Source: Sulfitobacter sp. THAF37 (GTDB lineage Bacteria; Pseudomonadota; Alphaproteobacteria; Rhodobacterales; Rhodobacteraceae). Taken from it: a DNA stretch of 64,000 nt. Numbering within the stretch: the stretch's first letter is position 1; each line of letters starts with the position of its first letter. Below are positions 1-64,000 of the stretch, in pieces. A model generated the notes under the pieces. That model saw only the letters and a program-made list of their open reading frames with translations, was not told where the DNA came from and did no database searches. Made by a program: the position numbers and the translations under genes. Location: positions 124,001 through 188,000 of the forward strand of contig NZ_CP045372.1 in NCBI RefSeq assembly GCF_009363555.1, given 5' to 3'.

Positions 1-761
1 AAGGCTGGGTGCAATCCGGCGATGCGCGGGTCTGGAAGCTGCGGGCGGTCCTGCCGTCGATTTCCGCCTCCTGCTATGCCTCGATCCACACCGGCGTTGC
101 CCCGGCCCAGCACGGGTGTACCGGCAACGGAAACGTCTTTCGCCTGAAGGAAAAGGATGTCTTTGCCCAGGTCCGCGCGGGGGGCGGCGTGACGGGCGCG
201 GTGGCGCATTCCTTCTGGTCGGAATTCTTCAACCGCCACCCCTTCGATTACGTCCGCGACATCGAGTACGACGAGCCTGACAGCGATACCATCAACCACG
301 GACGGTTCCACACGATGACCGGCTACGGACATGTCAACCAGATGACCCCGTCCGACGTCGATCTCTTTGCCACGCTCACCAACCTCTGCCTGCGGTTCGG
401 GCTGAACTACGGCATGCTGCACACCTGCACGCTGGACAGCATGGGGCACCGTTTCTTCCACGACTGCCAGGAAATGGACCACGCCTGCGCGGTCATGGAC
501 GAGATGCTGGCCCCCTTCATTTCCAAATGGATGGACGCGGGTTACGAGATCATCGTGACGGCGGATCACGGGCAGGACGACCGGGGCCATCATGGGGGCC
601 GGGGCGAATTGCAACAGGATGCGGCGCTCTACTACTTCGGTCCGGCAGAGGGGCCGCGCCCCGATACCGTCATCGACCAGCTGCAGCTCGCACCCACGAT
701 CCTGCACCGGCTGGGCGCGCCGGTGGCCGATACGATGAAGGCGCAAAGCTTTCTCGGCTGA
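1..761 (+). CDS. Type I phosphodiesterase / nucleotide pyrophosphatase family protein (5' end outside window)
   Basis: This is the C-terminal part (about 250 residues) of an alkaline-phosphatase-superfamily enzyme that hydrolyses phosphodiesters or phosphomonoesters with two metal ions. The frame is open to the left window edge (codons start at base 3), so the real start lies upstream. Visible family marks are the nucleophile segment PSISASCYAS near residue 19 of the visible part (Ser where most relatives have Thr), the metal-binding LDSMGH near residue 144, and VTADHG near residue 182. The substrate cannot be read from the sequence. Phosphonoacetate hydrolase and nucleotide pyrophosphatase are both possible. 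Confidence 0.75.
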   Translation, partial: GWVQSGDARVWKLRAVLPSISASCYASIHTGVAPAQHGCTGNGNVFRLKEKDVFAQVRAGGGVTGAVAHSFWSEFFNRHPFDYVRDIEYDEPDSDTINHGRFHTMTGYGHVNQMTPSDVDLFATLTNLCLRFGLNYGMLHTCTLDSMGHRFFHDCQEMDHACAVMDEMLAPFISKWMDAGYEIIVTADHGQDDRGHHGGRGELQQDAALYYFGPAEGPRPDTVIDQLQLAPTILHRLGAPVADTMKAQSFLG

Positions 762-794
762 ACGCCGCCGCCCGGGCGTCGTGCCCGCGCGGGG

Positions 795-1745
795 TCAGCC
801 GTGAACCTTCCCATAGGGCCAGTCGCCACGCCCCAGCGCGGCGATCCCTTCGACCACCCGGTCGAAGAAGACCGCGGCACGCGACGACATGCTGCGCGCC
901 CGCAGGCAGCCATGCACCATCCCCGGCTCGTTGAACCAGACCGCCTGCCCGCCCGCGGCGCGCAGCTTGTCGCGGTAGGCCTCGCCGTCGCTGGCGAGCG
1001 GGTCGCATTCCGCCGTGATCAGCACGCTGGGTGGCAGACCGGAAAAGTCGCTGTCACTTAGCGGCGCATAGCGCGGGTCATCCACGGGCGGCTCGGCCCC
1101 GCCGGTGCGGACCTTCTGATAGAACGCCATGTCCGCCAGGGTCAGCTGGGGCGCTTCGGCATGTTCCACGTAGGACCCCTGCCCCCAGTCGCCGCCCAGA
1201 CCGGGATAGATCAGCACCTGCCCCACGATCCGGCCCTTCGCGCCCTGCCGCGCCTGATGCGACACAGCGGCGGCCAGGTTGCCCCCCGCGCTGTCCCCCG
1301 CCAGGATCAGCGGCCCCGGATGCACCCGCGCAATGCCCGTAAAAGCCGCATAGGCATCGTCGAAACAGCCGGGAAAGACGGTCTCGGGCGCCAGCCCGTA
1401 ATCGACTGAGATCACGCGGTACCCCGTCCGGTCGCAGAGCGCGGCGCAGACGTCATCGTGGCTCTCCAGCCCGCCCACCACGAAGCCGCCCCCGTGGTAA
1501 TAGACCACCGTAACGTCCGTGGGCGTCTTTTCGTAGATGCGGCAGGGCACGGCGCCATAAGGCAGGTCGCGCACCATGATACCCGGCGGCCTGCCCTGGT
1601 CGAAGATCCGGCACATCGCATCGTAGACGCGCCGCTGATCCTCGATGGACAGATCGACCGCATCCGGCGGATAGGCCGCGTCGAGCCTTTCGATATAGGC
1701 CCAGGTCTCGGCGTCGATCAGTGTCCGGTAGTCAGGCTGGCTCAC
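795..1745 (-). CDS. Alpha/beta hydrolase, hormone-sensitive lipase (HSL) type esterase
   Basis: A predicted cytoplasmic carboxylesterase of 316 residues. The oxyanion-hole motif HGGG is at residues 84-87, the nucleophile is Ser152 in GDSAGG, and the probable rest of the triad is Asp248 (AECDPL) and His278 (MVHG). This is the classic HSL/family IV layout. The start is a GTG whose GTGA overlaps the stop codon of the upstream acyl-CoA synthetase gene by four bases, so the two genes should be co-translated. The pairing suggests that the esterase releases an acid that the synthetase then activates with CoA. The substrate is unknown. Confidence 0.8.
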   Translation of the reverse strand: MSQPDYRTLIDAETWAYIERLDAAYPPDAVDLSIEDQRRVYDAMCRIFDQGRPPGIMVRDLPYGAVPCRIYEKTPTDVTVVYYHGGGFVVGGLESHDDVCAALCDRTGYRVISVDYGLAPETVFPGCFDDAYAAFTGIARVHPGPLILAGDSAGGNLAAAVSHQARQGAKGRIVGQVLIYPGLGGDWGQGSYVEHAEAPQLTLADMAFYQKVRTGGAEPPVDDPRYAPLSDSDFSGLPPSVLITAECDPLASDGEAYRDKLRAAGGQAVWFNEPGMVHGCLRARSMSSRAAVFFDRVVEGIAALGRGDWPYGKVHG

Positions 1746-3607
1746 GCAGGGTCCCAGGGCCGGGTAAAGCTGTCGAGAACCGCGCCGACCGCGTCGTTGG
1801 AGGCGCCGTTCATGCTGACCTTGGCCACCAGGCCGCGCTTCTTGTCGTCCACCACATGGTCCACCCGCGCCGCGCAGTCCGCGTCCTTGAGCGCCGCGTC
1901 ATAAATCCGCGTAATCGCGTCCTTGCGCAGATCGGGCTTGAAGATCTTGCCCACCGCCGTCTTGGGCAGCTCCTTCATGATGGTGATGTGCTTGGGCTGC
2001 GCCGCGCGTTCATGCACCTTGTCGACGGCATAGGCCAGCAGTTCCTCCTCGGTCACTTCCGAGCCTTCGACAAGTTCGACGTAGGCGCAGGGCAACTCGC
2101 CCGCATGGGCGTCCGGCTGGCCGATGGCCCCGGCAAAGGCGACCGCGTCATGGCCCAGCAGCGCCTCCTCGATCTCGGCGGGGTCGATGTTGTGACCGCC
2201 GCGAATGATCAGGTCCTTGGAGCGGCCCGTGATCCACAGATACCCGTCCGCGTCCATCCGGCCCAGATCGCCGGTCCGCAGGAACCGCCCCTCGTAATAG
2301 AGATCCTTGTTCTTTTCCGTCTCGGTATAGGTGTTGCCGACATAGACACCGGGGTTCGACACGCAGATCTCGCCAATCTCGTCGACGCCAAGTTCCTTGC
2401 CGTTGCTGACGATCTTGACCTCGGTATAGGGAAAGGGAATGCCGATGGAGCCGACCTTTTTCACCCCGTCGATGGGGTTGCCCGACACCAGGCAGGTCGC
2501 CTCGGTCATGCCGTAGCCTTCGACGATGGTCATGCCGGTTGTCTTCTCGAACCGGCGGAACAGTTCCAGCGGCAGCGGGGCCGAACCGGAGAACGCTGTC
2601 TTGACGGTCGAAATGTCCGCATCCACCGGGCGCTGCATCGTCGCTGCCAGCGCGGTGGGCACCGAGACGACAAATGTCACCTTCCAGCGTTCCACCAGCT
2701 TCCACAGGTTGTCGAACACGCCTTCGCCCCGGTAGCCCTGCGGTGTCGGGAAGACGATATGCGCCCCCGACGACAGCGCGCCCAGCAGCATCACCTGGCA
2801 GGCCATGACGTGGAACAGCGGCAGCGGGCACAACATCACGTCGTCCTCTGTCAGCAGCAGTTCAGAGCCGACCCAGCCGTTGTAGATGGTGCCGGAATAC
2901 AGGTGCTGCGCGACCTTGGGCATGCCGGTGGTGCCGCCGGTGTGGAAATAGAAGGCGACCCGGTCCTCCTGCACATCCTCGAATGTCAGCTCCTTGGGCT
3001 GCTTCGCGATCTCGGCGTTGAAGTCCAGGTACTTGGCCTGATTTCCCACCATCCCCTTGGGCCGGATCAGCGGCACGATCCAGGATTTCGGCGGCGTCAG
3101 GTAACGCACCAGGTCCACCTCCAGCACCGTGTGCACGCCGGGCGCCTGTTTGACCGCCTCGGCGGTCTTCTGGGCCACGTCGGTCTTGGGGAAGGGCCGC
3201 AGCGTGACCACGACCGATGCCCCCGTTTCGCGCAGGATCGACCCGATCTGGTCCGCATCCAGCAGCGGGTTGATCGGATTGGCGATGCCTGCCACGCCCC
3301 CGCCGAGCAATGCCAGCACGGTTTCGTTGCAGTTGGGCATGACATAGGCCACCACGTCCTTTGGCCCGACCCCGAGAGAGCGGAGCAGGTTGGCCGTCTG
3401 GCTGACCTTGTCCTTCAGCTGGGTCCAGGTAAACGTCTCTGCCTTGTCTTTCGGCCCCGACAGAATCTGATAGCTGATCGCCTTGTGGTCCGGAAACCTG
3501 GTCGCGGTGCGGTCGATCAGCCCATACAGCGTCTTGGGCACATCCCGTTCCGCCCAAGGCATTTCGCTTTCGATCTTCTTGCGATCTTCGATACCACTGT
3601 AACCCAT
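1742..3607 (-). CDS. AMP-forming acyl-CoA synthetase
   Basis: A 621-residue member of the adenylate-forming ligase family, activating a carboxylic acid to an acyl-AMP and then an acyl-CoA. The ATP-binding P-loop TGGTTGMPK is at residues 223-231, the adenine-site motif GYGMTEA follows, and the C-terminal catalytic lysine lies in the ELPKTAVGK segment. The ATG at 3607 has a good GGGGAGG ribosome site eight bases upstream. The chain is longer than typical medium-chain enzymes and has an extended N-terminal half. It is the first gene of a two-gene operon with the HSL esterase. Aryl or long-chain acids are possible substrates, and the sequence does not decide between them. Confidence 0.85.
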   Translation of the reverse strand: MGYSGIEDRKKIESEMPWAERDVPKTLYGLIDRTATRFPDHKAISYQILSGPKDKAETFTWTQLKDKVSQTANLLRSLGVGPKDVVAYVMPNCNETVLALLGGGVAGIANPINPLLDADQIGSILRETGASVVVTLRPFPKTDVAQKTAEAVKQAPGVHTVLEVDLVRYLTPPKSWIVPLIRPKGMVGNQAKYLDFNAEIAKQPKELTFEDVQEDRVAFYFHTGGTTGMPKVAQHLYSGTIYNGWVGSELLLTEDDVMLCPLPLFHVMACQVMLLGALSSGAHIVFPTPQGYRGEGVFDNLWKLVERWKVTFVVSVPTALAATMQRPVDADISTVKTAFSGSAPLPLELFRRFEKTTGMTIVEGYGMTEATCLVSGNPIDGVKKVGSIGIPFPYTEVKIVSNGKELGVDEIGEICVSNPGVYVGNTYTETEKNKDLYYEGRFLRTGDLGRMDADGYLWITGRSKDLIIRGGHNIDPAEIEEALLGHDAVAFAGAIGQPDAHAGELPCAYVELVEGSEVTEEELLAYAVDKVHERAAQPKHITIMKELPKTAVGKIFKPDLRKDAITRIYDAALKDADCAARVDHVVDDKKRGLVAKVSMNGASNDAVGAVLDSFTRPWDPA

Positions 3608-3754
3608 GATCTATCCTCCCCGATTGCCGGTTTCCGGCTGAATTTTTCCAATCCGAAGGATGCGATGAAAACCTGCTTTCCGCAAGGTGATGTCCACCCG
3701 TGACGCAGGGGCAGCCGCAATGACGCAGCGGAAAACCCGCGCAGGCGGGCGGGG

Positions 3755-5557
3755 TTACTCGGCGGCGATGCCGTCGGTGAACTGCAGACGGGCCAGCCGG
3801 GCGTAAAGCCCCCCATTGGCCACCAGCGTATCGTGGCTGCCCATGGCGACCACGCGCCCGGCCTCCAACACCACGATGCGGTCGGCCTTCTTGACCGTGG
3901 CCAGGCGGTGCGCGACGATCAGGGTCGTGCGGTCCCGGCTCAGCGTGTCGACGGCGCTCTGCACCGCGCGCTCGCTCTCGGCATCCAGCGCGCTGGTCGC
4001 CTCGTCCAGCAACAGCACCGGCGCATCGCGCAGGATGGCGCGGGCAATGGCGATGCGTTGTTTCTGCCCCCCCGACAGCATCACGCCACGCTCGCCCAGG
4101 TAGCTGTCGTAGCCCTCGGGCAAGGCCGAGATGAAATCATGCGCGGCGGCGGCCCGTGCGGCGGCTTCAACCTCTGCATCCGTGGCGTCAGGTCGGCCGA
4201 AGCGGATGTTTTCAGACGCGGTCGCGGCGAATATCACCGGATCCTGCGGCACCAGCGCGATGGCGCGGCGAAAGGTGTCGCGCGCCACATCGCGCAGATC
4301 CACCCCGTCCAGCGTGATACGGCCCGATGCCGGATCGTAGAACCGCAGGATCAGCTGGATGATCGTGGTCTTGCCCGCGCCGGACGGCCCGACAAAGGCC
4401 ACCGTCTCTCCCGGCTGGATGTCCAGCGTGACCCCGTCGAGCGCGGCAGTCCCGGGCCGGGCGGGATAGGCGAAATGCACGTCCTCGAACGAGATATGGC
4501 CGCGCGCCGGTTCCGGCAGCGCCGCCGCGGTAGCCGGGTCCTGCACCATGTCTTCGGCATTCAGCAATTCGACCAGCCGTTCCGTCGCGCCCGCCGCGCG
4601 TTGCAACTCGCCCCAGATCTCGGACAGGGCCGCGACCGCGCCGGCGACCATGACCGCGTAGATCACGAATTGCACCAGTGCCCCCGGCGTCATGTCGCCC
4701 GCGCGCACGTCGTTGGCGCCGATCCAGAGCACCCCGACCACGCCGCTGAAGACAAGGAAGATCACGATCACCGTCATCGCCGCGCGGGTCTTGATCCGGC
4801 GGCGCGCCGCGTCGAAGGACCCTTCCGTCATCCGGGCAAAGGCGTCGCGGGTGACTGTTTCATGGGTAAAGGCCTGCACCGTCTGCACCGCGCCCAGGCT
4901 TTCCGATGCGTTGCCCGACGAGGCCGCGATCCAGTCCTGGTTCTCGCGGCTGATGACCCGCAACCGGCGCCCCAGGACCAGGATCGGGATGATCACGGCA
5001 GGCACGATCAGCAGCACCAGCCCGGTCAGCTTGGCCGAGGTCAACAGCATCAGTGCCAGACCGCCCACGAAGATCAGCGCATTCCGAAGGGCGATGGAGA
5101 CGGACGACCCGATAACGCTGAGGATCAGCGTCGTGTCGGTGGTGATCCGGCTCAGCACTTCACCGGTCATGATCCGTTCGTAAAAGGCCGGGCTCATGGA
5201 GATCACCCGGTCGAACACCGCGCGGCGAATGTCGGCCACCACCCGTTCGCCCAGCCGCGTCACCAGCGCATAGCGCAGCCCGGTGCCCACCGCCAAAAGC
5301 GCCGCGATCCCCAGGGCGGCCAGGAAATAGCGATCCAGAAGCTCCGTCTCCGCGACGCGGAAATTGTCCACCACCCGGCGCACCGCCAGCGGCAGGGTCA
5401 GCGATACCGTCGCCGTCAGCACCAGTGCCAGCACCGCCATCGCCATCAGCCCCCGATAGGGCCGCATGAAGGGCATCAGCGACTTCAGCGCGCCGATCCG
5501 CCGCGACTTTTCGCGTTCTTCGGTCTGGGTCGGTGCGGGTGCGGGAGTGCGTGCCAT
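3755..5557 (-). CDS. ABC exporter, fused permease and ATPase (MsbA/LmrA type)
   Basis: A 600-residue half-transporter that should dimerise in the inner membrane and export lipids or drugs. The N-terminal half holds about six membrane segments. The C-terminal half carries Walker A (GPSGAGKTT), the signature LSGGQKQRIAIARA and Walker B (VLLLDEATSALD). I chose the ATG at 5557 because it has an AAAGGACG ribosome site. The same frame runs further upstream, but that extension translates the antisense of the tRNA-Gly gene and is not real. The substrate is unknown. Confidence 0.88.
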   Translation of the reverse strand: MARTPAPAPTQTEEREKSRRIGALKSLMPFMRPYRGLMAMAVLALVLTATVSLTLPLAVRRVVDNFRVAETELLDRYFLAALGIAALLAVGTGLRYALVTRLGERVVADIRRAVFDRVISMSPAFYERIMTGEVLSRITTDTTLILSVIGSSVSIALRNALIFVGGLALMLLTSAKLTGLVLLIVPAVIIPILVLGRRLRVISRENQDWIAASSGNASESLGAVQTVQAFTHETVTRDAFARMTEGSFDAARRRIKTRAAMTVIVIFLVFSGVVGVLWIGANDVRAGDMTPGALVQFVIYAVMVAGAVAALSEIWGELQRAAGATERLVELLNAEDMVQDPATAAALPEPARGHISFEDVHFAYPARPGTAALDGVTLDIQPGETVAFVGPSGAGKTTIIQLILRFYDPASGRITLDGVDLRDVARDTFRRAIALVPQDPVIFAATASENIRFGRPDATDAEVEAAARAAAAHDFISALPEGYDSYLGERGVMLSGGQKQRIAIARAILRDAPVLLLDEATSALDAESERAVQSAVDTLSRDRTTLIVAHRLATVKKADRIVVLEAGRVVAMGSHDTLVANGGLYARLARLQFTDGIAAE

Positions 5558-5655
5558 GCGTCGTCCTTTGTGTCGTGACGTGTCATGGCGCGGCAACAGG
5601 CGCGGGTCAAGCGCCCGAGGTGTCGCAGTCATTGAACAGGTGGAAAGCGGCAGGT

Positions 5656-5729
5656 TGGAGCGGGCGACGGGAATCGAACCCGTATCATCAGCTTGGAAGG
5701 CTGAGGTCTTACCATTACACAACGCCCGC
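5656..5729 (-). tRNA. tRNA-Gly (anticodon UCC)
   Basis: A complete cloverleaf is readable on the minus strand. The 7-bp acceptor stem is GCGGGCG with CGCCCGC, the anticodon arm CTCAGCC-TTCCAAG-CTGATG gives anticodon UCC, and the T arm contains GGGTTCGATTCCC. The 3' CCA is encoded at 5656-5658. The sequence closely resembles known bacterial tRNA-Gly(UCC). Length is 74 nt. It stands alone, between the ABC exporter and the PLP lyase genes. Confidence 0.95.
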
Positions 5730-5818
5730 GCTACCCCGGAGTTAAGTCATCCCGTCCGAAGCGTCAAGCCGGGGCATGGCAGCTTTGTGCCGTCCCCCGG
5801 CTGGCAGGGGGCTTTTGT

Positions 5819-6853
5819 CTACGTCTCGGGCCCCTCGCTGAGAACACACAGCACGGTCGATTCCGCCGTCAGCTCCAGCGCCGCGCGTCCGGCGTCGTCC
5901 ACCGCCAGCAAGGCAGACAGCCCCGCCGCCCCGGACGGCGTCGAAGCAAGCCCGGCGACCATCGCCGTCCCGGCGCCCACCTGCGCCTCTTCCTCGGTGA
6001 TCAGCGCAAAGGCATCCGCATCCCGCGCCAGCCCCTTCAGGGCGATGTGCGACGGCACCTTGCAATCGAGCCGTCCCATGATGCTGACCGGCCCCTGCGC
6101 GGTGACAACCCGGCCCGCGGCAACTGAATCCCGCAGGCAGGGCGCCGCTTCGGGCTCGACCACCACGATCCGGGGGGCATCGCCCCATGCCGCCCGCGCC
6201 AGCACCGCGCAGGCCGCCGCCAGCCCGCCGACACCGGCCTGAACAAAGACATGGCTGGGCGCCACCGGCATCTGGCGTATCGCCTCTGCCATGAGCACGA
6301 GGTAGCCCTCCATCACCCGCAGCGGCGTTTCGGTATAGCCATCCCACGACGCATCCGACAGCAGGTGCCAGCCCTGCGCCTGCGCTTCCATCTCTGCCGC
6401 CGCCATTGCCGCCTCGTAGGTTTCGCCCACCCGGCGTACCTCGGCGCCCTGCTCCTGCAGGCGTTCGGCAAAGGCGTCGGGCACCGTCTGCGCGATATAG
6501 ATCACCGCCCGCGCGCCAAAGGCCGCCGACCCTGCGGCGACCGACAGCCCGTGATTGCCCGCGCTGGCGGTGACATAGGTGCGTCCCCGCGCCTCTGCCC
6601 CGTGGCGGGCTATCACATGGGCCGCCCCCAGGGCCTTGAAACTGGCTAGCCCCATGCGCCCGCGCTCATCCTTGACCCAGACCTGCGCCACCCCGGCCTC
6701 CACCGCGATGGCCTCGGCCTCGACCAGCGGGGTTTCCGCCGCCACGGGACAGCGCGCCAGCAGCGCCTCCACCCCGGCGGGATCCGACAGCGGATAGGGC
6801 ACATCCCCCAACCCCGAAACGGCGACCGGGCGGGCGACCTTCAGAACATCCAT
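5819..6853 (-). CDS. PLP-dependent lyase, diaminopropionate ammonia-lyase-like
   Basis: A 344-residue fold-type II PLP enzyme (tryptophan-synthase-beta/threonine-dehydratase family). The Schiff-base lysine is Lys73 in GLASFKALGAAH. The substrate-carboxylate loop is SAGNHG at 97-102, and the PLP-phosphate glycine loop is AGVGGLAAA near 210. The SFKALGAA wording and the following TxVTASAGNHG match diaminopropionate ammonia-lyase more closely than threonine dehydratase. The protein is shorter than the E. coli enzyme (about 400 residues). The expected reaction is elimination of ammonia from a small amino acid to give a 2-oxoacid. The exact substrate is inferred. No partner gene adjoins it in an operon. 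Confidence 0.7.
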   Translation of the reverse strand: MDVLKVARPVAVSGLGDVPYPLSDPAGVEALLARCPVAAETPLVEAEAIAVEAGVAQVWVKDERGRMGLASFKALGAAHVIARHGAEARGRTYVTASAGNHGLSVAAGSAAFGARAVIYIAQTVPDAFAERLQEQGAEVRRVGETYEAAMAAAEMEAQAQGWHLLSDASWDGYTETPLRVMEGYLVLMAEAIRQMPVAPSHVFVQAGVGGLAAACAVLARAAWGDAPRIVVVEPEAAPCLRDSVAAGRVVTAQGPVSIMGRLDCKVPSHIALKGLARDADAFALITEEEAQVGAGTAMVAGLASTPSGAAGLSALLAVDDAGRAALELTAESTVLCVLSEGPET

Positions 6854-6889
6854 GTGTCACCGCTCCGGCCCGACCGACCCGCTATCGGG

Positions 6890-7462
6890 TCAGTCGCAGG
6901 GGCCACCGGCGGCCCCCCAGATCTCCACATCGCGGGCGATGTCCTCGGGCGTGCCATCGGGCGCAGAACGTCCAGCGCCGGGCGCGTAGCCCCAGGCGAC
7001 AAAGGCCGAGGTGCGCAGATGCTCGGCCAGTTCGGCAAAGTCGTTGCCATCGTTCGTGTCGGGGTCGCGCATCTGGGCGCAGACCTCTGCACTGGTGCGG
7101 CCCAGCCATTGCAGCTCGACCGGCGCCAGCCGCCATGCGTCGTCGATATGCGGCGGCGCATGGGGCACCGCGTTGGGCCGGTCGGCGGAGATATGACAGG
7201 TCCGGCAGGGCATGCTCAGCGCGCCGATCCGGGTCTCGTCCGCCATCACCCCCATGCCGTGGACGGTATCGGGCCCGTACCCAAGGCCGTTCCACATCGG
7301 CACATTGCTTTCGCCCACATGGCAGTTGGTACAGCGCGGGTGCGACACCTTTTCGAATATCCGCTCCCACGCCGCCAGCCCCTCGGCCCGGCTGGCGGTG
7401 GTGGTGGTGTCCTGTGCGGCCAGCGGGGTGGCCAGCAGGAATGCGGCGATCAGCAGGCGCAT
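6890..7462 (-). CDS. Periplasmic diheme cytochrome c-like protein
   Basis: A 190-residue protein with a signal peptide (residues 1-17, ending LAAQ) and two heme-c motifs, CTNCH at 44-48 and CRTCH at 86-90. Its ATG at 7462 shares one base with the stop of the molybdenum-subunit gene (TGATG), so it is the third gene of that operon. It is probably the periplasmic electron acceptor of the hydroxylase, passing electrons on to the respiratory chain. The region between the hemes contains several His and Met residues that could be axial ligands. I do not recognise a named family beyond cytochrome c. Confidence 0.75.
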   Translation of the reverse strand: MRLLIAAFLLATPLAAQDTTTTASRAEGLAAWERIFEKVSHPRCTNCHVGESNVPMWNGLGYGPDTVHGMGVMADETRIGALSMPCRTCHISADRPNAVPHAPPHIDDAWRLAPVELQWLGRTSAEVCAQMRDPDTNDGNDFAELAEHLRTSAFVAWGYAPGAGRSAPDGTPEDIARDVEIWGAAGGPCD

Positions 7463-9702
7463 CAGACGAAATCCACGTGTTTCGAGAACGGCAATTCGCG
7501 GATGCGCTCGCCCGTCGCGGCAAAGATTGCGTTGCCCAGCGCGGGCGCCGCGGGCGGCACCCCCGGTTCGCCGATGCCGCGGATCCGGTCGCCGTTTTCC
7601 AGGCCGCGCACCACGATCTGCGGCGTCTGGTACAGGCGCATCCCCTCGAAGACGTGGTAGTTGTCCTGCTGGGCCACGCCATCCGCATAGGTCAGTTCGC
7701 AGTTCATCGCATGACCCAGCCCCCAGATGACGCCGCCGGAAAGCTGCGCCTCGAAGTTCACCGGGTCCAGCACCCGCCCCACATCGGCAGCGACAAAGAC
7801 CTTGTCGATGCGGATGCCGCGATCGGTCCGGCTGACCTCCACCACCTCGGCAACCGGCACGCCGAAAGACAGGGTGAAGGCGACACCGCGCCCGCGTCCT
7901 GCCCCCGGGTCGCTGCCCCAATCCGACATCTCGCCCACCGCTTCCAGCACCTTGCGCGACGTGTCATGCCGACACAGGCGCAGACGTTCCTCCAGCGGAT
8001 CGGCCCCGGCGGCGTGGCACAGCTCGTCCAGAAAGCACTCGTGCAGGAACCCGTTGCCCGAGGCCCCGACGGACCGCCACGAACTGACCGGGACCATCGG
8101 CGGCACGCGGTATCCCGTGACCCGGTAGTCCGGAATGGCATAGGGCTGATCCCAGGCCCCCGCCACGATGGCCACATCCGGCCCGATGGCGGGCTGGCCC
8201 AGCCGCTCTAGCGAAGACGCCGACACCGAGGGCGCGGCGATGCCGAGGTCGTAGACCGCGACCTGCCCCCCCGCCACCGCCCCGCGGGCCCGGCTGATCG
8301 CCAGCGGGCGGGGGAAGTCGTGGGTCATGTCCTCTTCCCGGCTCCAGACCATCTTGATCGGCGTGTCGGGCATCTGGACCGCGATTTCCACCGCCTGGCG
8401 GATGTAATCGTCCTCCAGCCGCCGACCGAAGCTGCCGCCGGACATCAGCACATGAACCCGCACCGCCTCTGGCTCCAGCCCCGCGACGGCGGCGGCGCCG
8501 TCCTGGACAAAGCGGGGGATCTGCGTGCCGGTCCAGATGTCCAGCACGCCCTCCGACAGGCGCACGACGACCGACATCGGCTCAAGCGGCGCATGCGCCA
8601 GGTAGGGAATGCGGTACTCGGCCTCCAGCACCTCCGCCCCCTCCAGCGCGGCCGCCACGTCGCCCTCATCCTTGAACCGGCTGTCCTGCCGGTCATCGAC
8701 AAAGGACGCGGCCACATCCGCGAACTGCGCGGCGCTGTCGCCTTGATAGGGCGACGGGCCCCAGTCCGCCTTGACCGCATCCGCCGCCCGGAAGGCACGC
8801 CAGGTGTTGTCCGCAACCACCGCGAAACCGCCCGAGATCGGCAGGATCGCCTGGACGCCGCGCATCTGCTCGGCCTCGCCCGCGTCAAAGCCCAGGATGC
8901 CGCCGCCCAAGGCCGGATTGGTGCGGGTGGTGGCATGGACCATCCCCTCCATCCTCAGGTCGATGCCATAAGGCTGGGTGCCGGTCGATTTCGCCACGAT
9001 GTCCGTGCGCTGATGATCCCTGCCCAGCGCCCGCCACTCGGAGGGGTCGCGCAGGTTCACATCCTGCACCGGCTCGATTTCGGCCGCCGTGGTCGCAAGA
9101 TCGGCATAGGCCAGCCGCATGCCGTCGGGCAGCACCACCGCGCCGCCCTGCGTGCTCAGCTGGTCACGCTCCAGCCCGGTCTGGCGGGCAGCGGCGGCCA
9201 GCAGCGTCTCACGGGCGACGGCCCCCGCGTGGCGCAGGCGCTCGTACATGTCCGGCACGGTCGAAGACCCGCCCGTCAGCTGCAGGCCCATGACCTTGGC
9301 CATCACCTGTGCCGCGCCGCGCCCCGTGCGCGCCATCAGCGTGTCCGAGGTCGCCGCGATGGGAAATCCCTCTGCCGCCACCACGCTGTTGTAATAGGCG
9401 GGCGAGGGCATGCCCGGCTCAATCCGCACATCTGCCAGGTCCACATCCAGTTCCTCGGCCAGAAGATGCGCCTGGATCGAATAGGCCCCCTGCCCGACAT
9501 CGGCACGCGGGGTAATCAATGTCACCCCCTGCGCATCCACCTTGACGAAGGGGTTGAACGTGGCCTCGCCCGGTTGCAGATCGGCTTCAAGCGGGTTCTT
9601 CACGTCGCGTTTGTAGAGATAGGCGCCAAAGGCGACGCCCCCCACCACGGCGACCGACCCCACCAGGAATGTGCGCCGCGCGATTGTTCTGGCCCGCCCC
9701 AT
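7462..9702 (-). CDS. Molybdenum hydroxylase large subunit (isoquinoline 1-oxidoreductase beta / aldehyde dehydrogenase type)
   Basis: A 746-residue molybdopterin-binding subunit of the xanthine-oxidase family. The N-terminus MGRARTIARRTFLVGS has the twin-arginine signature, so the folded enzyme should be exported by Tat to the periplasm. Typical motifs are GSFGRR near residue 345, WRSVGASGNGF, and a C-terminal IGEPGVPP that carries the catalytic glutamate. I chose the ATG at 9702 (two bases after the 2Fe-2S subunit stop) because the Tat motif then sits at residues 8-13. A longer frame adds 23 unlikely residues. The substrate may be an N-heterocycle or an aldehyde; the sequence does not decide. 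Confidence 0.88.
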   Translation of the reverse strand: MGRARTIARRTFLVGSVAVVGGVAFGAYLYKRDVKNPLEADLQPGEATFNPFVKVDAQGVTLITPRADVGQGAYSIQAHLLAEELDVDLADVRIEPGMPSPAYYNSVVAAEGFPIAATSDTLMARTGRGAAQVMAKVMGLQLTGGSSTVPDMYERLRHAGAVARETLLAAAARQTGLERDQLSTQGGAVVLPDGMRLAYADLATTAAEIEPVQDVNLRDPSEWRALGRDHQRTDIVAKSTGTQPYGIDLRMEGMVHATTRTNPALGGGILGFDAGEAEQMRGVQAILPISGGFAVVADNTWRAFRAADAVKADWGPSPYQGDSAAQFADVAASFVDDRQDSRFKDEGDVAAALEGAEVLEAEYRIPYLAHAPLEPMSVVVRLSEGVLDIWTGTQIPRFVQDGAAAVAGLEPEAVRVHVLMSGGSFGRRLEDDYIRQAVEIAVQMPDTPIKMVWSREEDMTHDFPRPLAISRARGAVAGGQVAVYDLGIAAPSVSASSLERLGQPAIGPDVAIVAGAWDQPYAIPDYRVTGYRVPPMVPVSSWRSVGASGNGFLHECFLDELCHAAGADPLEERLRLCRHDTSRKVLEAVGEMSDWGSDPGAGRGRGVAFTLSFGVPVAEVVEVSRTDRGIRIDKVFVAADVGRVLDPVNFEAQLSGGVIWGLGHAMNCELTYADGVAQQDNYHVFEGMRLYQTPQIVVRGLENGDRIRGIGEPGVPPAAPALGNAIFAATGERIRELPFSKHVDFV

Positions 9703-9704
9703 GC

Positions 9705-10163
9705 TCAGACCCCCTGCAATTTGGCTGCGGCGGTTTTGACAGCGGCACGGATGCGCGGATAGGTCCCGCACCGGCAGAGGTTCCCGCTCATCGCGGCGTC
9801 GATCTGGGCGTCCGTCGGTTCGGGGTTCAGATCAAGCAAGGACGCCGCCTGCATGATCTGACCCGACTGGCAATAACCGCACTGGGCGACCTGATGTTCA
9901 ACCCAGGCCGCCTGCACCGCATGCAGCGCCACCGGCGTGCCCAACCCTTCGATCGTCGTCACTTCGCCGTCGACTTCACCGGCAAGCAACTGGCAGGACC
10001 TGACGGCAACCCCGTCGACGTGAACGGTGCAGGCCCCGCACTGCGCGATCCCGCAGCCGTATTTCGGTCCGGTTATTCCCAGCTCATCGCGCAGCACCCA
10101 CAAAAGCGGCATGTCCTCTTCGACATCCACCTCGTGGTCCGCCCCGTTGACGCGCAGCCGCAT
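9705..10163 (-). CDS. Molybdenum hydroxylase small subunit, two [2Fe-2S] clusters (isoquinoline 1-oxidoreductase alpha type)
   Basis: A 152-residue electron-transfer subunit. The plant-ferredoxin-type cluster ligands lie in [16 protein letters not shown] with a further Cys in VRSC. The second cluster is bound by [10 protein letters not shown] and [12 protein letters not shown]. The start at 10163 (MRLRVNG) follows an AGGAG ribosome site. It is the first gene of a three-gene operon with the Mo subunit and the diheme cytochrome. It has no signal peptide, so it would be co-exported with its Tat-targeted partner. There is no FAD subunit in the operon, as is usual for the periplasmic isoquinoline-oxidoreductase type. 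Confidence 0.9.
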
Positions 10164-10356
10164 GATCTGTCTCCTGCTGATCCTCTGCACCCAGCTTAAC
10201 GCCTGATACGGGCAGGTAAAGGACATGAAATCCGCGCGCCGGATGACGGCACGGCAGTTCCCCAGCTTTGAGGCACTCGTTTTCCATGTCGTCGCGCCGC
10301 CCGATCCGACATCCGCGCAGCGAAACAGAAATGATCAGCGACAAAGAAGGTCGGCG

Positions 10357-10376
10357 CGTGCCGGACGTCCGGCACG
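10357..10376. promoter_or_regulatory. 20-bp perfect palindrome, candidate operator
   Basis: CGTGCCGGAC followed directly by GTCCGGCACG reads identically on both strands with no spacer. It lies about 195 bases upstream of the first gene of the Mo-hydroxylase operon in otherwise empty DNA. The two-fold symmetry without a loop fits a protein-binding site better than an RNA hairpin. No regulator gene adjoins it, so the link to the operon is inference. Confidence 0.35.
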
Positions 10377-10447
10377 GCGGCAGCGCGGGCGTGACGGCGC
10401 GGAAGGCGGCCCGCCTGTTCGCAGTTCCTGGTCAACACACCCTGGCC

Positions 10448-10493
10448 AAAAAGAAAGAACCGGCCAGTCCCCGCGAAAACGGGTACCGGCCGG
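10448..10493 (-). terminator. Rho-independent terminator of the formaldehyde dehydrogenase gene
   Basis: On the minus strand a hairpin with outer stem CCGGCC/GGCCGG and inner stem CCCG/CGGG is followed by TTCTTTCTTTTT. It lies 58 bases past the dehydrogenase stop codon, in the right orientation. The inner stem is offset by small bulges and the T tract is interrupted by C, so it may be of medium strength. Confidence 0.5.
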
Positions 10494-10551
10494 CCTGAGG
10501 TCAAACGTCTTTGAGGGGCCAGTGCGGTGACACCCTGCCGGTGTCAGTCCC

Positions 10552-11682
<1,131 letters not shown>

Positions 11683-11781
11683 GCGGTATCCTCCGGTGTT
11701 GAATTTGTCGCAAAAGGCCCGTCCCGCACCGCGATGTCAAGCGGCAGGCAACGCAGGCGGGGAATTTAGATGCGCCGGGGT

Positions 11782-12234
11782 TCAGCCACCCAGCGGCGCG
11801 TTCGCCTTGATCCGCCGCAACACCACGTTTGTCTGGGCCGAATTGACGGCGGGTTGCAGGAACAGGAATTCCTCAAGAAAGCCGTTATAGGCGTCGATGT
11901 CCCGGCACAGGACCCGCAGGTGGTAATCCGCCTGCCCCGTGGTCGCGTAACACTCCGTCACCTCTTCGCGCAGCTGGACCGCCGCGATGAAGCGCGCCAG
12001 CGCCTCGGTGTCGTGCCGGGTCAGATGCACATGCACGATCGCCTCGAACCGCAGCCCCATGCGCGCCGGGTTCACCAGCGCGCCGTAGCGTTCGATCACC
12101 CCGGCATCCTCAAGCGTCTTGACCCGACGCCAGCACGCGGAGGTGGAAATGTTCAACTTTTCCGCCAGCTGAGCGTTTGACTGGCGGGAATCCTGCTGCA
12201 ACTGGTGAAGGAGCTTGCGGTCGATGTCATCCAT
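11782..12234 (-). CDS. Lrp/AsnC family transcriptional regulator
   Basis: A 150-residue regulator. Residues 1-60 form the winged helix-turn-helix (DDIDRKLLHQLQQDSRQSNA, then LAEKLNISTSACWRRVKTLE). The C-terminal half is the RAM ligand-binding domain (VTECYATTGQADYHLRV). It is transcribed away from the indolepyruvate oxidoreductase gene with 131 bases between the starts. That arrangement is common for Lrp proteins controlling an adjacent amino-acid catabolic gene, so it probably senses an amino acid and controls that enzyme and itself. Confidence 0.9.
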   Translation of the reverse strand: MDDIDRKLLHQLQQDSRQSNAQLAEKLNISTSACWRRVKTLEDAGVIERYGALVNPARMGLRFEAIVHVHLTRHDTEALARFIAAVQLREEVTECYATTGQADYHLRVLCRDIDAYNGFLEEFLFLQPAVNSAQTNVVLRRIKANAPLGG

Positions 12235-12365
12235 GAGCTTTTGAACAACCTTTTCGTAAATCAGCCATTTTCCGGAAATCGAATCCAGAATTCCGGCAAT
12301 TCACCGCGAAGATAGACAGGAAAAACCCCGAAGACCATGCTAACCTGACCTTTCAGGAGGATACC
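12235..12365. promoter_or_regulatory. Divergent promoter/operator region between lrp-type regulator and indolepyruvate oxidoreductase
   Basis: The interval is clearly more AT-rich than its surroundings. It contains the palindrome TTTCCGGAAA at 12269-12278. A second half-site, TTCCGG at 12291-12296, forms an inverted repeat with CCGGAA at 12272-12277 across 13 bases. Such spaced AT-flanked repeats fit a multi-site Lrp binding region. The right end carries an AGGAGG ribosome site for the oxidoreductase gene. Confidence 0.4.
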
Positions 12366-15300
12366 ATGACCAAGCAGGACCAGACGTTTCCCACCTACAA
12401 GCTGGACGACCGCTACGCGCTGCCGCGCGGGCGTGTCTTCATGACAGGCACGCAGGCGCTGGTGCGCATCATGCTGGACCAGGCGCGGCGCGATCGGGCC
12501 GCGGGGCTGAACACCGCCGGATTCGTCTCAGGCTACCGCGGCTCCCCGCTTGGGGGGCTGGATCAGGAGATGTGGCGCAACAAGCCGCGCCTTGACGAGG
12601 GCCGCATCAGGTTTCTGCCCGCCGTGAACGAAGACCTTGGCGCGACCGCCGTTCTGGGGGCGCAGCAGGCCCACCTGGACCCCCATGCCGAGGTCGAAGG
12701 CGTCTTTTCCATGTGGTACGGCAAGGGACCGGGCGTGGATCGGTCGGGCGACGCGCTGAAACACGGCAACGCCTATGGGTCCGCGCCCAAGGGCGGTGTG
12801 CTGGTGGTCGCGGGTGACGATCATGGCTGTGTGTCTTCCTCCATGCCCCACCAGTCCGACGTCGCATTCATGTCGTGGTTCATGCCGACGCTCAATCCCG
12901 CCAGCGTCGCCGAATATCAGACCTTTGGCGAATACGGCTTTGCCCTGTCGCGGTTCAGCGGCACCTGGGTCGGGTTCAAGGCGATCTCCGAAGCGGTGGA
13001 ATCGGGCGCGTCGATTGATCTGGCCCACGACCGGGACTTCGTACAGCCCGATTATACCGCCCCGCAGGGCGGGCTGCATGTGCGGCTTGGCGACCTGCCC
13101 TCGCCGCTGATCGAGACCCGGCTGCATGACAAGCTGCAAGCCGTCGAAGCCTTTGTCGAGGCCAACCCCATCGACCGGCGCATCTACGACCTGCCCGATG
13201 CGCCCTTCGGGATCGTGACCACCGGCAAGGGGCATCTCGACCTGATGGAGGCACTGCGCCTGCTGGGCCTGACCGAGGACCGCTGCCGCGCGCTTGGCAT
13301 CGACATCTACAAGGTCGGCATGGTCTGGCCGCTGGCCCGCCGCGACGCGCTGGCCTTTGTCCGTTCCAAGCGCGAGGTGCTGGTGATCGAGGAAAAGCGC
13401 GGCATCATCGAAAGCCAGTTCAAGGAAGCGTTCTACGACTGGCCGGGGTCCAAGCCCAAGCGCATGGTCGGCAAGCACGACGAGAACCTGGAAGAACTGG
13501 TGCCCTGGACGGGCGAGCTGTCGCCGCTGAAACTGGTGCCGATCCTGGCCGCGCGGCTGCACGCGTTCTTTCCCGACGAAGGCTTGCAGGACAAGGCCCA
13601 CGCGCTGACCGACACGCCGCCTACCCTGCTCAACGTGCCGGGGGCCACCCGCACGCCCTACTTCTGCTCGGGATGCCCGCACAACACCTCGACCAAACTG
13701 CCCGAAGGCTCCACCGCCAATTCCGGCATCGGCTGCCACGTCATGGCGTTCTGGATGGACCGCGACACCGCCGGTTTCGCCCAGATGGGCGGCGAAGGTG
13801 TGCCGTGGATCGCCACCTCGATGTTCAACGGCGGCAAGCATGTGTTCCAGAACCTCGGTGAGGGAACCTGGTATCACTCCGGTTCGCTGGCGATCCGGCA
13901 GGCCGTCGCCGCCAAGACGAACATCACCTACAAGGTGCTCTACAACGACGCCGTCGCCATGACCGGCGGACAGCCCGTAGACGGCCCCGTCTCGGTCAAC
14001 GCCATCGCCCAATCGGCCCGTGCCGAAGGCGTTGACCGCATCGCGGTCGTCTCGGACATGCCGGAAAAATTCATCCGCTCGGACTTCCCAAGCGGGACCA
14101 GCTTCGACCACCGCCGCGACCTCGACACGGTACAGCGCGAACTGCGCGAGATTCCGGGCGTCACGGTCCTGATCTACGAACAGATGTGCGCGACCGAGAA
14201 ACGCCGCAAGCGCAAGCGCGGCACGCTGGAGGACCCGCCGAAGTTCGTGATGATCAACGATCTGGTCTGCGAAGGCTGCAACGATTGTTCACTGGAATCC
14301 AACTGCCTGAGCGTGGAGCCGAAAAAGACCGAATTCGGGACCAAGCGCCAGATCAATCTCAGTACCTGCAACAAGGATTACTCGTGCCTCAATGGCTTCT
14401 GCCCGTCCTTCGTGACGATCGAGGGCGCCACCCGCCGCCGCAAATCCGGCGCCGGTTTCGACGTGGCAGAAATGGCCGCCGCCCTGCCCGCCCCCGACCT
14501 GCCCCGGCTCGACGCGCCTTATGACCTTCTGGTCACCGGCGTCGGCGGCACGGGTGTCGTGACCGTGGGCGCGTTGATCTCGATGGCCGCGCATCTGGAG
14601 GGCAAAGGCGCCTCCGTACTCGACTTCACCGGCTTTGCGCAGAAGTTCGGCACGGTGCTGGGCTATGTGCGCCTCGCCAACCGGCCCGACGATGTGCATC
14701 AGGTCCGGATCGAGCAAGGAAGCGCCGACGCCGTCATCGGCTGCGACATGGTGGTCAGTTCGGCGCCCAAGGCGTCGGCCCACTACCGCAAGGGCACGCG
14801 GATCGTGCTGAACCGCGCGGAAATGCCCACCGGCGACCTGGTGCTGAACCGCGATGCGCATCTGGCGATGGACACCCGCGAGGCGGTGATCGCCGATGTG
14901 GTGGGCGCGGACAACCTCGCCGCCTTCGACGCCAACGCGATGGCCGAACGGCTGATGGGCGACGCGGTCTTTGCCAATGTGATGATGCTGGGCTTTGCCT
15001 GGCAAAAAGGGCTGGTGCCGGTCTCGCTCCCCGCGCTTCATCAGGCGATCGAGCTGAACGGCGTGGCCCCCGACCGCAACAAGGATGCCTTTGCCTATGG
15101 CCGTGTCATGGCGGCGGCCCCGGATAAGCTGGAACTGCCGCGTGCGGCAGAACCGGATGACACGGTTCAGGGCCTGATCGACCGGCGCATGTCCTTCCTG
15201 ACCGACTACCAGAACGCAGGCTACGCCCGGCGCTATGCCGACACGCTGGCCCGCTTTGCCGAAGCCGGGGCCAGCGACGACATGCAGCGCGCGGCGGCGA

Positions 15301-15764
15301 AATCGCTGTTCAAGCTGATGGCCTACAAGGACGAATACGAGGTCGCCCGCCTGCACAGCCAGACCGGCTTTGCCGACCGCATCGCCGAGGAATTCGAAGG
15401 CGACTACAAGGTCAAATACCACCTTGCCCCGCCGATGTGGCCCACCGGCCATGACACCCGCGACCGCCCGTTCAAGAAAACCTTCGGGCCCTGGATGGGC
15501 GCGGCCTTTGGCGTTCTGGCGCGCCTGAAGGGCCTGCGCGGCAGCTGGGCGGATGTGTTTTCCTACGGGGCCGACAGGCGGATGGAGGTGGCGCTGATCG
15601 GCTGGTACGAGGACCTGCTGCACCGGGTGGCCCGCAGTGCGCTGCCCGAAGAGGACAAGCTCGCCCTGCTCGCCGCGCCGATGGACATCCGGGGCTATGG
15701 CCCGGTGAAGGAAAAGGCGGCTGAAAAGGTCCGCGCCGAGGTTGAGGCAGGTCTGGCGGCGTAG
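12366..15764 (+). CDS. Indolepyruvate:ferredoxin oxidoreductase, single-chain form
   Basis: A 1132-residue cytoplasmic TPP- and iron-sulfur-dependent enzyme that decarboxylates aryl-pyruvates (from Trp, Phe, Tyr) to aryl-acetyl-CoA, passing electrons to ferredoxin. The N-terminal two-thirds is the TPP-binding alpha-like part, with a CSGCPHN cysteine motif near residue 433. A ferredoxin-like cluster follows near 634-648 (CEGCNDCSLESNC). The C-terminal part from about residue 718 is the gamma domain (VTGVGGTGVVTVGALIS). A strong AGGAGG site precedes the ATG. Archaeal enzymes are split into IorA and IorB; this fused form is typical of aerobic proteobacteria. The divergent Lrp gene is its likely regulator. 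Confidence 0.93.
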   Translation: MTKQDQTFPTYKLDDRYALPRGRVFMTGTQALVRIMLDQARRDRAAGLNTAGFVSGYRGSPLGGLDQEMWRNKPRLDEGRIRFLPAVNEDLGATAVLGAQQAHLDPHAEVEGVFSMWYGKGPGVDRSGDALKHGNAYGSAPKGGVLVVAGDDHGCVSSSMPHQSDVAFMSWFMPTLNPASVAEYQTFGEYGFALSRFSGTWVGFKAISEAVESGASIDLAHDRDFVQPDYTAPQGGLHVRLGDLPSPLIETRLHDKLQAVEAFVEANPIDRRIYDLPDAPFGIVTTGKGHLDLMEALRLLGLTEDRCRALGIDIYKVGMVWPLARRDALAFVRSKREVLVIEEKRGIIESQFKEAFYDWPGSKPKRMVGKHDENLEELVPWTGELSPLKLVPILAARLHAFFPDEGLQDKAHALTDTPPTLLNVPGATRTPYFCSGCPHNTSTKLPEGSTANSGIGCHVMAFWMDRDTAGFAQMGGEGVPWIATSMFNGGKHVFQNLGEGTWYHSGSLAIRQAVAAKTNITYKVLYNDAVAMTGGQPVDGPVSVNAIAQSARAEGVDRIAVVSDMPEKFIRSDFPSGTSFDHRRDLDTVQRELREIPGVTVLIYEQMCATEKRRKRKRGTLEDPPKFVMINDLVCEGCNDCSLESNCLSVEPKKTEFGTKRQINLSTCNKDYSCLNGFCPSFVTIEGATRRRKSGAGFDVAEMAAALPAPDLPRLDAPYDLLVTGVGGTGVVTVGALISMAAHLEGKGASVLDFTGFAQKFGTVLGYVRLANRPDDVHQVRIEQGSADAVIGCDMVVSSAPKASAHYRKGTRIVLNRAEMPTGDLVLNRDAHLAMDTREAVIADVVGADNLAAFDANAMAERLMGDAVFANVMMLGFAWQKGLVPVSLPALHQAIELNGVAPDRNKDAFAYGRVMAAAPDKLELPRAAEPDDTVQGLIDRRMSFLTDYQNAGYARRYADTLARFAEAGASDDMQRAAAKSLFKLMAYKDEYEVARLHSQTGFADRIAEEFEGDYKVKYHLAPPMWPTGHDTRDRPFKKTFGPWMGAAFGVLARLKGLRGSWADVFSYGADRRMEVALIGWYEDLLHRVARSALPEEDKLALLAAPMDIRGYGPVKEKAAEKVRAEVEAGLAA

Positions 15765-15806
15765 GTTCCTACAGCGCAAACGCCGCTGCGTGTGCCAGCA
15801 GGGCGA

Positions 15807-16280
15807 TCAGACGTTCACCAGCCGCACGGTGCCCACCGCCACCTCCGCATGAAACACCCGGCCGATGCCCAGCACGCCGATCCGGCGCAGCCGCGCGGGA
15901 TCGAACCTGGCGTCGGTGCGGTGCGGCTCGAACCCGGAGAACGGAAACGTCAGTGTCCGCCAGTCGGGCTCAGCGACGAAGGCGCTGCGAAAGGACTGCC
16001 AGGGCCGGGTCAGGTCCTCTGTCCGCAGGCGCAGGTCATAAGCTCCGCCATTGCCCCGCACCTCCAATGCGATGGCGTTCCAGCCACTGGCGTCGAAACC
16101 ACCGCCGTCCGGCTGAAGATCAAAGGCCATCTGCACGAAACCGCCGTCATTCTCCAGCGATACGTCGCCGGTCAGCCGCATGGCGTCGCGCCCCGCCACA
16201 GGCTCGCGCCGCGCGTGGCCGGTGGACACACCGCCCATCACGGTATCCGCGACGAATTCCCAGTCGGGGTTCAGCTGCAT
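15807..16280 (-). CDS. CIA30-domain protein
   Basis: A 157-residue protein matching the CIA30 (complex I intermediate-associated protein 30) beta-sandwich domain. The family hallmark DTVMGGVSTG is at residues 12-21, with further conserved features FVQMAFDL and a Trp/Phe-rich core. It starts three bases after the xylB stop, so it is the last gene of the sugar operon. Bacterial CIA30 proteins often sit in carbohydrate or redox loci and their biochemical role is unclear. A carbohydrate-binding function is a reasonable guess from the fold and context. It has no signal peptide. Confidence 0.75.
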   Translation of the reverse strand: MQLNPDWEFVADTVMGGVSTGHARREPVAGRDAMRLTGDVSLENDGGFVQMAFDLQPDGGGFDASGWNAIALEVRGNGGAYDLRLRTEDLTRPWQSFRSAFVAEPDWRTLTFPFSGFEPHRTDARFDPARLRRIGVLGIGRVFHAEVAVGTVRLVNV

Positions 16281-16283
16281 CGC

Positions 16284-17720
16284 TCAGGCCAGGCCGCGCA
16301 GCAGTTCATACGCGGCGCGATACCGTTCGTGCCCGTCGGCCAGAGCCGCGCCCAGGTCCGCGTCCGGTGCGACCGTCCGGTCGATCGGCGGCTTGGTCGC
16401 ACTCTCGGCGCCGGTCCCGGTCGCCGCCATCTGACCCAGCCGGGCCGCCCCCAGCGCCGCGCCGAAATCGCCCGCCCGTGGCACCTCCAGCGGAAAGCCC
16501 AGCGTGCTGGCCAGCATCGACAGCCAGTGGTCCGACCGCGCCCCGCCGCCCATCGCCAGCGCGCTTTCGATCCGCGTGCCGGTGGCGGCCAGCGCACGGT
16601 TGCAATCGGCAAAGGCATAGCTGACGCCCTGCAGCACCGCCCGCGCCGCCGCCCGGGCATCGGTCGCATGATCCAGGTGCAGGAACTGGCCACGGATCGC
16701 CGCATCGTTATGCGGCGTCCGCTCTCCGCCGAGGTAGGGCAGGAACAGGGTCCGGCCCGGCGGTTCGACCCGCCCCAGATCGCGCGTCAGATCGGCCGCC
16801 GATTGACCGGTCAGCCGCGACAGCCACTCCAACGCGTCGGTGGCCGCCAGGATCACGCCCATCTGGTGCCAGGTGTCCGGCACGGCATGGCAAAAGCTGT
16901 GCACCGCAGTTTCAGGGTCAGGCCGGTAGCCGTTCGTGGCGGCAAAGAGCACCCCCGACGTGCCCAGCGACAGGAACGCGGTGCCGTCCTGCACCACCCC
17001 GGCCCCGATGGCCGTCGCCGCATTGTCGCCCGCGCCCCCCGCGACCACGGCCCGCGGCAGGCCCAGCAGTGTCGCGAGGTCCGCGCGCAAACGCCCCGAG
17101 GGCGCGGCGCCTTCGACCAGTGCCGGCATCTGGTCACGGCTCAGGTTGCAATCGGCCAGCAGTTCGTCCGACCAGTCCCGCGCGCCGGTATTCAGCCAGG
17201 CGGTCCCGGCGGCATCGGACATGTCCGACACATGTTCACCCGTCAGGAACAGACGCAGGTAGTCCTTGGGCAGCAGCACCTTCGCTATCCTGTCAAACAC
17301 CTCGGGCTCGTTTTCCCGGACCCAAGCGACCTTGGGCGCGGTAAAGCCGGGAAAGACGATGTTGCCGGTGATGTCGCGGAACCGGGCCTTGGCGTCCATC
17401 GCGGCGGCCTGCGCATGGCTGCGGGTGTCGTTCCACAACATGCAGGGCCGCAGCGGCGCGTCGTCGCCGCCGATCAGCGTGGCCCCGTGCATATGCCCCG
17501 ACAGGCCGATCCCGGTGACACCGGAACAATCGTGCGTTGCCGCCAGCGCCCCCAGCGCCTTGACCGCCGCGTCGCACCAGCTTTGCGGGTCCTGCTCTGA
17601 CCAGCCGTCCGCGGGGCGCTGCACGCTCAGCGCGACCGCCTGCTCCGCCAGCACCTCATGCGCGTCGTCAATCAGGATCGCCTTCAGCGAGGAGGTGCCA
17701 AGGTCCAGACCTATGTACAT
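16284..17720 (-). CDS. xylB: Xylulokinase
   Basis: A 478-residue FGGY-family kinase that phosphorylates D-xylulose to xylulose-5-phosphate, close in length to E. coli XylB (484). The N-terminal phosphate-1 motif is YIGLDLGTSSLKAILID, the substrate-site segment is GLSGHMHG, and the catalytic aspartate is in GAGDNAATAIGAG. The ATG at 17720 overlaps the stop of the upstream ATPase gene by one base (TGATG). The frame continues upstream but that part overlaps xylG and lacks kinase features. It sits fourth in a five-gene operon after the sugar ABC transporter. No xylose isomerase gene is in the window. Confidence 0.9.
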   Translation of the reverse strand: MYIGLDLGTSSLKAILIDDAHEVLAEQAVALSVQRPADGWSEQDPQSWCDAAVKALGALAATHDCSGVTGIGLSGHMHGATLIGGDDAPLRPCMLWNDTRSHAQAAAMDAKARFRDITGNIVFPGFTAPKVAWVRENEPEVFDRIAKVLLPKDYLRLFLTGEHVSDMSDAAGTAWLNTGARDWSDELLADCNLSRDQMPALVEGAAPSGRLRADLATLLGLPRAVVAGGAGDNAATAIGAGVVQDGTAFLSLGTSGVLFAATNGYRPDPETAVHSFCHAVPDTWHQMGVILAATDALEWLSRLTGQSAADLTRDLGRVEPPGRTLFLPYLGGERTPHNDAAIRGQFLHLDHATDARAAARAVLQGVSYAFADCNRALAATGTRIESALAMGGGARSDHWLSMLASTLGFPLEVPRAGDFGAALGAARLGQMAATGTGAESATKPPIDRTVAPDADLGAALADGHERYRAAYELLRGLA

Positions 17721-18469
17721 CAGGCCGCCTCCCTCGGGTTCTTGCCCAGTATGATCATCGACAGGATGTCGTCCTCCGTCACGTCCTCCACCCGTTCCGT
17801 GCCGACCATCTGACCGTTCTTCATCACGGCCACGCGGTCGCACAGATCCATCATCTCGCGGGTATCGTGGCTGATCAGGAAGATGCCCAGACCCTGTTTC
17901 TTGAGCTCCTGAATCAGATCGGCCACCATCGCGGTCTCATGCACCCCCAGCGCCGCCGTGGGTTCGTCCATGATCAGGATCTTCGCGTTGAAATAGACCG
18001 CACGGGCAATCGCGACCGACTGGCGCTGCCCGCCGGACAGGGCCGACACCGGCTCTTTCAGCTTTTTGAAATTGGGGTTGAGCCGCGCCATGATCCTGCG
18101 CGTCTCCGCCTCCATCCGGTCGTCATCGACAAAGCCCAGAGGGGTGGTCAACTCACGCCCCAGAAACAGATTGCTCGCCGCATCGAGATTGTCGGCCAGC
18201 GCCAGCGTCTGGTAGATCGTCTCGATGTTGTAGTCGCGGGCATCGCGGGGCGACTGGATCGTGGCACGTTCACCCTCGATCCAGATCTCGCCCGAATCCA
18301 TCCGGTAGGCGCCCGACAGCATCTTGATCAGCGTCGACTTTCCGGCCCCGTTATGGCCCAACAGGCCCACGACCTCACCCGCGTTGAGCGTGATGCTGAC
18401 GTTGTCGACCGCCTGCACCCCGCCAAAGGCGATGGAGACGTTCTTCATTTCGACCAAAGGCGATGTCAT
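17720..18469 (-). CDS. xylG: Sugar ABC transporter ATP-binding protein (XylG type, single domain)
   Basis: A 249-residue ATPase that powers sugar import. Walker A is GHNGAGKST near residue 38, the signature is [15 protein letters not shown] near 143, and Walker B is [13 protein letters not shown]. coli XylG has two fused ATPase domains (about 510 residues). The alphaproteobacterial form, as here, has one and must work as a homodimer. It begins directly after the xylH stop and overlaps xylB by one base. Confidence 0.88.
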
Positions 18470-19771
18470 CTACTTGGCCCCCATACGTTTTCTATACAGA
18501 ATGTCGATAAAGACCGCAAAGACCAGCACCGCCCCCACCACGATGTTCTGCAGCGGCGCATCGACGCCGACCATCGCCATACCCGATTGCAGCGATTGCA
18601 TGATCAGCGCACCCAGTATCGCGCCATAGATCGTGCCGATGCCCCCCGACAGCGCGGTGCCGCCAATGACAGCCGCCGCGATCACCCGCAGTTCGTCCAG
18701 AGTGCCGAGATCGTTGGAATGGTTCGCCAGCCGGGCCGAGGCGACGATGGCGGAAATCGCGCAAAGCGCGCCGATCAGGGCAAAGATCTTGACCGTCAGC
18801 AGCCGCGTGTTGATGCCCGACAGCTCCGCCGCGTCGGGGTTGCCGCCGGTGGCAAAGATGTAGCGCCCCAGCCGCGTCCGCCGCGCGATCACCGTCATCA
18901 CGATGGCAATCGCCAGCAGCAGCAGGACGGAAATCGGCAGACCGTAGACGGCCGTGCACCCTTCCGCCTCTGCGCAGCCGTACTTGGCGGGGTTGCGGGC
19001 CACCACCCGCTCGGGCACCTCGTAGGCGGTCAGGATTGCGATGAACCCGCCGATGGCCAGCGCGGCGATCACCGCCAGCGCGACTTCGGCCCAGAGCGGC
19101 TTGACCGGAAAGTCATGCGCCACCTTGACCCGCCGCGCGTTGAATATCAGCGCAACCGTGGCCAGGATTGCCACGATACCGATGCCCCAGCTCAACGGGC
19201 CGCCCAGGGTGCCGTTGATGCCGCCGAAAACCATGAACGTCTGGTCCAGCGGACCGATGGTCTGACCCGCGGTCATGTACCAGCCGACGTTGCGCCAGAC
19301 CAGGAAACCGCCCAGCGTGACGATAAAGGCGGGAATGGCCAGGTAGCCGACCATCCAGCCGTTGAAGGCCCCGATCACGGCGCCCAGCACGATCCCCCCC
19401 GCAATGGCGATCCAGGGAATGGCCCAATGCCCTATCTCAAGGCCCAGTCCCGGCAGCCACCGCACCTGCAGCATCGCCATCAGCGCCGAACAGGCCGCCA
19501 GCACCGCGCCCACCGACAGGTCGATGTGCCGGGTGACGATGACAAAGACCATCCCGGTCGCCATGATAGCGACCGAAGCGGTCTGGATCGTCAGGTTGAA
19601 AATGTTGCGCGGCGTCAGGAACCGGCCATCGGTCAGGATGTTGAAGACCAGCGCAACCAGCACGAAGGCACCGATCATCCCCAAGAGCCGGGTGTCGATC
19701 TCAAGCTGGTTGAGGAAACTGCGCTTCGGCGCCTTCTGGCTTGGCCGCGTATCTGTGGTGGTGTCGGTCAT
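18470..19771 (-). CDS. xylH: Sugar ABC transporter permease (XylH type)
   Basis: A 433-residue inner-membrane permease of the ribose/xylose (BPD_transp_2) class, with about ten hydrophobic segments starting near residue 32. The conserved cytoplasmic coupling segment NTRLLTVKIFALIGALCA and the glycine-rich GGTALSGGIGTIYGA are present. A large loop around residues 255-290 contains the sequence EVPERVVARNP, as in other XylH proteins. It follows xylF after a 140-base gap that contains a strong stem-loop and directly abuts xylG. Confidence 0.88.
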   Translation of the reverse strand: MTDTTTDTRPSQKAPKRSFLNQLEIDTRLLGMIGAFVLVALVFNILTDGRFLTPRNIFNLTIQTASVAIMATGMVFVIVTRHIDLSVGAVLAACSALMAMLQVRWLPGLGLEIGHWAIPWIAIAGGIVLGAVIGAFNGWMVGYLAIPAFIVTLGGFLVWRNVGWYMTAGQTIGPLDQTFMVFGGINGTLGGPLSWGIGIVAILATVALIFNARRVKVAHDFPVKPLWAEVALAVIAALAIGGFIAILTAYEVPERVVARNPAKYGCAEAEGCTAVYGLPISVLLLLAIAIVMTVIARRTRLGRYIFATGGNPDAAELSGINTRLLTVKIFALIGALCAISAIVASARLANHSNDLGTLDELRVIAAAVIGGTALSGGIGTIYGAILGALIMQSLQSGMAMVGVDAPLQNIVVGAVLVFAVFIDILYRKRMGAK

Positions 19772-19875
19772 GTATCAGCCCCTCGCATGTGGCTCGGGCG
19801 GCCCCGGGGGGACGGCGTGGCGCTCTGCGGTTGATGGGAATTGGCGTCAGCCCGCACGGCGCGCGGGCGGCGGCG

Positions 19876-19903
19876 AGAGGGGGCGACTGGCGCCGCCCCC
19901 TCT
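19876..19903 (-). other. Stem-loop in the xylF-xylH intergenic region
   Basis: AGAGGGGGCG and CGCCCCCTCT form a perfect 10-bp stem with an eight-base loop, nine bases after the xylF stop codon on the coding strand. There is no T tract, so it is unlikely to terminate fully. Stem-loops in this position after a binding-protein gene are known to protect the 3' end of the upstream message and allow more binding protein than permease. That role here is inferred. Confidence 0.6.
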
Positions 19904-19911
19904 GTGCACGA

Positions 19912-20943
19912 TCAGTTGCAGGGGGCCGGACCGTCGGTCACGCCCTGGCACAGCGCGTCCTGGCTGATCCAGCCTGCGTCGGTGACGACCGTGAGATTGT
20001 CGGCGGTCACTGGCACGGGGGCCAGGAACTTGGCCGTCAGCGTGGTGCCGCCGGGCGAGGTCCATTCCTCGGCGCCGTCGATGGCCGACATGTCGGTGCC
20101 ACCCGCCAGCGCCACCGCGATTTCACCCGCGGCCTTGCCAAGCTCGCGCGCGTCCTTCCAGACGGATACGGTCTGCGTGCCCTTGGCGACGCGGTTCAGC
20201 GCGGCGTGGTCGCCATCCTGACCTGACACCGGGATGCCTTCCATGCCCTGCGCGGTCAATGCCGCGACAACACCACCGGCGGTGCCGTCGTTGGAGGCGA
20301 CGACCGCATCGACGTTGTTGTCGTTGGCGGTCAGGATCTGCTCCATGTTGCGCTGCGCGTTGGCAGGCAGCCAGCCGTCGGTGTAGGCCTCGTCGACGAT
20401 GGTGATCTCGCCCGCGTCGATCGCCTCTTGCAGGACTTCCTGCTGACCGCCGCGCAGGAAATCCGCGTTCGGATCGGTGGGCGAGCCCTTGATCATCACG
20501 TAGTTGCCGGTCGGCTGGGCCTCCAGCACCGCGCGGGCCTGCATCCGGCCCACTTCGACGTTGTCGAAGGTCAGATAGAAGGCGCGGTCGTCTTCGATCA
20601 GGCGGTCATAGCCGACAACCGGAATGCCCTCGTTCGCCGCGGCATTGATGGCCGGGCCGATGGCGGCGCTGTCCTGCGCCAGGATGATCAGCGCGTCGAC
20701 CCCCTGCGCGATCAGGCTTTCCACATCCGACAGCTGCTTGGCCGAGGACGACTGCGCATCGGCGGAAACATAGGTCGCCCCGGCGGCGTCCAGAGCTTCC
20801 TTGATCGCCGCCTCGTCGGTCTTCCAGCGTTCTTCCTGAAAGTTCGACCAGCTCACGCCGACCGTCATGCTGTGACTATCCGCCCAGGCGAATGAGGTGA
20901 ATCCTGCGACCGCAACGCCAGCCGCGAGCATTTTCTTGAACAT
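19912..20943 (-). CDS. xylF: Sugar ABC transporter substrate-binding protein (XylF type)
   Basis: A 343-residue periplasmic binding protein of the ribose/xylose class (Peripla_BP_4). The signal peptide covers about residues 1-21 (MFKKMLAAGVAVAGF then AWADS). The mature part begins MTVGVSWSNFQEERWK, as in XylF proteins, and contains the conserved GYDRLIEDDRAFYLTFDN and VVASNDGTAGG segments. A GGGAGG ribosome site precedes the ATG. It is the first gene of the operon, divergent from the ROK regulator. D-xylose is the likely ligand, though the lack of xylA nearby leaves other pentoses or polyols open. Confidence 0.9.
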   Translation of the reverse strand: MFKKMLAAGVAVAGFTSFAWADSHSMTVGVSWSNFQEERWKTDEAAIKEALDAAGATYVSADAQSSSAKQLSDVESLIAQGVDALIILAQDSAAIGPAINAAANEGIPVVGYDRLIEDDRAFYLTFDNVEVGRMQARAVLEAQPTGNYVMIKGSPTDPNADFLRGGQQEVLQEAIDAGEITIVDEAYTDGWLPANAQRNMEQILTANDNNVDAVVASNDGTAGGVVAALTAQGMEGIPVSGQDGDHAALNRVAKGTQTVSVWKDARELGKAAGEIAVALAGGTDMSAIDGAEEWTSPGGTTLTAKFLAPVPVTADNLTVVTDAGWISQDALCQGVTDGPAPCN

Positions 20944-21016
20944 CGGTTCCTCCCTTATGATTCCCCCTGTCCCGCAGGAGGCGAGTCAGATGACCCTGAG
21001 CTTAACGTCGCCCAAT

Positions 21017-21037
21017 TTATTTCAGCTGTCAAAATAA
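21017..21037. promoter_or_regulatory. Candidate ROK-regulator operator
   Basis: TTATTT and AAATAA form an inverted repeat separated by nine bases, in the AT-rich part of the 208-base gap between xylF and the ROK gene. ROK repressors such as NagC and Mlc bind AT-flanked palindromes of similar length. Its place between the divergent genes would let one site control both. Confidence 0.45.
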
Positions 21038-21151
21038 TACTTCTCTGATCGCCCGGTTTTTCACAGATTTTCCTTCCCAAACGCCGCGACCTTCGCCAGA
21101 ATTGCGCCATCCCGTCAAAAATCGGCGGCTTTATGTTTAGAGATTGAACTT

Positions 21152-22417
21152 ATGGATGGTCACAGCGCCGACCTCGCACATACCCCGCTGACGGGATGCG
21201 GTCCTCAACTGACCAGAGGGCGGGCAGCCAACGTGCCGCTGCGACTCCAGATTTTCGATTATGTGCGCGCAAACGGGTCCGCCGCAAGGGCCGACATCAC
21301 CCGCGCGCTCGACATCAGCGCAGGGTCGGCCACCACCCTCACCGCGGACCTGATCGCCGCGGGCCTGCTGCGCGAGGTGACAGGCGTCGCCCGCGAATCC
21401 GGCCGCGGCCGCCCGCCGGTGGCACTTCGGGTCGTGCCCGAAGCGGCCCATGTCATCGGGATCAAACTGTCCTACAACCGCCATACCGCCGTCCTGACGG
21501 ATTTTGCCGGCACCATGCTGGCCGACGCCGCGCTGCCCACGCAGCACACCACCCGCAGCATGCCGCAGTTGCTGGACGAAATCGCCGCACTGATCGACGG
21601 CGTGCTGGCCAACGGCGGCAAGTCGCGCGCCGACATCCGCGCCGTCGGCATCGGGATGCCCGGCATCATCGAATTCGATACCGGCACCATCGCCTGGTCC
21701 GCCCTGCTGGAGGACCGCGACCAGAACCTGCGCAACGCCTTCGCGGCGCATTTCGACATGCCGGTCTATATCGACAATGACGCCAACATGCTGACGCTGG
21801 CCGAACTGTGGTTCGGCGAGGGGCGGCAGAAAAGCGATTTCGCCGTCGTCACCATCGAGAACGGCGTCGGCATGGGGTTGGTCCTGAACAACAGGCTTTA
21901 CCGCGGTGCGCGCGGCATGGGGCTGGAACTGGGCCATACCAAGGTGCAGCTCGACGGGGCGCTCTGCCGCTGCGGGCAGCGCGGCTGCCTCGAAGCTTAC
22001 CTGGCCGATTACGCCCTTGCCCGCGAGGCGGCCACCGCGCTGGGACAGCCCCCCGATACCCCGCAAAGCAGCCAGATGCTGCTGGAAACCCTGTTCCGGC
22101 GGGCCAAGTCCGGCAACCGCGCCGCCCGCACCATTTTCGAACGCGCGGGGCGCTACCTGTCGGTCGGCCTGTCCAATGTGGTGCAGCTTTTCGATCCGGA
22201 ACTGATCATCCTGTCCGGCGAGCGGATGCAATACGACTACCTCTACGCCTCGGAGGTGATGACCGAAATGCAGGAGCTGACCCTGTCGGAGGGCCGCGCG
22301 CCCTGCGAAGTGGCGATCCACGCCTGGGGGGACCTGGTCTGGGCGCGGGGTGCCACCGCACTGGCGCTGTCGGCGTTGACCGATACCCTGCTCGGCGGTG
22401 AAGGAGACGCGGCGTGA
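21152..22417 (+). CDS. ROK family transcriptional regulator (probable xylose-operon repressor)
   Basis: A 421-residue regulator. Residues about 28-80 form a winged helix-turn-helix (LRLQIFDYVRANGSAARA, then ALDISAGSATTLTADLIAAG). The rest is the ROK sugar-kinase-like domain, with the zinc motif CRCGQRGCLE near 272-281 and the preceding LELGHTKV. The kinase ATP-site glycines are degenerate, as usual for regulators rather than kinases. It is divergent from xylF and so probably represses the sugar operon until the sugar binds. Its stop overlaps the GTG start of the CRTAC1 gene (GTGA). Confidence 0.88.
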   Translation: MDGHSADLAHTPLTGCGPQLTRGRAANVPLRLQIFDYVRANGSAARADITRALDISAGSATTLTADLIAAGLLREVTGVARESGRGRPPVALRVVPEAAHVIGIKLSYNRHTAVLTDFAGTMLADAALPTQHTTRSMPQLLDEIAALIDGVLANGGKSRADIRAVGIGMPGIIEFDTGTIAWSALLEDRDQNLRNAFAAHFDMPVYIDNDANMLTLAELWFGEGRQKSDFAVVTIENGVGMGLVLNNRLYRGARGMGLELGHTKVQLDGALCRCGQRGCLEAYLADYALAREAATALGQPPDTPQSSQMLLETLFRRAKSGNRAARTIFERAGRYLSVGLSNVVQLFDPELIILSGERMQYDYLYASEVMTEMQELTLSEGRAPCEVAIHAWGDLVWARGATALALSALTDTLLGGEGDAA

Positions 22418-23898
22418 AATGGCGCGCGGCCCTGCTCGCCTGCCTGATCGGCACCGCCGCACAGGCCGACCCGCAGTTCGAAGACCGCTCGACCGCCCTG
22501 CCCGACCACCGCTACACCGGCGGATGGGAGCATTTCGTCGGCGGGGGCGTCGCGGTCTTTGACTGCGACGGCGACAGCCTGCCCGACATCTTCGCCGCCG
22601 GGGGTGCCTCTTCTGCCACGCTGATCCGCAATCGGGGCGGTTTCCGGTTCAGTCCGGCGTCGCTTGCGCCCCTCACAGGTGTCACCGGCGCTTACCCCAT
22701 CGACATGGACGGCGACGGCATCACCGACCTCTTCGTGCTGCGGGCGGGCGCGAACCTTGCGCTGCGCGGGGGGCCGGACTGCACCTTTACCGATGCCACC
22801 GAGGGCTGGGGCCTGCCGACGGACACCCGGTGGAGCACCGCCTTCACCGCCTGGTGGGAAGGCGATGACAGCCGCCCCACGCTGGCCATCGGCAACTACG
22901 TGGACCGCACCGATCCCGACGGCCCCTTCGAGGCCTGCGATGAAAACACGATCCTGCGCCCGGTCACGGGCGGATACGACGCCGCGCCGCTCACGCCGGG
23001 CTTCTGCCCCCTGTCCATGCTGGCGGCACGGGATGCGCGGGGGCGGCCCGCGCTGCGGCTTTCCAACGACCGGCACTATTATGTCACCGGCGGCCACGAA
23101 CAGATGTGGGACATCGCCGAACGCCGCTTTCTCGGGCCCGAAGACGGCTGGCAGAACGTCGCGCTCTGGGGCATGGGCATCGCCTCGCGCGATATCACCG
23201 GGGATGGCGCGGACGAGGTGATGCTGACCTCGATGGGCGACCAGCTGATGCAGATCGCACAGCCGGACGGCACCTACGCCGCCGCCCCTTACAGCATCGG
23301 CACCTATGCCCAACGGCCCCATGTGGGCGACGACGGGCGCCCCTCCACCGGCTGGCATGCCGAGTTCGGCGACATCGACAACGACGGCCGCGCCGACCTG
23401 TTCATCGCGAAGGGCAACGTGGACCAGATGCCCGGCCTCGCCACCCGCGACCCGAACAACCTGCTGATGCAGCGGCCCGACGGCACCTTCGTCGAACGGG
23501 CGGCCAAGGCTGGCGTCGCCACCACCGACAGGTCGCGCGGGGCCGCCCTGGCGGATTTCGACGGCGACGGGCGGCTGGACCTTCTGGTGCTGAACCGCCG
23601 CGCGCCGCTTGAGATCTATCGCAACGTGACCGAGGGTACCGGCAACTGGATCGGCCTGCGCCTGCAGCAGCAGACCGGCAACCGCGACGCCATCGGGGCC
23701 GTGGTCACGGTCGAAACGCCCCGCGGGCGCCAATCGGTACAGCAGGTGATCGGCGGGGGGCATGCGGGCGGTCAGCTCCTGCCCCGGCATTTCGGTCTGG
23801 GGGCGGCACCCCGCGCCGACGTCTCCGTGCGCTGGCCGGATGGCGTGACCACGAGGCACCGTCTGGATGCGAACCGCATCCACCGCATCGCGCGCTGA
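22414..23898 (+). CDS. CRTAC1 family FG-GAP/VCBS repeat protein
   Basis: A 494-residue secreted protein with a signal peptide (about residues 1-18, ending AAQAD). Several calcium-binding FG-GAP-like blades have the pattern DxDGDGxxDL: FDCDGDSLPDIF, DMDGDGITDLF, DITGDGADEVM, DIDNDGRADLF and DFDGDGRLDLL. The C-terminus carries an ASPIC/UnbV-type domain (GNWIGLRLQ, then RWPDGVTTRHRLD). These make an integrin-alpha-like beta-propeller. The start is GTG, overlapping the ROK stop by four bases, with an AAGGAGA site six bases upstream. It faces a di-heme peroxidase gene end to end. Its function is unknown. Confidence 0.8.
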   Translation: MKWRAALLACLIGTAAQADPQFEDRSTALPDHRYTGGWEHFVGGGVAVFDCDGDSLPDIFAAGGASSATLIRNRGGFRFSPASLAPLTGVTGAYPIDMDGDGITDLFVLRAGANLALRGGPDCTFTDATEGWGLPTDTRWSTAFTAWWEGDDSRPTLAIGNYVDRTDPDGPFEACDENTILRPVTGGYDAAPLTPGFCPLSMLAARDARGRPALRLSNDRHYYVTGGHEQMWDIAERRFLGPEDGWQNVALWGMGIASRDITGDGADEVMLTSMGDQLMQIAQPDGTYAAAPYSIGTYAQRPHVGDDGRPSTGWHAEFGDIDNDGRADLFIAKGNVDQMPGLATRDPNNLLMQRPDGTFVERAAKAGVATTDRSRGAALADFDGDGRLDLLVLNRRAPLEIYRNVTEGTGNWIGLRLQQQTGNRDAIGAVVTVETPRGRQSVQQVIGGGHAGGQLLPRHFGLGAAPRADVSVRWPDGVTTRHRLDANRIHRIAR

Positions 23899-23961
23899 CA
23901 CAAAGGCACCCGGTGCCGCCCGAAACCGGGGCTGCCAGACGTTCCGCCCCGACCGGATGGC

Positions 23962-25305
23962 TCAGCGCGGAACCGGCAAGCCGCTGGGCACCGTTTCCGG
24001 CACCCCCAGCCGACCCTCTGCCGCGACCGGGTCGGTCAGGGTATTCAGGAAGGCGACGATCTGCCCCACCTCCTCGGGCGACAGACGCACCGGTGGCACC
24101 CTGACCGCGCCGAGGATCGCCGCGACCTGCGCGGGGTCCCGCATCACCGCGAAATCCTCTGCCTTTGGAACCGTCAGCACCGCCTGATCCTCGGTATAGG
24201 CGGCCATGCCCGCCGCCGGATCCGCATGGGCGGCGACAAAGGCCGCAAGATCGCGGTGTCCGCCCGCATGACCATAGGGCGCCGTCAGCGCCACGTTGCG
24301 CAGGGACGGCGTGCGGAACGCGTAAAGGTCGTCGGGATCGCCCGTCACCCGAAACCGCCCCTCGTCGCGGTGATGATCCTCAAAGCTTGCCGATTTGCCC
24401 GGCCCGATCTGGGGCGTCCCCATGGCGTGAAAATCGTGATCGGTCAGGAACGGTCCGCTGTGACAGCCCGCGCAGCCCGCCGCGCCGTAGAACAGCCTCA
24501 GCCCGGCCTGCGCCGCGCCCTCCAGCGCCGCCTCCCCCCGCAGCACCGCGTCGAAAGGGGCGGTGTCCGATCGCCACTCATGCGCCATGAACACGGCGAT
24601 GGCATTGGAAATGTCGGTAAAGGCGATGTCTTCGGGACCCGCGACATGCGGATAAACGGCCCGGAACCGCGCGGCATATTCGGGCACCGCCGCCACCCGG
24701 CGCGCGATCAGGTCCCATGCGCCGCCCGGCCCTGTGATGACCCCCTGCCGCACCGCCCGTGCCACGTCGTTCTCGCGGTGAGAACCCGCCATTTCGTCCC
24801 GGCTGAGCACCGGGAACATGGTCTGTGCCGACAGGACAGAGGCAAAGCCGCCGACCATATCCGCATCCATCGGCGTCCGCAGCCCCCCTGGCCGGTCGGC
24901 GTCCACCTCCAGCCTGCCATCGTGGAACATGACCGAGAACTCATGCGCCCCAAGGTTGAACAGCCCCGGCGCGTTGCGGGGGATACGTTCTTCCGGCGGA
25001 TTGTCGGGGTCCGCCACCCGGTCGGGACCCAGACCCAGACCGCCATCGCCCAGCGCCAAAGATACCCCGTCGCCGGTGCCGAAATCCGGATGATGACAGG
25101 TGGCGCAGGCCACGCTGCGGTTGCCCGACAGGATCGGATCGTAGAACAGCACCTGCCCCAGCCGCGCCTCTTCGAGGTCGACGGGCCGGTAATCGGCGTC
25201 GCCGACCGGGTCGGGCAGCGTCTGGGCAGGCGCAGCTGCGGGCCAGCACAGCGCCCCCAACAGCACCCATCGCAATGGAAAGGACCGGATCATGCCCCGC
25301 AGCAT
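23962..25305 (-). CDS. Di-heme cytochrome c peroxidase / MauG family protein
   Basis: A 447-residue periplasmic protein with a signal peptide ending near APAQ. The N-terminal heme motif is CATCHHP near residue 66 and the C-terminal one is CAGCH near 277. Typical flanking features are the ACATCHHPDFGTGDG stretch and the downstream GTPQIGPGK. The family includes CcpA peroxidases, which reduce hydrogen peroxide, and MauG-like enzymes, which oxidise protein residues. The start could also be the ATG at 25293. The gene is convergent with the CRTAC1 gene. The spacing between hemes is longer than in CcpA, which leans towards the MauG/MbnH side. Confidence 0.82.
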   Translation of the reverse strand: MLRGMIRSFPLRWVLLGALCWPAAAPAQTLPDPVGDADYRPVDLEEARLGQVLFYDPILSGNRSVACATCHHPDFGTGDGVSLALGDGGLGLGPDRVADPDNPPEERIPRNAPGLFNLGAHEFSVMFHDGRLEVDADRPGGLRTPMDADMVGGFASVLSAQTMFPVLSRDEMAGSHRENDVARAVRQGVITGPGGAWDLIARRVAAVPEYAARFRAVYPHVAGPEDIAFTDISNAIAVFMAHEWRSDTAPFDAVLRGEAALEGAAQAGLRLFYGAAGCAGCHSGPFLTDHDFHAMGTPQIGPGKSASFEDHHRDEGRFRVTGDPDDLYAFRTPSLRNVALTAPYGHAGGHRDLAAFVAAHADPAAGMAAYTEDQAVLTVPKAEDFAVMRDPAQVAAILGAVRVPPVRLSPEEVGQIVAFLNTLTDPVAAEGRLGVPETVPSGLPVPR

Positions 25306-25332
25306 AGCAGCTGTCCGGGCCCGTGAAAGGGG

Positions 25333-26814
25333 TCAGCCGCCGGTCTTGGCGTCGAACTGGCGTTTATGCTCATCCGCCCAGGCGTCCAGCGTATAGCGGA
25401 ACACGGCCTTGCGCAGTTCCGCCATACGGGCGCGGCGTTCCTCCTCGGGCATGTCCAGCGCCGCCAGGATCGCATTGTCCATCGACCGATGCGAGAACGG
25501 ATTGGTGATCACCGCCGAATGCAGTTCCACCGCCGCACCGGCGAATTCAGACAGCACCAGCGCCCCGTCGCCATCGCTGCGCGCCGCGACGAATTCCTTG
25601 CAGACCAGGTTCATCCCGTCCACCAGGGGCGTGATCCAGGCCACATCCGCCGCCATGTAATAGGACAGCAGCTGCTCGAACGGAATCGCCCGCGAGATCA
25701 GCGCGATGGGCTGCCACTCCAGCGTGCCAAAACGGCCGTTGATCCGGCCCGCCGTCTCTTCGATCCCGGTCTGGGTGCGGGCATAGGCCGACATGTTGCG
25801 GTCCGCACTGACCGAGACATGCATCAGCCGCACCTTGCCGCGCAGCTTCGGATTGTCGTCCAGCACCCGCTCGAAGCTTTCCAGCTGGTCCACGCCACCC
25901 TTGGTATAATCCGTCCGCCCGACCGACAGTATCAGCTTCTCGTCGCCCATCTCCTTGCGAATGTCATCCGCCTTGGCGATCAGCTCGGGTTCTTTCGACC
26001 GGCCCGAGATATACTCGGCGTTGACCCCGACAGAGGCCGAGCTGATGGCGATCCGGCGCCCGTCCTGAACGATCGCGGTCGGCACCCGCCGTTCGCTCAG
26101 CGCCGTGCCGTCCGACACCAGATCGTGGTTGACCGGCCCGGTGGTGATGTCGTCCAGGTCGAACAGCGAATTGGCCACCGCGACGAAGTTGGACGCGTAG
26201 CGCGGGATATGAAAGCCGATGATGTCGCATTTCAGCAGGCTGTCCACGATCTCGCGCCGCCACGGCAGCACGTTGAACATGTCCGCCGCCGGGAAGGGCG
26301 TGTGGTGGAAAAAGCTGATCGTGACATCCGAGCGCAGCTGCCGCAGGTAGCCCGGCACCAGCCACAGGTTGTAGTCATGCACCCAGACCCGCGCGCCATG
26401 CCCCGCCTCGCGCGCCGCCGCTTCGGCAAAAGCCCAGTTCACCTCGCGAAAGGTGGGCCAGTCGACCGGATCGTAATTGAACTTTTCCTTGAAGCTGTGA
26501 AGGATCGGCCAGAACGCCTCTTTCGAAGAGACGTGGTAAAAGCTTTTGACCTGCGCCTCGCTCAACGGCAGGCGGGACACGTTGTAGGTGCCGTGATTGT
26601 CGTTGATCTCGACCACCTTGTCGAACTCGGGGTTGGCCGGATCATCGGCCAGTTTCCAGGCAACCCAGGTGGCATGTTCGGCGGTCCCGAAAAAGCTCTT
26701 GAGCGTGGGCACAATGCCATTCGGGCTCTTGTTCTCGCGCAGGACCGTCTTGCCGTCCTTCTCGATTTCCTCGTAGGGCTGGCGGTGGTACACGATGACC
26801 AGATCAGATGACAT
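25333..26814 (-). CDS. ggpS: Glucosylglycerol-phosphate synthase-like GT20 glycosyltransferase
   Basis: A 493-residue cytoplasmic retaining glycosyltransferase of family GT20 (OtsA/GgpS). Motifs include HDYN near residue 145, SVGRTDYTKGG near 295 with the phosphate-binding Arg and Lys, and ITPLVDGMNLVCKEF near 393. Three features favour GgpS over trehalose-phosphate synthase: the N-terminal SPNGIVPTLKSFF loop replaces OtsA's GGLxxG loop, the AWITPL wording, and the neighbours. GgpS joins glucose from ADP- or UDP-glucose to glycerol-3-phosphate. It overlaps the upstream phosphatase gene by 11 bases, and a gpsA gene precedes that. Trehalose-6-phosphate synthase (otsA) is the main alternative. 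Confidence 0.75.
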   Translation of the reverse strand: MSSDLVIVYHRQPYEEIEKDGKTVLRENKSPNGIVPTLKSFFGTAEHATWVAWKLADDPANPEFDKVVEINDNHGTYNVSRLPLSEAQVKSFYHVSSKEAFWPILHSFKEKFNYDPVDWPTFREVNWAFAEAAAREAGHGARVWVHDYNLWLVPGYLRQLRSDVTISFFHHTPFPAADMFNVLPWRREIVDSLLKCDIIGFHIPRYASNFVAVANSLFDLDDITTGPVNHDLVSDGTALSERRVPTAIVQDGRRIAISSASVGVNAEYISGRSKEPELIAKADDIRKEMGDEKLILSVGRTDYTKGGVDQLESFERVLDDNPKLRGKVRLMHVSVSADRNMSAYARTQTGIEETAGRINGRFGTLEWQPIALISRAIPFEQLLSYYMAADVAWITPLVDGMNLVCKEFVAARSDGDGALVLSEFAGAAVELHSAVITNPFSHRSMDNAILAALDMPEEERRARMAELRKAVFRYTLDAWADEHKRQFDAKTGG

Positions 26815-27568
26815 CTGTCAGTATTTCCTTTGCATCGGGATGAAGATCGAACGCGATCATGGCTTCGACGATACCGGCAGCGCCGATGGCGCTGGCGCGG
26901 TGGATACGCGGCAGGTCGGGCAGCGCCGCGATCAGCTTGCCTTCGGACCCGCCCACAGCCACGGCGGGTGTGCCCGCCACCAGCATCGACAGATCGTTCA
27001 GCGTGTCACCCGCCGCCAGCACCCGCGACGTGTCGACCCCCAGATGGTCCAGCAGCCGCAGCAACGACGGCCCCTTGCTGACCCCCCGCGGCAGCACGTC
27101 CAGAAACCGGTTGTCCGATATCAGCACGTCATGGCCCATGCCCTCGATCACCTCGGCGGCGCGTGGGTCATAGGCATCCGGCTCATAGTCAAAGCTGACC
27201 CGGTAGCGAAACGCGGTTTTCTGTTCCACCAGCCCGGGAAAGGGCTTCAGCGCCGCCCGCACCCGATCCGCGCTGTCGTTCCACCGGGCCGCGATCTCGC
27301 GCTCAAGCGGCTCGATCGGAGTGATCCCCTTGTCGGGATGCACCTGTGCGATGCTGGTGCCGACGTCGCAGACCGCGTATTCAGGCCAGGGCAGTTCCTT
27401 TGACGCGCAGGTATCAAAGATGAAATCGGGGTCGCGTCCGCTGACAAAGATCAACCCGACGGTGTCGCGGTTGTCCTCGATCCAGCGATAGAGCGCACGG
27501 CGGTCCGCCTCCGTTCCGCCCAGAAACGTGCCGTCAAGGTCGGTCGCCAGAACAAAAGGCTTGTCCAT
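26804..27568 (-). CDS. HAD-superfamily type IIB phosphatase, probable glucosylglycerol-phosphate phosphatase
   Basis: A 254-residue phosphatase. Motif I is DLDGTFLGG (nucleophile and acid/base Asp at 10 and 12), motif II is VSGRD, motif III is the Lys of GVSKGPSLLRLL, and motif IV is GDTLNDLSML. The insert between motifs II and III is the C2B cap found in sucrose- and mannosylglycerate-phosphate phosphatases. It lies between gpsA (one-base TGATG overlap) and the GT20 synthase (11-base overlap), so dephosphorylation of the synthase product is the likely job. It is not like the cyanobacterial GgpP/StpA phosphatase. It resembles the N-terminal domain of fused GgpPS enzymes in general plan. Confidence 0.72.
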   Translation of the reverse strand: MDKPFVLATDLDGTFLGGTEADRRALYRWIEDNRDTVGLIFVSGRDPDFIFDTCASKELPWPEYAVCDVGTSIAQVHPDKGITPIEPLEREIAARWNDSADRVRAALKPFPGLVEQKTAFRYRVSFDYEPDAYDPRAAEVIEGMGHDVLISDNRFLDVLPRGVSKGPSLLRLLDHLGVDTSRVLAAGDTLNDLSMLVAGTPAVAVGGSEGKLIAALPDLPRIHRASAIGAAGIVEAMIAFDLHPDAKEILTDVI

Positions 27569-28698
27569 CAGGCCACCCCGCCGTCGAGCCGGGTCATGGA
27601 TTTCTGCGCCGGGTTGTTCAGCGTCAGGTCCATGGCCCGGGGTTCGGCCGAAATCGGTTGCGTCCAGAGATCGGCAAAAGCCTCGTTCAGGTCGCGCCCT
27701 TCGTGCAGGATGGCAAACACCGTCTCGCAGATCGGCATCGCAACCTTCACCCGCTTCGCCAGATCGATGACCGACCGCGCGTTCGCCTCGCCTTCCACGA
27801 CCACCGGCGCCCCGTCAAAGCACTGGTCGCGCGCAATCCCCTGCCCCAGTTGCACGCCCAGCGACATGTTGCGGGAGGTCTGGCTGGAACAGGTCAGCGT
27901 CAGATCGCCGGTTCCCGCCAGCCCCGTCACCGTCTCGCGGCGTCCGCCCAGCGCCTCGGCCAGGACCTTCATCTCGTCCAGACCCCGCGTGATCAGGGCC
28001 GCGCGGGTGTTTTCGGCAAAGCCCGCGCCGGTCATCATGCCACAGCCGATGGCAACCACATTCTTGACCGCGCCGCCGATTTCGACCCCGACGAGGTCGT
28101 CTGAAATATAGGTCTTGAAGAAACCCGTGCTCATCGACAGGGCCAGCCGCGCGGCGGGGCTGTGCGACGGCTCCAGCCGGTCGCGGTGGCTGAATTCGAA
28201 AGCCACGGTCGCCGCCGTGGGATGGCCCAGCGCCGTCTCGCGGGCGAAGGTCGGACCGGAAATCGTGCCCACGGGCACATGCGGCAGCTCTTCGGCCACC
28301 ACCTGCGACATCAGATAGCCGGTGCGCTGCTCGATCCCCTTGGTACAGATCGCCACCGGCGTCCCGTCCTTGACCAGCCCCGAGATGCGCGCGGCCATGC
28401 TGCGCACCGCGCCCGATGGCACCACCAGCAGGACAGCGTCCGCCCCGGTCAGCGCCGCCTCAATGTCGTCCGTTGCCTCCAGCGTCGGCGGCAGGTCGAT
28501 GCCGGGCAGATACTTGGCGTTCACATGCCGCGCGTTGATGCCCGCCACCGTCTCGGCGTCGCGGGCAAAAAGCCGCACGTCGCGCCCCGCCTTCGCGGCA
28601 ACGCTTGCCAGCGCCGTCCCCCAGGCACCGCCGCCAATGACAGCAAGTCGCGCATAGGGTTGTTCCTGTGTCGGCAACACCTTGATGTCGGCTGTCAT
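27568..28698 (-). CDS. gpsA: Glycerol-3-phosphate dehydrogenase [NAD(P)+], operon-borne long form
   Basis: A 376-residue enzyme that reduces dihydroxyacetone phosphate to sn-glycerol-3-phosphate. The Rossmann motif is VIGGGAWGTALA at about 20-31, the conserved CTKGIE is near 118, and the catalytic lysine is in IGGAVKNVVAIGCG. The family is usually near 320-335 residues. The extra length here is an N-terminal tail (MTADIKVLPTQEQPY), a small mid insert and about 22 residues after PISAE. A GAGGAG site precedes the ATG. Being first in an operon with a sugar-phosphate phosphatase and a GT20 enzyme suggests it feeds an osmolyte pathway rather than phospholipid synthesis. A housekeeping copy probably exists elsewhere. 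Confidence 0.88.
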   Translation of the reverse strand: MTADIKVLPTQEQPYARLAVIGGGAWGTALASVAAKAGRDVRLFARDAETVAGINARHVNAKYLPGIDLPPTLEATDDIEAALTGADAVLLVVPSGAVRSMAARISGLVKDGTPVAICTKGIEQRTGYLMSQVVAEELPHVPVGTISGPTFARETALGHPTAATVAFEFSHRDRLEPSHSPAARLALSMSTGFFKTYISDDLVGVEIGGAVKNVVAIGCGMMTGAGFAENTRAALITRGLDEMKVLAEALGGRRETVTGLAGTGDLTLTCSSQTSRNMSLGVQLGQGIARDQCFDGAPVVVEGEANARSVIDLAKRVKVAMPICETVFAILHEGRDLNEAFADLWTQPISAEPRAMDLTLNNPAQKSMTRLDGGVA

Positions 28699-29094
28699 TC
28701 CTGCACTCCTCTTTTGGTCGCCTGCTGCCCGTAGGTCGGGGTTTTGCTGAATTAAGACCTAAGGGGATGACTTGTCAGTTCAATGAAAGAGCCGGTTATG
28801 CCCCCCAAAACATGGGAAAACCTTTCGAATTCTGCCTAAGAATTGAGCATGTGGCAATATATCGGGCAATCGCGTTGCGGGCTGACCGTCGGCGGCAAAG
28901 CCACGCGGGCACCGCGTAAGAATTTGATAAGGATCGAAAAATTCCCCACCACTCCGGTATTTTCGCGCAGAGTCAGGCCAGCGGGTGGTTCGATCGGCAT
29001 GACTGCCCCTGGCAGAACAAACCGCCACTTTTTTTGACTTTCTGCAGGTGCAGCCTTACCTCTTTCAGGTGGTGTAAACAGGAGTGGACGAGCA
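28699..29094. other. Divergent intergenic region between gpsA and galU
   Basis: No convincing gene in 396 bases, and the composition is more AT-rich than the flanking genes. It must hold two outward promoters. On the minus strand CTGACA (28773-28778) and TAATTC (28749-28754) are 18 bases apart and could be the -35 and -10 boxes of the gpsA operon. On the plus strand TTGACT near 29034 could be the -35 box for galU. These assignments are tentative. If the operon makes an osmolyte, salt-responsive control would act here. Confidence 0.4.
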
Positions 29095-29988
29095 ATGAAA
29101 AAGACAGTGCGCACAGCAATTTTCCCGGTGGCCGGCATGGGGACCCGGTTCCTTCCCGCGACCAAGGCGGTCCCGAAAGAGCTGCTGCCGGTGCTCGACA
29201 CCCCCCTGATCCAATATGTGATCGACGAGGCGCGCGACGCCGGGATCGAGCGGATGATCTTCGTCAATCACCCGTCGAAATCCGCCATCGAACACTACGT
29301 CCTCGATGACACCGATCTCTGCGCCTCGCTTTGTGAAAAAGGCAAGGATGCCCTGGCCCGCGAGCTGAAAAACGCCGCGCTGGACACGGAAACCCACGAC
29401 ATCGTCTTCGTCCATCAACACGAACCACTGGGCCTTGGCCACGCCATCCTCTGCGCGGCCGAGCACGCCCTGCCGGGTGCCGTGGCGGTGCTGCTGCCCG
29501 ACGATCTGATCCTCAGCGGCACCGGGTGCCTCAGCCAGATGATCGAAGCCTACGAGGCCGGGCCGGTGGATCACATGCTGGCCACGATGGAGGTCCCGCG
29601 CGAGACGGTTTCCAGCTACGGCGTCCTGTCGATCTCCCACCACGACACCACGCTGGCCTATTGCGACGGGCTGGTGGAAAAACCGGAGGTAGAGGCGGCC
29701 CCTTCCACCCAGGCGGTGGTCGGGCGCTATATCCTCCACGGCGACATCTTCGACACCCTGCGCGGCCAGAAGCCCGGCGCGGGCGGCGAGATCCAGCTGA
29801 CCGACGCCATCGCGGCGGACATCGGCGAAAAGACCGTCGCGGGCTTCCGGTTCATCGGCAAACGATTCGACTGTGGCTCCAAGGACGGTATGCTGAGCGC
29901 GCAATTGTTCCTGGCCCAGCAGGACGCCCGCTTTGACCACGTCATCGGCGACTTTCTCAGCGCCAATCAACAGATGAACGTCGCCTGA
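29095..29988 (+). CDS. galU: UTP--glucose-1-phosphate uridylyltransferase
   Basis: A 297-residue cytoplasmic nucleotidyltransferase that makes UDP-glucose from UTP and glucose-1-phosphate. The nucleotide-binding motif GTRFLPATKAVPKELLPV is at about residues 15-32, and the C-terminal segment GKRFDCGSKDGML is characteristic of GalU. It is divergent from the gpsA-phosphatase-GT20 operon and followed after 34 bases by a GH13 glucosidase gene. The context suggests that it supplies UDP-glucose to the GT20 enzyme, though GalU also serves polysaccharide synthesis generally. Confidence 0.92.
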   Translation: MKKTVRTAIFPVAGMGTRFLPATKAVPKELLPVLDTPLIQYVIDEARDAGIERMIFVNHPSKSAIEHYVLDDTDLCASLCEKGKDALARELKNAALDTETHDIVFVHQHEPLGLGHAILCAAEHALPGAVAVLLPDDLILSGTGCLSQMIEAYEAGPVDHMLATMEVPRETVSSYGVLSISHHDTTLAYCDGLVEKPEVEAAPSTQAVVGRYILHGDIFDTLRGQKPGAGGEIQLTDAIAADIGEKTVAGFRFIGKRFDCGSKDGMLSAQLFLAQQDARFDHVIGDFLSANQQMNVA

Positions 29989-30022
29989 CCGGACGCGCTG
30001 CGGGACCATCCCAAAGGCTGAC

Positions 30023-31714
30023 ATGAAAGACATACCTTCCCCAGACCCCGACTGGTGGCGCGGCAGCGTCATCTACCAGATCTATCCGCGCAGCTTTCAG
30101 GACAGCAACGCGGACGGCATCGGCGATCTTCAGGGCATCGTTCAGCGCATCGACTATGTGGCCAGCCTCGGTGTCGATGCGATCTGGGTCTCGCCCTTCT
30201 ACCGGTCGCCGATGCAGGACTTCGGCTATGACGTCAGCGACTATTGCGACGTCGATCCGATCTTTGGCTCGCTGGCGGATTTCGACGACCTTGTCGCGGC
30301 GGCGCATGGCGCCGGCGTCAAGGTGATCATCGACCTGGTGCTGTCGCACACCTCGGATCAGCATGCGTGGTTCGCCAACAGCCGCGCCTCCCGCGAGGGT
30401 ACGCTGGCGGACTGGTACGTCTGGTCGGACCCAAAGCCAGACGGCACACCGCCCAACAACTGGCTGTCGATCTTCGGGGGCTCGGCCTGGCACTGGGACC
30501 CCCGGCGCGAACAATACTACCTGCACAACTTCCTTACTTCTCAGCCCGATCTGAACCTGCACAATCCACATGTGCAGTCCGCCCTGCTCGAAGTGATGCG
30601 CTTCTGGCTCGACCGCGGCGTCGATGGCTTCCGCTTCGACACCGTGAATTTCCTCTTTGCGGACAAGGACCTGCGCGACAATCCGGCCTTGGCAAAGGCA
30701 CAGCGCAACGAGATCCTGACGCCGTCGGTCAATCCCTACAACTACCAGGACCACGTCAATTCCAAGAACCGCCCCGAAACGCTGGACTTCATCAAAAGGG
30801 TGCGCGCGCTGCTGGACGAATACGGCGCCGTCACCTCGCTGGGCGAGATCGGCGATGCCGCCAAGGGGCTGGACCTGCTGGGCCAGTACACCCGCGGCAC
30901 CGACGGGCTGCACATGTGCTACGCCTTCGAGTTTCTGGCCGCAGAGCCGCTCAACGCCTCCCGCGTGGCGGAGGTGCTTTATACCATCAACCAGGTCGCC
31001 CGCGACGGCTGGCCCGCCTGGGCGTTCTCGAACCACGACGTGATGCGCCACTCCAGCCGCTGGCATCTGACCCCGGCGGCGCAACGCCTCTATGCGACGC
31101 TGTTGATGTGCCTGCCCGGCGCGGTCTGCCTCTATCAGGGCGAAGAGCTGGGCCTTGAGGAAGACGCGATCAGCTTTGAAGACCTGCAAGACCCCTACGG
31201 CCGCGAATTCTGGCCCGAATACAAGGGCCGCGACGGATGCCGGACCCCCATGGTCTGGGATCAGACCGAGGCCAACGCAGGCTTCAGCACCGGGGTCCCC
31301 TGGCTGCCGCTGAGCAACGAGAACCGGCACCGCGCCGTACACACCCAGGAGGCCGAACCGGGCGCGATCCTGCATCACTACCGCAATGCCATCGCGTTTC
31401 GCCGCAAACACCGGGCATTGCAGGTCGGGCGACAGGAAAACGTCTATGTTTTCGGCGACGTCCTGCACTTTCAGCGCGTGACGGAGGATGCGACCATCTT
31501 CTGCGCCTTCAACATGTCCGACACCCCGTCGATCCACAGCCTGCCCGCGGGCGAATGGAAAACCATCGGTCGCAAGATCGGCAGCGCCAGTCCTTCCCCC
31601 GACGGGCGGCTGCATCTGGGGCCCTGGCAGGTCTGCGTGGCCCGTAAACTGTCGGACGAGGCGGGGTCAGACCCCGCGCCGGACAAGGGCGACAGCACAG
31701 CCGACGGCCCGTAG
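30023..31714 (+). CDS. GH13 alpha-glucosidase (alpha-amylase family)
   Basis: A 563-residue family GH13 hydrolase without a signal peptide, so cytoplasmic. The TIM-barrel regions read DLVLSHTSDQH (region I), GFRFDTVNF near residue 205 (nucleophile Asp), LGEIGD near 273 (acid/base Glu) and FSNHDVMR near 335 (transition-state Asp). The DTVNFLFADKDLRDNP wording resembles marine alpha-glucosidases such as the Halomonas enzyme HaG, which acts on short alpha-glucosides and can glucosylate glycerol. It is in an operon with galU next to a predicted glucosylglycerol operon, so turnover of that solute, or of trehalose or maltose, is possible. An AAAGG site precedes the ATG. Confidence 0.82.
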   Translation: MKDIPSPDPDWWRGSVIYQIYPRSFQDSNADGIGDLQGIVQRIDYVASLGVDAIWVSPFYRSPMQDFGYDVSDYCDVDPIFGSLADFDDLVAAAHGAGVKVIIDLVLSHTSDQHAWFANSRASREGTLADWYVWSDPKPDGTPPNNWLSIFGGSAWHWDPRREQYYLHNFLTSQPDLNLHNPHVQSALLEVMRFWLDRGVDGFRFDTVNFLFADKDLRDNPALAKAQRNEILTPSVNPYNYQDHVNSKNRPETLDFIKRVRALLDEYGAVTSLGEIGDAAKGLDLLGQYTRGTDGLHMCYAFEFLAAEPLNASRVAEVLYTINQVARDGWPAWAFSNHDVMRHSSRWHLTPAAQRLYATLLMCLPGAVCLYQGEELGLEEDAISFEDLQDPYGREFWPEYKGRDGCRTPMVWDQTEANAGFSTGVPWLPLSNENRHRAVHTQEAEPGAILHHYRNAIAFRRKHRALQVGRQENVYVFGDVLHFQRVTEDATIFCAFNMSDTPSIHSLPAGEWKTIGRKIGSASPSPDGRLHLGPWQVCVARKLSDEAGSDPAPDKGDSTADGP

Positions 31715-31743
31715 CCGGGGCGCGCTGCGTCGTGGGCGCTGCG

Positions 31744-32610
31744 TCAGCCCGCCCGCCACCAGTCGTCGATCTGCCGGGCGGTGATCCGTGCCGCCGGACC
31801 CAGCCCCACCAGCGACGTGGCCTGCGCGTCCTCGGCAGGCAGAATGTCCGCCTGCCGCCCCACCGCCTGCACCTCGACCCCGCCGCGGTCGGTCCGGCAG
31901 AACCCCTTCAGCCGGTACAGCCCCTCGGGTCGCGCCGCCAGCTTGCGCTCCAGCACCGCGTGGGGGATCACCGCGTCCGACCGGTGGTGCCAGGTGGCAT
32001 AGGCCGGGTGCGCCTGTGCGGTGCGGGACCGGGGCTGCGGCATGAGGTCCAGAAGCAGCTCCGACACCGACACGCCGCCCAGTGCCAGCGGCAACGGCAG
32101 CCCCTCTGCCTTCAGCCGGGTCGCCAAGGGCTGAGGCATCTCATCCACCTTGGTCAGCACCGTCAGATCCGCCGCCGTGACCTGGCGCAGCACCTGCGGC
32201 GCGATCAGCGGATCGTCCAGCAGCCCGCCCATGGCCAGCCCGTCGATCAGCGTGACGATCCCGGCATAGCTCAGGTCCGGCTCCGCAATGGCGGCATTGG
32301 CGATGGCCATCGGATCGGCCACGCCGCTGGCCTCGATGAGCAGGTGATCGGGCCGCGGCCTGCGGTCCAGCGCATCGCCCAGCGCCATGAACAGATCGGC
32401 CCCCATGGTGCAGCAGACGCACCCGTTGGTCAGCGCGATCACGTCCTTCGTCCGGCGGCTGATCAGGGCCTGGTCGATGTTGATGGCGCCGAAATCGTTC
32501 ACCATCACCATCAGCTTCAGCCCGTGGTCCTCGGCCAGCAACCGATTGATCAGCGTGGTCTTGCCCGCGCCGAGATAGCCGCTGATCACCGTAAGCGGCA
32601 GCCGCATCAT
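31744..32610 (-). CDS. CobW/COG0523-type GTPase (metal chaperone family)
   Basis: A 288-residue G3E-family GTPase. Walker A is GYLGAGKTTL, the metal-binding CxCC motif is NGCVCCTM, and the guanine-specificity motif is TKVDE. The C-terminal half is the CobW_C domain. Such proteins deliver zinc, cobalt or other metals to client enzymes. Its ATG overlaps the stop of the upstream amidohydrolase gene (ATGA), so the two are translationally coupled. Amidohydrolases need active-site metal, so that protein is the obvious client. A second tandem ATG at 32607 is an alternative start. Confidence 0.85.
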   Translation of the reverse strand: MMRLPLTVISGYLGAGKTTLINRLLAEDHGLKLMVMVNDFGAINIDQALISRRTKDVIALTNGCVCCTMGADLFMALGDALDRRPRPDHLLIEASGVADPMAIANAAIAEPDLSYAGIVTLIDGLAMGGLLDDPLIAPQVLRQVTAADLTVLTKVDEMPQPLATRLKAEGLPLPLALGGVSVSELLLDLMPQPRSRTAQAHPAYATWHHRSDAVIPHAVLERKLAARPEGLYRLKGFCRTDRGGVEVQAVGRQADILPAEDAQATSLVGLGPAARITARQIDDWWRAG

Positions 32611-34235
32611 AGCAGTGCCACCTGCCCGCCCAGCACCGTGCCCAGCACCGGCACATCCTTCAGCGCCGCGGGGTCCACCGCTGTCGGGTCCTGCCCCAGC
32701 ACCGCGAAATCGGCATATTTGCCCGGCTCGATACTGCCGATCTCGGCATCCATCTTGAGCGTATAGGCCGCCCCCAGCGTGATCAGACGCAGCGCCTCCT
32801 CGACCGTGATGCGCTGTCCCTCGCCCAGGGTCCGGCCGGTCATGGTCTGGCGCATCACCGCACACCAGGCGGTAAAGAGCGGCCCCAGCGGCGTCACCGG
32901 CGCGTCCGAATGGATCGCCACGTTCACGCCCGCATCCAGCGCCGAGCGCACCGCATTCATCCGCCGCGCACGGCCCAGCCCCAGCGTCAGCTCCGCATGC
33001 TGGTCCCCGAAATAATAGAGATGGTTGGCAAAGATATTGGTGCAGACCCCCAGTTCCGCCGCGCGACGATACATGTCGGCGTCCATCATCTGGCAGTGCT
33101 GCAAGACGTGCCGCGCCCCGGGCCAGGGGTGCTTGCGCGCCGCCGCCTCCAGCGCGTCCAGCGCCACCTCGGCGGCCTCGTCCCCGTTGACATGGATGTG
33201 CATCTGGATGCCATGCTTCTGCATCCCCTCGCACACGGCGAATATTTCCTCCGGCGGGGCGTTCCAGATCCCGTTGGGCTGCCCGCCCACATAGCCCGGC
33301 CATTTGACCCGCGCGGTCCAGCCCTGGATCGACCCGTCGGTCATGATCTTGATCGCGCCCAGCCGCAGCTTGTCTGTGGACCGTTTGCGCATCGCCTGGA
33401 CCCGCGCCGCCAATGCCTCGGGGTTGGCCCCCGTCGCGCCCAGCGCGGGCACCAGCCGCACCCCGAAATCGGCGGCGTCCGTGACCTGCACCATGGCGTC
33501 GATGTCCTCGTCCTCCATGCTGGAATAGAGATCTGTCACCGTCGTCACCCCCGCAAGGCGGCAGACCTGCGCATAGGTGCGCATCGTGTCCCGGCCCTGC
33601 GACAGCCCGCGAAAGTCGATGCCCACCCGGCGCATCACCGGGAACATCGCGGCCATTTCCTGCAACTCGCCCGTGGGCGCGCCATCCGCCCCCTTTACCA
33701 CACCTTCGACATTGCTGGCCGCCGTATAGCTCGCCTGTTCCAGCGCAACGGAATTCACGCACATCAGATGAAAATTGGAAAACAGCACCGCCACAGGCCG
33801 GTCAGAGGCCACAGCATCCAGATGCGCCTTGTTCAACCGCTCGGTGCTGAGGAAGATCGGGTCGAACCCCCAGGCGATCAGCGGCGCGCCGTCGTCCAGG
33901 GTCTGCGCATGGGCGCGCAGCCGCTCGATCACCGCGTCGATGGTGGTCATGCCCGGATGACGCTCGCCCTGCGGGTCGATCCGGTCGTGATAGCCCGCAT
34001 AGGCGAAATCCCACATGCTGCCCGCCATCATATGCGCGTGCCCCTCCACCAGGCCCGGCATCAGCACCGCGTCCGCCAGCCGGTTGTCGACCTCGGCCTT
34101 GCCCCATTGGTCGGCGCAATCCGCCCCGCCCACTGCCAGAATGCGCCCGTCGCGCACCGCGACATGGGTGGCGACCGGCATCGACGGGTCCATGGTGATG
34201 ATCTTTTTCGCGTTGAATAATGTAATGCTGCCCAT
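32607..34235 (-). CDS. Amidohydrolase family 3 protein (YtcJ type)
   Basis: A 542-residue metal-dependent hydrolase. The metal-ligand motif is GLVEGHAHM near residue 75, with further conserved features HIHVNGDEA, RHVLQHCQM and AIHSDAPVTPLGP. These are the marks of the YtcJ/PF07969 group, which hydrolyses amide or imine bonds in small cyclic or N-acylated compounds. The ATG at 34235 follows GGAGGG. The reading frame extends far upstream but that part is antisense to the LysR gene. It is divergent from that LysR gene and coupled to a CobW GTPase. No signal peptide is seen. The substrate is unknown. Confidence 0.85.
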   Translation of the reverse strand: MGSITLFNAKKIITMDPSMPVATHVAVRDGRILAVGGADCADQWGKAEVDNRLADAVLMPGLVEGHAHMMAGSMWDFAYAGYHDRIDPQGERHPGMTTIDAVIERLRAHAQTLDDGAPLIAWGFDPIFLSTERLNKAHLDAVASDRPVAVLFSNFHLMCVNSVALEQASYTAASNVEGVVKGADGAPTGELQEMAAMFPVMRRVGIDFRGLSQGRDTMRTYAQVCRLAGVTTVTDLYSSMEDEDIDAMVQVTDAADFGVRLVPALGATGANPEALAARVQAMRKRSTDKLRLGAIKIMTDGSIQGWTARVKWPGYVGGQPNGIWNAPPEEIFAVCEGMQKHGIQMHIHVNGDEAAEVALDALEAAARKHPWPGARHVLQHCQMMDADMYRRAAELGVCTNIFANHLYYFGDQHAELTLGLGRARRMNAVRSALDAGVNVAIHSDAPVTPLGPLFTAWCAVMRQTMTGRTLGEGQRITVEEALRLITLGAAYTLKMDAEIGSIEPGKYADFAVLGQDPTAVDPAALKDVPVLGTVLGGQVALL

Positions 34236-34252
34236 GTCGGCCCTCCGCTTTG

Positions 34253-34268
34253 GCGTTCTTGGTAACGC
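34253..34268. promoter_or_regulatory. Candidate LysR-type binding site in the amidohydrolase/LysR promoter region
   Basis: GCGTT and AACGC form an inverted repeat across six bases, inside the 96-base gap between the divergent amidohydrolase and LysR genes. LysR proteins commonly bind interrupted dyads in such gaps. The arms are short, so this is tentative. Confidence 0.3.
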
Positions 34269-34331
34269 AGCTTTATTGCTGGCCAAAATAGATTTACTGT
34301 CCCTCAAAGGCACAGAAAATGTAGTGACGCG

Positions 34332-35258
34332 ATGAATTTCACCCTCAAGCAACTGCTCTATTTCGACGCGGCGCGGCGCAACCGGTCCATCGCGCGGGCC
34401 GCGGCCGAGATGAACATCTCGCAGTCCTCGATCACGGCGGCAGTCGACCAGATCGAACAGAGCGTGGGCGTCGAGCTGTTTCGCCGCATCCCGGCCAAGG
34501 GGGTCGTGCCCACCCGAATGGGCGACGAAGTCGGCCGCCACATCTCGGGCTTTCTGGAACAGGCGCGGCTGTTCCAGTCCGACATGATGTCGCTGGGCGG
34601 CAACCCCACCGGCACCCTGCGGCTGGGATGTTTCGAACCCACCGCCCCCTATGTGCTGCCGCCCCTGCTGCGCCGCATTTCCGACGGCTACCCCGAGATC
34701 CGGATCGACCTGATGGAGGGCGACATGGAACAGATGTCGGATGTGTTGCAGACCGGCGCGGTGGATGCCGCCCTGACATACGAGATGGAAGTGCGCCCCG
34801 AGCACAGCTTCGTGCCGCTGTTCGAGGCACCGCCCTACGCGCTGGTGCCTGAAAGCTCGCACCTCGCCCACCGGACGGAGCTGTCGCTGCAGGACCTCGT
34901 GGACGTGCCGATGGTGGCGCTGGATGTGCCCCGGACCCGGGGCTACTTTCAACGGCTGTTCAAAAACGCCGGGCTGACCCCCACCGTGGTTCATAGCACC
35001 AAGTCCGGCGCCGTGCTGCGCGGGCTGATCGCGGCGCAGTTCGGGCATGGCATATTGAACATCTGCAGCCCCGCCGACCGGGACCCGACGCAGGGCTACC
35101 TGTCACTGCCGATCGTCGCACCCGTTGAAAACCCGGTCTTCGGGATCGCTTACGCCCCGCAGCTCGAAAACTCTGCCGTGGTGCGCGCGGTGATCGACAC
35201 CGCCTCTGAACTGGCCGCCGAGGGCGGGTTCGACCACCTGTCCATCGCAAGCCGCTAA
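34332..35258 (+). CDS. LysR family transcriptional regulator
   Basis: A 308-residue regulator. The N-terminal helix-turn-helix reads LKQLLYFDAARRNRSIARA followed by AAEMNISQSSITAAVDQIE. The C-terminal part is the LysR substrate-binding domain, with GTLRLGCFEPTAPYVLPPLL starting near residue 96. It stands between a divergent amidohydrolase-CobW pair and a downstream TRAP-amidohydrolase operon on its own strand, so it may control both. There is no strong ribosome site in front of the ATG. Confidence 0.92.
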   Translation: MNFTLKQLLYFDAARRNRSIARAAAEMNISQSSITAAVDQIEQSVGVELFRRIPAKGVVPTRMGDEVGRHISGFLEQARLFQSDMMSLGGNPTGTLRLGCFEPTAPYVLPPLLRRISDGYPEIRIDLMEGDMEQMSDVLQTGAVDAALTYEMEVRPEHSFVPLFEAPPYALVPESSHLAHRTELSLQDLVDVPMVALDVPRTRGYFQRLFKNAGLTPTVVHSTKSGAVLRGLIAAQFGHGILNICSPADRDPTQGYLSLPIVAPVENPVFGIAYAPQLENSAVVRAVIDTASELAAEGGFDHLSIASR

Positions 35259-35259
35259 C

Positions 35260-35272
35260 TGCATTTAATGCA
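35260..35272. promoter_or_regulatory. T-N11-A palindrome, candidate LysR site upstream of the TRAP operon
   Basis: TGCATT-T-AATGCA is a perfect 13-bp dyad that fits the LysR T-N11-A rule exactly. It starts two bases after the LysR stop and lies about 190 bases upstream of dctP. If bound by the adjacent LysR protein it would place the TRAP operon in the same regulon as the divergent amidohydrolase. Confidence 0.4.
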
Positions 35273-35457
35273 ACATTACAGAACAGAAAAAACATTTTGT
35301 GTAGATAGGGCTCTCCTCTAGCCTTCTCGACAGGGGACAGACTGCCGCCAGGTGCGCAGGCGGGCCGCCGGCCCGCACCGCAGGTTTCGCACCACACGAG
35401 AGCCCCACGATAATGTGCCACCCCGAATTGGCACGCGACACCGACATGGAGTATCCG

Positions 35458-36465
35458 ATGCTGAAACGAACTTTCCTCAAACTGGCTTCGACCACGGCGC
35501 TTTCGCTGGGCGTGGCCCTGTCCGCCCTGCCCGCGATGGCGCAGGACGTCACCATGAACCTCGGCTTCGGCGCGCCCGAAACGTCGATCTACGGCCGCTT
35601 CGGCACGCTTTTCAAGGACAACCTCGAAGAGATGTCAGACGGCGCGATCGAGGTGAAGCTGCGGTGCTGCAACCAGATCTCGACCGAGGATGACGCCTTC
35701 AAGGCGATGCAGCTCGGCACCGTGGACGGCTTTATCATCACCGCCAACAACGTCTCCCCCCATTGGCCGCTGATGGATGTCACCGTGCTGCCCTATATCT
35801 TCCAGGACGGCGACCACCTGCTGCGCGTGCTCGACGGTGAGGTCGGCCAGGAGATCAAGGACAAGCTGCAGGCCGAAACCAGCGTTCACCTGCTGGCCTA
35901 CGGCCCCGCGCTCTACCGCGACTTCTACAATTCGGTCCGGCCCGTCAACACGATGGCGGACATGGAAGGGCTGAAAATCCGGGTACCGAAAAACGAAGTC
36001 ATGATCGCCACGTTCGAAGCTTTCGGCGCAGAGCCGGTGCCGCTGGCCTGGTCGGAAACCCCCACCGCCCTGCAGACCGGCACGGTCGACGGCGGTGACA
36101 ACGGCACCTCCTTTATCCGCGACATGAAGTTCTACGAGTTCGAACCGCACCTGGTCATCCTTGAGCATTTCGTCTCCATGTCGCCGCTCTTTGCCTCCGA
36201 CGCGTTCATGAAGCGGCTGACCGACGAACAGCGCCAATGGGTTCACGACGCCGCCGATGCGGCAGGCGCGGAACTGCGCGAGCAGGTCGAGAACGAGACC
36301 CAGGAAATCCGCGAGTGGCTCGCGACCGAAGGCGGCATGGCCATGACCACGCCGGACAAGACCGACTTCATCGCCGCCGCCGAAAAGATCCAGAACGAAT
36401 TCGCCGAGGCCCGCGGCCCCGAGTTCGTGGAACTTGTCGGCAAGATCCAGGACGCCGCCAACTAA
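35458..36465 (+). CDS. dctP: TRAP transporter substrate-binding protein
   Basis: A 335-residue periplasmic solute receptor of the DctP family. The signal peptide spans about residues 1-29 (MLKRTFLKLASTTAL, then LPAMAQD). The family-typical segment LKIRVPKNEVMIATFEAFGAEPVPLAWSE is present, split here only for display: LKIRVPKNEVM near 178 with Arg binding the ligand carboxylate. The ATG at 35458 is preceded by GGAG at six bases; in-frame upstream codons lack ribosome sites. It works with the DctQ and DctM proteins encoded next. A carboxylate or amide-bearing anion is the likely ligand, given two amidohydrolases nearby. Confidence 0.9.
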   Translation: MLKRTFLKLASTTALSLGVALSALPAMAQDVTMNLGFGAPETSIYGRFGTLFKDNLEEMSDGAIEVKLRCCNQISTEDDAFKAMQLGTVDGFIITANNVSPHWPLMDVTVLPYIFQDGDHLLRVLDGEVGQEIKDKLQAETSVHLLAYGPALYRDFYNSVRPVNTMADMEGLKIRVPKNEVMIATFEAFGAEPVPLAWSETPTALQTGTVDGGDNGTSFIRDMKFYEFEPHLVILEHFVSMSPLFASDAFMKRLTDEQRQWVHDAADAAGAELREQVENETQEIREWLATEGGMAMTTPDKTDFIAAAEKIQNEFAEARGPEFVELVGKIQDAAN

Positions 36466-36476
36466 GGCGCCCCGGC

Positions 36477-36497
36477 GGGGCCGCTGCCTGCGGCCCC
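36477..36497 (+). other. Stem-loop between dctP and dctQ
   Basis: GGGGCCGC and GCGGCCCC make a perfect 8-bp stem with a five-base TGCCT loop, twelve bases after the dctP stop. The following bases are C-rich with one TTT, so full termination is unlikely. As with the xylF stem-loop, it probably raises the ratio of binding protein to membrane subunits by protecting the dctP message. Confidence 0.55.
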
Positions 36498-36532
36498 CCC
36501 CTTTCCCCTCTCTCCCTTTCAGAGGAAAAGCC

Positions 36533-37072
36533 ATGGCCGCGCTGAAACGGATCATCCGTCATTTCGAAGAAGCGATCGCCTGCGTCTGCATCGTCGTCAT
36601 CGCGGTCTGCGTCTTTGCGCAGGTGGTGGCGCGCTACCTGTTCGGCACCGCCCTGCACTGGTCAGAGGAAGTCGCCTCAATGGCGATGGTCTGGGCCGTC
36701 TACATGGGCGCGGCCTATTGCGTGCGCGAACGGTTCCACATCCGCATCCTCGTGGGGGTCAAGGCGCTGCCCGAAGCCTTCGGCCGCTGGGTCATCTTCC
36801 TGTCCGACGCGCTCTGGGCGTTCTTCTGCATCTTCATGATCCGGGTCGGGTCCGACTATCTGACGACCATGTGGAAATACAAATCCTACAGCCCCAGCCT
36901 GGGCATCGACCAGTTCTGGCCCCAATCCATCCTCGTCATCGGCTACGCCCTGATGCTGCTGCGCCTGATCGAGCTTTACATCGGCTGGTACCGCGAGGGC
37001 CGCAACGGCCTGCCGGGGATGTTGAACGAAGACTGGGAAGAGACCCTCGAAGACAAGGAACAGACCCTGTGA
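36533..37072 (+). CDS. dctQ: TRAP transporter small permease subunit
   Basis: A 179-residue membrane protein with four hydrophobic segments (near residues 15-38, 48-67, 85-110 and 127-148), as in DctQ proteins. The conserved RYLFGTALHWSEEVA lies between the first two. The ATG at 36533 has an AGAGGAAA site. It ends in the GTGA overlap with the large subunit gene. It pairs with DctM to form the sodium-driven channel. Confidence 0.9.
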   Translation: MAALKRIIRHFEEAIACVCIVVIAVCVFAQVVARYLFGTALHWSEEVASMAMVWAVYMGAAYCVRERFHIRILVGVKALPEAFGRWVIFLSDALWAFFCIFMIRVGSDYLTTMWKYKSYSPSLGIDQFWPQSILVIGYALMLLRLIELYIGWYREGRNGLPGMLNEDWEETLEDKEQTL

Positions 37073-38358
37073 GCCCGCTTCTGATCCTGTGCATCGCCTT
37101 TGTCGTGCTGACCGTCATCGGCGTGCCGCTGTTCGCGGCCGTGGGCCTGACCACCGCGCTGGCGCTGTTTCTGATCGACATCCCCTACACGCTGATGGCG
37201 CAGACGGGCTATTCCAGCCTCACCCCCTTTCCGCTGCTGACCATCCCGCTCTTCGTGCTGGCGGGCCGCCTGATGGAGGTGGGCGGCATGGCCACGCGGA
37301 TGATCGGGATCGCCACCAATCTGGTCGGGGCCTACCGCGGCTCCATGGGGCTGGTTACGGTTTTCGCCTGCATGCTCTTTGCCGCACTCTCAGGCTCCGG
37401 CCCCGCCACCACGGCGGCCATCGGTTCGGTCACTGTGCCCGCGATGAAAAAGGAAGGCTACGACGTGCCCTTCGCCGCGTCGATCACCGCAAGTGCCGGC
37501 GCGCTCGGCAGCCTGATCCCGCCGTCGAACCTGATGATCATCTACGGGCTGGTGTCCGAAACCTCGATCCCGCGGCTGTTTCTGGCCGGGATCGTGCCGG
37601 GCATCGTCGTCACCCTGCTGCTGATGCTGACCACCTATATCATCGCGCGCAAGCGCGGCTACGGCGGCGACGGGGCCGCGTTTTCCTGGGGCCCGTTCCT
37701 GCGCGCCTGCTGGGACGGCAAATGGTCCATCGGCGCGCCGGTGCTGATCCTGGGCGGCATCTATGGCGGTATCTTCACCCCCACCGAGGCGGCGGGCGTG
37801 GCGGTGTTCTATGCCCTGTTCGTGGGTCTTGTCGTCTACCGCGAACTCACCCTTGCCAAACTGATCGAGGCGCTGAAATTCACCGCCCTGCTGACCGGCA
37901 TCCTGATCCTGATCACGCCGACGCTGGCCTTCGGGCAGCTCACCGCGTTCTACGACATCCCGACAGCGGTACAGAACGGGATCACCGCGCTGACGGAAAA
38001 CCGCGTTCTGGTGCTGCTGCTGATCGGGGTGTTCTACATCTTCATCGGCACCTTCATGGAGTCGCTGGCCCAGATCGTGCTGTTCACCGCCGTCTTCCTG
38101 CCGCTGGCGACGTCGCTGGGCATCGACCCGGTGATGTTCGGCATCTTCACCGTCATCACCTGCGAGATCGGCTTTCTCACCCCGCCACTGGGCGCGAACC
38201 TGACGGTGGCCGCGCGGATCTCGGGCATCTCGATCGAGCGGATCTCGGTCGCCGTGCTGCCCTTTATCGGGGCCTATATCATCGGGATGCTGATCCTGAT
38301 CCTGGTGCCCGACCTGACCACCTTCCTGCCGGACCTGATCTACGGCCCGTCCAGATAG
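37069..38358 (+). CDS. dctM: TRAP transporter large permease subunit
   Basis: A 429-residue integral membrane protein with 12 or so hydrophobic segments, typical of DctM. Family signatures include FAALSGSGPATTAAIGSVTVP near residue 103 (shown in part) and PPSNLMIIYG near 150. The start is a GTG overlapping the dctQ stop by four bases (GTGA). A frame open further upstream overlaps dctQ and is not used. It ends 15 bases before the amidohydrolase start, so all four genes should be one transcript. Confidence 0.9.
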   Translation: MSPLLILCIAFVVLTVIGVPLFAAVGLTTALALFLIDIPYTLMAQTGYSSLTPFPLLTIPLFVLAGRLMEVGGMATRMIGIATNLVGAYRGSMGLVTVFACMLFAALSGSGPATTAAIGSVTVPAMKKEGYDVPFAASITASAGALGSLIPPSNLMIIYGLVSETSIPRLFLAGIVPGIVVTLLLMLTTYIIARKRGYGGDGAAFSWGPFLRACWDGKWSIGAPVLILGGIYGGIFTPTEAAGVAVFYALFVGLVVYRELTLAKLIEALKFTALLTGILILITPTLAFGQLTAFYDIPTAVQNGITALTENRVLVLLLIGVFYIFIGTFMESLAQIVLFTAVFLPLATSLGIDPVMFGIFTVITCEIGFLTPPLGANLTVAARISGISIERISVAVLPFIGAYIIGMLILILVPDLTTFLPDLIYGPSR

Positions 38359-38373
38359 GCAAAGGAAACCGCG

Positions 38374-39972
38374 ATGTTCGACACCATTCTCCGGGGCGGC
38401 ACCGTCATCGACGGCACCGGGCGACCCGGCTTCACCGGCGATGTGGGCATCACCCGCGGCAGGATCGTCGAGGTCGGCGACCTTGCCGCCGCCGGGGCCG
38501 CCAACGTGATCGACGTCTCCGGCCTGACGGTCGCGCCGGGGTTCATCGACATGCACACCCACTCTGACTTCACCCTGATCGCGGATGGCCGCGCGGAAAG
38601 CCAGGTGCACCAGGGCGTGACAACCGAAGTCGTCGGCCAATGCGGGATCAGCTGTGCGCCGGTCTGCACCCACGACGCGATCAAGTCGGTCTCGCCGTGG
38701 TACACCGACGGCCCCCATCGCGCCGACTGGCGCAGCTTTGGCGACTACCTCGATGCGCTCGAACACACGGACCTCGGCGTCAACGTGATGGCGTTTGTCG
38801 GCCACGGCACCATCCACCGCGCGGTCCTGGGCGACCAGCTGCGCGCGGGCGAGCCGGACGAGATTGCCCGGATGGCCCGCATGGTGGACCAGGCGATGGA
38901 TGAAGGCGCGGGCGGCTTTTCCACCGGGCTTGAGTACTGGCCCGGCATCCTGGCCTCCCCCGAACATCTGGTGCCGATGTGCGAGGTCGCGGCCAAGCGC
39001 GGCAGGCTCTACGCCACCCATGTGCGCAACCGCGACACCGAATACGACCTCGGCTTTGCCGAGGCGATCTCGACCGCCCGCCAGTCCGGCGCGCGACTGC
39101 AGATCTCGCACATCCAGCCCAAGTTCGGCGCCCCCCGTCACGCCATGGAACACACGCTGGACATGATCGACGTCGCCCGCCGCCATGACGTCGACATCGC
39201 CTTTGACGTGATCCCGCATGACTGGAACCACACGCTGATGGCCGCGATCCTGCCGAAATGGGCACAGGAAGGCGGCCACGCCGCCCTGATGCAACGCCTC
39301 AGGGACCCCGAGGCCCGCGACAGGATCAAGGCCAACCCAAAGCCGATGTGGCTGATCGTCAAGGCACGCAAATGGCAGGACGTGGTCTTGCTGAACGCGA
39401 CCGAGAACAAGGACCTGGTCGGCGCCGACTTTGCCGAAATCGGCCGGATGCGCGGCGTCGACCCCTACGATGCCGTGCTCGACATCCTGCTCGAGGAGGG
39501 CGACAATCTGTCCGGCGCGATCTGGTCGTCGAAATCCTTCAAGGACGACGATGTGGACCTCTGCCTGTCCCAGCCGGAATGCGCCGTGATCTCGGACACC
39601 GTCGCCGTCGCCAACGAAGGCATTCTCAAGGACCACGTCGGATCCCTTTCAGGCTACGGCTGGGCCGCGCGGTTCCTGCAATACTACGTGCGCGACCGCA
39701 AAGTTCTGGGGCTGGAGGCCGGTGTGCAAAAGATCACATCGATTCCCGCCCGGCGCCTGGGGCTGACGGACCGCGGCAGCCTGCTGCCCGGCTACACCGC
39801 CGATGTCTGCGTCTTCGACCCCGCGACGATCACCAGCAACGCCACATCGCGCAACCTGCGCCGCTATGCCAGCGGCATCGCCCATGTCCTGGTCAATGGC
39901 CAGCTGTCCATGCACAACGGCGCGCGCACCTCGGTCAACGCAGGTCAGGTGCTGCGCGACTTTGCCGCCTGA
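38374..39972 (+). CDS. D-aminoacylase / N-acyl-D-amino-acid deacylase family amidohydrolase
   Basis: A 532-residue metal-dependent amidohydrolase. The metal motif is GFIDMHTHSDFTLI near residue 60, followed by the conserved cysteine in GQCGISCAP. Later ligands are ATHVRNRD and QISHIQPKFG. The C-terminal SDTVAVANEG carries the catalytic aspartate. The family removes acyl groups from N-acyl-D-amino acids or opens related cyclic amides. ISHIQ replaces the more usual ISHxK, which may alter specificity. It follows the TRAP genes by 15 bases, so the transporter probably imports its substrate. No signal peptide is seen, so it acts in the cytoplasm. Confidence 0.85.
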   Translation: MFDTILRGGTVIDGTGRPGFTGDVGITRGRIVEVGDLAAAGAANVIDVSGLTVAPGFIDMHTHSDFTLIADGRAESQVHQGVTTEVVGQCGISCAPVCTHDAIKSVSPWYTDGPHRADWRSFGDYLDALEHTDLGVNVMAFVGHGTIHRAVLGDQLRAGEPDEIARMARMVDQAMDEGAGGFSTGLEYWPGILASPEHLVPMCEVAAKRGRLYATHVRNRDTEYDLGFAEAISTARQSGARLQISHIQPKFGAPRHAMEHTLDMIDVARRHDVDIAFDVIPHDWNHTLMAAILPKWAQEGGHAALMQRLRDPEARDRIKANPKPMWLIVKARKWQDVVLLNATENKDLVGADFAEIGRMRGVDPYDAVLDILLEEGDNLSGAIWSSKSFKDDDVDLCLSQPECAVISDTVAVANEGILKDHVGSLSGYGWAARFLQYYVRDRKVLGLEAGVQKITSIPARRLGLTDRGSLLPGYTADVCVFDPATITSNATSRNLRRYASGIAHVLVNGQLSMHNGARTSVNAGQVLRDFAA

Positions 39973-40002
39973 CGGGGCCGGTCGGCAAAGCCGCCGGGCC
40001 GG

Positions 40003-40383
40003 TCAGCCCTCTTCGGTCGGGCCGCCCGCCTCTTTCCAGCCGGGAAAGCCGCCGATGTTGGTGACATTGGTATAGCCCATCGTCTGCAGGGTCTTGCCCG
40101 CCAGGGCCGCCTGCCCGCCCGCACCGCAGATCAGGTAGATCTCGGCGTCCTTCTTCAGCACGGGGTTGTAGAATTGCTCCATCGCGGGATCGGCGCGGAA
40201 TTCGATCATGCCGCGCGGAATCCGCTGCGCGCCCTTGATGGTTCCGCTTTTTGCAATGTCGCCGCTGTCGCGCACATCGACAAAGACACCGTCGCCTTTG
40301 GCATGTTTGGCAATCGCATCCTCCGCGCTCATCTTCGGCACAGTCGCGTTGGCGTCATCGAGATAGTCTTTTGCGGATTTCAT
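40003..40383 (-). CDS. Rhodanese-like domain protein
   Basis: A 126-residue single-domain rhodanese. The active-site loop is LICGAGGQAALAG with Cys near residue 86, and the CH2A-like motif VFVDVRDSGDI is near 33. It could transfer sulfur or bind persulfide. The loop CGAGGQA is longer and more flexible than the classical CRxGxR, so true thiosulfate sulfurtransferase activity is uncertain. It is convergent with the D-aminoacylase gene and stands 69 bases downstream of cmk on the same strand, in the place where rpsA is usually found. Confidence 0.82.
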   Translation of the reverse strand: MKSAKDYLDDANATVPKMSAEDAIAKHAKGDGVFVDVRDSGDIAKSGTIKGAQRIPRGMIEFRADPAMEQFYNPVLKKDAEIYLICGAGGQAALAGKTLQTMGYTNVTNIGGFPGWKEAGGPTEEG

Positions 40384-40452
40384 TGAGGCTCTCCTTGCTT
40401 GGCTCGGCCCTCAGATAGCCCGGTTCCGGCCCAAGGCCAGCCCTGCGCGTCC

Positions 40453-41079
40453 TCAGCCCTGCGCGGCCAGCTTCGCGTCGATCAGGGCGACAGCCGCCGC
40501 CACCGCCGCGTCGATCGCCATCTCCGTGGTGTCGATCTGCACCGCGTCCCGGGCCGGCCGCAGCGGCGCATCCGCCCGCCCCATGTCACGCGCATCCCGC
40601 GCCTCGACATCCGCCAGCACCGCCTCGAAGGTGGTATCGACCCCCTTGCCCTGCAACTCCGCGAACCGACGGCGCGCGCGCACGTCAGCCCGGGCGATCA
40701 CGAACATCTTCACCTGCGCATCCGGGCAGATCACCGTCCCGATGTCACGCCCGTCCAGCACCGCGCCCCCGGCCCGCGCGGCAAAGCTGCGCTGAAAGTC
40801 CACCAGCAGCGCCCGCACCTCGGGCATCGCGGCCACCCGGCTCGCCGCCTGGGCAACCTCGGGCAACCGCAGGCGGTCATCCTCCAGATCCGAGGGCACC
40901 AGCGCCCGCGCCGCCGCCTCGGGCAATGCGCCATCCAGCACCTTCGCCCCCACCGCGCGGTACAGCAGCCCGGTGTCGAGATGGGCAAAGCCGAAATGCC
41001 GTGCCACCGCCTTGGAAATCGTTCCCTTCCCGGAAGCTGCCGGTCCGTCGACCGCCACTGTGAACCCATTCACCTTCAT
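40453..41079 (-). CDS. cmk: Cytidylate kinase
   Basis: A 208-residue NMP kinase converting CMP and dCMP to the diphosphates with ATP. The P-loop is [12 protein letters not shown] near residue 11, and the CMP-binding [12 protein letters not shown] segment follows near 125. The ATG at 41079 overlaps the aroA stop (ATGA), the usual aroA-cmk arrangement in alphaproteobacteria. The frame extends upstream into aroA but lacks any kinase feature there. Confidence 0.93.
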
Positions 41080-42428
41080 TCTGCCCCCCGGTCGATCCGC
41101 GCACCCAAGGCCCGCATCAAAGGCTCGAAAACCGGAAAGGACGTGGCGATGGGCCCGCCATCGTCCACCGCCACCGGCGCGGTCGCGGCCATCCCCAGAA
41201 TCAGAAACGACATGGCGATCCGGTGATCCAGATGGGTGGCACAGGTGGCCCCGCCCGGCACCTGGCCATGCCCCCGCCCCGTGACAACCCACCAGTCCGG
41301 CCCTTCCTCCACCTCGACCCCGTTGGCGCGCAGCCCCGTGGCCATCGCGTCGATCCGGTCACTCTCCTTGACCCGCAATTCCCTGACCCCGCGCATCTCC
41401 GTCCGGCCTTCGGCAAATGCCGCAACCACCGACAACACGGGATATTCGTCGATCATGCTCGCCGCGCGTTCCGGCGGCACCGCGATCCCGCGCAACTCAG
41501 GCGAGAACCGCGCGCGCAGGTCCGCCACCGGCTCGCCGCCCTCCTCGCGTTCGTTCTCATAGGTCAGGTCCGCGCCCATCTCGCGCAGCGTGGTGAACAA
41601 CCCCGCCCGCGTCGGGTTCAGCCCGATCCCCGGGACCAGCACATCGGACCCCGGCACGATAAGCGCCGCACAGACCGGAAAGGCCGCCGAAGACGGATCG
41701 CGCGGCACCTCGATGCGCTGCGGTATGAGCTCGGGCTGCCCGGTCAGGGTGATCACCCGCCCCTCCGCCGTCTCCTCCACGGCAACCTCGGCGCCAAAGC
41801 CCGCCAGCATCCGCTCCGTATGATCGCGGGTCGCCTCCGCCTCGATCACCACGGTCTGCCCCGGCGCGTTCAACCCCGCCAGCAGCACGGCGGATTTCAC
41901 CTGCGCCGAAGGCACCGGCACGGCGTAACGCACCGGCACCGGCTCAACCGCGCCCACCAACGTCATCGGCAGACGCCCGCCCGCGCGCCCCACCGCCTGA
42001 CAGCCGAACAACGCCAGCGGGTCTGTCACCCGCGCCATCGGACGGCCATTCAGACTGGCATCCCCGGTAAAGGTCGCAACAATCGGAGAAGTCGCCATCG
42101 CCCCCATGATCAGCCGCACCCCGGTGCCGGAATTGCCGCAGTCGATCACCGTCTCCGGCTCGGCGAAACCGCCCACGCCGACGCCATGCACCGACCACTT
42201 GCCGCCACCGTGATCAGTCACCTCCGCCCCGAAGGCCCGCATCGCACGGGCGGTGTCCAGCACATCCTGCCCCTCCAGCAGGCCGGTGATCGTGGTCTCG
42301 CCCACCGCCATCGCCCCCAGGATCAACGATCGGTGCGAAATCGACTTGTCGCCGGGCACCTCGGCCGTGCCGGTCAGCGGCCCGCAGGCCTGCGAGGTCA
42401 TCGGAATGGGGTCACCATGGGCTGACAT
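41076..42428 (-). CDS. aroA: 3-phosphoshikimate 1-carboxyvinyltransferase (EPSP synthase)
   Basis: A 450-residue shikimate-pathway enzyme joining shikimate-3-phosphate and phosphoenolpyruvate. The start region [15 protein letters not shown] is near residue 22, and [20 protein letters not shown] and [10 protein letters not shown] follow (shown separately). The overall wording is closest to class II enzymes such as Agrobacterium CP4. The glyphosate-site loop reads [12 protein letters not shown]4 has Ala in place of the second Gly (GNAATG), the change tied to resistance, so this enzyme keeps the sensitive-type glycine. It is translationally coupled to cmk. Confidence 0.93.
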
Positions 42429-42496
42429 CTGAACGTCCCTAACTGTTTCCGGCGGGTTCTACCCTACCCCCCAGGCAGGGTCCATGCCGGCATCCC

Positions 42497-42522
42497 GCTT
42501 CTTTATGCCGACAAATACTTCA
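42497..42522 (+). repeat. Intergenic motif, copy 1 (GCTTCTTTATGCC...AAATACTTCA)
   Basis: This 26-base segment between trmB and aroA shares GCTTCTTTATGCC and a following AAATAC-TCA with a second copy at 60326-60350. The copies differ by one base in length and three bases in the middle. Both lie in non-coding DNA. It looks like a dispersed intergenic repeat, not a known insertion sequence. Confidence 0.55.
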
Positions 42523-42526
42523 GAGC

Positions 42527-42595
42527 GCGAGACAGCGTCTCGCACCGATTTGGCAGAGCCAAATCAATGAAATCGCGTGCGGGCCGCAGGCCCGC
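42527..42595. repeat. Array of three triloop hairpins in the trmB-aroA gap
   Basis: Three perfect stems follow each other: GCGAGAC-AGC-GTCTCGC (42527-42543), GATTTGGC-AGA-GCCAAATC (42547-42565), and GCGGGCC-GCA-GGCCCGC (42579-42595). Each has a 7- or 8-bp stem and a 3-base loop, but the stem sequences are unrelated. A 10-bp palindrome, ATGCCGGCAT, lies just before the array at 42484-42493. On the coding strand they sit in the trmB 3' region and upstream of aroA. None has a proper T tract. Confidence 0.6.
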
Positions 42596-42613
42596 GCATT
42601 CAGGCCCTCCCGG

Positions 42614-43315
42614 TCAGGCCCGGCGGAACGTCAGATAGTGCGGCCTGCGCCCCTCGCGCAGTGCCTTCCTTTCATAACGGGTGGGCAGCCAGTCGTCCCA
42701 GGGCGCGCGCCAGTCCCCCGGCCTCTCCGCCAGCCAGTCGAACCCGTGCCGCGGCACCTCCTCCAGCGTCTGGCGCACATAATCCTCGATGTCGGTGGCA
42801 ACCCGAAGGATCGCGCCGGGTGCCATCACCCGCGCCAGGGGGGCCAGATGTTCGGCGGTGACGAACCGGCGGCGGTGGTGCCGCGCCTTGGGCCAGGGAT
42901 CGGGATAGAGCAGAAACGCCCGTTCAATCGCCCCCTCGGGCAGCACGTCGAACAGATCGCGCGCGTCGCCCGGATGCACCGCGAGGTTCGTCACCCCCGC
43001 GCGCCGGATCTTGCCCAGCAGCATGGCGACCCCGTTGATATAGGGCTCGCAGCCGATGATCCCGACCTGCGGATTGGCCGCCGCCTGATGCACCAGATGC
43101 TCCCCCCCGCCAAAGCCGATCTCCAGCCATACCGGCCGCCCACCGAACCGCGCGCCCAGGTCCAGGGGGGCCCGCGCCGGGTTCGCCTCCCAGCTGACCG
43201 GACCCGGCGACAGCGCCTCCAGGTCCTCGTCGAGGTAGGTTTTCTGGGACTTCTTCAGCGCCTTGCCCTTGAGGCGGCCATAGAAGTTGCGGCGGGGTCT
43301 GACGGCATCACTCAT
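42614..43315 (-). CDS. trmB: tRNA (guanine-N7)-methyltransferase
   Basis: A 233-residue SAM-dependent enzyme that methylates G46 of tRNA. The SAM-binding motif is LEIGFGGGEHL near residue 64, the FLLYPDPWPKARHHRRRF motif near 134 is the TrmB hallmark, and the C-terminal PTRYERKA marks the end of the fold. The start at 43315 (MSDAVRPRRNFYG) matches family N-termini. An earlier in-frame codon at 43351 sits right after the metK terminator T tract and is unlikely. It follows metK on the same strand. Confidence 0.92.
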   Translation of the reverse strand: MSDAVRPRRNFYGRLKGKALKKSQKTYLDEDLEALSPGPVSWEANPARAPLDLGARFGGRPVWLEIGFGGGEHLVHQAAANPQVGIIGCEPYINGVAMLLGKIRRAGVTNLAVHPGDARDLFDVLPEGAIERAFLLYPDPWPKARHHRRRFVTAEHLAPLARVMAPGAILRVATDIEDYVRQTLEEVPRHGFDWLAERPGDWRAPWDDWLPTRYERKALREGRRPHYLTFRRA

Positions 43316-43354
43316 GCCCCGCGCTTTAGCCGCCCGGAGCGCGGCCCGCAAATG

Positions 43355-43379
43355 AAAAAGCGGCCCCCGAAAGGGCCGC
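43355..43379 (-). terminator. Rho-independent terminator of metK
   Basis: On the minus strand GCGGCCC and GGGCCGC form a perfect 7-bp stem with a six-base loop, followed immediately by TTTTT. It stands 65 bases past the metK stop and 40 bases before the trmB start, so trmB needs readthrough or its own promoter. Confidence 0.8.
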
Positions 43380-43401
43380 CAGATCGTCTGCTGCGCTGCA
43401 C

Positions 43402-43419
43402 CTGTCCCCGCGGGGACAG
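43402..43419. other. 18-bp palindrome in the metK 3' region
   Basis: CTGTCCCCG followed by CGGGGACAG is a perfect dyad; GCA and TGC extend it with a one-base bulge. It lies between the metK stop and the metK terminator. As RNA it would be a very stable hairpin that could shield the message from 3' exonucleases. Confidence 0.5.
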
Positions 43420-43444
43420 TGCGGGCGTTGCGTTCATCTTCGGG

Positions 43445-44626
43445 TCAGACCGCGGCCTTCAGCTTGTCGGCCAGATCGGTACGTTCCCAGCTGAAACCGC
43501 CATCCGCCTCGGTCGCGCGGCCGAAGTGACCGTAGGCGGCGGTGCGGGCGTAGATCGGCTTGTTCAGCTCCAGCTGCTCGCGGATGCCGCGAGGCGTCAG
43601 GCTCATGACCGAGCGAATCGCCTTTTCCACCGCCGCGTCCTCGACCTCACCGGTGCCGTGGGTATCGCAGTAGATCGACAGCGGTTCGCTGACGCCGATC
43701 GCATAGGACAGCTGGATGGTGCATTTCGACGCCATGCCGGAGGCCACCACGTTCTTCGCAAGGTAACGCGCGGCATAGGCTGCGGACCGGTCCACCTTGG
43801 TCGGATCCTTGCCCGAAAACGCGCCGCCGCCATGCGGAGCGGCACCGCCATAGGTGTCCACGATGATCTTCCGGCCGGTCAGGCCCGCATCGCCGTCAGG
43901 CCCCCCGATCACGAAGACGCCCGTGGGGTTCACGTGCCACACGGTGTCATCGCGGATCCAGCCGTCGGGGAGCACGTCGCGGATATAGGGTTCCACGATG
44001 GCGCGGATGTCGGCGCTGGTCTGGCTTTCGCTCTCATGCTGGGTGGACAGCACGATAGAGCTCACGCCCACCGGCTTGCCATTTTCATAGACCACCGACA
44101 GCTGGCTCTTGGCGTCCGGGCGCAGGGTCGGCTCGGTGCCGTCCTTGCGGACCTCGGCCAGCCGGCGCAGGATGGCGTGGGCGTAGTGGATCGGCGCCGG
44201 CATCAGCTCGGGCGTCTCGTCGGTGGCAAAGCCGAACATGATGCCCTGGTCGCCCGCGCCCTCGTCCTTGTTGTCGGCCGCGTTCACGCCCTGGGCGATA
44301 TGCGCGGACTGCGGGTGCAGCAGGTTGGTGATCTCGCAGGTGGCGTGGTGGAACTCGTCCTGCTCATAGCCGATGTCCTTGATACAGGCGCGGGCGATGC
44401 CCTCGACCTTTTCAAGGTAGCTGTCCAGCTTGGACTTGTCGGACAGTCCGACCTCGCCCCCGATGACCACGCGATTGGTGGTGGCAAAGGTTTCCGCCGC
44501 AACGCGCGCCTCGGGTTCTTCCGCGATGAAAGCGTCGAGGATCGCGTCGGAAATCCGGTCGCAGACCTTATCGGGGTGGCCCTCGGATACGGATTCCGAG
44601 GTGAAGGTATAGTTCTGTCGGGACAT
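43445..44626 (-). CDS. metK: S-adenosylmethionine synthetase
   Basis: A 393-residue enzyme making SAM from methionine and ATP. The N-terminal [20 protein letters not shown] region and the hexapeptide-like [19 protein letters not shown] region (both shown in part) are the two MetK signatures. The ATG at 44626 is used because it lies seven bases past GGAGCA, the 3' end of a SAM/SAH riboswitch. An in-frame GTG at 44656 would put the start inside the riboswitch stem. Expression is therefore expected to fall when SAM is plentiful. Confidence 0.95.
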
Positions 44627-44630
44627 GTCG

Positions 44631-44676
44631 TGCTCCAAATGAAATACAGACGCCACGTCAGGAAGCCGTTGTGGCG
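44631..44676 (-). promoter_or_regulatory. SAM/SAH riboswitch in the metK leader
   Basis: On the minus strand stem P1 pairs CGCCAC with GTGGCG around the loop AACGGCTTCCTGA, and TTTGGAGCA follows 13 bases later. The loop GCTTCC can pair with GGAGC to form a pseudoknot. CAACGGCTTCCTG and TGGAGCA are the signature segments of the SAM/SAH class, known from Rhodobacterales in front of metK. GGAG is also the ribosome site of metK, so ligand binding should block translation. Confidence 0.9.
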
Positions 44677-44718
44677 CGATTTCGCTGGCTTATCGGGGCA
44701 TTGCGCCAAGGTCAATCG

Positions 44719-46224
44719 CTAAGGTCTGGCCTGACCCCTCCGCCTCGCGTGCAGGCCGCAGGCCGCCAGCGCGAGCAGCACGAACAAGGCGGCGGGCGCA
44801 TCGCCCTTGCGGCGATACGCGGTGATCCGACCGGGTGCGGGAAGCGCCGCGTCGAGAAAACCGGCGGTGTTGAGCGGCAGGCTGGCGGTCACGCGGCCTT
44901 GCGGGTCGATCATGGCCGAGATGCCGGTGTTCGCCACCCGCGCCAGCGGCAGCCCCTGTTCGATGGCCCGCATCCGGGCCTGCGCCAGATGCTGGCGCGG
45001 CCCCGCCCCACGTCCGAACCAGGCGTCATTGGTGATCTGGATCAGAAAGTCGGGCCGCTCGGACGCCGCGTTCACATCATGGGCAAAGACCGCCTCGTAA
45101 CAGATCAACGGCAGCGCCCGGCCAAGCGGGCCGAAATCCAGAAGCCGCGCCCCCGGCCCGGCGGTATACCCGTGGCCCTGGTTCGCGGCGAGCCCGTATA
45201 TCCCGAACCGCGCCATGACATCGCCCAGCGGCATGTATTCCCCGAAGGGCACCAGATGATGTTTGTCGTAGGTCTGGGTCACGGCCCCGCTTTGATCAAG
45301 CGTGATCATCGCGTTGAAATAGCGCAGGTCGTCGCTGCGCTGGACGCCCAGCGCCACCGGCGTGTCTCCGCCGGCGCGGGCGATCTCTTGCAGCGCGGTG
45401 CCGGCCCATTCGAGGTTCCAGGGAATCGCGGTCTCCGACCACAGCACCAGATCGGGTGCGGCGCCTTCGGGCGGGGCGGCGGTATATTGCAACTGACGTT
45501 GGAAAAAGACCGGGATCTTGTCCGCATCCCACTTGTCCTTCTGCGCCGCATTGGGCTGCACCAGCCGGATCGTATGGCCCGACAGGGGCGCCTGCCCCCC
45601 CGGCACCGGCAGCAGGAGGGCCGCCAGCGTCGCCAGCACCACCCCTTCGCGCAGCAGCCGCCAGGGCCAGCGGGGCCGCGAGGTGAATGCCGTCGCCGCG
45701 CAGACCGCCACACAGATCACGATCGCGTTCAGCCCGTGCGGCCCGACCCAGGCCAGCGCCTGCCCCGCAATCACGCTGACCGTCGATTGCGCCGGACTTG
45801 CCCAGGGAAATCCGGTGAAAAGATACGCGCGCACCAGTTCCGCCGCGGCCCAGCAGGGGATCAGTGCCCAGGGGCTGCTCCGCGACAGCTTTCGCGCGCC
45901 CCAGAACGCCACGCCCCAGAACAGCGCCATGCCCGCCGCCAGGAACACCAGCGCAAAGGGCGCCATCCAGCCGTGCCGCGCAACATCCACCATGAAGGGC
46001 GAGACGATCCACTGCAGCGCATGCATGAAATAGCCCAGCCCGAAGGCCCAGCCGGTCAGCGCCGCCTGCCGGGGGGTCTTTTGCGCGGCAAAGAGCCATG
46101 CCGCACCGATCATACCCAGCAGCATCAGCGGCGGCAGGTCGTAGGGTTGCTGGCCGAAGGCGGCCCCTGCCCCGAAAAGCGCCGCGAGAATATATGCCTG
46201 CCACGCCCCGAGGCGTCGGGTCAT
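44719..46224 (-). CDS. lnt: Apolipoprotein N-acyltransferase
   Basis: A 501-residue inner-membrane enzyme that adds the third acyl chain to lipoproteins. The N-terminal 190 residues contain six or so hydrophobic segments. The periplasmic nitrilase-like domain has the catalytic Glu in WSETAIPWN near residue 260 and the catalytic Cys in LPLICYEAVF near 373. Another hydrophobic segment at the C-terminus anchors it. It overlaps the corC stop by four bases (ATGA). Confidence 0.92.
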   Translation of the reverse strand: MTRRLGAWQAYILAALFGAGAAFGQQPYDLPPLMLLGMIGAAWLFAAQKTPRQAALTGWAFGLGYFMHALQWIVSPFMVDVARHGWMAPFALVFLAAGMALFWGVAFWGARKLSRSSPWALIPCWAAAELVRAYLFTGFPWASPAQSTVSVIAGQALAWVGPHGLNAIVICVAVCAATAFTSRPRWPWRLLREGVVLATLAALLLPVPGGQAPLSGHTIRLVQPNAAQKDKWDADKIPVFFQRQLQYTAAPPEGAAPDLVLWSETAIPWNLEWAGTALQEIARAGGDTPVALGVQRSDDLRYFNAMITLDQSGAVTQTYDKHHLVPFGEYMPLGDVMARFGIYGLAANQGHGYTAGPGARLLDFGPLGRALPLICYEAVFAHDVNAASERPDFLIQITNDAWFGRGAGPRQHLAQARMRAIEQGLPLARVANTGISAMIDPQGRVTASLPLNTAGFLDAALPAPGRITAYRRKGDAPAALFVLLALAACGLHARRRGQARP

Positions 46225-47120
46225 CCCGAGGCCCCGGTGGTGCGGACCCGCAATCTCTTGATCCGGCGCGGATCGGCTTCGATCACCTCGAACTCCGGCC
46301 CGTCCGGATGCAGCACGACCTCACCCCGCGCGGGCACCCGGCCCGAGAGCATGAAGACCAGTCCGCCCAGCGTGTCGATCTCTTCCTTGTCGACGTCGTC
46401 GTGATCGGTCAGGGAATGGCCGATCTCGGCTTCGAAATCCTCCAGCGGGGTCTTGGCAAGGGCAAGGTAGGTGCCGGGCTTTTCCTTGGTCCAGTACTTG
46501 CCCTCGTCCACGTCGTGCTCGTCCTCGATTTCGCCGATGACCTGTTCGATGAGGTCCTCGATCGTCACGAGGCCATCGACCCCGCCGTATTCGTCGATCA
46601 CCAGCGCCATGTGGCGGCGTTCGGTCTGCATCTTGGTCAGCAGAACGCCGATGGTCATGCTGGGCGGCACGAAAAGCAGAGGGCGCAGCATGCCCGCCAT
46701 GTCGAAATCGTGACCGTGGCCGTTAAAGCCGTATTGCAGGGCCAGGTCCTTGAGGTGGGCCATGCCGACCGGTGTATCCAGCGTGCCATCGTAGACCGGC
46801 AGGCGGGTCATGCCGCTTTCCTTGAAGACATCGACCAGCTCTTCGAGCGAGGCCGACACCGGGACGGCGATGATGTCCGCTTTGGGGATGGACACGTCAT
46901 CGACCCGCATCCGGCGCAGGTTCATCATCCCGCGTGCGCTGACACGATCCGCCGGTGGCGGTGTCACATCGTCGTCTTCATCTGAATCCGAGGGACTGAG
47001 CGCCCCGATCACACGCGAGAAAAAGCTGCCCTGTCGGGAATGGCTGTCGTCGTGTTCATCAATATTGTCTTCGTCAAGCGCGCTACGCGCTGCGGTAGAA
47101 GATCCGTCTGTGTCGCCCAT
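46221..47120 (-). CDS. CorC/hemolysin family CBS-domain protein
   Basis: A 299-residue cytoplasmic protein of the CorC/TlyC group. After an acidic N-terminus (SPSDSDEDDD) come two CBS domains: VPVSASLEELVDVFKESG region near 85, and MALVIDEYGGVDGLVTIEDL near 170. The C-terminal CorC_HlyC domain follows. CorC proteins are linked to magnesium and cobalt efflux. I chose the ATG at 47120 (AGGA site). A TTG at 47159 overlapping the ybeY stop and an ATG at 47147 are alternatives. It lies between ybeY and lnt, a widespread order. Confidence 0.85.
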   Translation of the reverse strand: MGDTDGSSTAARSALDEDNIDEHDDSHSRQGSFFSRVIGALSPSDSDEDDDVTPPPADRVSARGMMNLRRMRVDDVSIPKADIIAVPVSASLEELVDVFKESGMTRLPVYDGTLDTPVGMAHLKDLALQYGFNGHGHDFDMAGMLRPLLFVPPSMTIGVLLTKMQTERRHMALVIDEYGGVDGLVTIEDLIEQVIGEIEDEHDVDEGKYWTKEKPGTYLALAKTPLEDFEAEIGHSLTDHDDVDKEEIDTLGGLVFMLSGRVPARGEVVLHPDGPEFEVIEADPRRIKRLRVRTTGASG

Positions 47121-47155
47121 TGGGTCCTGTCTAAGAGTATCGGGCATACGCCCCT

Positions 47156-47659
47156 TCAATTCCTATATGGGTCATCCAGACCCATCTTGCCAAGTATTTT
47201 GACCTCCAGCCCCTCCATCAGGGCCGCATCAGCGTCGGTTTCGTGGTCATAGCCGAGAAGATGCAACACTCCGTGAACCAGCAAATGCGTCACATGAGCC
47301 GGCATCGGCTTTTGCGCCGCCTGCGCCTCGCGGTCGCAGGTGTCAAAGCTGATCGCGATGTCGCCGAGTTCGCATAATCCGTCAATGCCCCGTTGCGGCG
47401 GGCGCGGAAAATCGCCGGGGGTGACGGGTGCGAGGTCCGCGGCGGGCCAGCTCAGGACATTGGTGGGCACCGGCTTGTCGCGGAAGTCGCCGTTCAGAAC
47501 CGCGATACGGGCATCGTCGCAGGCCAGCACGGTGACTTCGCAGCTGCCGGGGTCGATGTTGCGGTCGGTCAGCGTGGCGCGGATCGCGGCCTCGGCCAGT
47601 TCGTCCAGCGCCAGACCCCGCCACCGGTCGTCCTCGATCACCAGGGCAAGCTCATCCAC
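47156..47659 (-). CDS. ybeY: Endoribonuclease YbeY (rRNA maturation factor)
   Basis: A 167-residue zinc-dependent endoribonuclease for 16S rRNA 3' processing and late ribosome quality control. The metal motif HLLVHGVLHLLGYDH near residue 132 gives the three histidines of H-x3-H-x5-H. The GTG at 47659 (VDELALVIEDDRW) matches the usual YbeY N-terminus and follows a purine-rich GGGGGCAGG. A TTG ten codons upstream is less likely. It sits directly downstream of the phoH gene. Confidence 0.9.
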   Translation of the reverse strand: MDELALVIEDDRWRGLALDELAEAAIRATLTDRNIDPGSCEVTVLACDDARIAVLNGDFRDKPVPTNVLSWPAADLAPVTPGDFPRPPQRGIDGLCELGDIAISFDTCDREAQAAQKPMPAHVTHLLVHGVLHLLGYDHETDADAALMEGLEVKILGKMGLDDPYRN

Positions 47660-47707
47660 GGCCTGCCCCCGTCGCGGGAAGGAATGCAAAGTAATAGTAC
47701 GGGCGCA

Positions 47708-48718
47708 TCAGCCGGTGCCCAGATCCGCCTCATAGGCCTCGATGATGGCCGCGACCAGCGGGTGGCGCACCACGTCCTTGGAGGTGAAGTAGTTGAAGCT
47801 GATCTTCGGGATCGTCTTGAGCAGGCGCTCCGCGTCCGCCAGGCCCGAGGCCACACCGCGCGGCAGGTCGATCTGGGTCCGGTCGCCGGTGATGACCATG
47901 CGAGATCCCTCGCCCAGTCGGGTCAGGAACATCTTCATCTGCATCGACGTGGCGTTCTGCGCCTCGTCCAGCACGACAAAGGCATTCGACAGGGTGCGCC
48001 CGCGCATGAAGGCCAGCGGCGCGATCTCGATCCGCTTTTCCTCCAACAGTTTGGCCAGTTGCTTGCCCGGCAGGAAGTCGTTCAGCGCGTCATAGAGCGG
48101 CTGCATGTAGGGATCGACCTTGTCCTTCATGTCGCCGGGCAGATAGCCCAGCTTCTCGCCCGCCTCGACCGCCGGGCGGCTGAGGATGATCCGGTCCACA
48201 TGGCCCCCGATGAACATGCTGACCCCCACCGCGACGGCGAGATAGGTCTTGCCGGTGCCGGCGGGGCCGATGCCGAAGGCCAATTCATTCTCGAACAGGG
48301 ATGACACATAGGCCTTCTGCGCCGCGGTGCGCGGCTCCACCCGTTTCTTGCGGGTGTGGATTTCGACCGTCTCGCCGATCGGCATCTCCATCTGGTCGCC
48401 GGACCGCACGCCGGTGCCCGCGTCCGAGCCGCCCATGCGCAGCGCGCTGCTGATGTCAGCCGGTTCGACCGAACGGCCGCCTTCAAGCCGCGCATAAAGC
48501 GTGTTGAGCAAGGCCGCGGCGCGGTCCGCCGCATCGGCATCGCCCAAAACGCTCAGGTGATTGCCGCGGCGCACGATCTGGACCTCAAGCGCCTTTTCGA
48601 TCGCAGCCAGATGTGCATCGAAAGGGCCGCAGAGATCAATCAGCAGACGGTTGTCGGGAAATTCCAGCACACGGTCCACCGGGGCATCCGGTGCAGTGGT
48701 CAGGTCACTTGTGGTCAA
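47708..48718 (-). CDS. PhoH family protein
   Basis: A 336-residue ATPase of the PhoH/YbeZ group, often paired with YbeY in RNA metabolism. Walker A is GPAGTGKTYLAV near residue 140 and Walker B is AFVVLDEAQNAT. The start is a TTG at 48718, six bases after AAGGAG. No ATG is available until well inside the conserved part. The order phoH-ybeY-corC-lnt supports the identity. Confidence 0.9.
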   Translation of the reverse strand: MTTSDLTTAPDAPVDRVLEFPDNRLLIDLCGPFDAHLAAIEKALEVQIVRRGNHLSVLGDADAADRAAALLNTLYARLEGGRSVEPADISSALRMGGSDAGTGVRSGDQMEMPIGETVEIHTRKKRVEPRTAAQKAYVSSLFENELAFGIGPAGTGKTYLAVAVGVSMFIGGHVDRIILSRPAVEAGEKLGYLPGDMKDKVDPYMQPLYDALNDFLPGKQLAKLLEEKRIEIAPLAFMRGRTLSNAFVVLDEAQNATSMQMKMFLTRLGEGSRMVITGDRTQIDLPRGVASGLADAERLLKTIPKISFNYFTSKDVVRHPLVAAIIEAYEADLGTG

Positions 48719-48777
48719 GGGAAGCTCCTTGGTTGGGAGTTGGGGGCGGCGGTGCAGACTCGACTGATGCAAACATA

Positions 48778-48810
48778 GGAAAAGGGCCGGCGTGTGCAAC
48801 ACGCCGGCCC
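48778..48810 (-). terminator. Rho-independent terminator after the lipoprotein gene
   Basis: GGGCCGGCGTG and CACGCCGGCCC form a perfect 11-bp stem with a five-base loop. On the minus strand it is followed by TTTT. It lies 26 bases past the lipoprotein stop and separates the envelope pair from phoH. Confidence 0.8.
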
Positions 48811-48835
48811 CGATATCGCGACAAAGCGGGTCAAA

Positions 48836-49159
48836 TCAGTTCGGGTCCGGAATGCTGGAGCCGCCCTTGAAGTCACCCACGGTATGGTTGGGCGGCGCCA
48901 CGCCCGAACAGACGGGCTTGCCGAATTTGTCCAGGCGCTGCGACAGGTAGCCTTCGACGCCATCGTCGATGATCCAGTGATCGCATCCGTTCGGATCGAC
49001 CCAGATGCCGGCCTGAAGCTGGCTGAGGTGTTTTCTGTCGATCCCGCGGTCAATGGATTTGTCCGACGGGTAGCCCCGGCCCAGGCCGCCCTCGTAATCG
49101 GCACAGGCCGAAAGCCCGAAAGCGCAGAGGGTCACCATAAGAATTTTAGTTTTGATCAC
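48836..49159 (-). CDS. Small lipoprotein sharing a Cys-paired module with the adjacent OmpA protein
   Basis: A 107-residue lipoprotein. The signal peptide ends in the lipobox LSAC with lipidated Cys19, and residue +2 is Ala, so outer-membrane sorting is expected. Residues 52-84 (IWVDPNGCDHWIIDDG... to KPVC) are nearly the same as residues 47-79 of the upstream OmpA-family protein, including two cysteines 25 residues apart. The start is GTG with GAGGGG eight bases upstream, 12 bases after the OmpA stop. I do not recognise a named family. A periplasmic binding or scaffold role with the OmpA protein is inferred. Confidence 0.75.
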   Translation of the reverse strand: MIKTKILMVTLCAFGLSACADYEGGLGRGYPSDKSIDRGIDRKHLSQLQAGIWVDPNGCDHWIIDDGVEGYLSQRLDKFGKPVCSGVAPPNHTVGDFKGGSSIPDPN

Positions 49160-49171
49160 TTAACTGTCCCC

Positions 49172-49747
49172 TCAGCGAATGCAGATGATTTCGACGCGGC
49201 GGTTCTTGGCCATGCCGGCGGCGGTGTTGTTGGACGCTGCGGGCATCCGTTCGCCGTATCCGCGCACGTCCGCGATGCGGGCCCCCGCCTGGTTGGCGAT
49301 GGCCGCGACAGCGTTGGCACGGTTGTAGCTCAGCCGCATGTTGTAGGCGTCAGATGCCCGGCTGTCGGTGTGACCGGTGATGATGTAGCTGACGGCGCCG
49401 GTGGTGCGGAAGAAGTTGTCCAGGCGCGCGCGGCCCGCTTTGTGAATGCGGTAGCTGTCGGTGGCAAAGAACTGGTCGGACTGCATCACGCCGCAGACGT
49501 TGCCGCGACGGCAGACCGGGATGCCCTGACGGCTGACATGGGGCGACATGTACCCTTCGGCCCCGTCGTCCATAACCCAGTGTTCGCATCCGTCGGGATC
49601 CACCCAGATCGTCGGAATGTAGACACCTTTGTCGCGGCCCTGCTGGGACCGTGTCTGCGCGTCGGCAGCAGACGCTTGCAAGGCGATGGCCGCTACCAGC
49701 GAAATACTCGCCACCGCGCGGATCGCTTTGGAGATTAGTTTCACCAC
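49172..49747 (-). CDS. OmpA family protein with N-terminal Cys-paired module
   Basis: A 191-residue periplasmic protein. A signal peptide (about 1-30, ending ASAADA) is followed by the module IWVDPDGCEHWVMDDGAEG with Cys54 and Cys79. The OmpA C-terminal domain covers about 90-190, with ITGHTDSRASDAYNMRLS and NRRVEI supplying the peptidoglycan-binding Asp and Arg. Cys85 and Cys189 could form a further pair. It starts with GTG GTG after AAAGGAA. It has no beta-barrel, so it probably tethers the module, or its lipoprotein partner, to peptidoglycan. Confidence 0.8.
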   Translation of the reverse strand: MVKLISKAIRAVASISLVAAIALQASAADAQTRSQQGRDKGVYIPTIWVDPDGCEHWVMDDGAEGYMSPHVSRQGIPVCRRGNVCGVMQSDQFFATDSYRIHKAGRARLDNFFRTTGAVSYIITGHTDSRASDAYNMRLSYNRANAVAAIANQAGARIADVRGYGERMPAASNNTAAGMAKNRRVEIICIR

Positions 49748-50648
49748 AGCTTGTTTCCTTTGTTATTCCCCCAGGAGAGCCGCCCCGCCCGTAATCCGGC
49801 GCGGCTCTGCATATGCCGCAAGGTTAGGTAAGTTTTCTTCGACTGTGAAGCGCGTATCGCCATTATCCCACCGATTTTTGCCGCGCAAACAACGAAATAG
49901 CGCGTTTGATTCACAAATGAACCGAATTGCCGTCGCCGGAAAGCCGCCGGGACGGGATCTCATGATGGGCCAGAGGTATTCGCGCCATGACCGGAACAAA
50001 CCGATTCCCCAGCCCCGGCATGGCACGGATGATTTCCCGACCCGGGCCTTCGGCGGGCGGCCCGGCCTGGCATCCGAGACTTGCCTTCAACCGTGGTCCG
50101 CGCAAGTCTGACGGCAGCACAACCTGGCCGTGCCGCGTTTGAGACGTTGCCAGGAAGACATGTCAAAAATGACATGTCTTCCTTTCAGAGTCGGCTTTGG
50201 CTTGGGGGATAACTTGGCCTGCGACGGCGGCTTCACACGCGGGATAATGCGTCAAGCCCGGCAGAGGAGCGGGCTCGAGGACGTCAGGATCTGTCGGCAA
50301 AATGGCACCCATGGCCCGCGAATGACACGCAGCCCGACGGCACGCCATTGCACGACCGAGACAGCGCATTTTGCGTGCGCTTCAACGCCATTGTTTCCAT
50401 ATTGCGATCAATATCGCATGATGCGCCTGTTTTTTTCAAGACCGCTGCAAGTTGCCGGAGAATCGATTGGGGGTTGCACCCGCCCATTCGTCAAACGGTT
50501 CCGCCCTTCATAAACCGCCGATGCCATAGCCACGCGGGCCCGCCACACCCCGAAGCCGACCAGCCGTCACGGGGCTATGAAACAAGGGCCGGAGGGGATC
50601 CGAGCCAGTACCGGCCCGCACCGCCGCCACAGCGGCTGACGGGCAAGT
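49748..50648. other. Gene-free 0.9-kb stretch between the OmpA gene and miaB
   Basis: No convincing protein gene. The longest frames (for example 50130-50513 on the plus strand) lack ribosome sites and family features. The stretch is less GC-rich than its surroundings, notably near 49800-49920 and 50380-50440. It contains a perfect 14-bp-arm hairpin at 50152-50183 and, near 50404-50436, short dyads (ATATTG-CGAT-CAATAT and CGCATGATGCG) followed by seven Ts on the plus strand, which could end a small RNA. No such RNA can be shown from sequence alone. Confidence 0.5.
50152..50183. repeat. Perfect inverted repeat, 14-bp arms with AAAA loop
   Basis: AGGAAGACATGTCA and TGACATGTCTTCCT are exact reverse complements separated by AAAA. 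It lies in the gene-free stretch, over 400 bases from any gene. There is no T tract on either side, so it is not a standard terminator. It could be a strong RNA hairpin or a protein-binding dyad. Confidence 0.7.
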
Positions 50649-51947
50649 TCAGATCTGGACGCCGCCCAGCGAGTTGGTCTTGGCGTCCAGCACCCTGACC
50701 CGCGCGATGTCGCCCACCGCTGCCGTGCCATCCTGAATATGGACGGAGTGCAGATAGGGCGATTTGCCGATCATCTGGCCGGGGTTGCGCCCCGGCTTTT
50801 CCACCAGCACATCCATCTCGCGTCCGACCATGCTGTCCTGGATCTCGCGCTGGTGGGTGGTGATCAGGGCCTGCAACCGTTGCAGCCGGTCATCCGCCAC
50901 AGCCGGATCCACGCCGGGGCGTTCCGCCGCCGGGGTGCCGGGGCGCGCGGAATACTTGAACGAAAACGCGTAGCCGTAGCGGACCTGTCGGACCAGTTCC
51001 ATCGTCGCCTCGAAATCGGCGTCCGTCTCTTCGGGGAAGCCGACGATGAAATCGCCTGACAGCACGATGTCGGGCCGCGCGTCGCGGATGCGCTCGATCA
51101 GCCGCAGATAGCTTTCCGCCGTATGGCTGCGGTTCATCCGTTTGAGAATACGATCGCTGCCCGATTGCACCGGCAGATGCAGATAGGGCATCAGCTTGTC
51201 CACCTCGCCATGCGCCGCGATCAGGTCGTCGCCCATGTCGTTGGGATGGCTGGTGGTGTAGCGGATACGCTCCAGCCCGTCGATGCGCGCCAGTTCCCGG
51301 ATCAGGCCCGCCAGGGTCATGCCGCCGTGGTAGGCGTTCACGTTCTGGCCCAGCAGGGTCACTTCGCGCACGCCGCGCGCCACCAGGTCGCGCGCCTCGT
51401 CCAGCACGCGGGTGGCGGGGCGGCTGACCTCCGCGCCGCGGGTGTAGGGCACCACACAGAAGGCGCAGAACTTGTCGCAGCCTTCCTGCACGGTCAGGAA
51501 CGCCGCAGGGGCACGCCGGGCCTTGGGGCGGCCTTTCAGGTGGTCGAACTTGTCTTCTGCCGGAAAATCGGTGTCCAGCGCGGGTTTGCCCGCGCGCACC
51601 CGCGCCTCCATCTCGGGCAGGCGGTGGTAGGTCTGCGGGCCGACAACCAGATCGACCGCAGGTTGGCGGCGCATGATCTCTTCGCCCTCCGCCTGGGCGA
51701 CGCAGCCCGCCACGCCGATCTTCAGATCCGGGTTCAGCTCCTTCAGCGGCTTCAGCCGCCCCAGTTCGGAATAGACCTTCTCCGCGGCCTTTTCGCGGAT
51801 GTGGCAGGTGTTGAGCAGGATCATGTCCGCGTCTTCGGGCGTGCCCGTCTCGACGTAGCCCTGCCCGCCCAGCGCCTCGGCCATGCGTTCGCTGTCGTAG
51901 ACATTCATCTGACAGCCGTAGGTCTTGATAAAGAGCTTCTTGGTCAT
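50649..51947 (-). CDS. miaB: tRNA-2-methylthio-N6-dimethylallyladenosine synthase
   Basis: A 432-residue radical-SAM methylthiotransferase acting on tRNA A37. The N-terminal domain has three cluster cysteines ([20 protein letters not shown]). The radical-SAM motif is CDKFCAFC near residue 157. A C-terminal TRAM domain covers about 370-432. The ATG at 51947 ([13 protein letters not shown]) matches the family; the longer frame adds 21 unsupported residues. In related genomes miaB lies close to phoH. Here the envelope pair and a gene-free stretch stand between them. Confidence 0.93.
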
Positions 51948-52055
51948 CGGTCCGGTCCTGATGCGGGGGAGTCTGCCCTCTAACAGGGCGCGGCGAGGCT
52001 TGCAATGCACCCGGAATTAACCGATTCTGCATGAAAAACCACCCAGAGAGAGCGC

Positions 52056-52925
52056 ATGCAGTATCCCGATCTGACCGCGATGATCAAGGACAACACCGCA
52101 GCCCTGGCCAAGGGGCCGGTGGCGCTGATCCTGGTGGAGGACGATGTGGAGGTCGCCACCACCCTGCGCCATCATCAGCAGGCCGGGTTCGTCAACGTGA
52201 TCGCCCTGATGCCGGACACCTTCGATCTGCCGCGCGACCTGCAGGACACGGTGCTGCGGGTGGACTACAACATGAGCGCCGATGATGCGATGGAAACCGC
52301 CGTCAACACGGTCATCGACGCGGTGCCGGGGCAGTGGCTGTATTATTGCTTCAACGCCGAATACCTGTTCCACCCCTTTTGCGAGACGCGCAATGTCGTC
52401 GAACTGCTGGCCTATCATGCCGAAGAGCGGCGCGATGCGATGCTGACCTATGTCGTCGACCTGTATGCCGAAGACCTGAACCGCTATCCCAACGCGGTGT
52501 CGCTGGACCAGGCGCATATGGACCGCTCGGGCTATTACGCGCTGGCCCGCCGGGACGACGCCAACCACGGCCACCCCAAGGAACGACAACTGGATTTTTT
52601 CGGCGGCCTGCGCTGGCGGTTCGAAGAACACGTCCCCGCCGTGCGCCGCAAGATCGACCGCATCGCGCTGTTCCGGGCCAAGAAGGGCCTGCGCCTGCGC
52701 TGGGATCACACATTCAACGACGAGGAATACAACACCTACGCCTGCCCCTGGCACCACAACATCACGGCGGCGATCTGTTCGTTCCGCACCGCCAAGGCTT
52801 TGAAAAGCAACCCCGGCAGCAGAGACGAGATCGAAACCTTCAAGTGGCACAATTCGGCCCCGTTCGAATGGCATTCGCGGCAATTGCTGGATCTTGGGTT
52901 GATGGAACCGGGCCAGTGGTTCTGA
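52056..52925 (+). CDS. Conserved hypothetical protein, possible GT-A type glycosyltransferase
   Basis: A 289-residue cytoplasmic protein I do not firmly recognise. Residues about 20-50 (PVALILVEDDVEVATTLRHH) resemble the first strand-helix of a GT-A nucleotide-binding fold. The middle has an acidic, aromatic stretch (WLYYCFNAEYLFHPFCE). The C-terminal part, DHTFNDEEYNTYACPWHHN, is rich in His, Asp and aromatic residues. It has no signal peptide or membrane segment. It is divergent from miaB with 108 bases between. A family 2-like glycosyltransferase is a guess based on layout only. Confidence 0.6.
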   Translation: MQYPDLTAMIKDNTAALAKGPVALILVEDDVEVATTLRHHQQAGFVNVIALMPDTFDLPRDLQDTVLRVDYNMSADDAMETAVNTVIDAVPGQWLYYCFNAEYLFHPFCETRNVVELLAYHAEERRDAMLTYVVDLYAEDLNRYPNAVSLDQAHMDRSGYYALARRDDANHGHPKERQLDFFGGLRWRFEEHVPAVRRKIDRIALFRAKKGLRLRWDHTFNDEEYNTYACPWHHNITAAICSFRTAKALKSNPGSRDEIETFKWHNSAPFEWHSRQLLDLGLMEPGQWF

Positions 52926-53091
52926 GGGTAAGAGATCGGATAGTGGCCTGCATCATGGCATGAAGATTTCGGGGCAGGCTTCACCAATCCAACCTTGACC
53001 AAAAGGCAGAGCCAGCGCCGCTGTGCGGACTTTGCGCCTGTCCCATTGGCGCGGCATCACCCAGGAAAGCTCCCTGCCCGGCGCAGCTCGC

Positions 53092-53892
53092 TCAGCGCCC
53101 CCAAAGCACCGGAAACCAGTCTTCGCGCAGTTTCTGCCCCGGGATCATGTCATGGCCCGGAAACGGCGGCGAGGTCGGGCCGGGCCGTTCCACGTAGCGC
53201 GCATCGTCGCCCACCAGACGCAGCGAAAACGCGCGGCGGCGCTGGTCGGTCGAATTGCCCCGCGCGCCATGCAGGATGCCATAGTTGAAAGCCACCGCGT
53301 CACCCGGCGCCATCTCCCATTCACGGATGTCCATGCCTTCGGCATCGGGGTCCGGGACGGGCATGTAGGGGGCCGGGTCGAAGAACGCGTCGCCCTTGAC
53401 CCAGCGGGTCGGCAGCACCGGCTTTTCCCACAGGTGCGATCCCGCGACGCAGCGCAGGGACGCCTGCGTCACAGGATCGAGCGGGGACCAGAAACTGATC
53501 GTCTGCCGCCCTTCGACAAAGTAATATGGTCCGTCCTGATGCCAGGGCGTCGCCATCGACGTGCCCGGCTCCTTGACCAGCACATGGTCGTGGAACATCT
53601 GCGCCGTCCTGCTTTGCATCAGTTCCGCCGCCACCTGGGCCGCGTCGGAGCCGTGGATCACGTCCTCGAATTCAGGAATGCGCTGCCAGTTGCAGTAGTC
53701 GTCAAAGAACCGCCCGGTCTCGCCCGGTTTGTCGTTGTTCGAAGCATAGGGTCCGGGCGTGTCCATGTTGCGCTCGACCCCGGCGCGCAGGGTGTCCACA
53801 TGATCCGCAAACAACCCCTTGATCAGCACGACACCGTCGCGCTGATAGGTTTCGATCATGTCCTCAGTGAGCAGCGGATGGGTCATGGCCAC
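53092..53892 (-). CDS. Phytanoyl-CoA dioxygenase (PhyH) family protein
   Basis: A 266-residue Fe(II)/2-oxoglutarate-dependent oxygenase. The iron-binding H-x-D motif is TPWHQDGPYYF near residue 117, and the distal His is in ILHGARGNST near 207, followed by the 2-oxoglutarate-binding Arg region (RRRAFSLRLVGDD). PhyH-like enzymes hydroxylate small acids or solutes such as ectoine and phosphonates. Its substrate is unknown. It ends convergent to the unknown gene and follows irr by 16 bases on the same strand, so iron-linked control through Irr is possible. Confidence 0.85.
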   Translation of the reverse strand: MAMTHPLLTEDMIETYQRDGVVLIKGLFADHVDTLRAGVERNMDTPGPYASNNDKPGETGRFFDDYCNWQRIPEFEDVIHGSDAAQVAAELMQSRTAQMFHDHVLVKEPGTSMATPWHQDGPYYFVEGRQTISFWSPLDPVTQASLRCVAGSHLWEKPVLPTRWVKGDAFFDPAPYMPVPDPDAEGMDIREWEMAPGDAVAFNYGILHGARGNSTDQRRRAFSLRLVGDDARYVERPGPTSPPFPGHDMIPGQKLREDWFPVLWGR

Positions 53893-53908
53893 ATAACCCT
53901 GAGCGCAA

Positions 53909-54328
53909 TCACGCCTTGCGCCGCAGGCGGATCACCACGTCGACCGATGCGATCTCGGCCCCCTCGGGTGCATCCGGCAGGTTCGAGATGATCAACTGAT
54001 CCGACGGCGCATCGGTCAGCTTACCGTCGTCTTCCCAGTAAAAATGCGGATGGTCGTGGGTGTTGGTGTCAAAATAGCTTTTGGAGCCGTCAACAGTGAC
54101 TTCCTGCAACAGACCCGCGTCGCAGAAAGCGCGCAGGGTGTTGTAAACGGTGGCGAGCGAAACGGTATCGCCCTGCTGTTTCGCCGCTTCGAACAGGCTT
54201 TCGGCGGTGACATGGCGATGCTTGCCGTCGCCGACCAGCAGGCGCGCGAGAATGGCCCGCTGCCGTGTCGGTCGGACGCCGCCCTGCTCCAGCCATTTTT
54301 CTCCGTTGTCCTGATGCGCTTGCGCCAT
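53909..54328 (-). CDS. irr: Irr-type iron response regulator (Fur family)
   Basis: A 139-residue Fur-family regulator. The winged helix has GVRPTRQRAILARLLVGDG and VSLATVYNTLRAFCDAGLL. The dimerisation part has the Irr-type SKSYFDTNTHDHPHFYWEDD, with the HxH cluster that binds heme or metal. The N-terminal heme-regulatory Cys-Pro motif of Bradyrhizobium Irr is missing, as in most Rhodobacteraceae. The ATG at 54328 is used; one at 54367 is also possible. It is divergent from an unknown gene and fabA. Confidence 0.85.
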   Translation of the reverse strand: MAQAHQDNGEKWLEQGGVRPTRQRAILARLLVGDGKHRHVTAESLFEAAKQQGDTVSLATVYNTLRAFCDAGLLQEVTVDGSKSYFDTNTHDHPHFYWEDDGKLTDAPSDQLIISNLPDAPEGAEIASVDVVIRLRRKA

Positions 54329-54508
54329 TCCGGCCCCATTGTCTGTATCTTCTACTGTCCTAAGCATTTCGTGCTGTTTTTTCAATCGGTATTCCGAAAA
54401 GCGGCTGACCGCCGGAACGGGCCGCAGTGTTCCCGAAGATTCCTTGCCCGTGCTGGAATTCTGCCAGAATTGCGGCCCCAGATGCGTGAAACAGCACATG
54501 AGGCGCAG

Positions 54509-55342
54509 ATGACGAGACTGATGGGTATCTTCTTTTTGACGGGCGTGCTGCTGTGCATGGGCGCCGCGATGATGGCGATCGACATCTACATGACCGACGA
54601 CCGGAAGACGGCTGCGCGCGCCAGCATCAACGCCCAGCTCGACGAAGCCGCTGCCAGCTACGACGAGCGCGCCGAGAACGGCTGCCGCCGCAGGTGCGGT
54701 TTTCTGGCCACCATGGCCAAGGCCGTGACCGATCTGCGCGACGGCATCTTCGCCGGGCCGCCGTTCGATCCCGAAACGGTCTTCGCACAGCCGCCCGAGG
54801 GCTGGCGGATGGCGCCCTACGATCTTGCAACCGTGGAAGGCATCATGGGCCACAGGCTGAACCGCACGCCGCTCGTGTCCCCGACCTACAACCAGTTGCT
54901 GACCCGCTTCGACGACGTGGCCAAGGCCGCGCAGACCGGTGCCGTGCGGCTTTATGCCAAGGATGAGGCGCGGGTCGCCATCGCCCTGAAGATCACCGAC
55001 GCAGGGCTGCGCGGCAAAGACGCCCCCCGGACAGCCCCGCCGGAAGGGGTCATCGCACCGCTCACCGCCACGGACGGCCTGCCGTTTCGCCTGCACCCCC
55101 AGGTATCCGTCGACCTGCTGCGCGATACCCGGATTGCGGTGGGTTATCGGCACTATTCGATGGATCTGGACGGACAGGTCCGGATCGACGTGCTCGCCAC
55201 TGGCCCGACCGCCAAGGTCGAGGCTCTTCTGTCGTCCTTCGATCTGGAACCGATCATAGACGCCTTGCCGCGACCACCAGCAGGGTATCGTCCCGACGAC
55301 CGGGTCCTGTCGGTGGCGCGCACGCCGACGACCGGCGGATGA
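54509..55342 (+). CDS. Membrane-anchored protein of unknown function
   Basis: A 277-residue protein with one N-terminal hydrophobic segment (residues about 4-27) and then a probable periplasmic domain. An unusual [14 protein letters not shown] near residue 53 holds two cysteines four residues apart. No enzyme motif is seen. It lies between irr and fabA and reads towards fabA, 76 bases upstream of it. The start at 54509 has GAGG at a workable distance; ATG 54482 is an alternative. I do not recognise a family. Confidence 0.65.
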
Positions 55343-55418
55343 GGACCAAGGTGCCCCTTGCAGCGGCGGCAACGGCGATGATAGACCCCCGCAAAGCCCA
55401 AGCAGGAGCATTCAGACA

Positions 55419-55928
55419 ATGGCCGACTACCCGACCAGCTTCGACAAGGACGATCTGCTGAAATGTGCGAGGGGCGAATTGTTCGGCCCCGGCAACGCGC
55501 AATTGCCCGCCCCGCCGATGCTGATGATGGACCGGATCACGGATGTCTCGGCCGATGGCGGCGCGCATGGCAAGGGCCACATCAACGCCGAATTCGACAT
55601 CACGCCCGACCTGTGGTTCTTCGAATGCCATTTCCCCGGCAACCCTATCATGCCCGGTTGCCTGGGCCTTGACGGTCTGTGGCAGCTGACCGGCTTCAAC
55701 CTCGGCTGGCGCGGCTGGCTGGGGCGCGGCTACGCATTGGGTGTGGGCGAGGTCAAGCTAAAGGGCATGGTCCGCCCCGACCGCAAGATGCTGACCTATA
55801 GAATCGACTTTACCAAGGCCGTGCAGACGCGGCGCCTGACCATGGGCGTGGCGGACGGCATCGTCGAGGCGGATGGCGAAGTCATCTACGAAGTCAAGGA
55901 CATGAAAGTGGCCCTGAGCGAAAGCTGA
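55419..55928 (+). CDS. fabA: 3-hydroxydecanoyl-ACP dehydratase/isomerase
   Basis: A 169-residue bifunctional enzyme that dehydrates 3-hydroxydecanoyl-ACP and isomerises the product, the branch point to unsaturated fatty acids. Catalytic His71 is in [14 protein letters not shown] and Asp85 in LGLDGLWQL, matching E. coli His70 and Asp84. A clear terminator follows. fabB is usually next, but here two minus-strand genes intervene. Confidence 0.95.
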
Positions 55929-55953
55929 ACGCAGGCCACGGCAAGAAATGAAA

Positions 55954-55981
55954 CGCCCCGGACCTCATCCGGGGCGCTTTT
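55954..55981 (+). terminator. Rho-independent terminator of fabA, possibly bidirectional
   Basis: CGCCCCGGA and TCCGGGGCG form a perfect 9-bp stem with a five-base loop, then C and TTTT. The reverse strand has GTTTCATTT after the stem, so it may also stop the convergent SDR gene. Confidence 0.8.
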
Positions 55982-56005
55982 CCATTCCGCGGTCGCGGGT
56001 GTGAT

Positions 56006-56632
56006 CTAGGCCGCCTGAAACGGCGCGTCCGCCGCGGATTGCATGCTCAGCGACTGACCGTCGCAGGACCCCGTCACAGCTGCCCGTGCGAGGGTAAAGG
56101 CCACGTCGGCCCGGCTTGCCTTGGCCTGTGGATCAACCTCTCTGCCCAAGACAACATTGCCGGAGCGCGGGTCGTCCGTCAGCGCGACCGGACGCAGGAT
56201 GGCATGCGTCAGCGAAGAGGCCTGCAAGTGCTGATCCGCATCATGCTTGGCTTCAAGATAGTGCTTCAGGGGGTGGTCCGCAGGCGGCGCATCCGCCCCG
56301 ATGGAACTGAGCATGACAAACCGCTGCACGCCGTTCTTCTCGGCCAGGTCGACGAGGCGCTTCGCGCCCAGCCGGTCGACCTTGTCGGTCATGTCCGCGC
56401 CGGTGTCACCACCGGAACCGGCGGCAAACACCACCGTGTCGATTTCCGCGCAGACATCGTCGGGCAGGTCGGTCAGATCGCCGGACCGTGTCGTCGCGCC
56501 CTCGGGCAGGACCTGCGTGTCGGATGCGTCACGCACGAGGGCGATCGGATCGGCCCCGAGATCAATCAGGTCGCGGAAGAGAAGACGCCCGGTCTTGCCG
56601 GTGGCGCCAGCTACGAGAACCTTGTGTTTCAT
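56006..56632 (-). CDS. NAD(P)-binding SDR-like protein (NmrA/atypical SDR)
   Basis: A 208-residue atypical short-chain dehydrogenase. The nucleotide-binding motif GATGKTGRLL is at 9-18, typical of NmrA/YwnB-like proteins. VVFAAGSGGD and FVMLSSIGAD follow at the usual places, but the Tyr-x3-Lys catalytic pair is not clear (HYLEAKHDAD near 124 is the best match). It lies 64 bases after the aldehyde dehydrogenase gene on the same strand and convergent to fabA. It could be a reductase or a redox sensor. Confidence 0.8.
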   Translation of the reverse strand: MKHKVLVAGATGKTGRLLFRDLIDLGADPIALVRDASDTQVLPEGATTRSGDLTDLPDDVCAEIDTVVFAAGSGGDTGADMTDKVDRLGAKRLVDLAEKNGVQRFVMLSSIGADAPPADHPLKHYLEAKHDADQHLQASSLTHAILRPVALTDDPRSGNVVLGREVDPQAKASRADVAFTLARAAVTGSCDGQSLSMQSAADAPFQAA

Positions 56633-56696
56633 TTCGCTTCACCTTTTGAATTCAATTGGACTGTGGCGGGGCCGCGGCCCCGCCGTTCTTTGCGTT

Positions 56697-58076
56697 TCAG
56701 CCGGGCAGGAAGATCGACTTGATGTTCACGAACTCCTTCATGCCAAAGCCGCCGTGTTCGCGCCCGTAGCCTGAATCCTTGACGCCGCCAAAGGGCATGT
56801 TCGGATCCGCCGCGCCGAAGGAGTTGATGCGCACCATCCCCGTGTCGAAGTGGTCCCGTGCAAGGCGGATCGCACGGTCCTCGTCCTTGGAAAAGATGCC
56901 GCCGCCCAGCCCATAGCGGCTGTCATTGGCGATGCGCATGGCGTCCTCGTCATCCTTGGCACGGATGACGGAAGCGACGGGGCCGAAAATTTCGTCATCA
57001 TAGGCAGGCATGCCCGGCGTCACGTCGCCCAGGACAGTCGCGGGGTAATAGGCCCCTTCCCTGTCCGGCACGCCACCGCCGCACAGCACCTTGGCCCCCT
57101 TCTTGACGCTGTCTTCGACCTGGTCGCGCACGGTCTCGAACTGCTCCTGGCTCGACAGCGGACCCAGCTTGGTTTCCTTCTGCATGGGATCGCCGAGTTC
57201 GATGCTCTTCATCTGGGCGACAAAAGCGTCGGTAAAGGCGTCGTAGACCTTGTCGGCCACGACGAACCGCTTCGCGGACACGCAGGTCTCGCCGTTATTG
57301 TAGAGCCGCCCCATCACGCAGAACTTGACCGCAGTCTCGATGTCGGCGTCCTCCAGCACGATGAAGGCGTCGTTCGAGCCGAGCTCCAGCACCGTCTTCT
57401 TGAGCGCCTTCGACGCGACGGCGCCGATGTGCCGCCCTGCCGTATCGCTCCCGGTCATGGTGACACCGCGCACCAGTTCATGTTCGATCAGCTTGTCGCT
57501 GACGTCATGCCCGATCAGAACCACCTTGAAGAGATCGCGGGGCAACCCTGCCTCCTCGCAGATTTCCTGCAACCGCAGCGCGCTGCCGGTGCAGATCGAC
57601 GCATGTTTCAACAGGCAGCCATTGCCCGCGATCAGGTTGGCCGCCAGCACGCGCACGGGCTGATAGAGCGGGAAGTTCCACGGCTGGATCGAATAGATCA
57701 CGCCGACGGGCTGATAGCTGACGATGCCGCGTTTCTTGCCGCCCGCATGGGTACGTTCCTCGTCGGCCAGTTCAGTGGGTCCGTTCGCGGCCGCGTATTC
57801 GAACAGCGCCGCGCAGAGATCCACTTCGGTCAGCCCATCCTTGTAGAGCTTGCCGGTCTCGCGGGTCATCAGTTCGGCCAGCTCCTCCTTGTGCTCGCGC
57901 AGCTTGGCGGCAATATCGTTGAGATAAGGCGCGCGGTCTTCGACGGTCTTCTTGCGCCAGTCCAGAAACGCCGCGTGACAGGCTTTCAGGTGATCCTTGG
58001 CCTCGGCCTCGGACATCTTGGGGTAGGCCGCGATCTTCGTGTCTGTCGCGGGATTGATGGTGATGATCTGGTTCAT
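56697..58076 (-). CDS. NAD(P)-dependent aldehyde dehydrogenase (succinate-semialdehyde dehydrogenase type)
   Basis: A 459-residue enzyme oxidising an aldehyde to the acid. The active-site Glu is in VLELGSNDAF near residue 232 and the nucleophilic Cys in GETCVSAKRF near 266. The length and the SDTAGRHIGAVASKALKK segment suit succinate-semialdehyde dehydrogenases of the Sad/GabD type. The ATG at 58076 follows GAGGAGAG. It splits fabA from fabB and is transcribed against them, probably together with the SDR gene. Confidence 0.88.
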   Translation of the reverse strand: MNQIITINPATDTKIAAYPKMSEAEAKDHLKACHAAFLDWRKKTVEDRAPYLNDIAAKLREHKEELAELMTRETGKLYKDGLTEVDLCAALFEYAAANGPTELADEERTHAGGKKRGIVSYQPVGVIYSIQPWNFPLYQPVRVLAANLIAGNGCLLKHASICTGSALRLQEICEEAGLPRDLFKVVLIGHDVSDKLIEHELVRGVTMTGSDTAGRHIGAVASKALKKTVLELGSNDAFIVLEDADIETAVKFCVMGRLYNNGETCVSAKRFVVADKVYDAFTDAFVAQMKSIELGDPMQKETKLGPLSSQEQFETVRDQVEDSVKKGAKVLCGGGVPDREGAYYPATVLGDVTPGMPAYDDEIFGPVASVIRAKDDEDAMRIANDSRYGLGGGIFSKDEDRAIRLARDHFDTGMVRINSFGAADPNMPFGGVKDSGYGREHGGFGMKEFVNIKSIFLPG

Positions 58077-58242
58077 GGTGCTCTCCTCATTTGGGTGGAA
58101 ACGGGTGGCGCCGGACAATGGTTCCTGTTGGTTCCTGCCTTACCCTGCGCCACCGGCGCATCCGCCAATCCGGTTGCGTGTCCCGACGGTCATGTCCTAA
58201 ACAGGGCGAGGACCATCTGAGGACCAATAAAGGAGTGCGCCC

Positions 58243-59472
58243 ATGCGCCGCGTCGTCGTCACGGGATTGGGGATCGTATCCTCGATCGGAAACAATGCCG
58301 AAGAAGTGCTTGCCGCCCTCAAGGCCGGCACCTCGGGCATCACCGCGAGCGCGGAAATGGCCGAACACGGCTTTCGCAGCCGCATCGCCGGGACGCTCAA
58401 GATCGATGTCTCTGAACATATCGACAAACGCGCTCTGCGGTTCATGGGGCCGGGCGCGGCCTATGCGCATATCGCCATGGGTCAGGCGATTGCCGACGCG
58501 GGGCTGGAGGACACAACCATCAGCAATCCGCGCACGGGCCTGATCGCCGGTTCCGGCGGTCCTTCGACCTCTGCCATGCTGTCTGCCCACAATGTTGTCC
58601 GGGAAACCGGCGCGACGAAACGGATCGGCCCCTTCGCCGTGCCCAAATGCATGTCCTCGACCATCAGCGCGAACCTCAGCACCGCCTACAAGATCAAGGG
58701 CATCAATTATTCCATCACCTCGGCCTGCTCGACCTCGCTGCATTGCATCGGGTCGGCGGCGGAACAGATCATGATGGGCAAGCAGGACGTGATGTTCGCC
58801 GGCGGCGGCGAAGAGTTGGACTGGACCCTGTCCTGCCTCTTTGACGCGATGGGCGCGATGAGCAGCAAATACAACGACACCCCCGAGAAAGCCTCCCGCG
58901 CGTTCGATGCCAACCGCGACGGTTTCGTGATCACGGGCGGCGGCGGCATCGTCGTGCTCGAAGACCTGGAGCACGCCAAGGCGCGCGGCGCGAAGATCTA
59001 CGCCGAGGTGACGGGTTTCGCGGCCACATCTGACGGGCACGACATGGTCGCGCCGTCGGGCGAAGGCGGCCAGCGGGCGATGGAACTGGCACTGGCCACC
59101 CTGCCCGGGGACCGCAAGGTCGGCTATATCAACGCGCACGGCACCTCGACCCCGGTGGGCGACGTGGGCGAGATCGAAGCGGTGCGCCGGGTCTTCGGCC
59201 AGGGCAGCACCCCGCCGGTCAGCTCGACCAAGTCGATGACGGGCCACGGCCAGGGCGCTGCGGGCGCGATGGAGGCGATCTTCAGCCTCCTGATGCTTGA
59301 GCACGATTTCATCGCCCCCTCGATCAACGTGGAAACGCTGGACCCCGCCCTGGACCCCAGCGAAATCGCACTCGAACGGGTGGATAACGCGGGCCTGGAT
59401 TCGGTGATGACCAACTCCTTCGGGTTCGGCGGCACCAACGGGTCGATGATCTTGTCGAAATACCAGGGCTGA
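58243..59472 (+). CDS. fabB: 3-oxoacyl-ACP synthase I
   Basis: A 409-residue condensing enzyme that elongates unsaturated intermediates made by FabA. The nucleophile is Cys162 in [10 protein letters not shown]. The two His are in [12 protein letters not shown] near 297 and GHGQGAAG near 332. An AAAGGAG site precedes the ATG. fabI follows after 10 bases. Confidence 0.94.
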
Positions 59473-59482
59473 GGGGCCGGAC

Positions 59483-60274
59483 ATGTCGAATACACTCAAG
59501 GGAAAACGCGGCCTGATCATGGGGGTCGCGAACGATCGCTCCATCGCATGGGGCATCGCCCGGGCAATGGCCGAAGCGGGGGCGGAGCTTGCCTTCACCT
59601 ACCAGGGCGAAGCTTTCGGCACCCGGCTGAAGCCGCTGGCCGAAAGCGTGGGCTCCGATTTCATGGTGGATGCGGATGTGACCGACGACGCCTCGCTCGA
59701 CGCGGCCTTCGACCAGCTGGCGGCGCGCTGGCCCACCATCGACTTCGTCGTGCACGCCATCGCCTATTCGGACAAATCCGAACTCAACGGACGGTTCCTG
59801 AACACCAGCCGCGCCAACTTCAAGCATTCGCTGGACATTTCCGCATACAGCTTCATCGACGTGGCGCGCCGGGCGCATCCGCTGATGGTGGACAACGGCG
59901 GTACCCTGCTGACCCTCACCTACCAGGGATCGAACAAGGTCGTGCCGAACTACAACGTCATGGGCGTGGCCAAGGCGGCGCTGGAATCGGCCACCCGCTA
60001 CCTCGCCAACGACCTCGGTCGCGAAGGCATCCGGGTGAACGCGATCTCTCCGGGTCCGATGAAGACACTGGCCGGGGCCGCCATCGGCGGCGCGCGGCGC
60101 ACCTACAAACACACCGACATGAACGCCCCGATGCGCGCCAATGCCACGCTGGAAGCGGTCGGCGGCACCGCCGTCTACCTCGCCTCGGACGCGGGCGCCT
60201 GCACCACGGGCGAGATCATCCACGTCGACGGCGGTTTTCACGTCCTGGGCATGCCGCAGGCCGAAAACCTCTGA
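59483..60274 (+). CDS. fabI: Enoyl-ACP reductase (NADH)
   Basis: A 263-residue SDR-type enzyme finishing each fatty-acid elongation cycle. Tyr147, Tyr157 and Lys164 line up with E. coli FabI Tyr146, Tyr156 and Lys163. The cofactor loop is GVANDRSIAWGIA at 14-26. The start is 10 bases after fabB, so the pair is an operon. Confidence 0.94.
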   Translation: MSNTLKGKRGLIMGVANDRSIAWGIARAMAEAGAELAFTYQGEAFGTRLKPLAESVGSDFMVDADVTDDASLDAAFDQLAARWPTIDFVVHAIAYSDKSELNGRFLNTSRANFKHSLDISAYSFIDVARRAHPLMVDNGGTLLTLTYQGSNKVVPNYNVMGVAKAALESATRYLANDLGREGIRVNAISPGPMKTLAGAAIGGARRTYKHTDMNAPMRANATLEAVGGTAVYLASDAGACTTGEIIHVDGGFHVLGMPQAENL

Positions 60275-60325
60275 AGGGTGCGCCCTCAGGGCCTGCGGAT
60301 CGGGCGCAGCGGGGCGCGCGGCCCT

Positions 60326-60350
60326 GCTTCTTTATGCCAAAAATACCTCA
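60326..60350 (+). repeat. Intergenic motif, copy 2 (GCTTCTTTATGCC...AAATACCTCA)
   Basis: This 25-base segment between fabI and the RNA methyltransferase gene shares 13 leading bases exactly with copy 1 at 42497-42522 and most of the rest. Both copies are outside genes. A four-base triloop hairpin GCCC-TCA-GGGC is found about 30 bases upstream. Confidence 0.55.
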
Positions 60351-60409
60351 ATCCGACGGGGCAGCCAGCGGCACGGCGGCCCTGACGCGCCCGGCATGCC
60401 ACCGCCGCC

Positions 60410-61525
60410 TCAGCGCAGCGGCCCCGTCTGCCACAGCCAGACCTTCATCCCGCCATGCGCCACCGGCGCGCTTTGCGCCTGCCACGGCAGGCCCGTCGCC
60501 TTGGCCAGCGGCGGCTCGCTGGTGACCAGCCCGACGCGCCAGCCGCTGAACCGCGCCAGCAGGGTCTGCCCCAGCGTGCCGTACAGCGGATAGAGCAGCT
60601 TCTTGTTGCCGATCCGCGCGCCGTAGGGCGGGTTGACGATCACCAGCCCCGGCGCGCCCTCTGGCGGGGTGATTTCGCCCGCGCCGTGGCAGGCGAAGGC
60701 GGTCCATGCGTCCACCCCCGCGCGCTGCGCGTTCGCCTGGCTCATGCGGACCGCCCCCGCGTCCCGGTCGGACCCCTGGAACCGGGCCTGCGGCGCCTGC
60801 ACCGGGGCCGCCGCGCGCATATCGGCCCAGTGCGCCGCGTCGAAGCTTGCCAGTTTCTCGAAGGCAAAGGCGCGGCTGCGGCCCGGGTTCAGGCCCGCCG
60901 CGATCTCGGCCGCCTCGATGACGAATGTGCCGGAGCCGCACATCGGGTCCAGCACCGGCCCGGTCCCGTCATACCCGCACTGCCGCAGGAACAGCGCCGC
61001 CAGGTTCTCGCGCAGGGGGGCCTTGCCCACCGCTTCCTTGTGGCCCCGCTTGTGCAGCGCCTCGCCACTGGAATCGAGGCTGATCGTCACCGCGTTGTCG
61101 TGGATGCGGACCTTGATCACCAGGTCGGCCTCTGCCGATACCGTGATCCCGTGGCTGTCCCGCAGCGCCGTTTCGATCCGCTGGGTAGCCGCCCCGGCGT
61201 GATATATCTTGGACGCCTTGCAGGTCACTTGCACCTTCACGGGGACGTCGGGGCGCAGGACCTCGCCCCAGGGAAACTTGCGCGCCCGTTTGTCGAGTTG
61301 CGCCAGATGAAAGGCCATGAACTGACCGATGCGCACCAGCACCCGTGTCGCGCCCCGCAGCTCCAGGTTCGCACGCCAGACCTCGGGCCAGCCACCGCGC
61401 ATGGTGACACCGCCGGGACCGGCCACGGGATCGGCAAATCCCCTCTCCGTCACCTCTTCCAACAGGATGGGTTCCAGCCCCGGAGGGCAGACAACAAAGA
61501 TTTCAAGGTCGCTGTCGCTGTGCAT
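60410..61525 (-). CDS. Class I SAM-dependent RNA methyltransferase with THUMP domain (RlmL-like)
   Basis: A 371-residue enzyme. The N-terminal 60-160 region is a THUMP RNA-binding domain. The methyltransferase part has LDPMCGSGTFVIEAAEIA (SAM site, near 198) and VIVNPPYGARIG (the NPPY motif typical of N2-guanine methylation). It matches the N-terminal methyltransferase half of E. coli RlmL, which modifies 23S rRNA. The ATG at 61525 gives the family N-terminus (MHSDSDLEIFVVCPPG); the frame extends further upstream without features. It is convergent with fabI. Confidence 0.85.
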   Translation of the reverse strand: MHSDSDLEIFVVCPPGLEPILLEEVTERGFADPVAGPGGVTMRGGWPEVWRANLELRGATRVLVRIGQFMAFHLAQLDKRARKFPWGEVLRPDVPVKVQVTCKASKIYHAGAATQRIETALRDSHGITVSAEADLVIKVRIHDNAVTISLDSSGEALHKRGHKEAVGKAPLRENLAALFLRQCGYDGTGPVLDPMCGSGTFVIEAAEIAAGLNPGRSRAFAFEKLASFDAAHWADMRAAAPVQAPQARFQGSDRDAGAVRMSQANAQRAGVDAWTAFACHGAGEITPPEGAPGLVIVNPPYGARIGNKKLLYPLYGTLGQTLLARFSGWRVGLVTSEPPLAKATGLPWQAQSAPVAHGGMKVWLWQTGPLR

Positions 61526-61666
61526 CCCCCTGCATAGGCCGTTGCCGCGACGGGCGCGAGGGGATATCGGGCTTTTCGGAATCGCGGCGCCGGAAAATAT
61601 GGGTTTTCCGCCCCGCCCCGGGAACAACGCCCTTCTTTTGCCGAATTCCGGCGCTACGGCGGGGCG

Positions 61667-62083
61667 ATGAATTTCGCCGAGACATACCGCCACGAAGTGC
61701 TGCAATCGCGCCGGGACCGGTCGCGTCGCGCGCTGTTCTGGTCCCGCATCCTCGGGATCGTGCTGATGCTGACCATCGGCGCCGTCCTGCGGGCAGAGCC
61801 TGACCTGCGCCGCGCACTGGCAACCGCGGGCAGCGATGCGATCCTTGCCATGACGGGGCGCGCGGCGGCGGCACCGGCCGCGCCGCTGAGCGTGCCTGCC
61901 GCGCCACCGCAGACGGCACAGGACCACGGGGTCCGGGTCGCCACCCGCCCGCGTGACCGGGTCAAGGTGAACCGACCCGCCAACGCGCAGCCCGTCGCCG
62001 ACGCGACCGGCCCCGCCATCGACCCGGCGGCCCTGGCGAACGAAATAGGGGCGCAGCTTCAGACCATGAAACCGCGCCCCTGA
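61667..62083 (+). CDS. Small membrane-anchored hypothetical protein
   Basis: A 138-residue protein with a basic N-terminus (LQSRRDRSRRALFW), one hydrophobic segment at about 26-42 and then an Ala/Pro-rich tail, probably periplasmic. It has no recognised domain. Codon use and the clean ATG fit a real gene, but there is no strong ribosome site. It is convergent with the FKBP isomerase gene. Confidence 0.55.
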   Translation: MNFAETYRHEVLQSRRDRSRRALFWSRILGIVLMLTIGAVLRAEPDLRRALATAGSDAILAMTGRAAAAPAAPLSVPAAPPQTAQDHGVRVATRPRDRVKVNRPANAQPVADATGPAIDPAALANEIGAQLQTMKPRP

Positions 62084-62118
62084 ATTTCGACCGGCGGTGC
62101 CGGTCCCGGCCAAAGACC

Positions 62119-62547
62119 TCAGCCGATGCTGACGACTTCGATGTCGAACTTCAGGTCCTTGCCCGCCAGCGGGTGGTTGGCGTCCAGCGTCACGGTGGAT
62201 TCGTCCACCTCGACCACGGTCACGGGCAGTGCCTGACCATCGGGGGTCTGCATCTGCAGCTGGGTGCCGATATCAAGCGGGATGTCCGCCGGGATGCCTT
62301 CGCGCGGGACGGCCTGGCGCATCTCGGGGTTCACCGCGCCGTAGGCTTCGTCGCTGGGAACCGTGACCGCCTTTTTCTCGCCCACGGACATGCCGGGCAA
62401 TGCGCCGTCGAGACCCGGGATGATCTGGCCGGAGCCGACTTCGAACTCCAGCGGATCGCGGCCTTCGGAGCTGTCGAATGTTGTACCGTCCTGCAGGGTG
62501 CCGGTGTAGTGAATAGCAACTTTATCGCCTGATTTGACCTCGGTCAT
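62119..62547 (-). CDS. FKBP-type peptidyl-prolyl cis-trans isomerase
   Basis: A 142-residue SlyD/FkpB-like isomerase. VAIHYTGTLQDGTTFDSSEG opens the FKBP domain, with GLDGALPGMSVGEKK and the IF-domain insert EAYGAVNPEMRQAVP following. The C-terminus ends DLKFDIEVVSIG without the His-rich tail of E. coli SlyD. The ATG at 62547 follows GGAGAACGTC. Other in-frame codons upstream are weaker. Confidence 0.9.
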   Translation of the reverse strand: MTEVKSGDKVAIHYTGTLQDGTTFDSSEGRDPLEFEVGSGQIIPGLDGALPGMSVGEKKAVTVPSDEAYGAVNPEMRQAVPREGIPADIPLDIGTQLQMQTPDGQALPVTVVEVDESTVTLDANHPLAGKDLKFDIEVVSIG

Positions 62548-62736
62548 GACGTTCTCCAATCTGTTCGGGAAGGGGATGAAGGCCGCGTGTCTGCGCGGGT
62601 GCTTCGGATTCGCTTAAGCCTTTCAAACCATGGCCCGAGTGTAAACCCCCTGCCCCGACGCCCCCGGCCACAGGCCATTTGGGGTCTTTCAAGGCCGCGC
62701 GCAGCATGACAATCTGCGCGCGAAAAGGAGGCACCC

Positions 62737-63423
62737 ATGCCCATCACCACCTGCGTCTTCGACGCCTACGGCACGCTGTTCGACGTCGCCGCCGCCGCGC
62801 GCCAGGCCGCCACCGAGCCCGACTTTGCCGCCATCCGCGAAGACTGGCCAACCCTGGCAGAGCATTGGCGCAGCAAGCAATTGCAGTATTCGTGGCTGCG
62901 GGCCGTCACCGGCGCGCACGAGGATTTCTGGGTCGTCACCCAGAACGGCCTGGACTGGGCGATGGAAAAGACCGGCCACGGCGGCGATAGCGCCCTGCGC
63001 GAACGGCTGCTGGCGCTCTACTGGGAACTTCAGGCCTATCCGGAGGTCCCTTCGATGCTTGCCGCGCTGAAGCAGGGCGGGCTGAACACCGCGATTCTCT
63101 CCAACGGCTCCCCCGCGATGCTGCAGGGCGCCGTGGACAGCGCCGGGATCGGCGATCTGCTGGACGTGTCGCTGTCGGTGGAAAGCGTGGGCATCTTCAA
63201 GCCCGCCGCATCGGTCTACGACCTCGTGGGGCAGCATTTCGGCTGCGCCAGGGAGGATGTGCTGTTCGTCTCGTCTAACGGCTGGGACGCGGCGGCGGCG
63301 ACCGGCTACGGCTTTGCCACCGCCTGGGTCAACCGCGGGGCGGAGCCGCTGGACCGCCTGCCCTGGACCCCGGCGCACCATCTGGATGACCTGACCGGCA
63401 TTCCGGAACTGGCAGGTCTGTGA
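62737..63423 (+). CDS. Haloacid dehalogenase type II (L-2-haloacid dehalogenase)
   Basis: A 228-residue HAD-superfamily enzyme. The nucleophile is Asp9 in VFDAYGTLFD, and the substrate-binding Arg is in EHWRSKQLQYSW. SNGSPAML near 115, FKPAASVY near 149 and VSSNGWD near 173 complete the L-2-haloacid dehalogenase pattern. The expected reaction is hydrolysis of an L-2-haloacid to a D-2-hydroxyacid. A strong AAAGGAGG site precedes the ATG. Its stop overlaps the next gene by one base (TGATG). Confidence 0.9.
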   Translation: MPITTCVFDAYGTLFDVAAAARQAATEPDFAAIREDWPTLAEHWRSKQLQYSWLRAVTGAHEDFWVVTQNGLDWAMEKTGHGGDSALRERLLALYWELQAYPEVPSMLAALKQGGLNTAILSNGSPAMLQGAVDSAGIGDLLDVSLSVESVGIFKPAASVYDLVGQHFGCAREDVLFVSSNGWDAAAATGYGFATAWVNRGAEPLDRLPWTPAHHLDDLTGIPELAGL

Positions 63424-64000
63424 TGGCGCGGTTCACCTCTTCTGACGGGCTGTCGCTGTATTACACCGACAAAGGCGCGGGGCTGCCGATCCTGTGCCTC
63501 GCGGGGCTGACGCGCACGGGCGCGGATTTCGACTATGTCGCGCCGCATCTTGTCGGAAACCGCCTTATCCGGCTCGATTACCGGGGGCGCGGACAATCCC
63601 ATTTCGACACCGACTGGCGGAACTATACCCCGCCCGTCGAATGCCGCGACGTGCTGGAGCTGCTCGCGCATCTGTCGCTGGACAAGGTGGCGGTCCTGGG
63701 CACCTCGCGCGGGGGGCTGAACGCCATGGGCCTCGCGGCGGGGGCGAAGGAGCGGCTTCTGGGCGTGGCCCTGAACGACGTGGGCCCCGACGTCGATCCC
63801 AAGGGACTGGATTTCATCATGGGTTATATCGGCCGCAATCCGGCGGCCAGAACCCATGCGGCGGCGGCGGCGGGCATGGCCCGCGCCTTTCCCGAGTTCG
63901 AGGGCGTGCCCGACAGCCGGTGGCAGGCTGAGGCCGAGAAACATTATGTCCAGACGGAAAGCGGCCTCAAGATCACCTACGACCCCGCCCTGCGCAAATC
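63423..64000 (+). CDS. Alpha/beta-fold hydrolase (3' end outside window)
   Basis: The first 192 residues of an alpha/beta hydrolase, open to the right edge. The oxyanion region LCLAGLTRTGADFDYVAP and the DYRGRGQS segment are typical. The nucleophile is Ser in LGTSRGGLNAM near residue 100. The one-base overlap with the dehalogenase gene (TGATG) suggests that they act together, for example on a halogenated ester, but this is inference. Confidence 0.8.
   Translation, partial: MARFTSSDGLSLYYTDKGAGLPILCLAGLTRTGADFDYVAPHLVGNRLIRLDYRGRGQSHFDTDWRNYTPPVECRDVLELLAHLSLDKVAVLGTSRGGLNAMGLAAGAKERLLGVALNDVGPDVDPKGLDFIMGYIGRNPAARTHAAAAAGMARAFPEFEGVPDSRWQAEAEKHYVQTESGLKITYDPALRK

Follow-up and report, generated by a model that had tools for sequence, protein, structure and literature searches.

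Three overlapping genes on the minus strand of Sulfitobacter sp. THAF37 (positions 25333–28698 of the 64,000-nucleotide stretch analysed, C1:124001–188000, hereafter the window) very probably form an operon for the synthesis of glucosylglycerol (GG) that brings its own precursor enzymes, with UDP-glucose as the most probable glucose donor; we put the probability of this reading at roughly 0.85, and that of the donor taken alone somewhat lower. In order of transcription they encode a glycerol-3-phosphate dehydrogenase (GpsA), a phosphatase of the HAD type and a GT20 glycosyltransferase, with short overlaps at both junctions: the gpsA stop and the HAD start share one base (TGATG), and the HAD and GT20 genes share exactly 11 bases, ATGTCATCTGA. 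The original prediction had described three overlapping genes with an 11-base phosphatase–synthase overlap, and had read them as a GG operon whose GT20 protein is not a trehalose-6-phosphate synthase; open reading frames and overlaps were confirmed in the sequence, and model scores, a phylogenetic tree and conserved gene order support the functional reading. The operon and its surroundings contain the following features:

25333–26814, minus strand: ggpS, putative GT20 glucosylglycerol-phosphate synthase of 493 aa, assigned from its TIGR02398 score and the trees

26804–27568, minus strand: predicted glucosylglycerol-phosphate phosphatase of 254 aa, a HAD-IIB enzyme of the S6PP family (PF05116, 138.3 bits)

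27568–28698, minus strand: gpsA paralogue, glycerol-3-phosphate dehydrogenase of 376 aa with a C-terminal tail (NF000942, 371.2 bits against a cut-off of 257)

28699–29094, no strand: intergenic stretch of 396 bases between the divergent gpsA and galU genes, which presumably holds the operon promoter

29095–29988, plus strand: divergent GalU paralogue, 297 aa, predicted to supply UDP-glucose (best match TIGR01099)

30023–31714, plus strand: GH13 alpha-glucosidase after galU (PF00128; best solved relative the alpha-glucosidase 3wy1)

Based on family membership and gene content, from which we infer the substrates, donor, product and osmotic role alike, GpsA would reduce dihydroxyacetone phosphate to glycerol-3-phosphate, and GgpS would transfer to it the glucose of a nucleotide-glucose, most probably UDP-glucose, for which the adjacent GalU paralogue and the housekeeping enzyme would both be sources. 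The HAD phosphatase would then take off the phosphate to yield GG, a compatible solute.

The GT20 protein scored 644.1 bits on the glucosylglycerol-phosphate synthase model TIGR02398, above its equivalog cut-off of 569, with residues 8–489 aligned to model positions 1–482 of 487; on the OtsA model TIGR02400 it reached only 392.3 bits against a cut-off of 564.85. It was the sole PF00982 match in the genome (4.26 Mb, given as 99.35% complete), and its nearest named protein, from Sulfitobacter alexandrii, was 95% identical. Since TIGR02398 names the gene, and close relatives are already called glucosylglycerol-phosphate synthase or ggpS by NCBI, the earlier expectation that a standard pipeline would label it otsA and miss the pathway does not hold. 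Another expectation, that a SPNGIVPTLKSFF loop replaces the GGL loop of OtsA, was borne out: the GT20 protein contains this stretch, and Escherichia coli OtsA carries SAGGL in the matching region (matched by eye, the automatic alignment being gapped there). We then considered an alignment of 102 GgpS rows, comprising 99 loci, the window and two fused proteins (some genomes occur twice, and loci L001 and L093 both repeat the gene of the window). At the position of an OtsA arginine which we take to be a glucose-6-phosphate ligand, these rows carried N (85), D (14) or A (3) and never R, while the catalytic HD and the fixed letters of the donor motif DG.NL were invariant. Together with family membership and the linkage to gpsA, this changed acceptor site points to glycerol-3-phosphate as the predicted acceptor.

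In a tree that combined 15 OtsA rows (one from E. coli, 14 from loci) with 19 GgpS rows (the window and 18 of the 99 locus proteins) and two fused proteins, built without a named cyanobacterial GgpS, OtsA separated from GgpS and the fused proteins with 100/100 support, placing the window GT20 apart from OtsA as had been anticipated. A phylum-wide draw of 398 genomes contained TIGR02398 matches in 12 (E 1e-120), all above the cut-off. Fused GgpPS enzymes are known from Stenotrophomonas, Pseudomonas, Azotobacter and Marinobacter (accessible part of PMC10873239), and the Sulfitobacter proteins belong to the same phosphatase and synthase families. The predicted agreement between the phosphatase–synthase gene order of the operon and the domain order of the fused enzymes was seen in the two fused proteins of the first tree (P0121 and P0122) and in five fused genes of other Pseudomonadota. 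At the same time, the Sulfitobacter system consists of two genes with an 11-base overlap, accompanied by gpsA and a linked galU, and no gpsA was seen in the fetched flank (only ~1.5 kb) of those five fused genes. In a second tree, 18 split genes including that of the window formed a 20-row branch (100/100) with P0121 and P0122, and the five other fused genes fell outside it. The operon is thus related to fused GgpPS in families and order, as originally proposed, but is not simply a split copy of it, its synthase belonging instead to a separate, mostly split branch. Fusion or fission probably occurred more than once, because fused P0121 pairs with the split gene L083 in both trees (100/99 in the first and 92/99 in the second).

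The arrangement recurs widely. Among 80 related loci kept out of at least 570 confirmed candidates, with neighbours counted by direct tblastn, the phosphatase lay upstream of ggpS on the same strand in all 80. Upstream sequence of at least 2.2 kb was available for 75 loci, and in 66 of them gpsA preceded the phosphatase–synthase pair. Such recurrence argues for more than a chance arrangement. The phosphatase and synthase genes overlapped in 13 of the 80 loci, by 11 bases in seven. Two of the nine loci lacking gpsA still had galU (L008 and L077), and the other seven did not. A divergent galU faced away from the operon in 31 of the 69 loci with at least 5.5 kb upstream and was missing from 38. 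The GH13 neighbour was rejected as a constant part of the operon, occurring in 5 of these 69 loci and in L010, which has a shorter flank; a role for it in GG turnover would be a guess. In the 28699–29094 stretch of the window we found no site of the form GGAAC-N15-18-CGTT, which we take to be the EcfG-type promoter. Across 77 upstream regions including that of the window, seven carried such a site, against 0.5 expected by shuffling and 2 counted on the reverse strand, a hint that the operon may be controlled by the EcfG general stress response.

The HAD protein contains the motifs DLDGT, SGR and GDTLND, and none of the single-function phosphatase models reached its cut-off on it. It had no match to PF09506, the different phosphatase family to which we assume cyanobacterial GgpP belongs.

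The genome has one further gpsA outside the operon, which makes the operon gene a genuine second copy. Operon GpsA proteins (25 rows, including two duplicates) and housekeeping GpsA proteins (11 rows, one of them, L146, long) formed separate clades with 100/100 support. All 11 housekeeping proteins end at or next to an RPLKEE-like end, and the 25 operon copies extend beyond it; the long-tailed paralogue said to come first in the operon is therefore recovered in both alignment and tree. The gpsA beside ggpS was the sole copy found in five ggpS-positive genomes (G109, G132, G144, G149 and G158), and in two others (G063 and G098) the sole gpsA was located away from ggpS.

The divergent galU paralogue adjoining the operon did not feature in the original prediction. 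Its product scored 275 bits on TIGR01099, below the cut-off of 326.8, compared with 336.6 for the other GalU of the genome; it probably works like GalU and is classed here only as a divergent paralogue. Linked copies in the four ggpS-positive Sulfitobacter genomes scored below the cut-off (270.6–275.1 bits), each genome having another GalU above it. In a tree of the window and 31 of 32 linked loci (L068 was left out), the linked proteins formed a clade apart from 30 housekeeping GalU proteins (100/100), on a stem of 2.82 changes per column; one housekeeping row, L149, sat on a very long branch. Twelve columns distinguish linked from housekeeping GalU, all lying outside the GTRFLP, Q-x3-LGLGHA, LPDD and VEKP stretches, which we take to be functional GalU motifs and which are all kept. 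Extra GalU-family matches were also present in 4 of the 16 genomes without ggpS that were searched; one of these matches was partial.

The original prediction had left the choice between UDP- and ADP-glucose open. This choice can now be narrowed: because of the neighbouring genes, including the linked GalU, and the genes missing from the genome, UDP-glucose rather than ADP-glucose is the likely donor for the window GgpS. In the Sulfitobacter genome no glgC was found (best match 30.9 bits against a cut-off of 424.9), and neither glgA nor sucrose synthase was detected; these absences, like gene order, family membership and clade placement, are direct observations on the sequence. The genome has five NTP-transferase genes, namely the window GalU, the second GalU (the only two covered by the family scan) and three others that by eye read as a mannose-1-phosphate guanylyltransferase, a MurU-like protein and GlmU. 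In the set of relatives, 9 of 16 ggpS-positive genomes lacked a glgC match (E 1e-60), and five of these nine had a single GalU-family match (E 1e-40), leaving UDP-glucose as the evident donor in those five. Six of nine further ggpS-positive genomes also lacked glgC, including all five with fused genes (one only 71% complete), which gives 15 of 25 ggpS-positive Pseudomonadota genomes across both sets. However, glgC was at least as common in ggpS-positive relatives (7 of 16) as in the others (38 of 177; Fisher p = 0.06), so a link between ggpS and loss of glgC is not favoured, and inferring the donor from glgC counts alone is not clean.

A GgpS using ADP-glucose, as in cyanobacteria, with the linked GalU-like enzyme altered in specificity and making ADP-glucose in place of the missing GlgC, nonetheless deserves consideration, given the sub-threshold score of the linked GalU and its long stem in the tree. 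We regard it as unlikely: five ggpS-positive genomes of the relatives set lack glgC and have a single GalU-family gene, and the columns that set linked GalU apart spare all four motif stretches. A precedent for such a system is the Synechocystis GgpS, which requires ADP-glucose and does not use UDP-glucose, according to the available part of PMC6004087. Another glycerol glycoside, for instance galactosylglycerol, could in principle be produced by a GT20 enzyme acting on glycerol-3-phosphate, as TPS-like proteins of Pyropia make floridoside or isofloridoside from UDP-galactose and glycerol-3-phosphate (excerpt of PMC6642608); that the matched curated family is a glucosyl enzyme, and the linked nucleotidyltransferase GalU-like, makes this very unlikely.

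Least probable, to the point of being rejected on model scores, the acceptor-site residue and the tree, is trehalose synthesis, in which the GT20 protein would be a trehalose-6-phosphate synthase and the HAD protein a trehalose-6-phosphate phosphatase. The OtsA/OtsB pathway does pair a GT20 synthase with a HAD phosphatase, and the window protein shares its family, and ~27–32% identity, with OtsA-like proteins of relatives. It nevertheless differs from OtsA in acceptor site and clade and falls short of the OtsA cut-off while exceeding that of GgpS; moreover, gpsA lies within the operon, and the phosphatase is of the S6PP family, with no trehalose phosphatase family among its matches.

Similar systems are found on plasmids of other bacteria. 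Dinoroseobacter shibae pDSHI02 carries gpsA, a HAD gene and ggpS in the same order, with the third gene annotated as ggpS; unlike the Sulfitobacter operon, this one is plasmid-borne and has no divergent galU within the stretch examined. Downstream of its ggpS lie genes for a sigma factor, a NepR-like anti-sigma factor, a response regulator and a histidine kinase. On a plasmid of Falsirhodobacter algicola, a gene named ggpS by NCBI is likewise immediately preceded by gpsA and a HAD gene. The cyanobacterial system of Synechocystis also combines a TIGR02398 GT20 synthase with a separate phosphatase (GgpS and GgpP; PMC6753628, in part), but its genes are separate and it draws on ADP-glucose as the donor, in contrast to the single operon of Sulfitobacter and its genome without a detectable glgC. 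Within Sulfitobacter, ggpS is patchy: in the relatives set it scored above the cut-off in four genomes, namely G000, G007, G053 and G057, and 13 other Sulfitobacter genomes among the matches listed had a weaker GT20 match only, nine of which group with OtsA in the tree. G053 had both ggpS and a weaker GT20 match. That gene exchange has swapped one solute for the other would be a guess.

The GG pathway itself is already known, and the Sulfitobacter form is a variant of it. In the open PMC literature on glucosylglycerol, as far as its accessible portions go, we did not find an operon of split genes accompanied by matched paralogues of GpsA and GalU and lacking an evident route to ADP-glucose; a single glucosylglycerol-phosphate synthase gene appears in a genome table (PMC7002103, seen in excerpt). 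On balance, we lean towards a broader picture in which proteobacterial GG synthesis runs on UDP-glucose, uncoupled from glycogen metabolism, and in many Rhodobacterales forms one module with its own GpsA and GalU paralogues, each in a clade apart from the housekeeping copy, which may let both precursors rise under salt stress while central metabolism is left untouched. If this is true, GG production in hosts without ADP-glucose would benefit from a GgpS that works with UDP-glucose and comes with a matched precursor module. The available parts of earlier reports describe GG as a solute of many cyanobacteria and of a few to several heterotrophs (PMC10873239, PMC6753628), and name it as one of the most abundant particulate metabolites of coastal seawater sampled in the Antarctic (PMC10579395). 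An operon that recurs among marine Rhodobacterales and related bacteria would mean a further group of GG producers.

The surroundings of ggpS, the glucosylglycerol-phosphate synthase gene, comprise the following gene sets in the window and in a related locus:

16284-22417: putative sugar-uptake gene set (periplasmic sugar-binding protein, permease, ATPase, sugar kinase, ROK-type regulator)
22414-25305: adjacent genes for an FG-GAP/UnbV repeat protein and a MauG-like di-haem peroxidase (CCP_MauG)
30023-31714, plus strand: GH13 alpha-glucosidase, closest solved structure 3wy1
D. shibae pDSHI02 (L120), locus 11998-15400: regulators of general-stress-response type (a sigma factor with a NepR-like anti-sigma factor, a response regulator and a sensor kinase)

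The FG-GAP/UnbV and CCP_MauG genes lie directly downstream of ggpS, and relatives of both occupy the same position in Sulfitobacter sp. EhC04. The sugar-uptake set is putatively for xylose, an assignment made by eye; the family scan covered the ROK protein.

On pDSHI02, the stress-response regulators adjoin ggpS. Of the 77 operon upstream regions searched, 7 contain EcfG-like sites, and the window's own region is not among them.

The structural relative of the GH13 alpha-glucosidase, 3wy1, is a Halomonas enzyme capable of glycerol glucosylation. The GH13 enzyme may possibly take part in glucosylglycerol turnover, since in Pararhodobacter a relative is found on the opposite side of ggpS.
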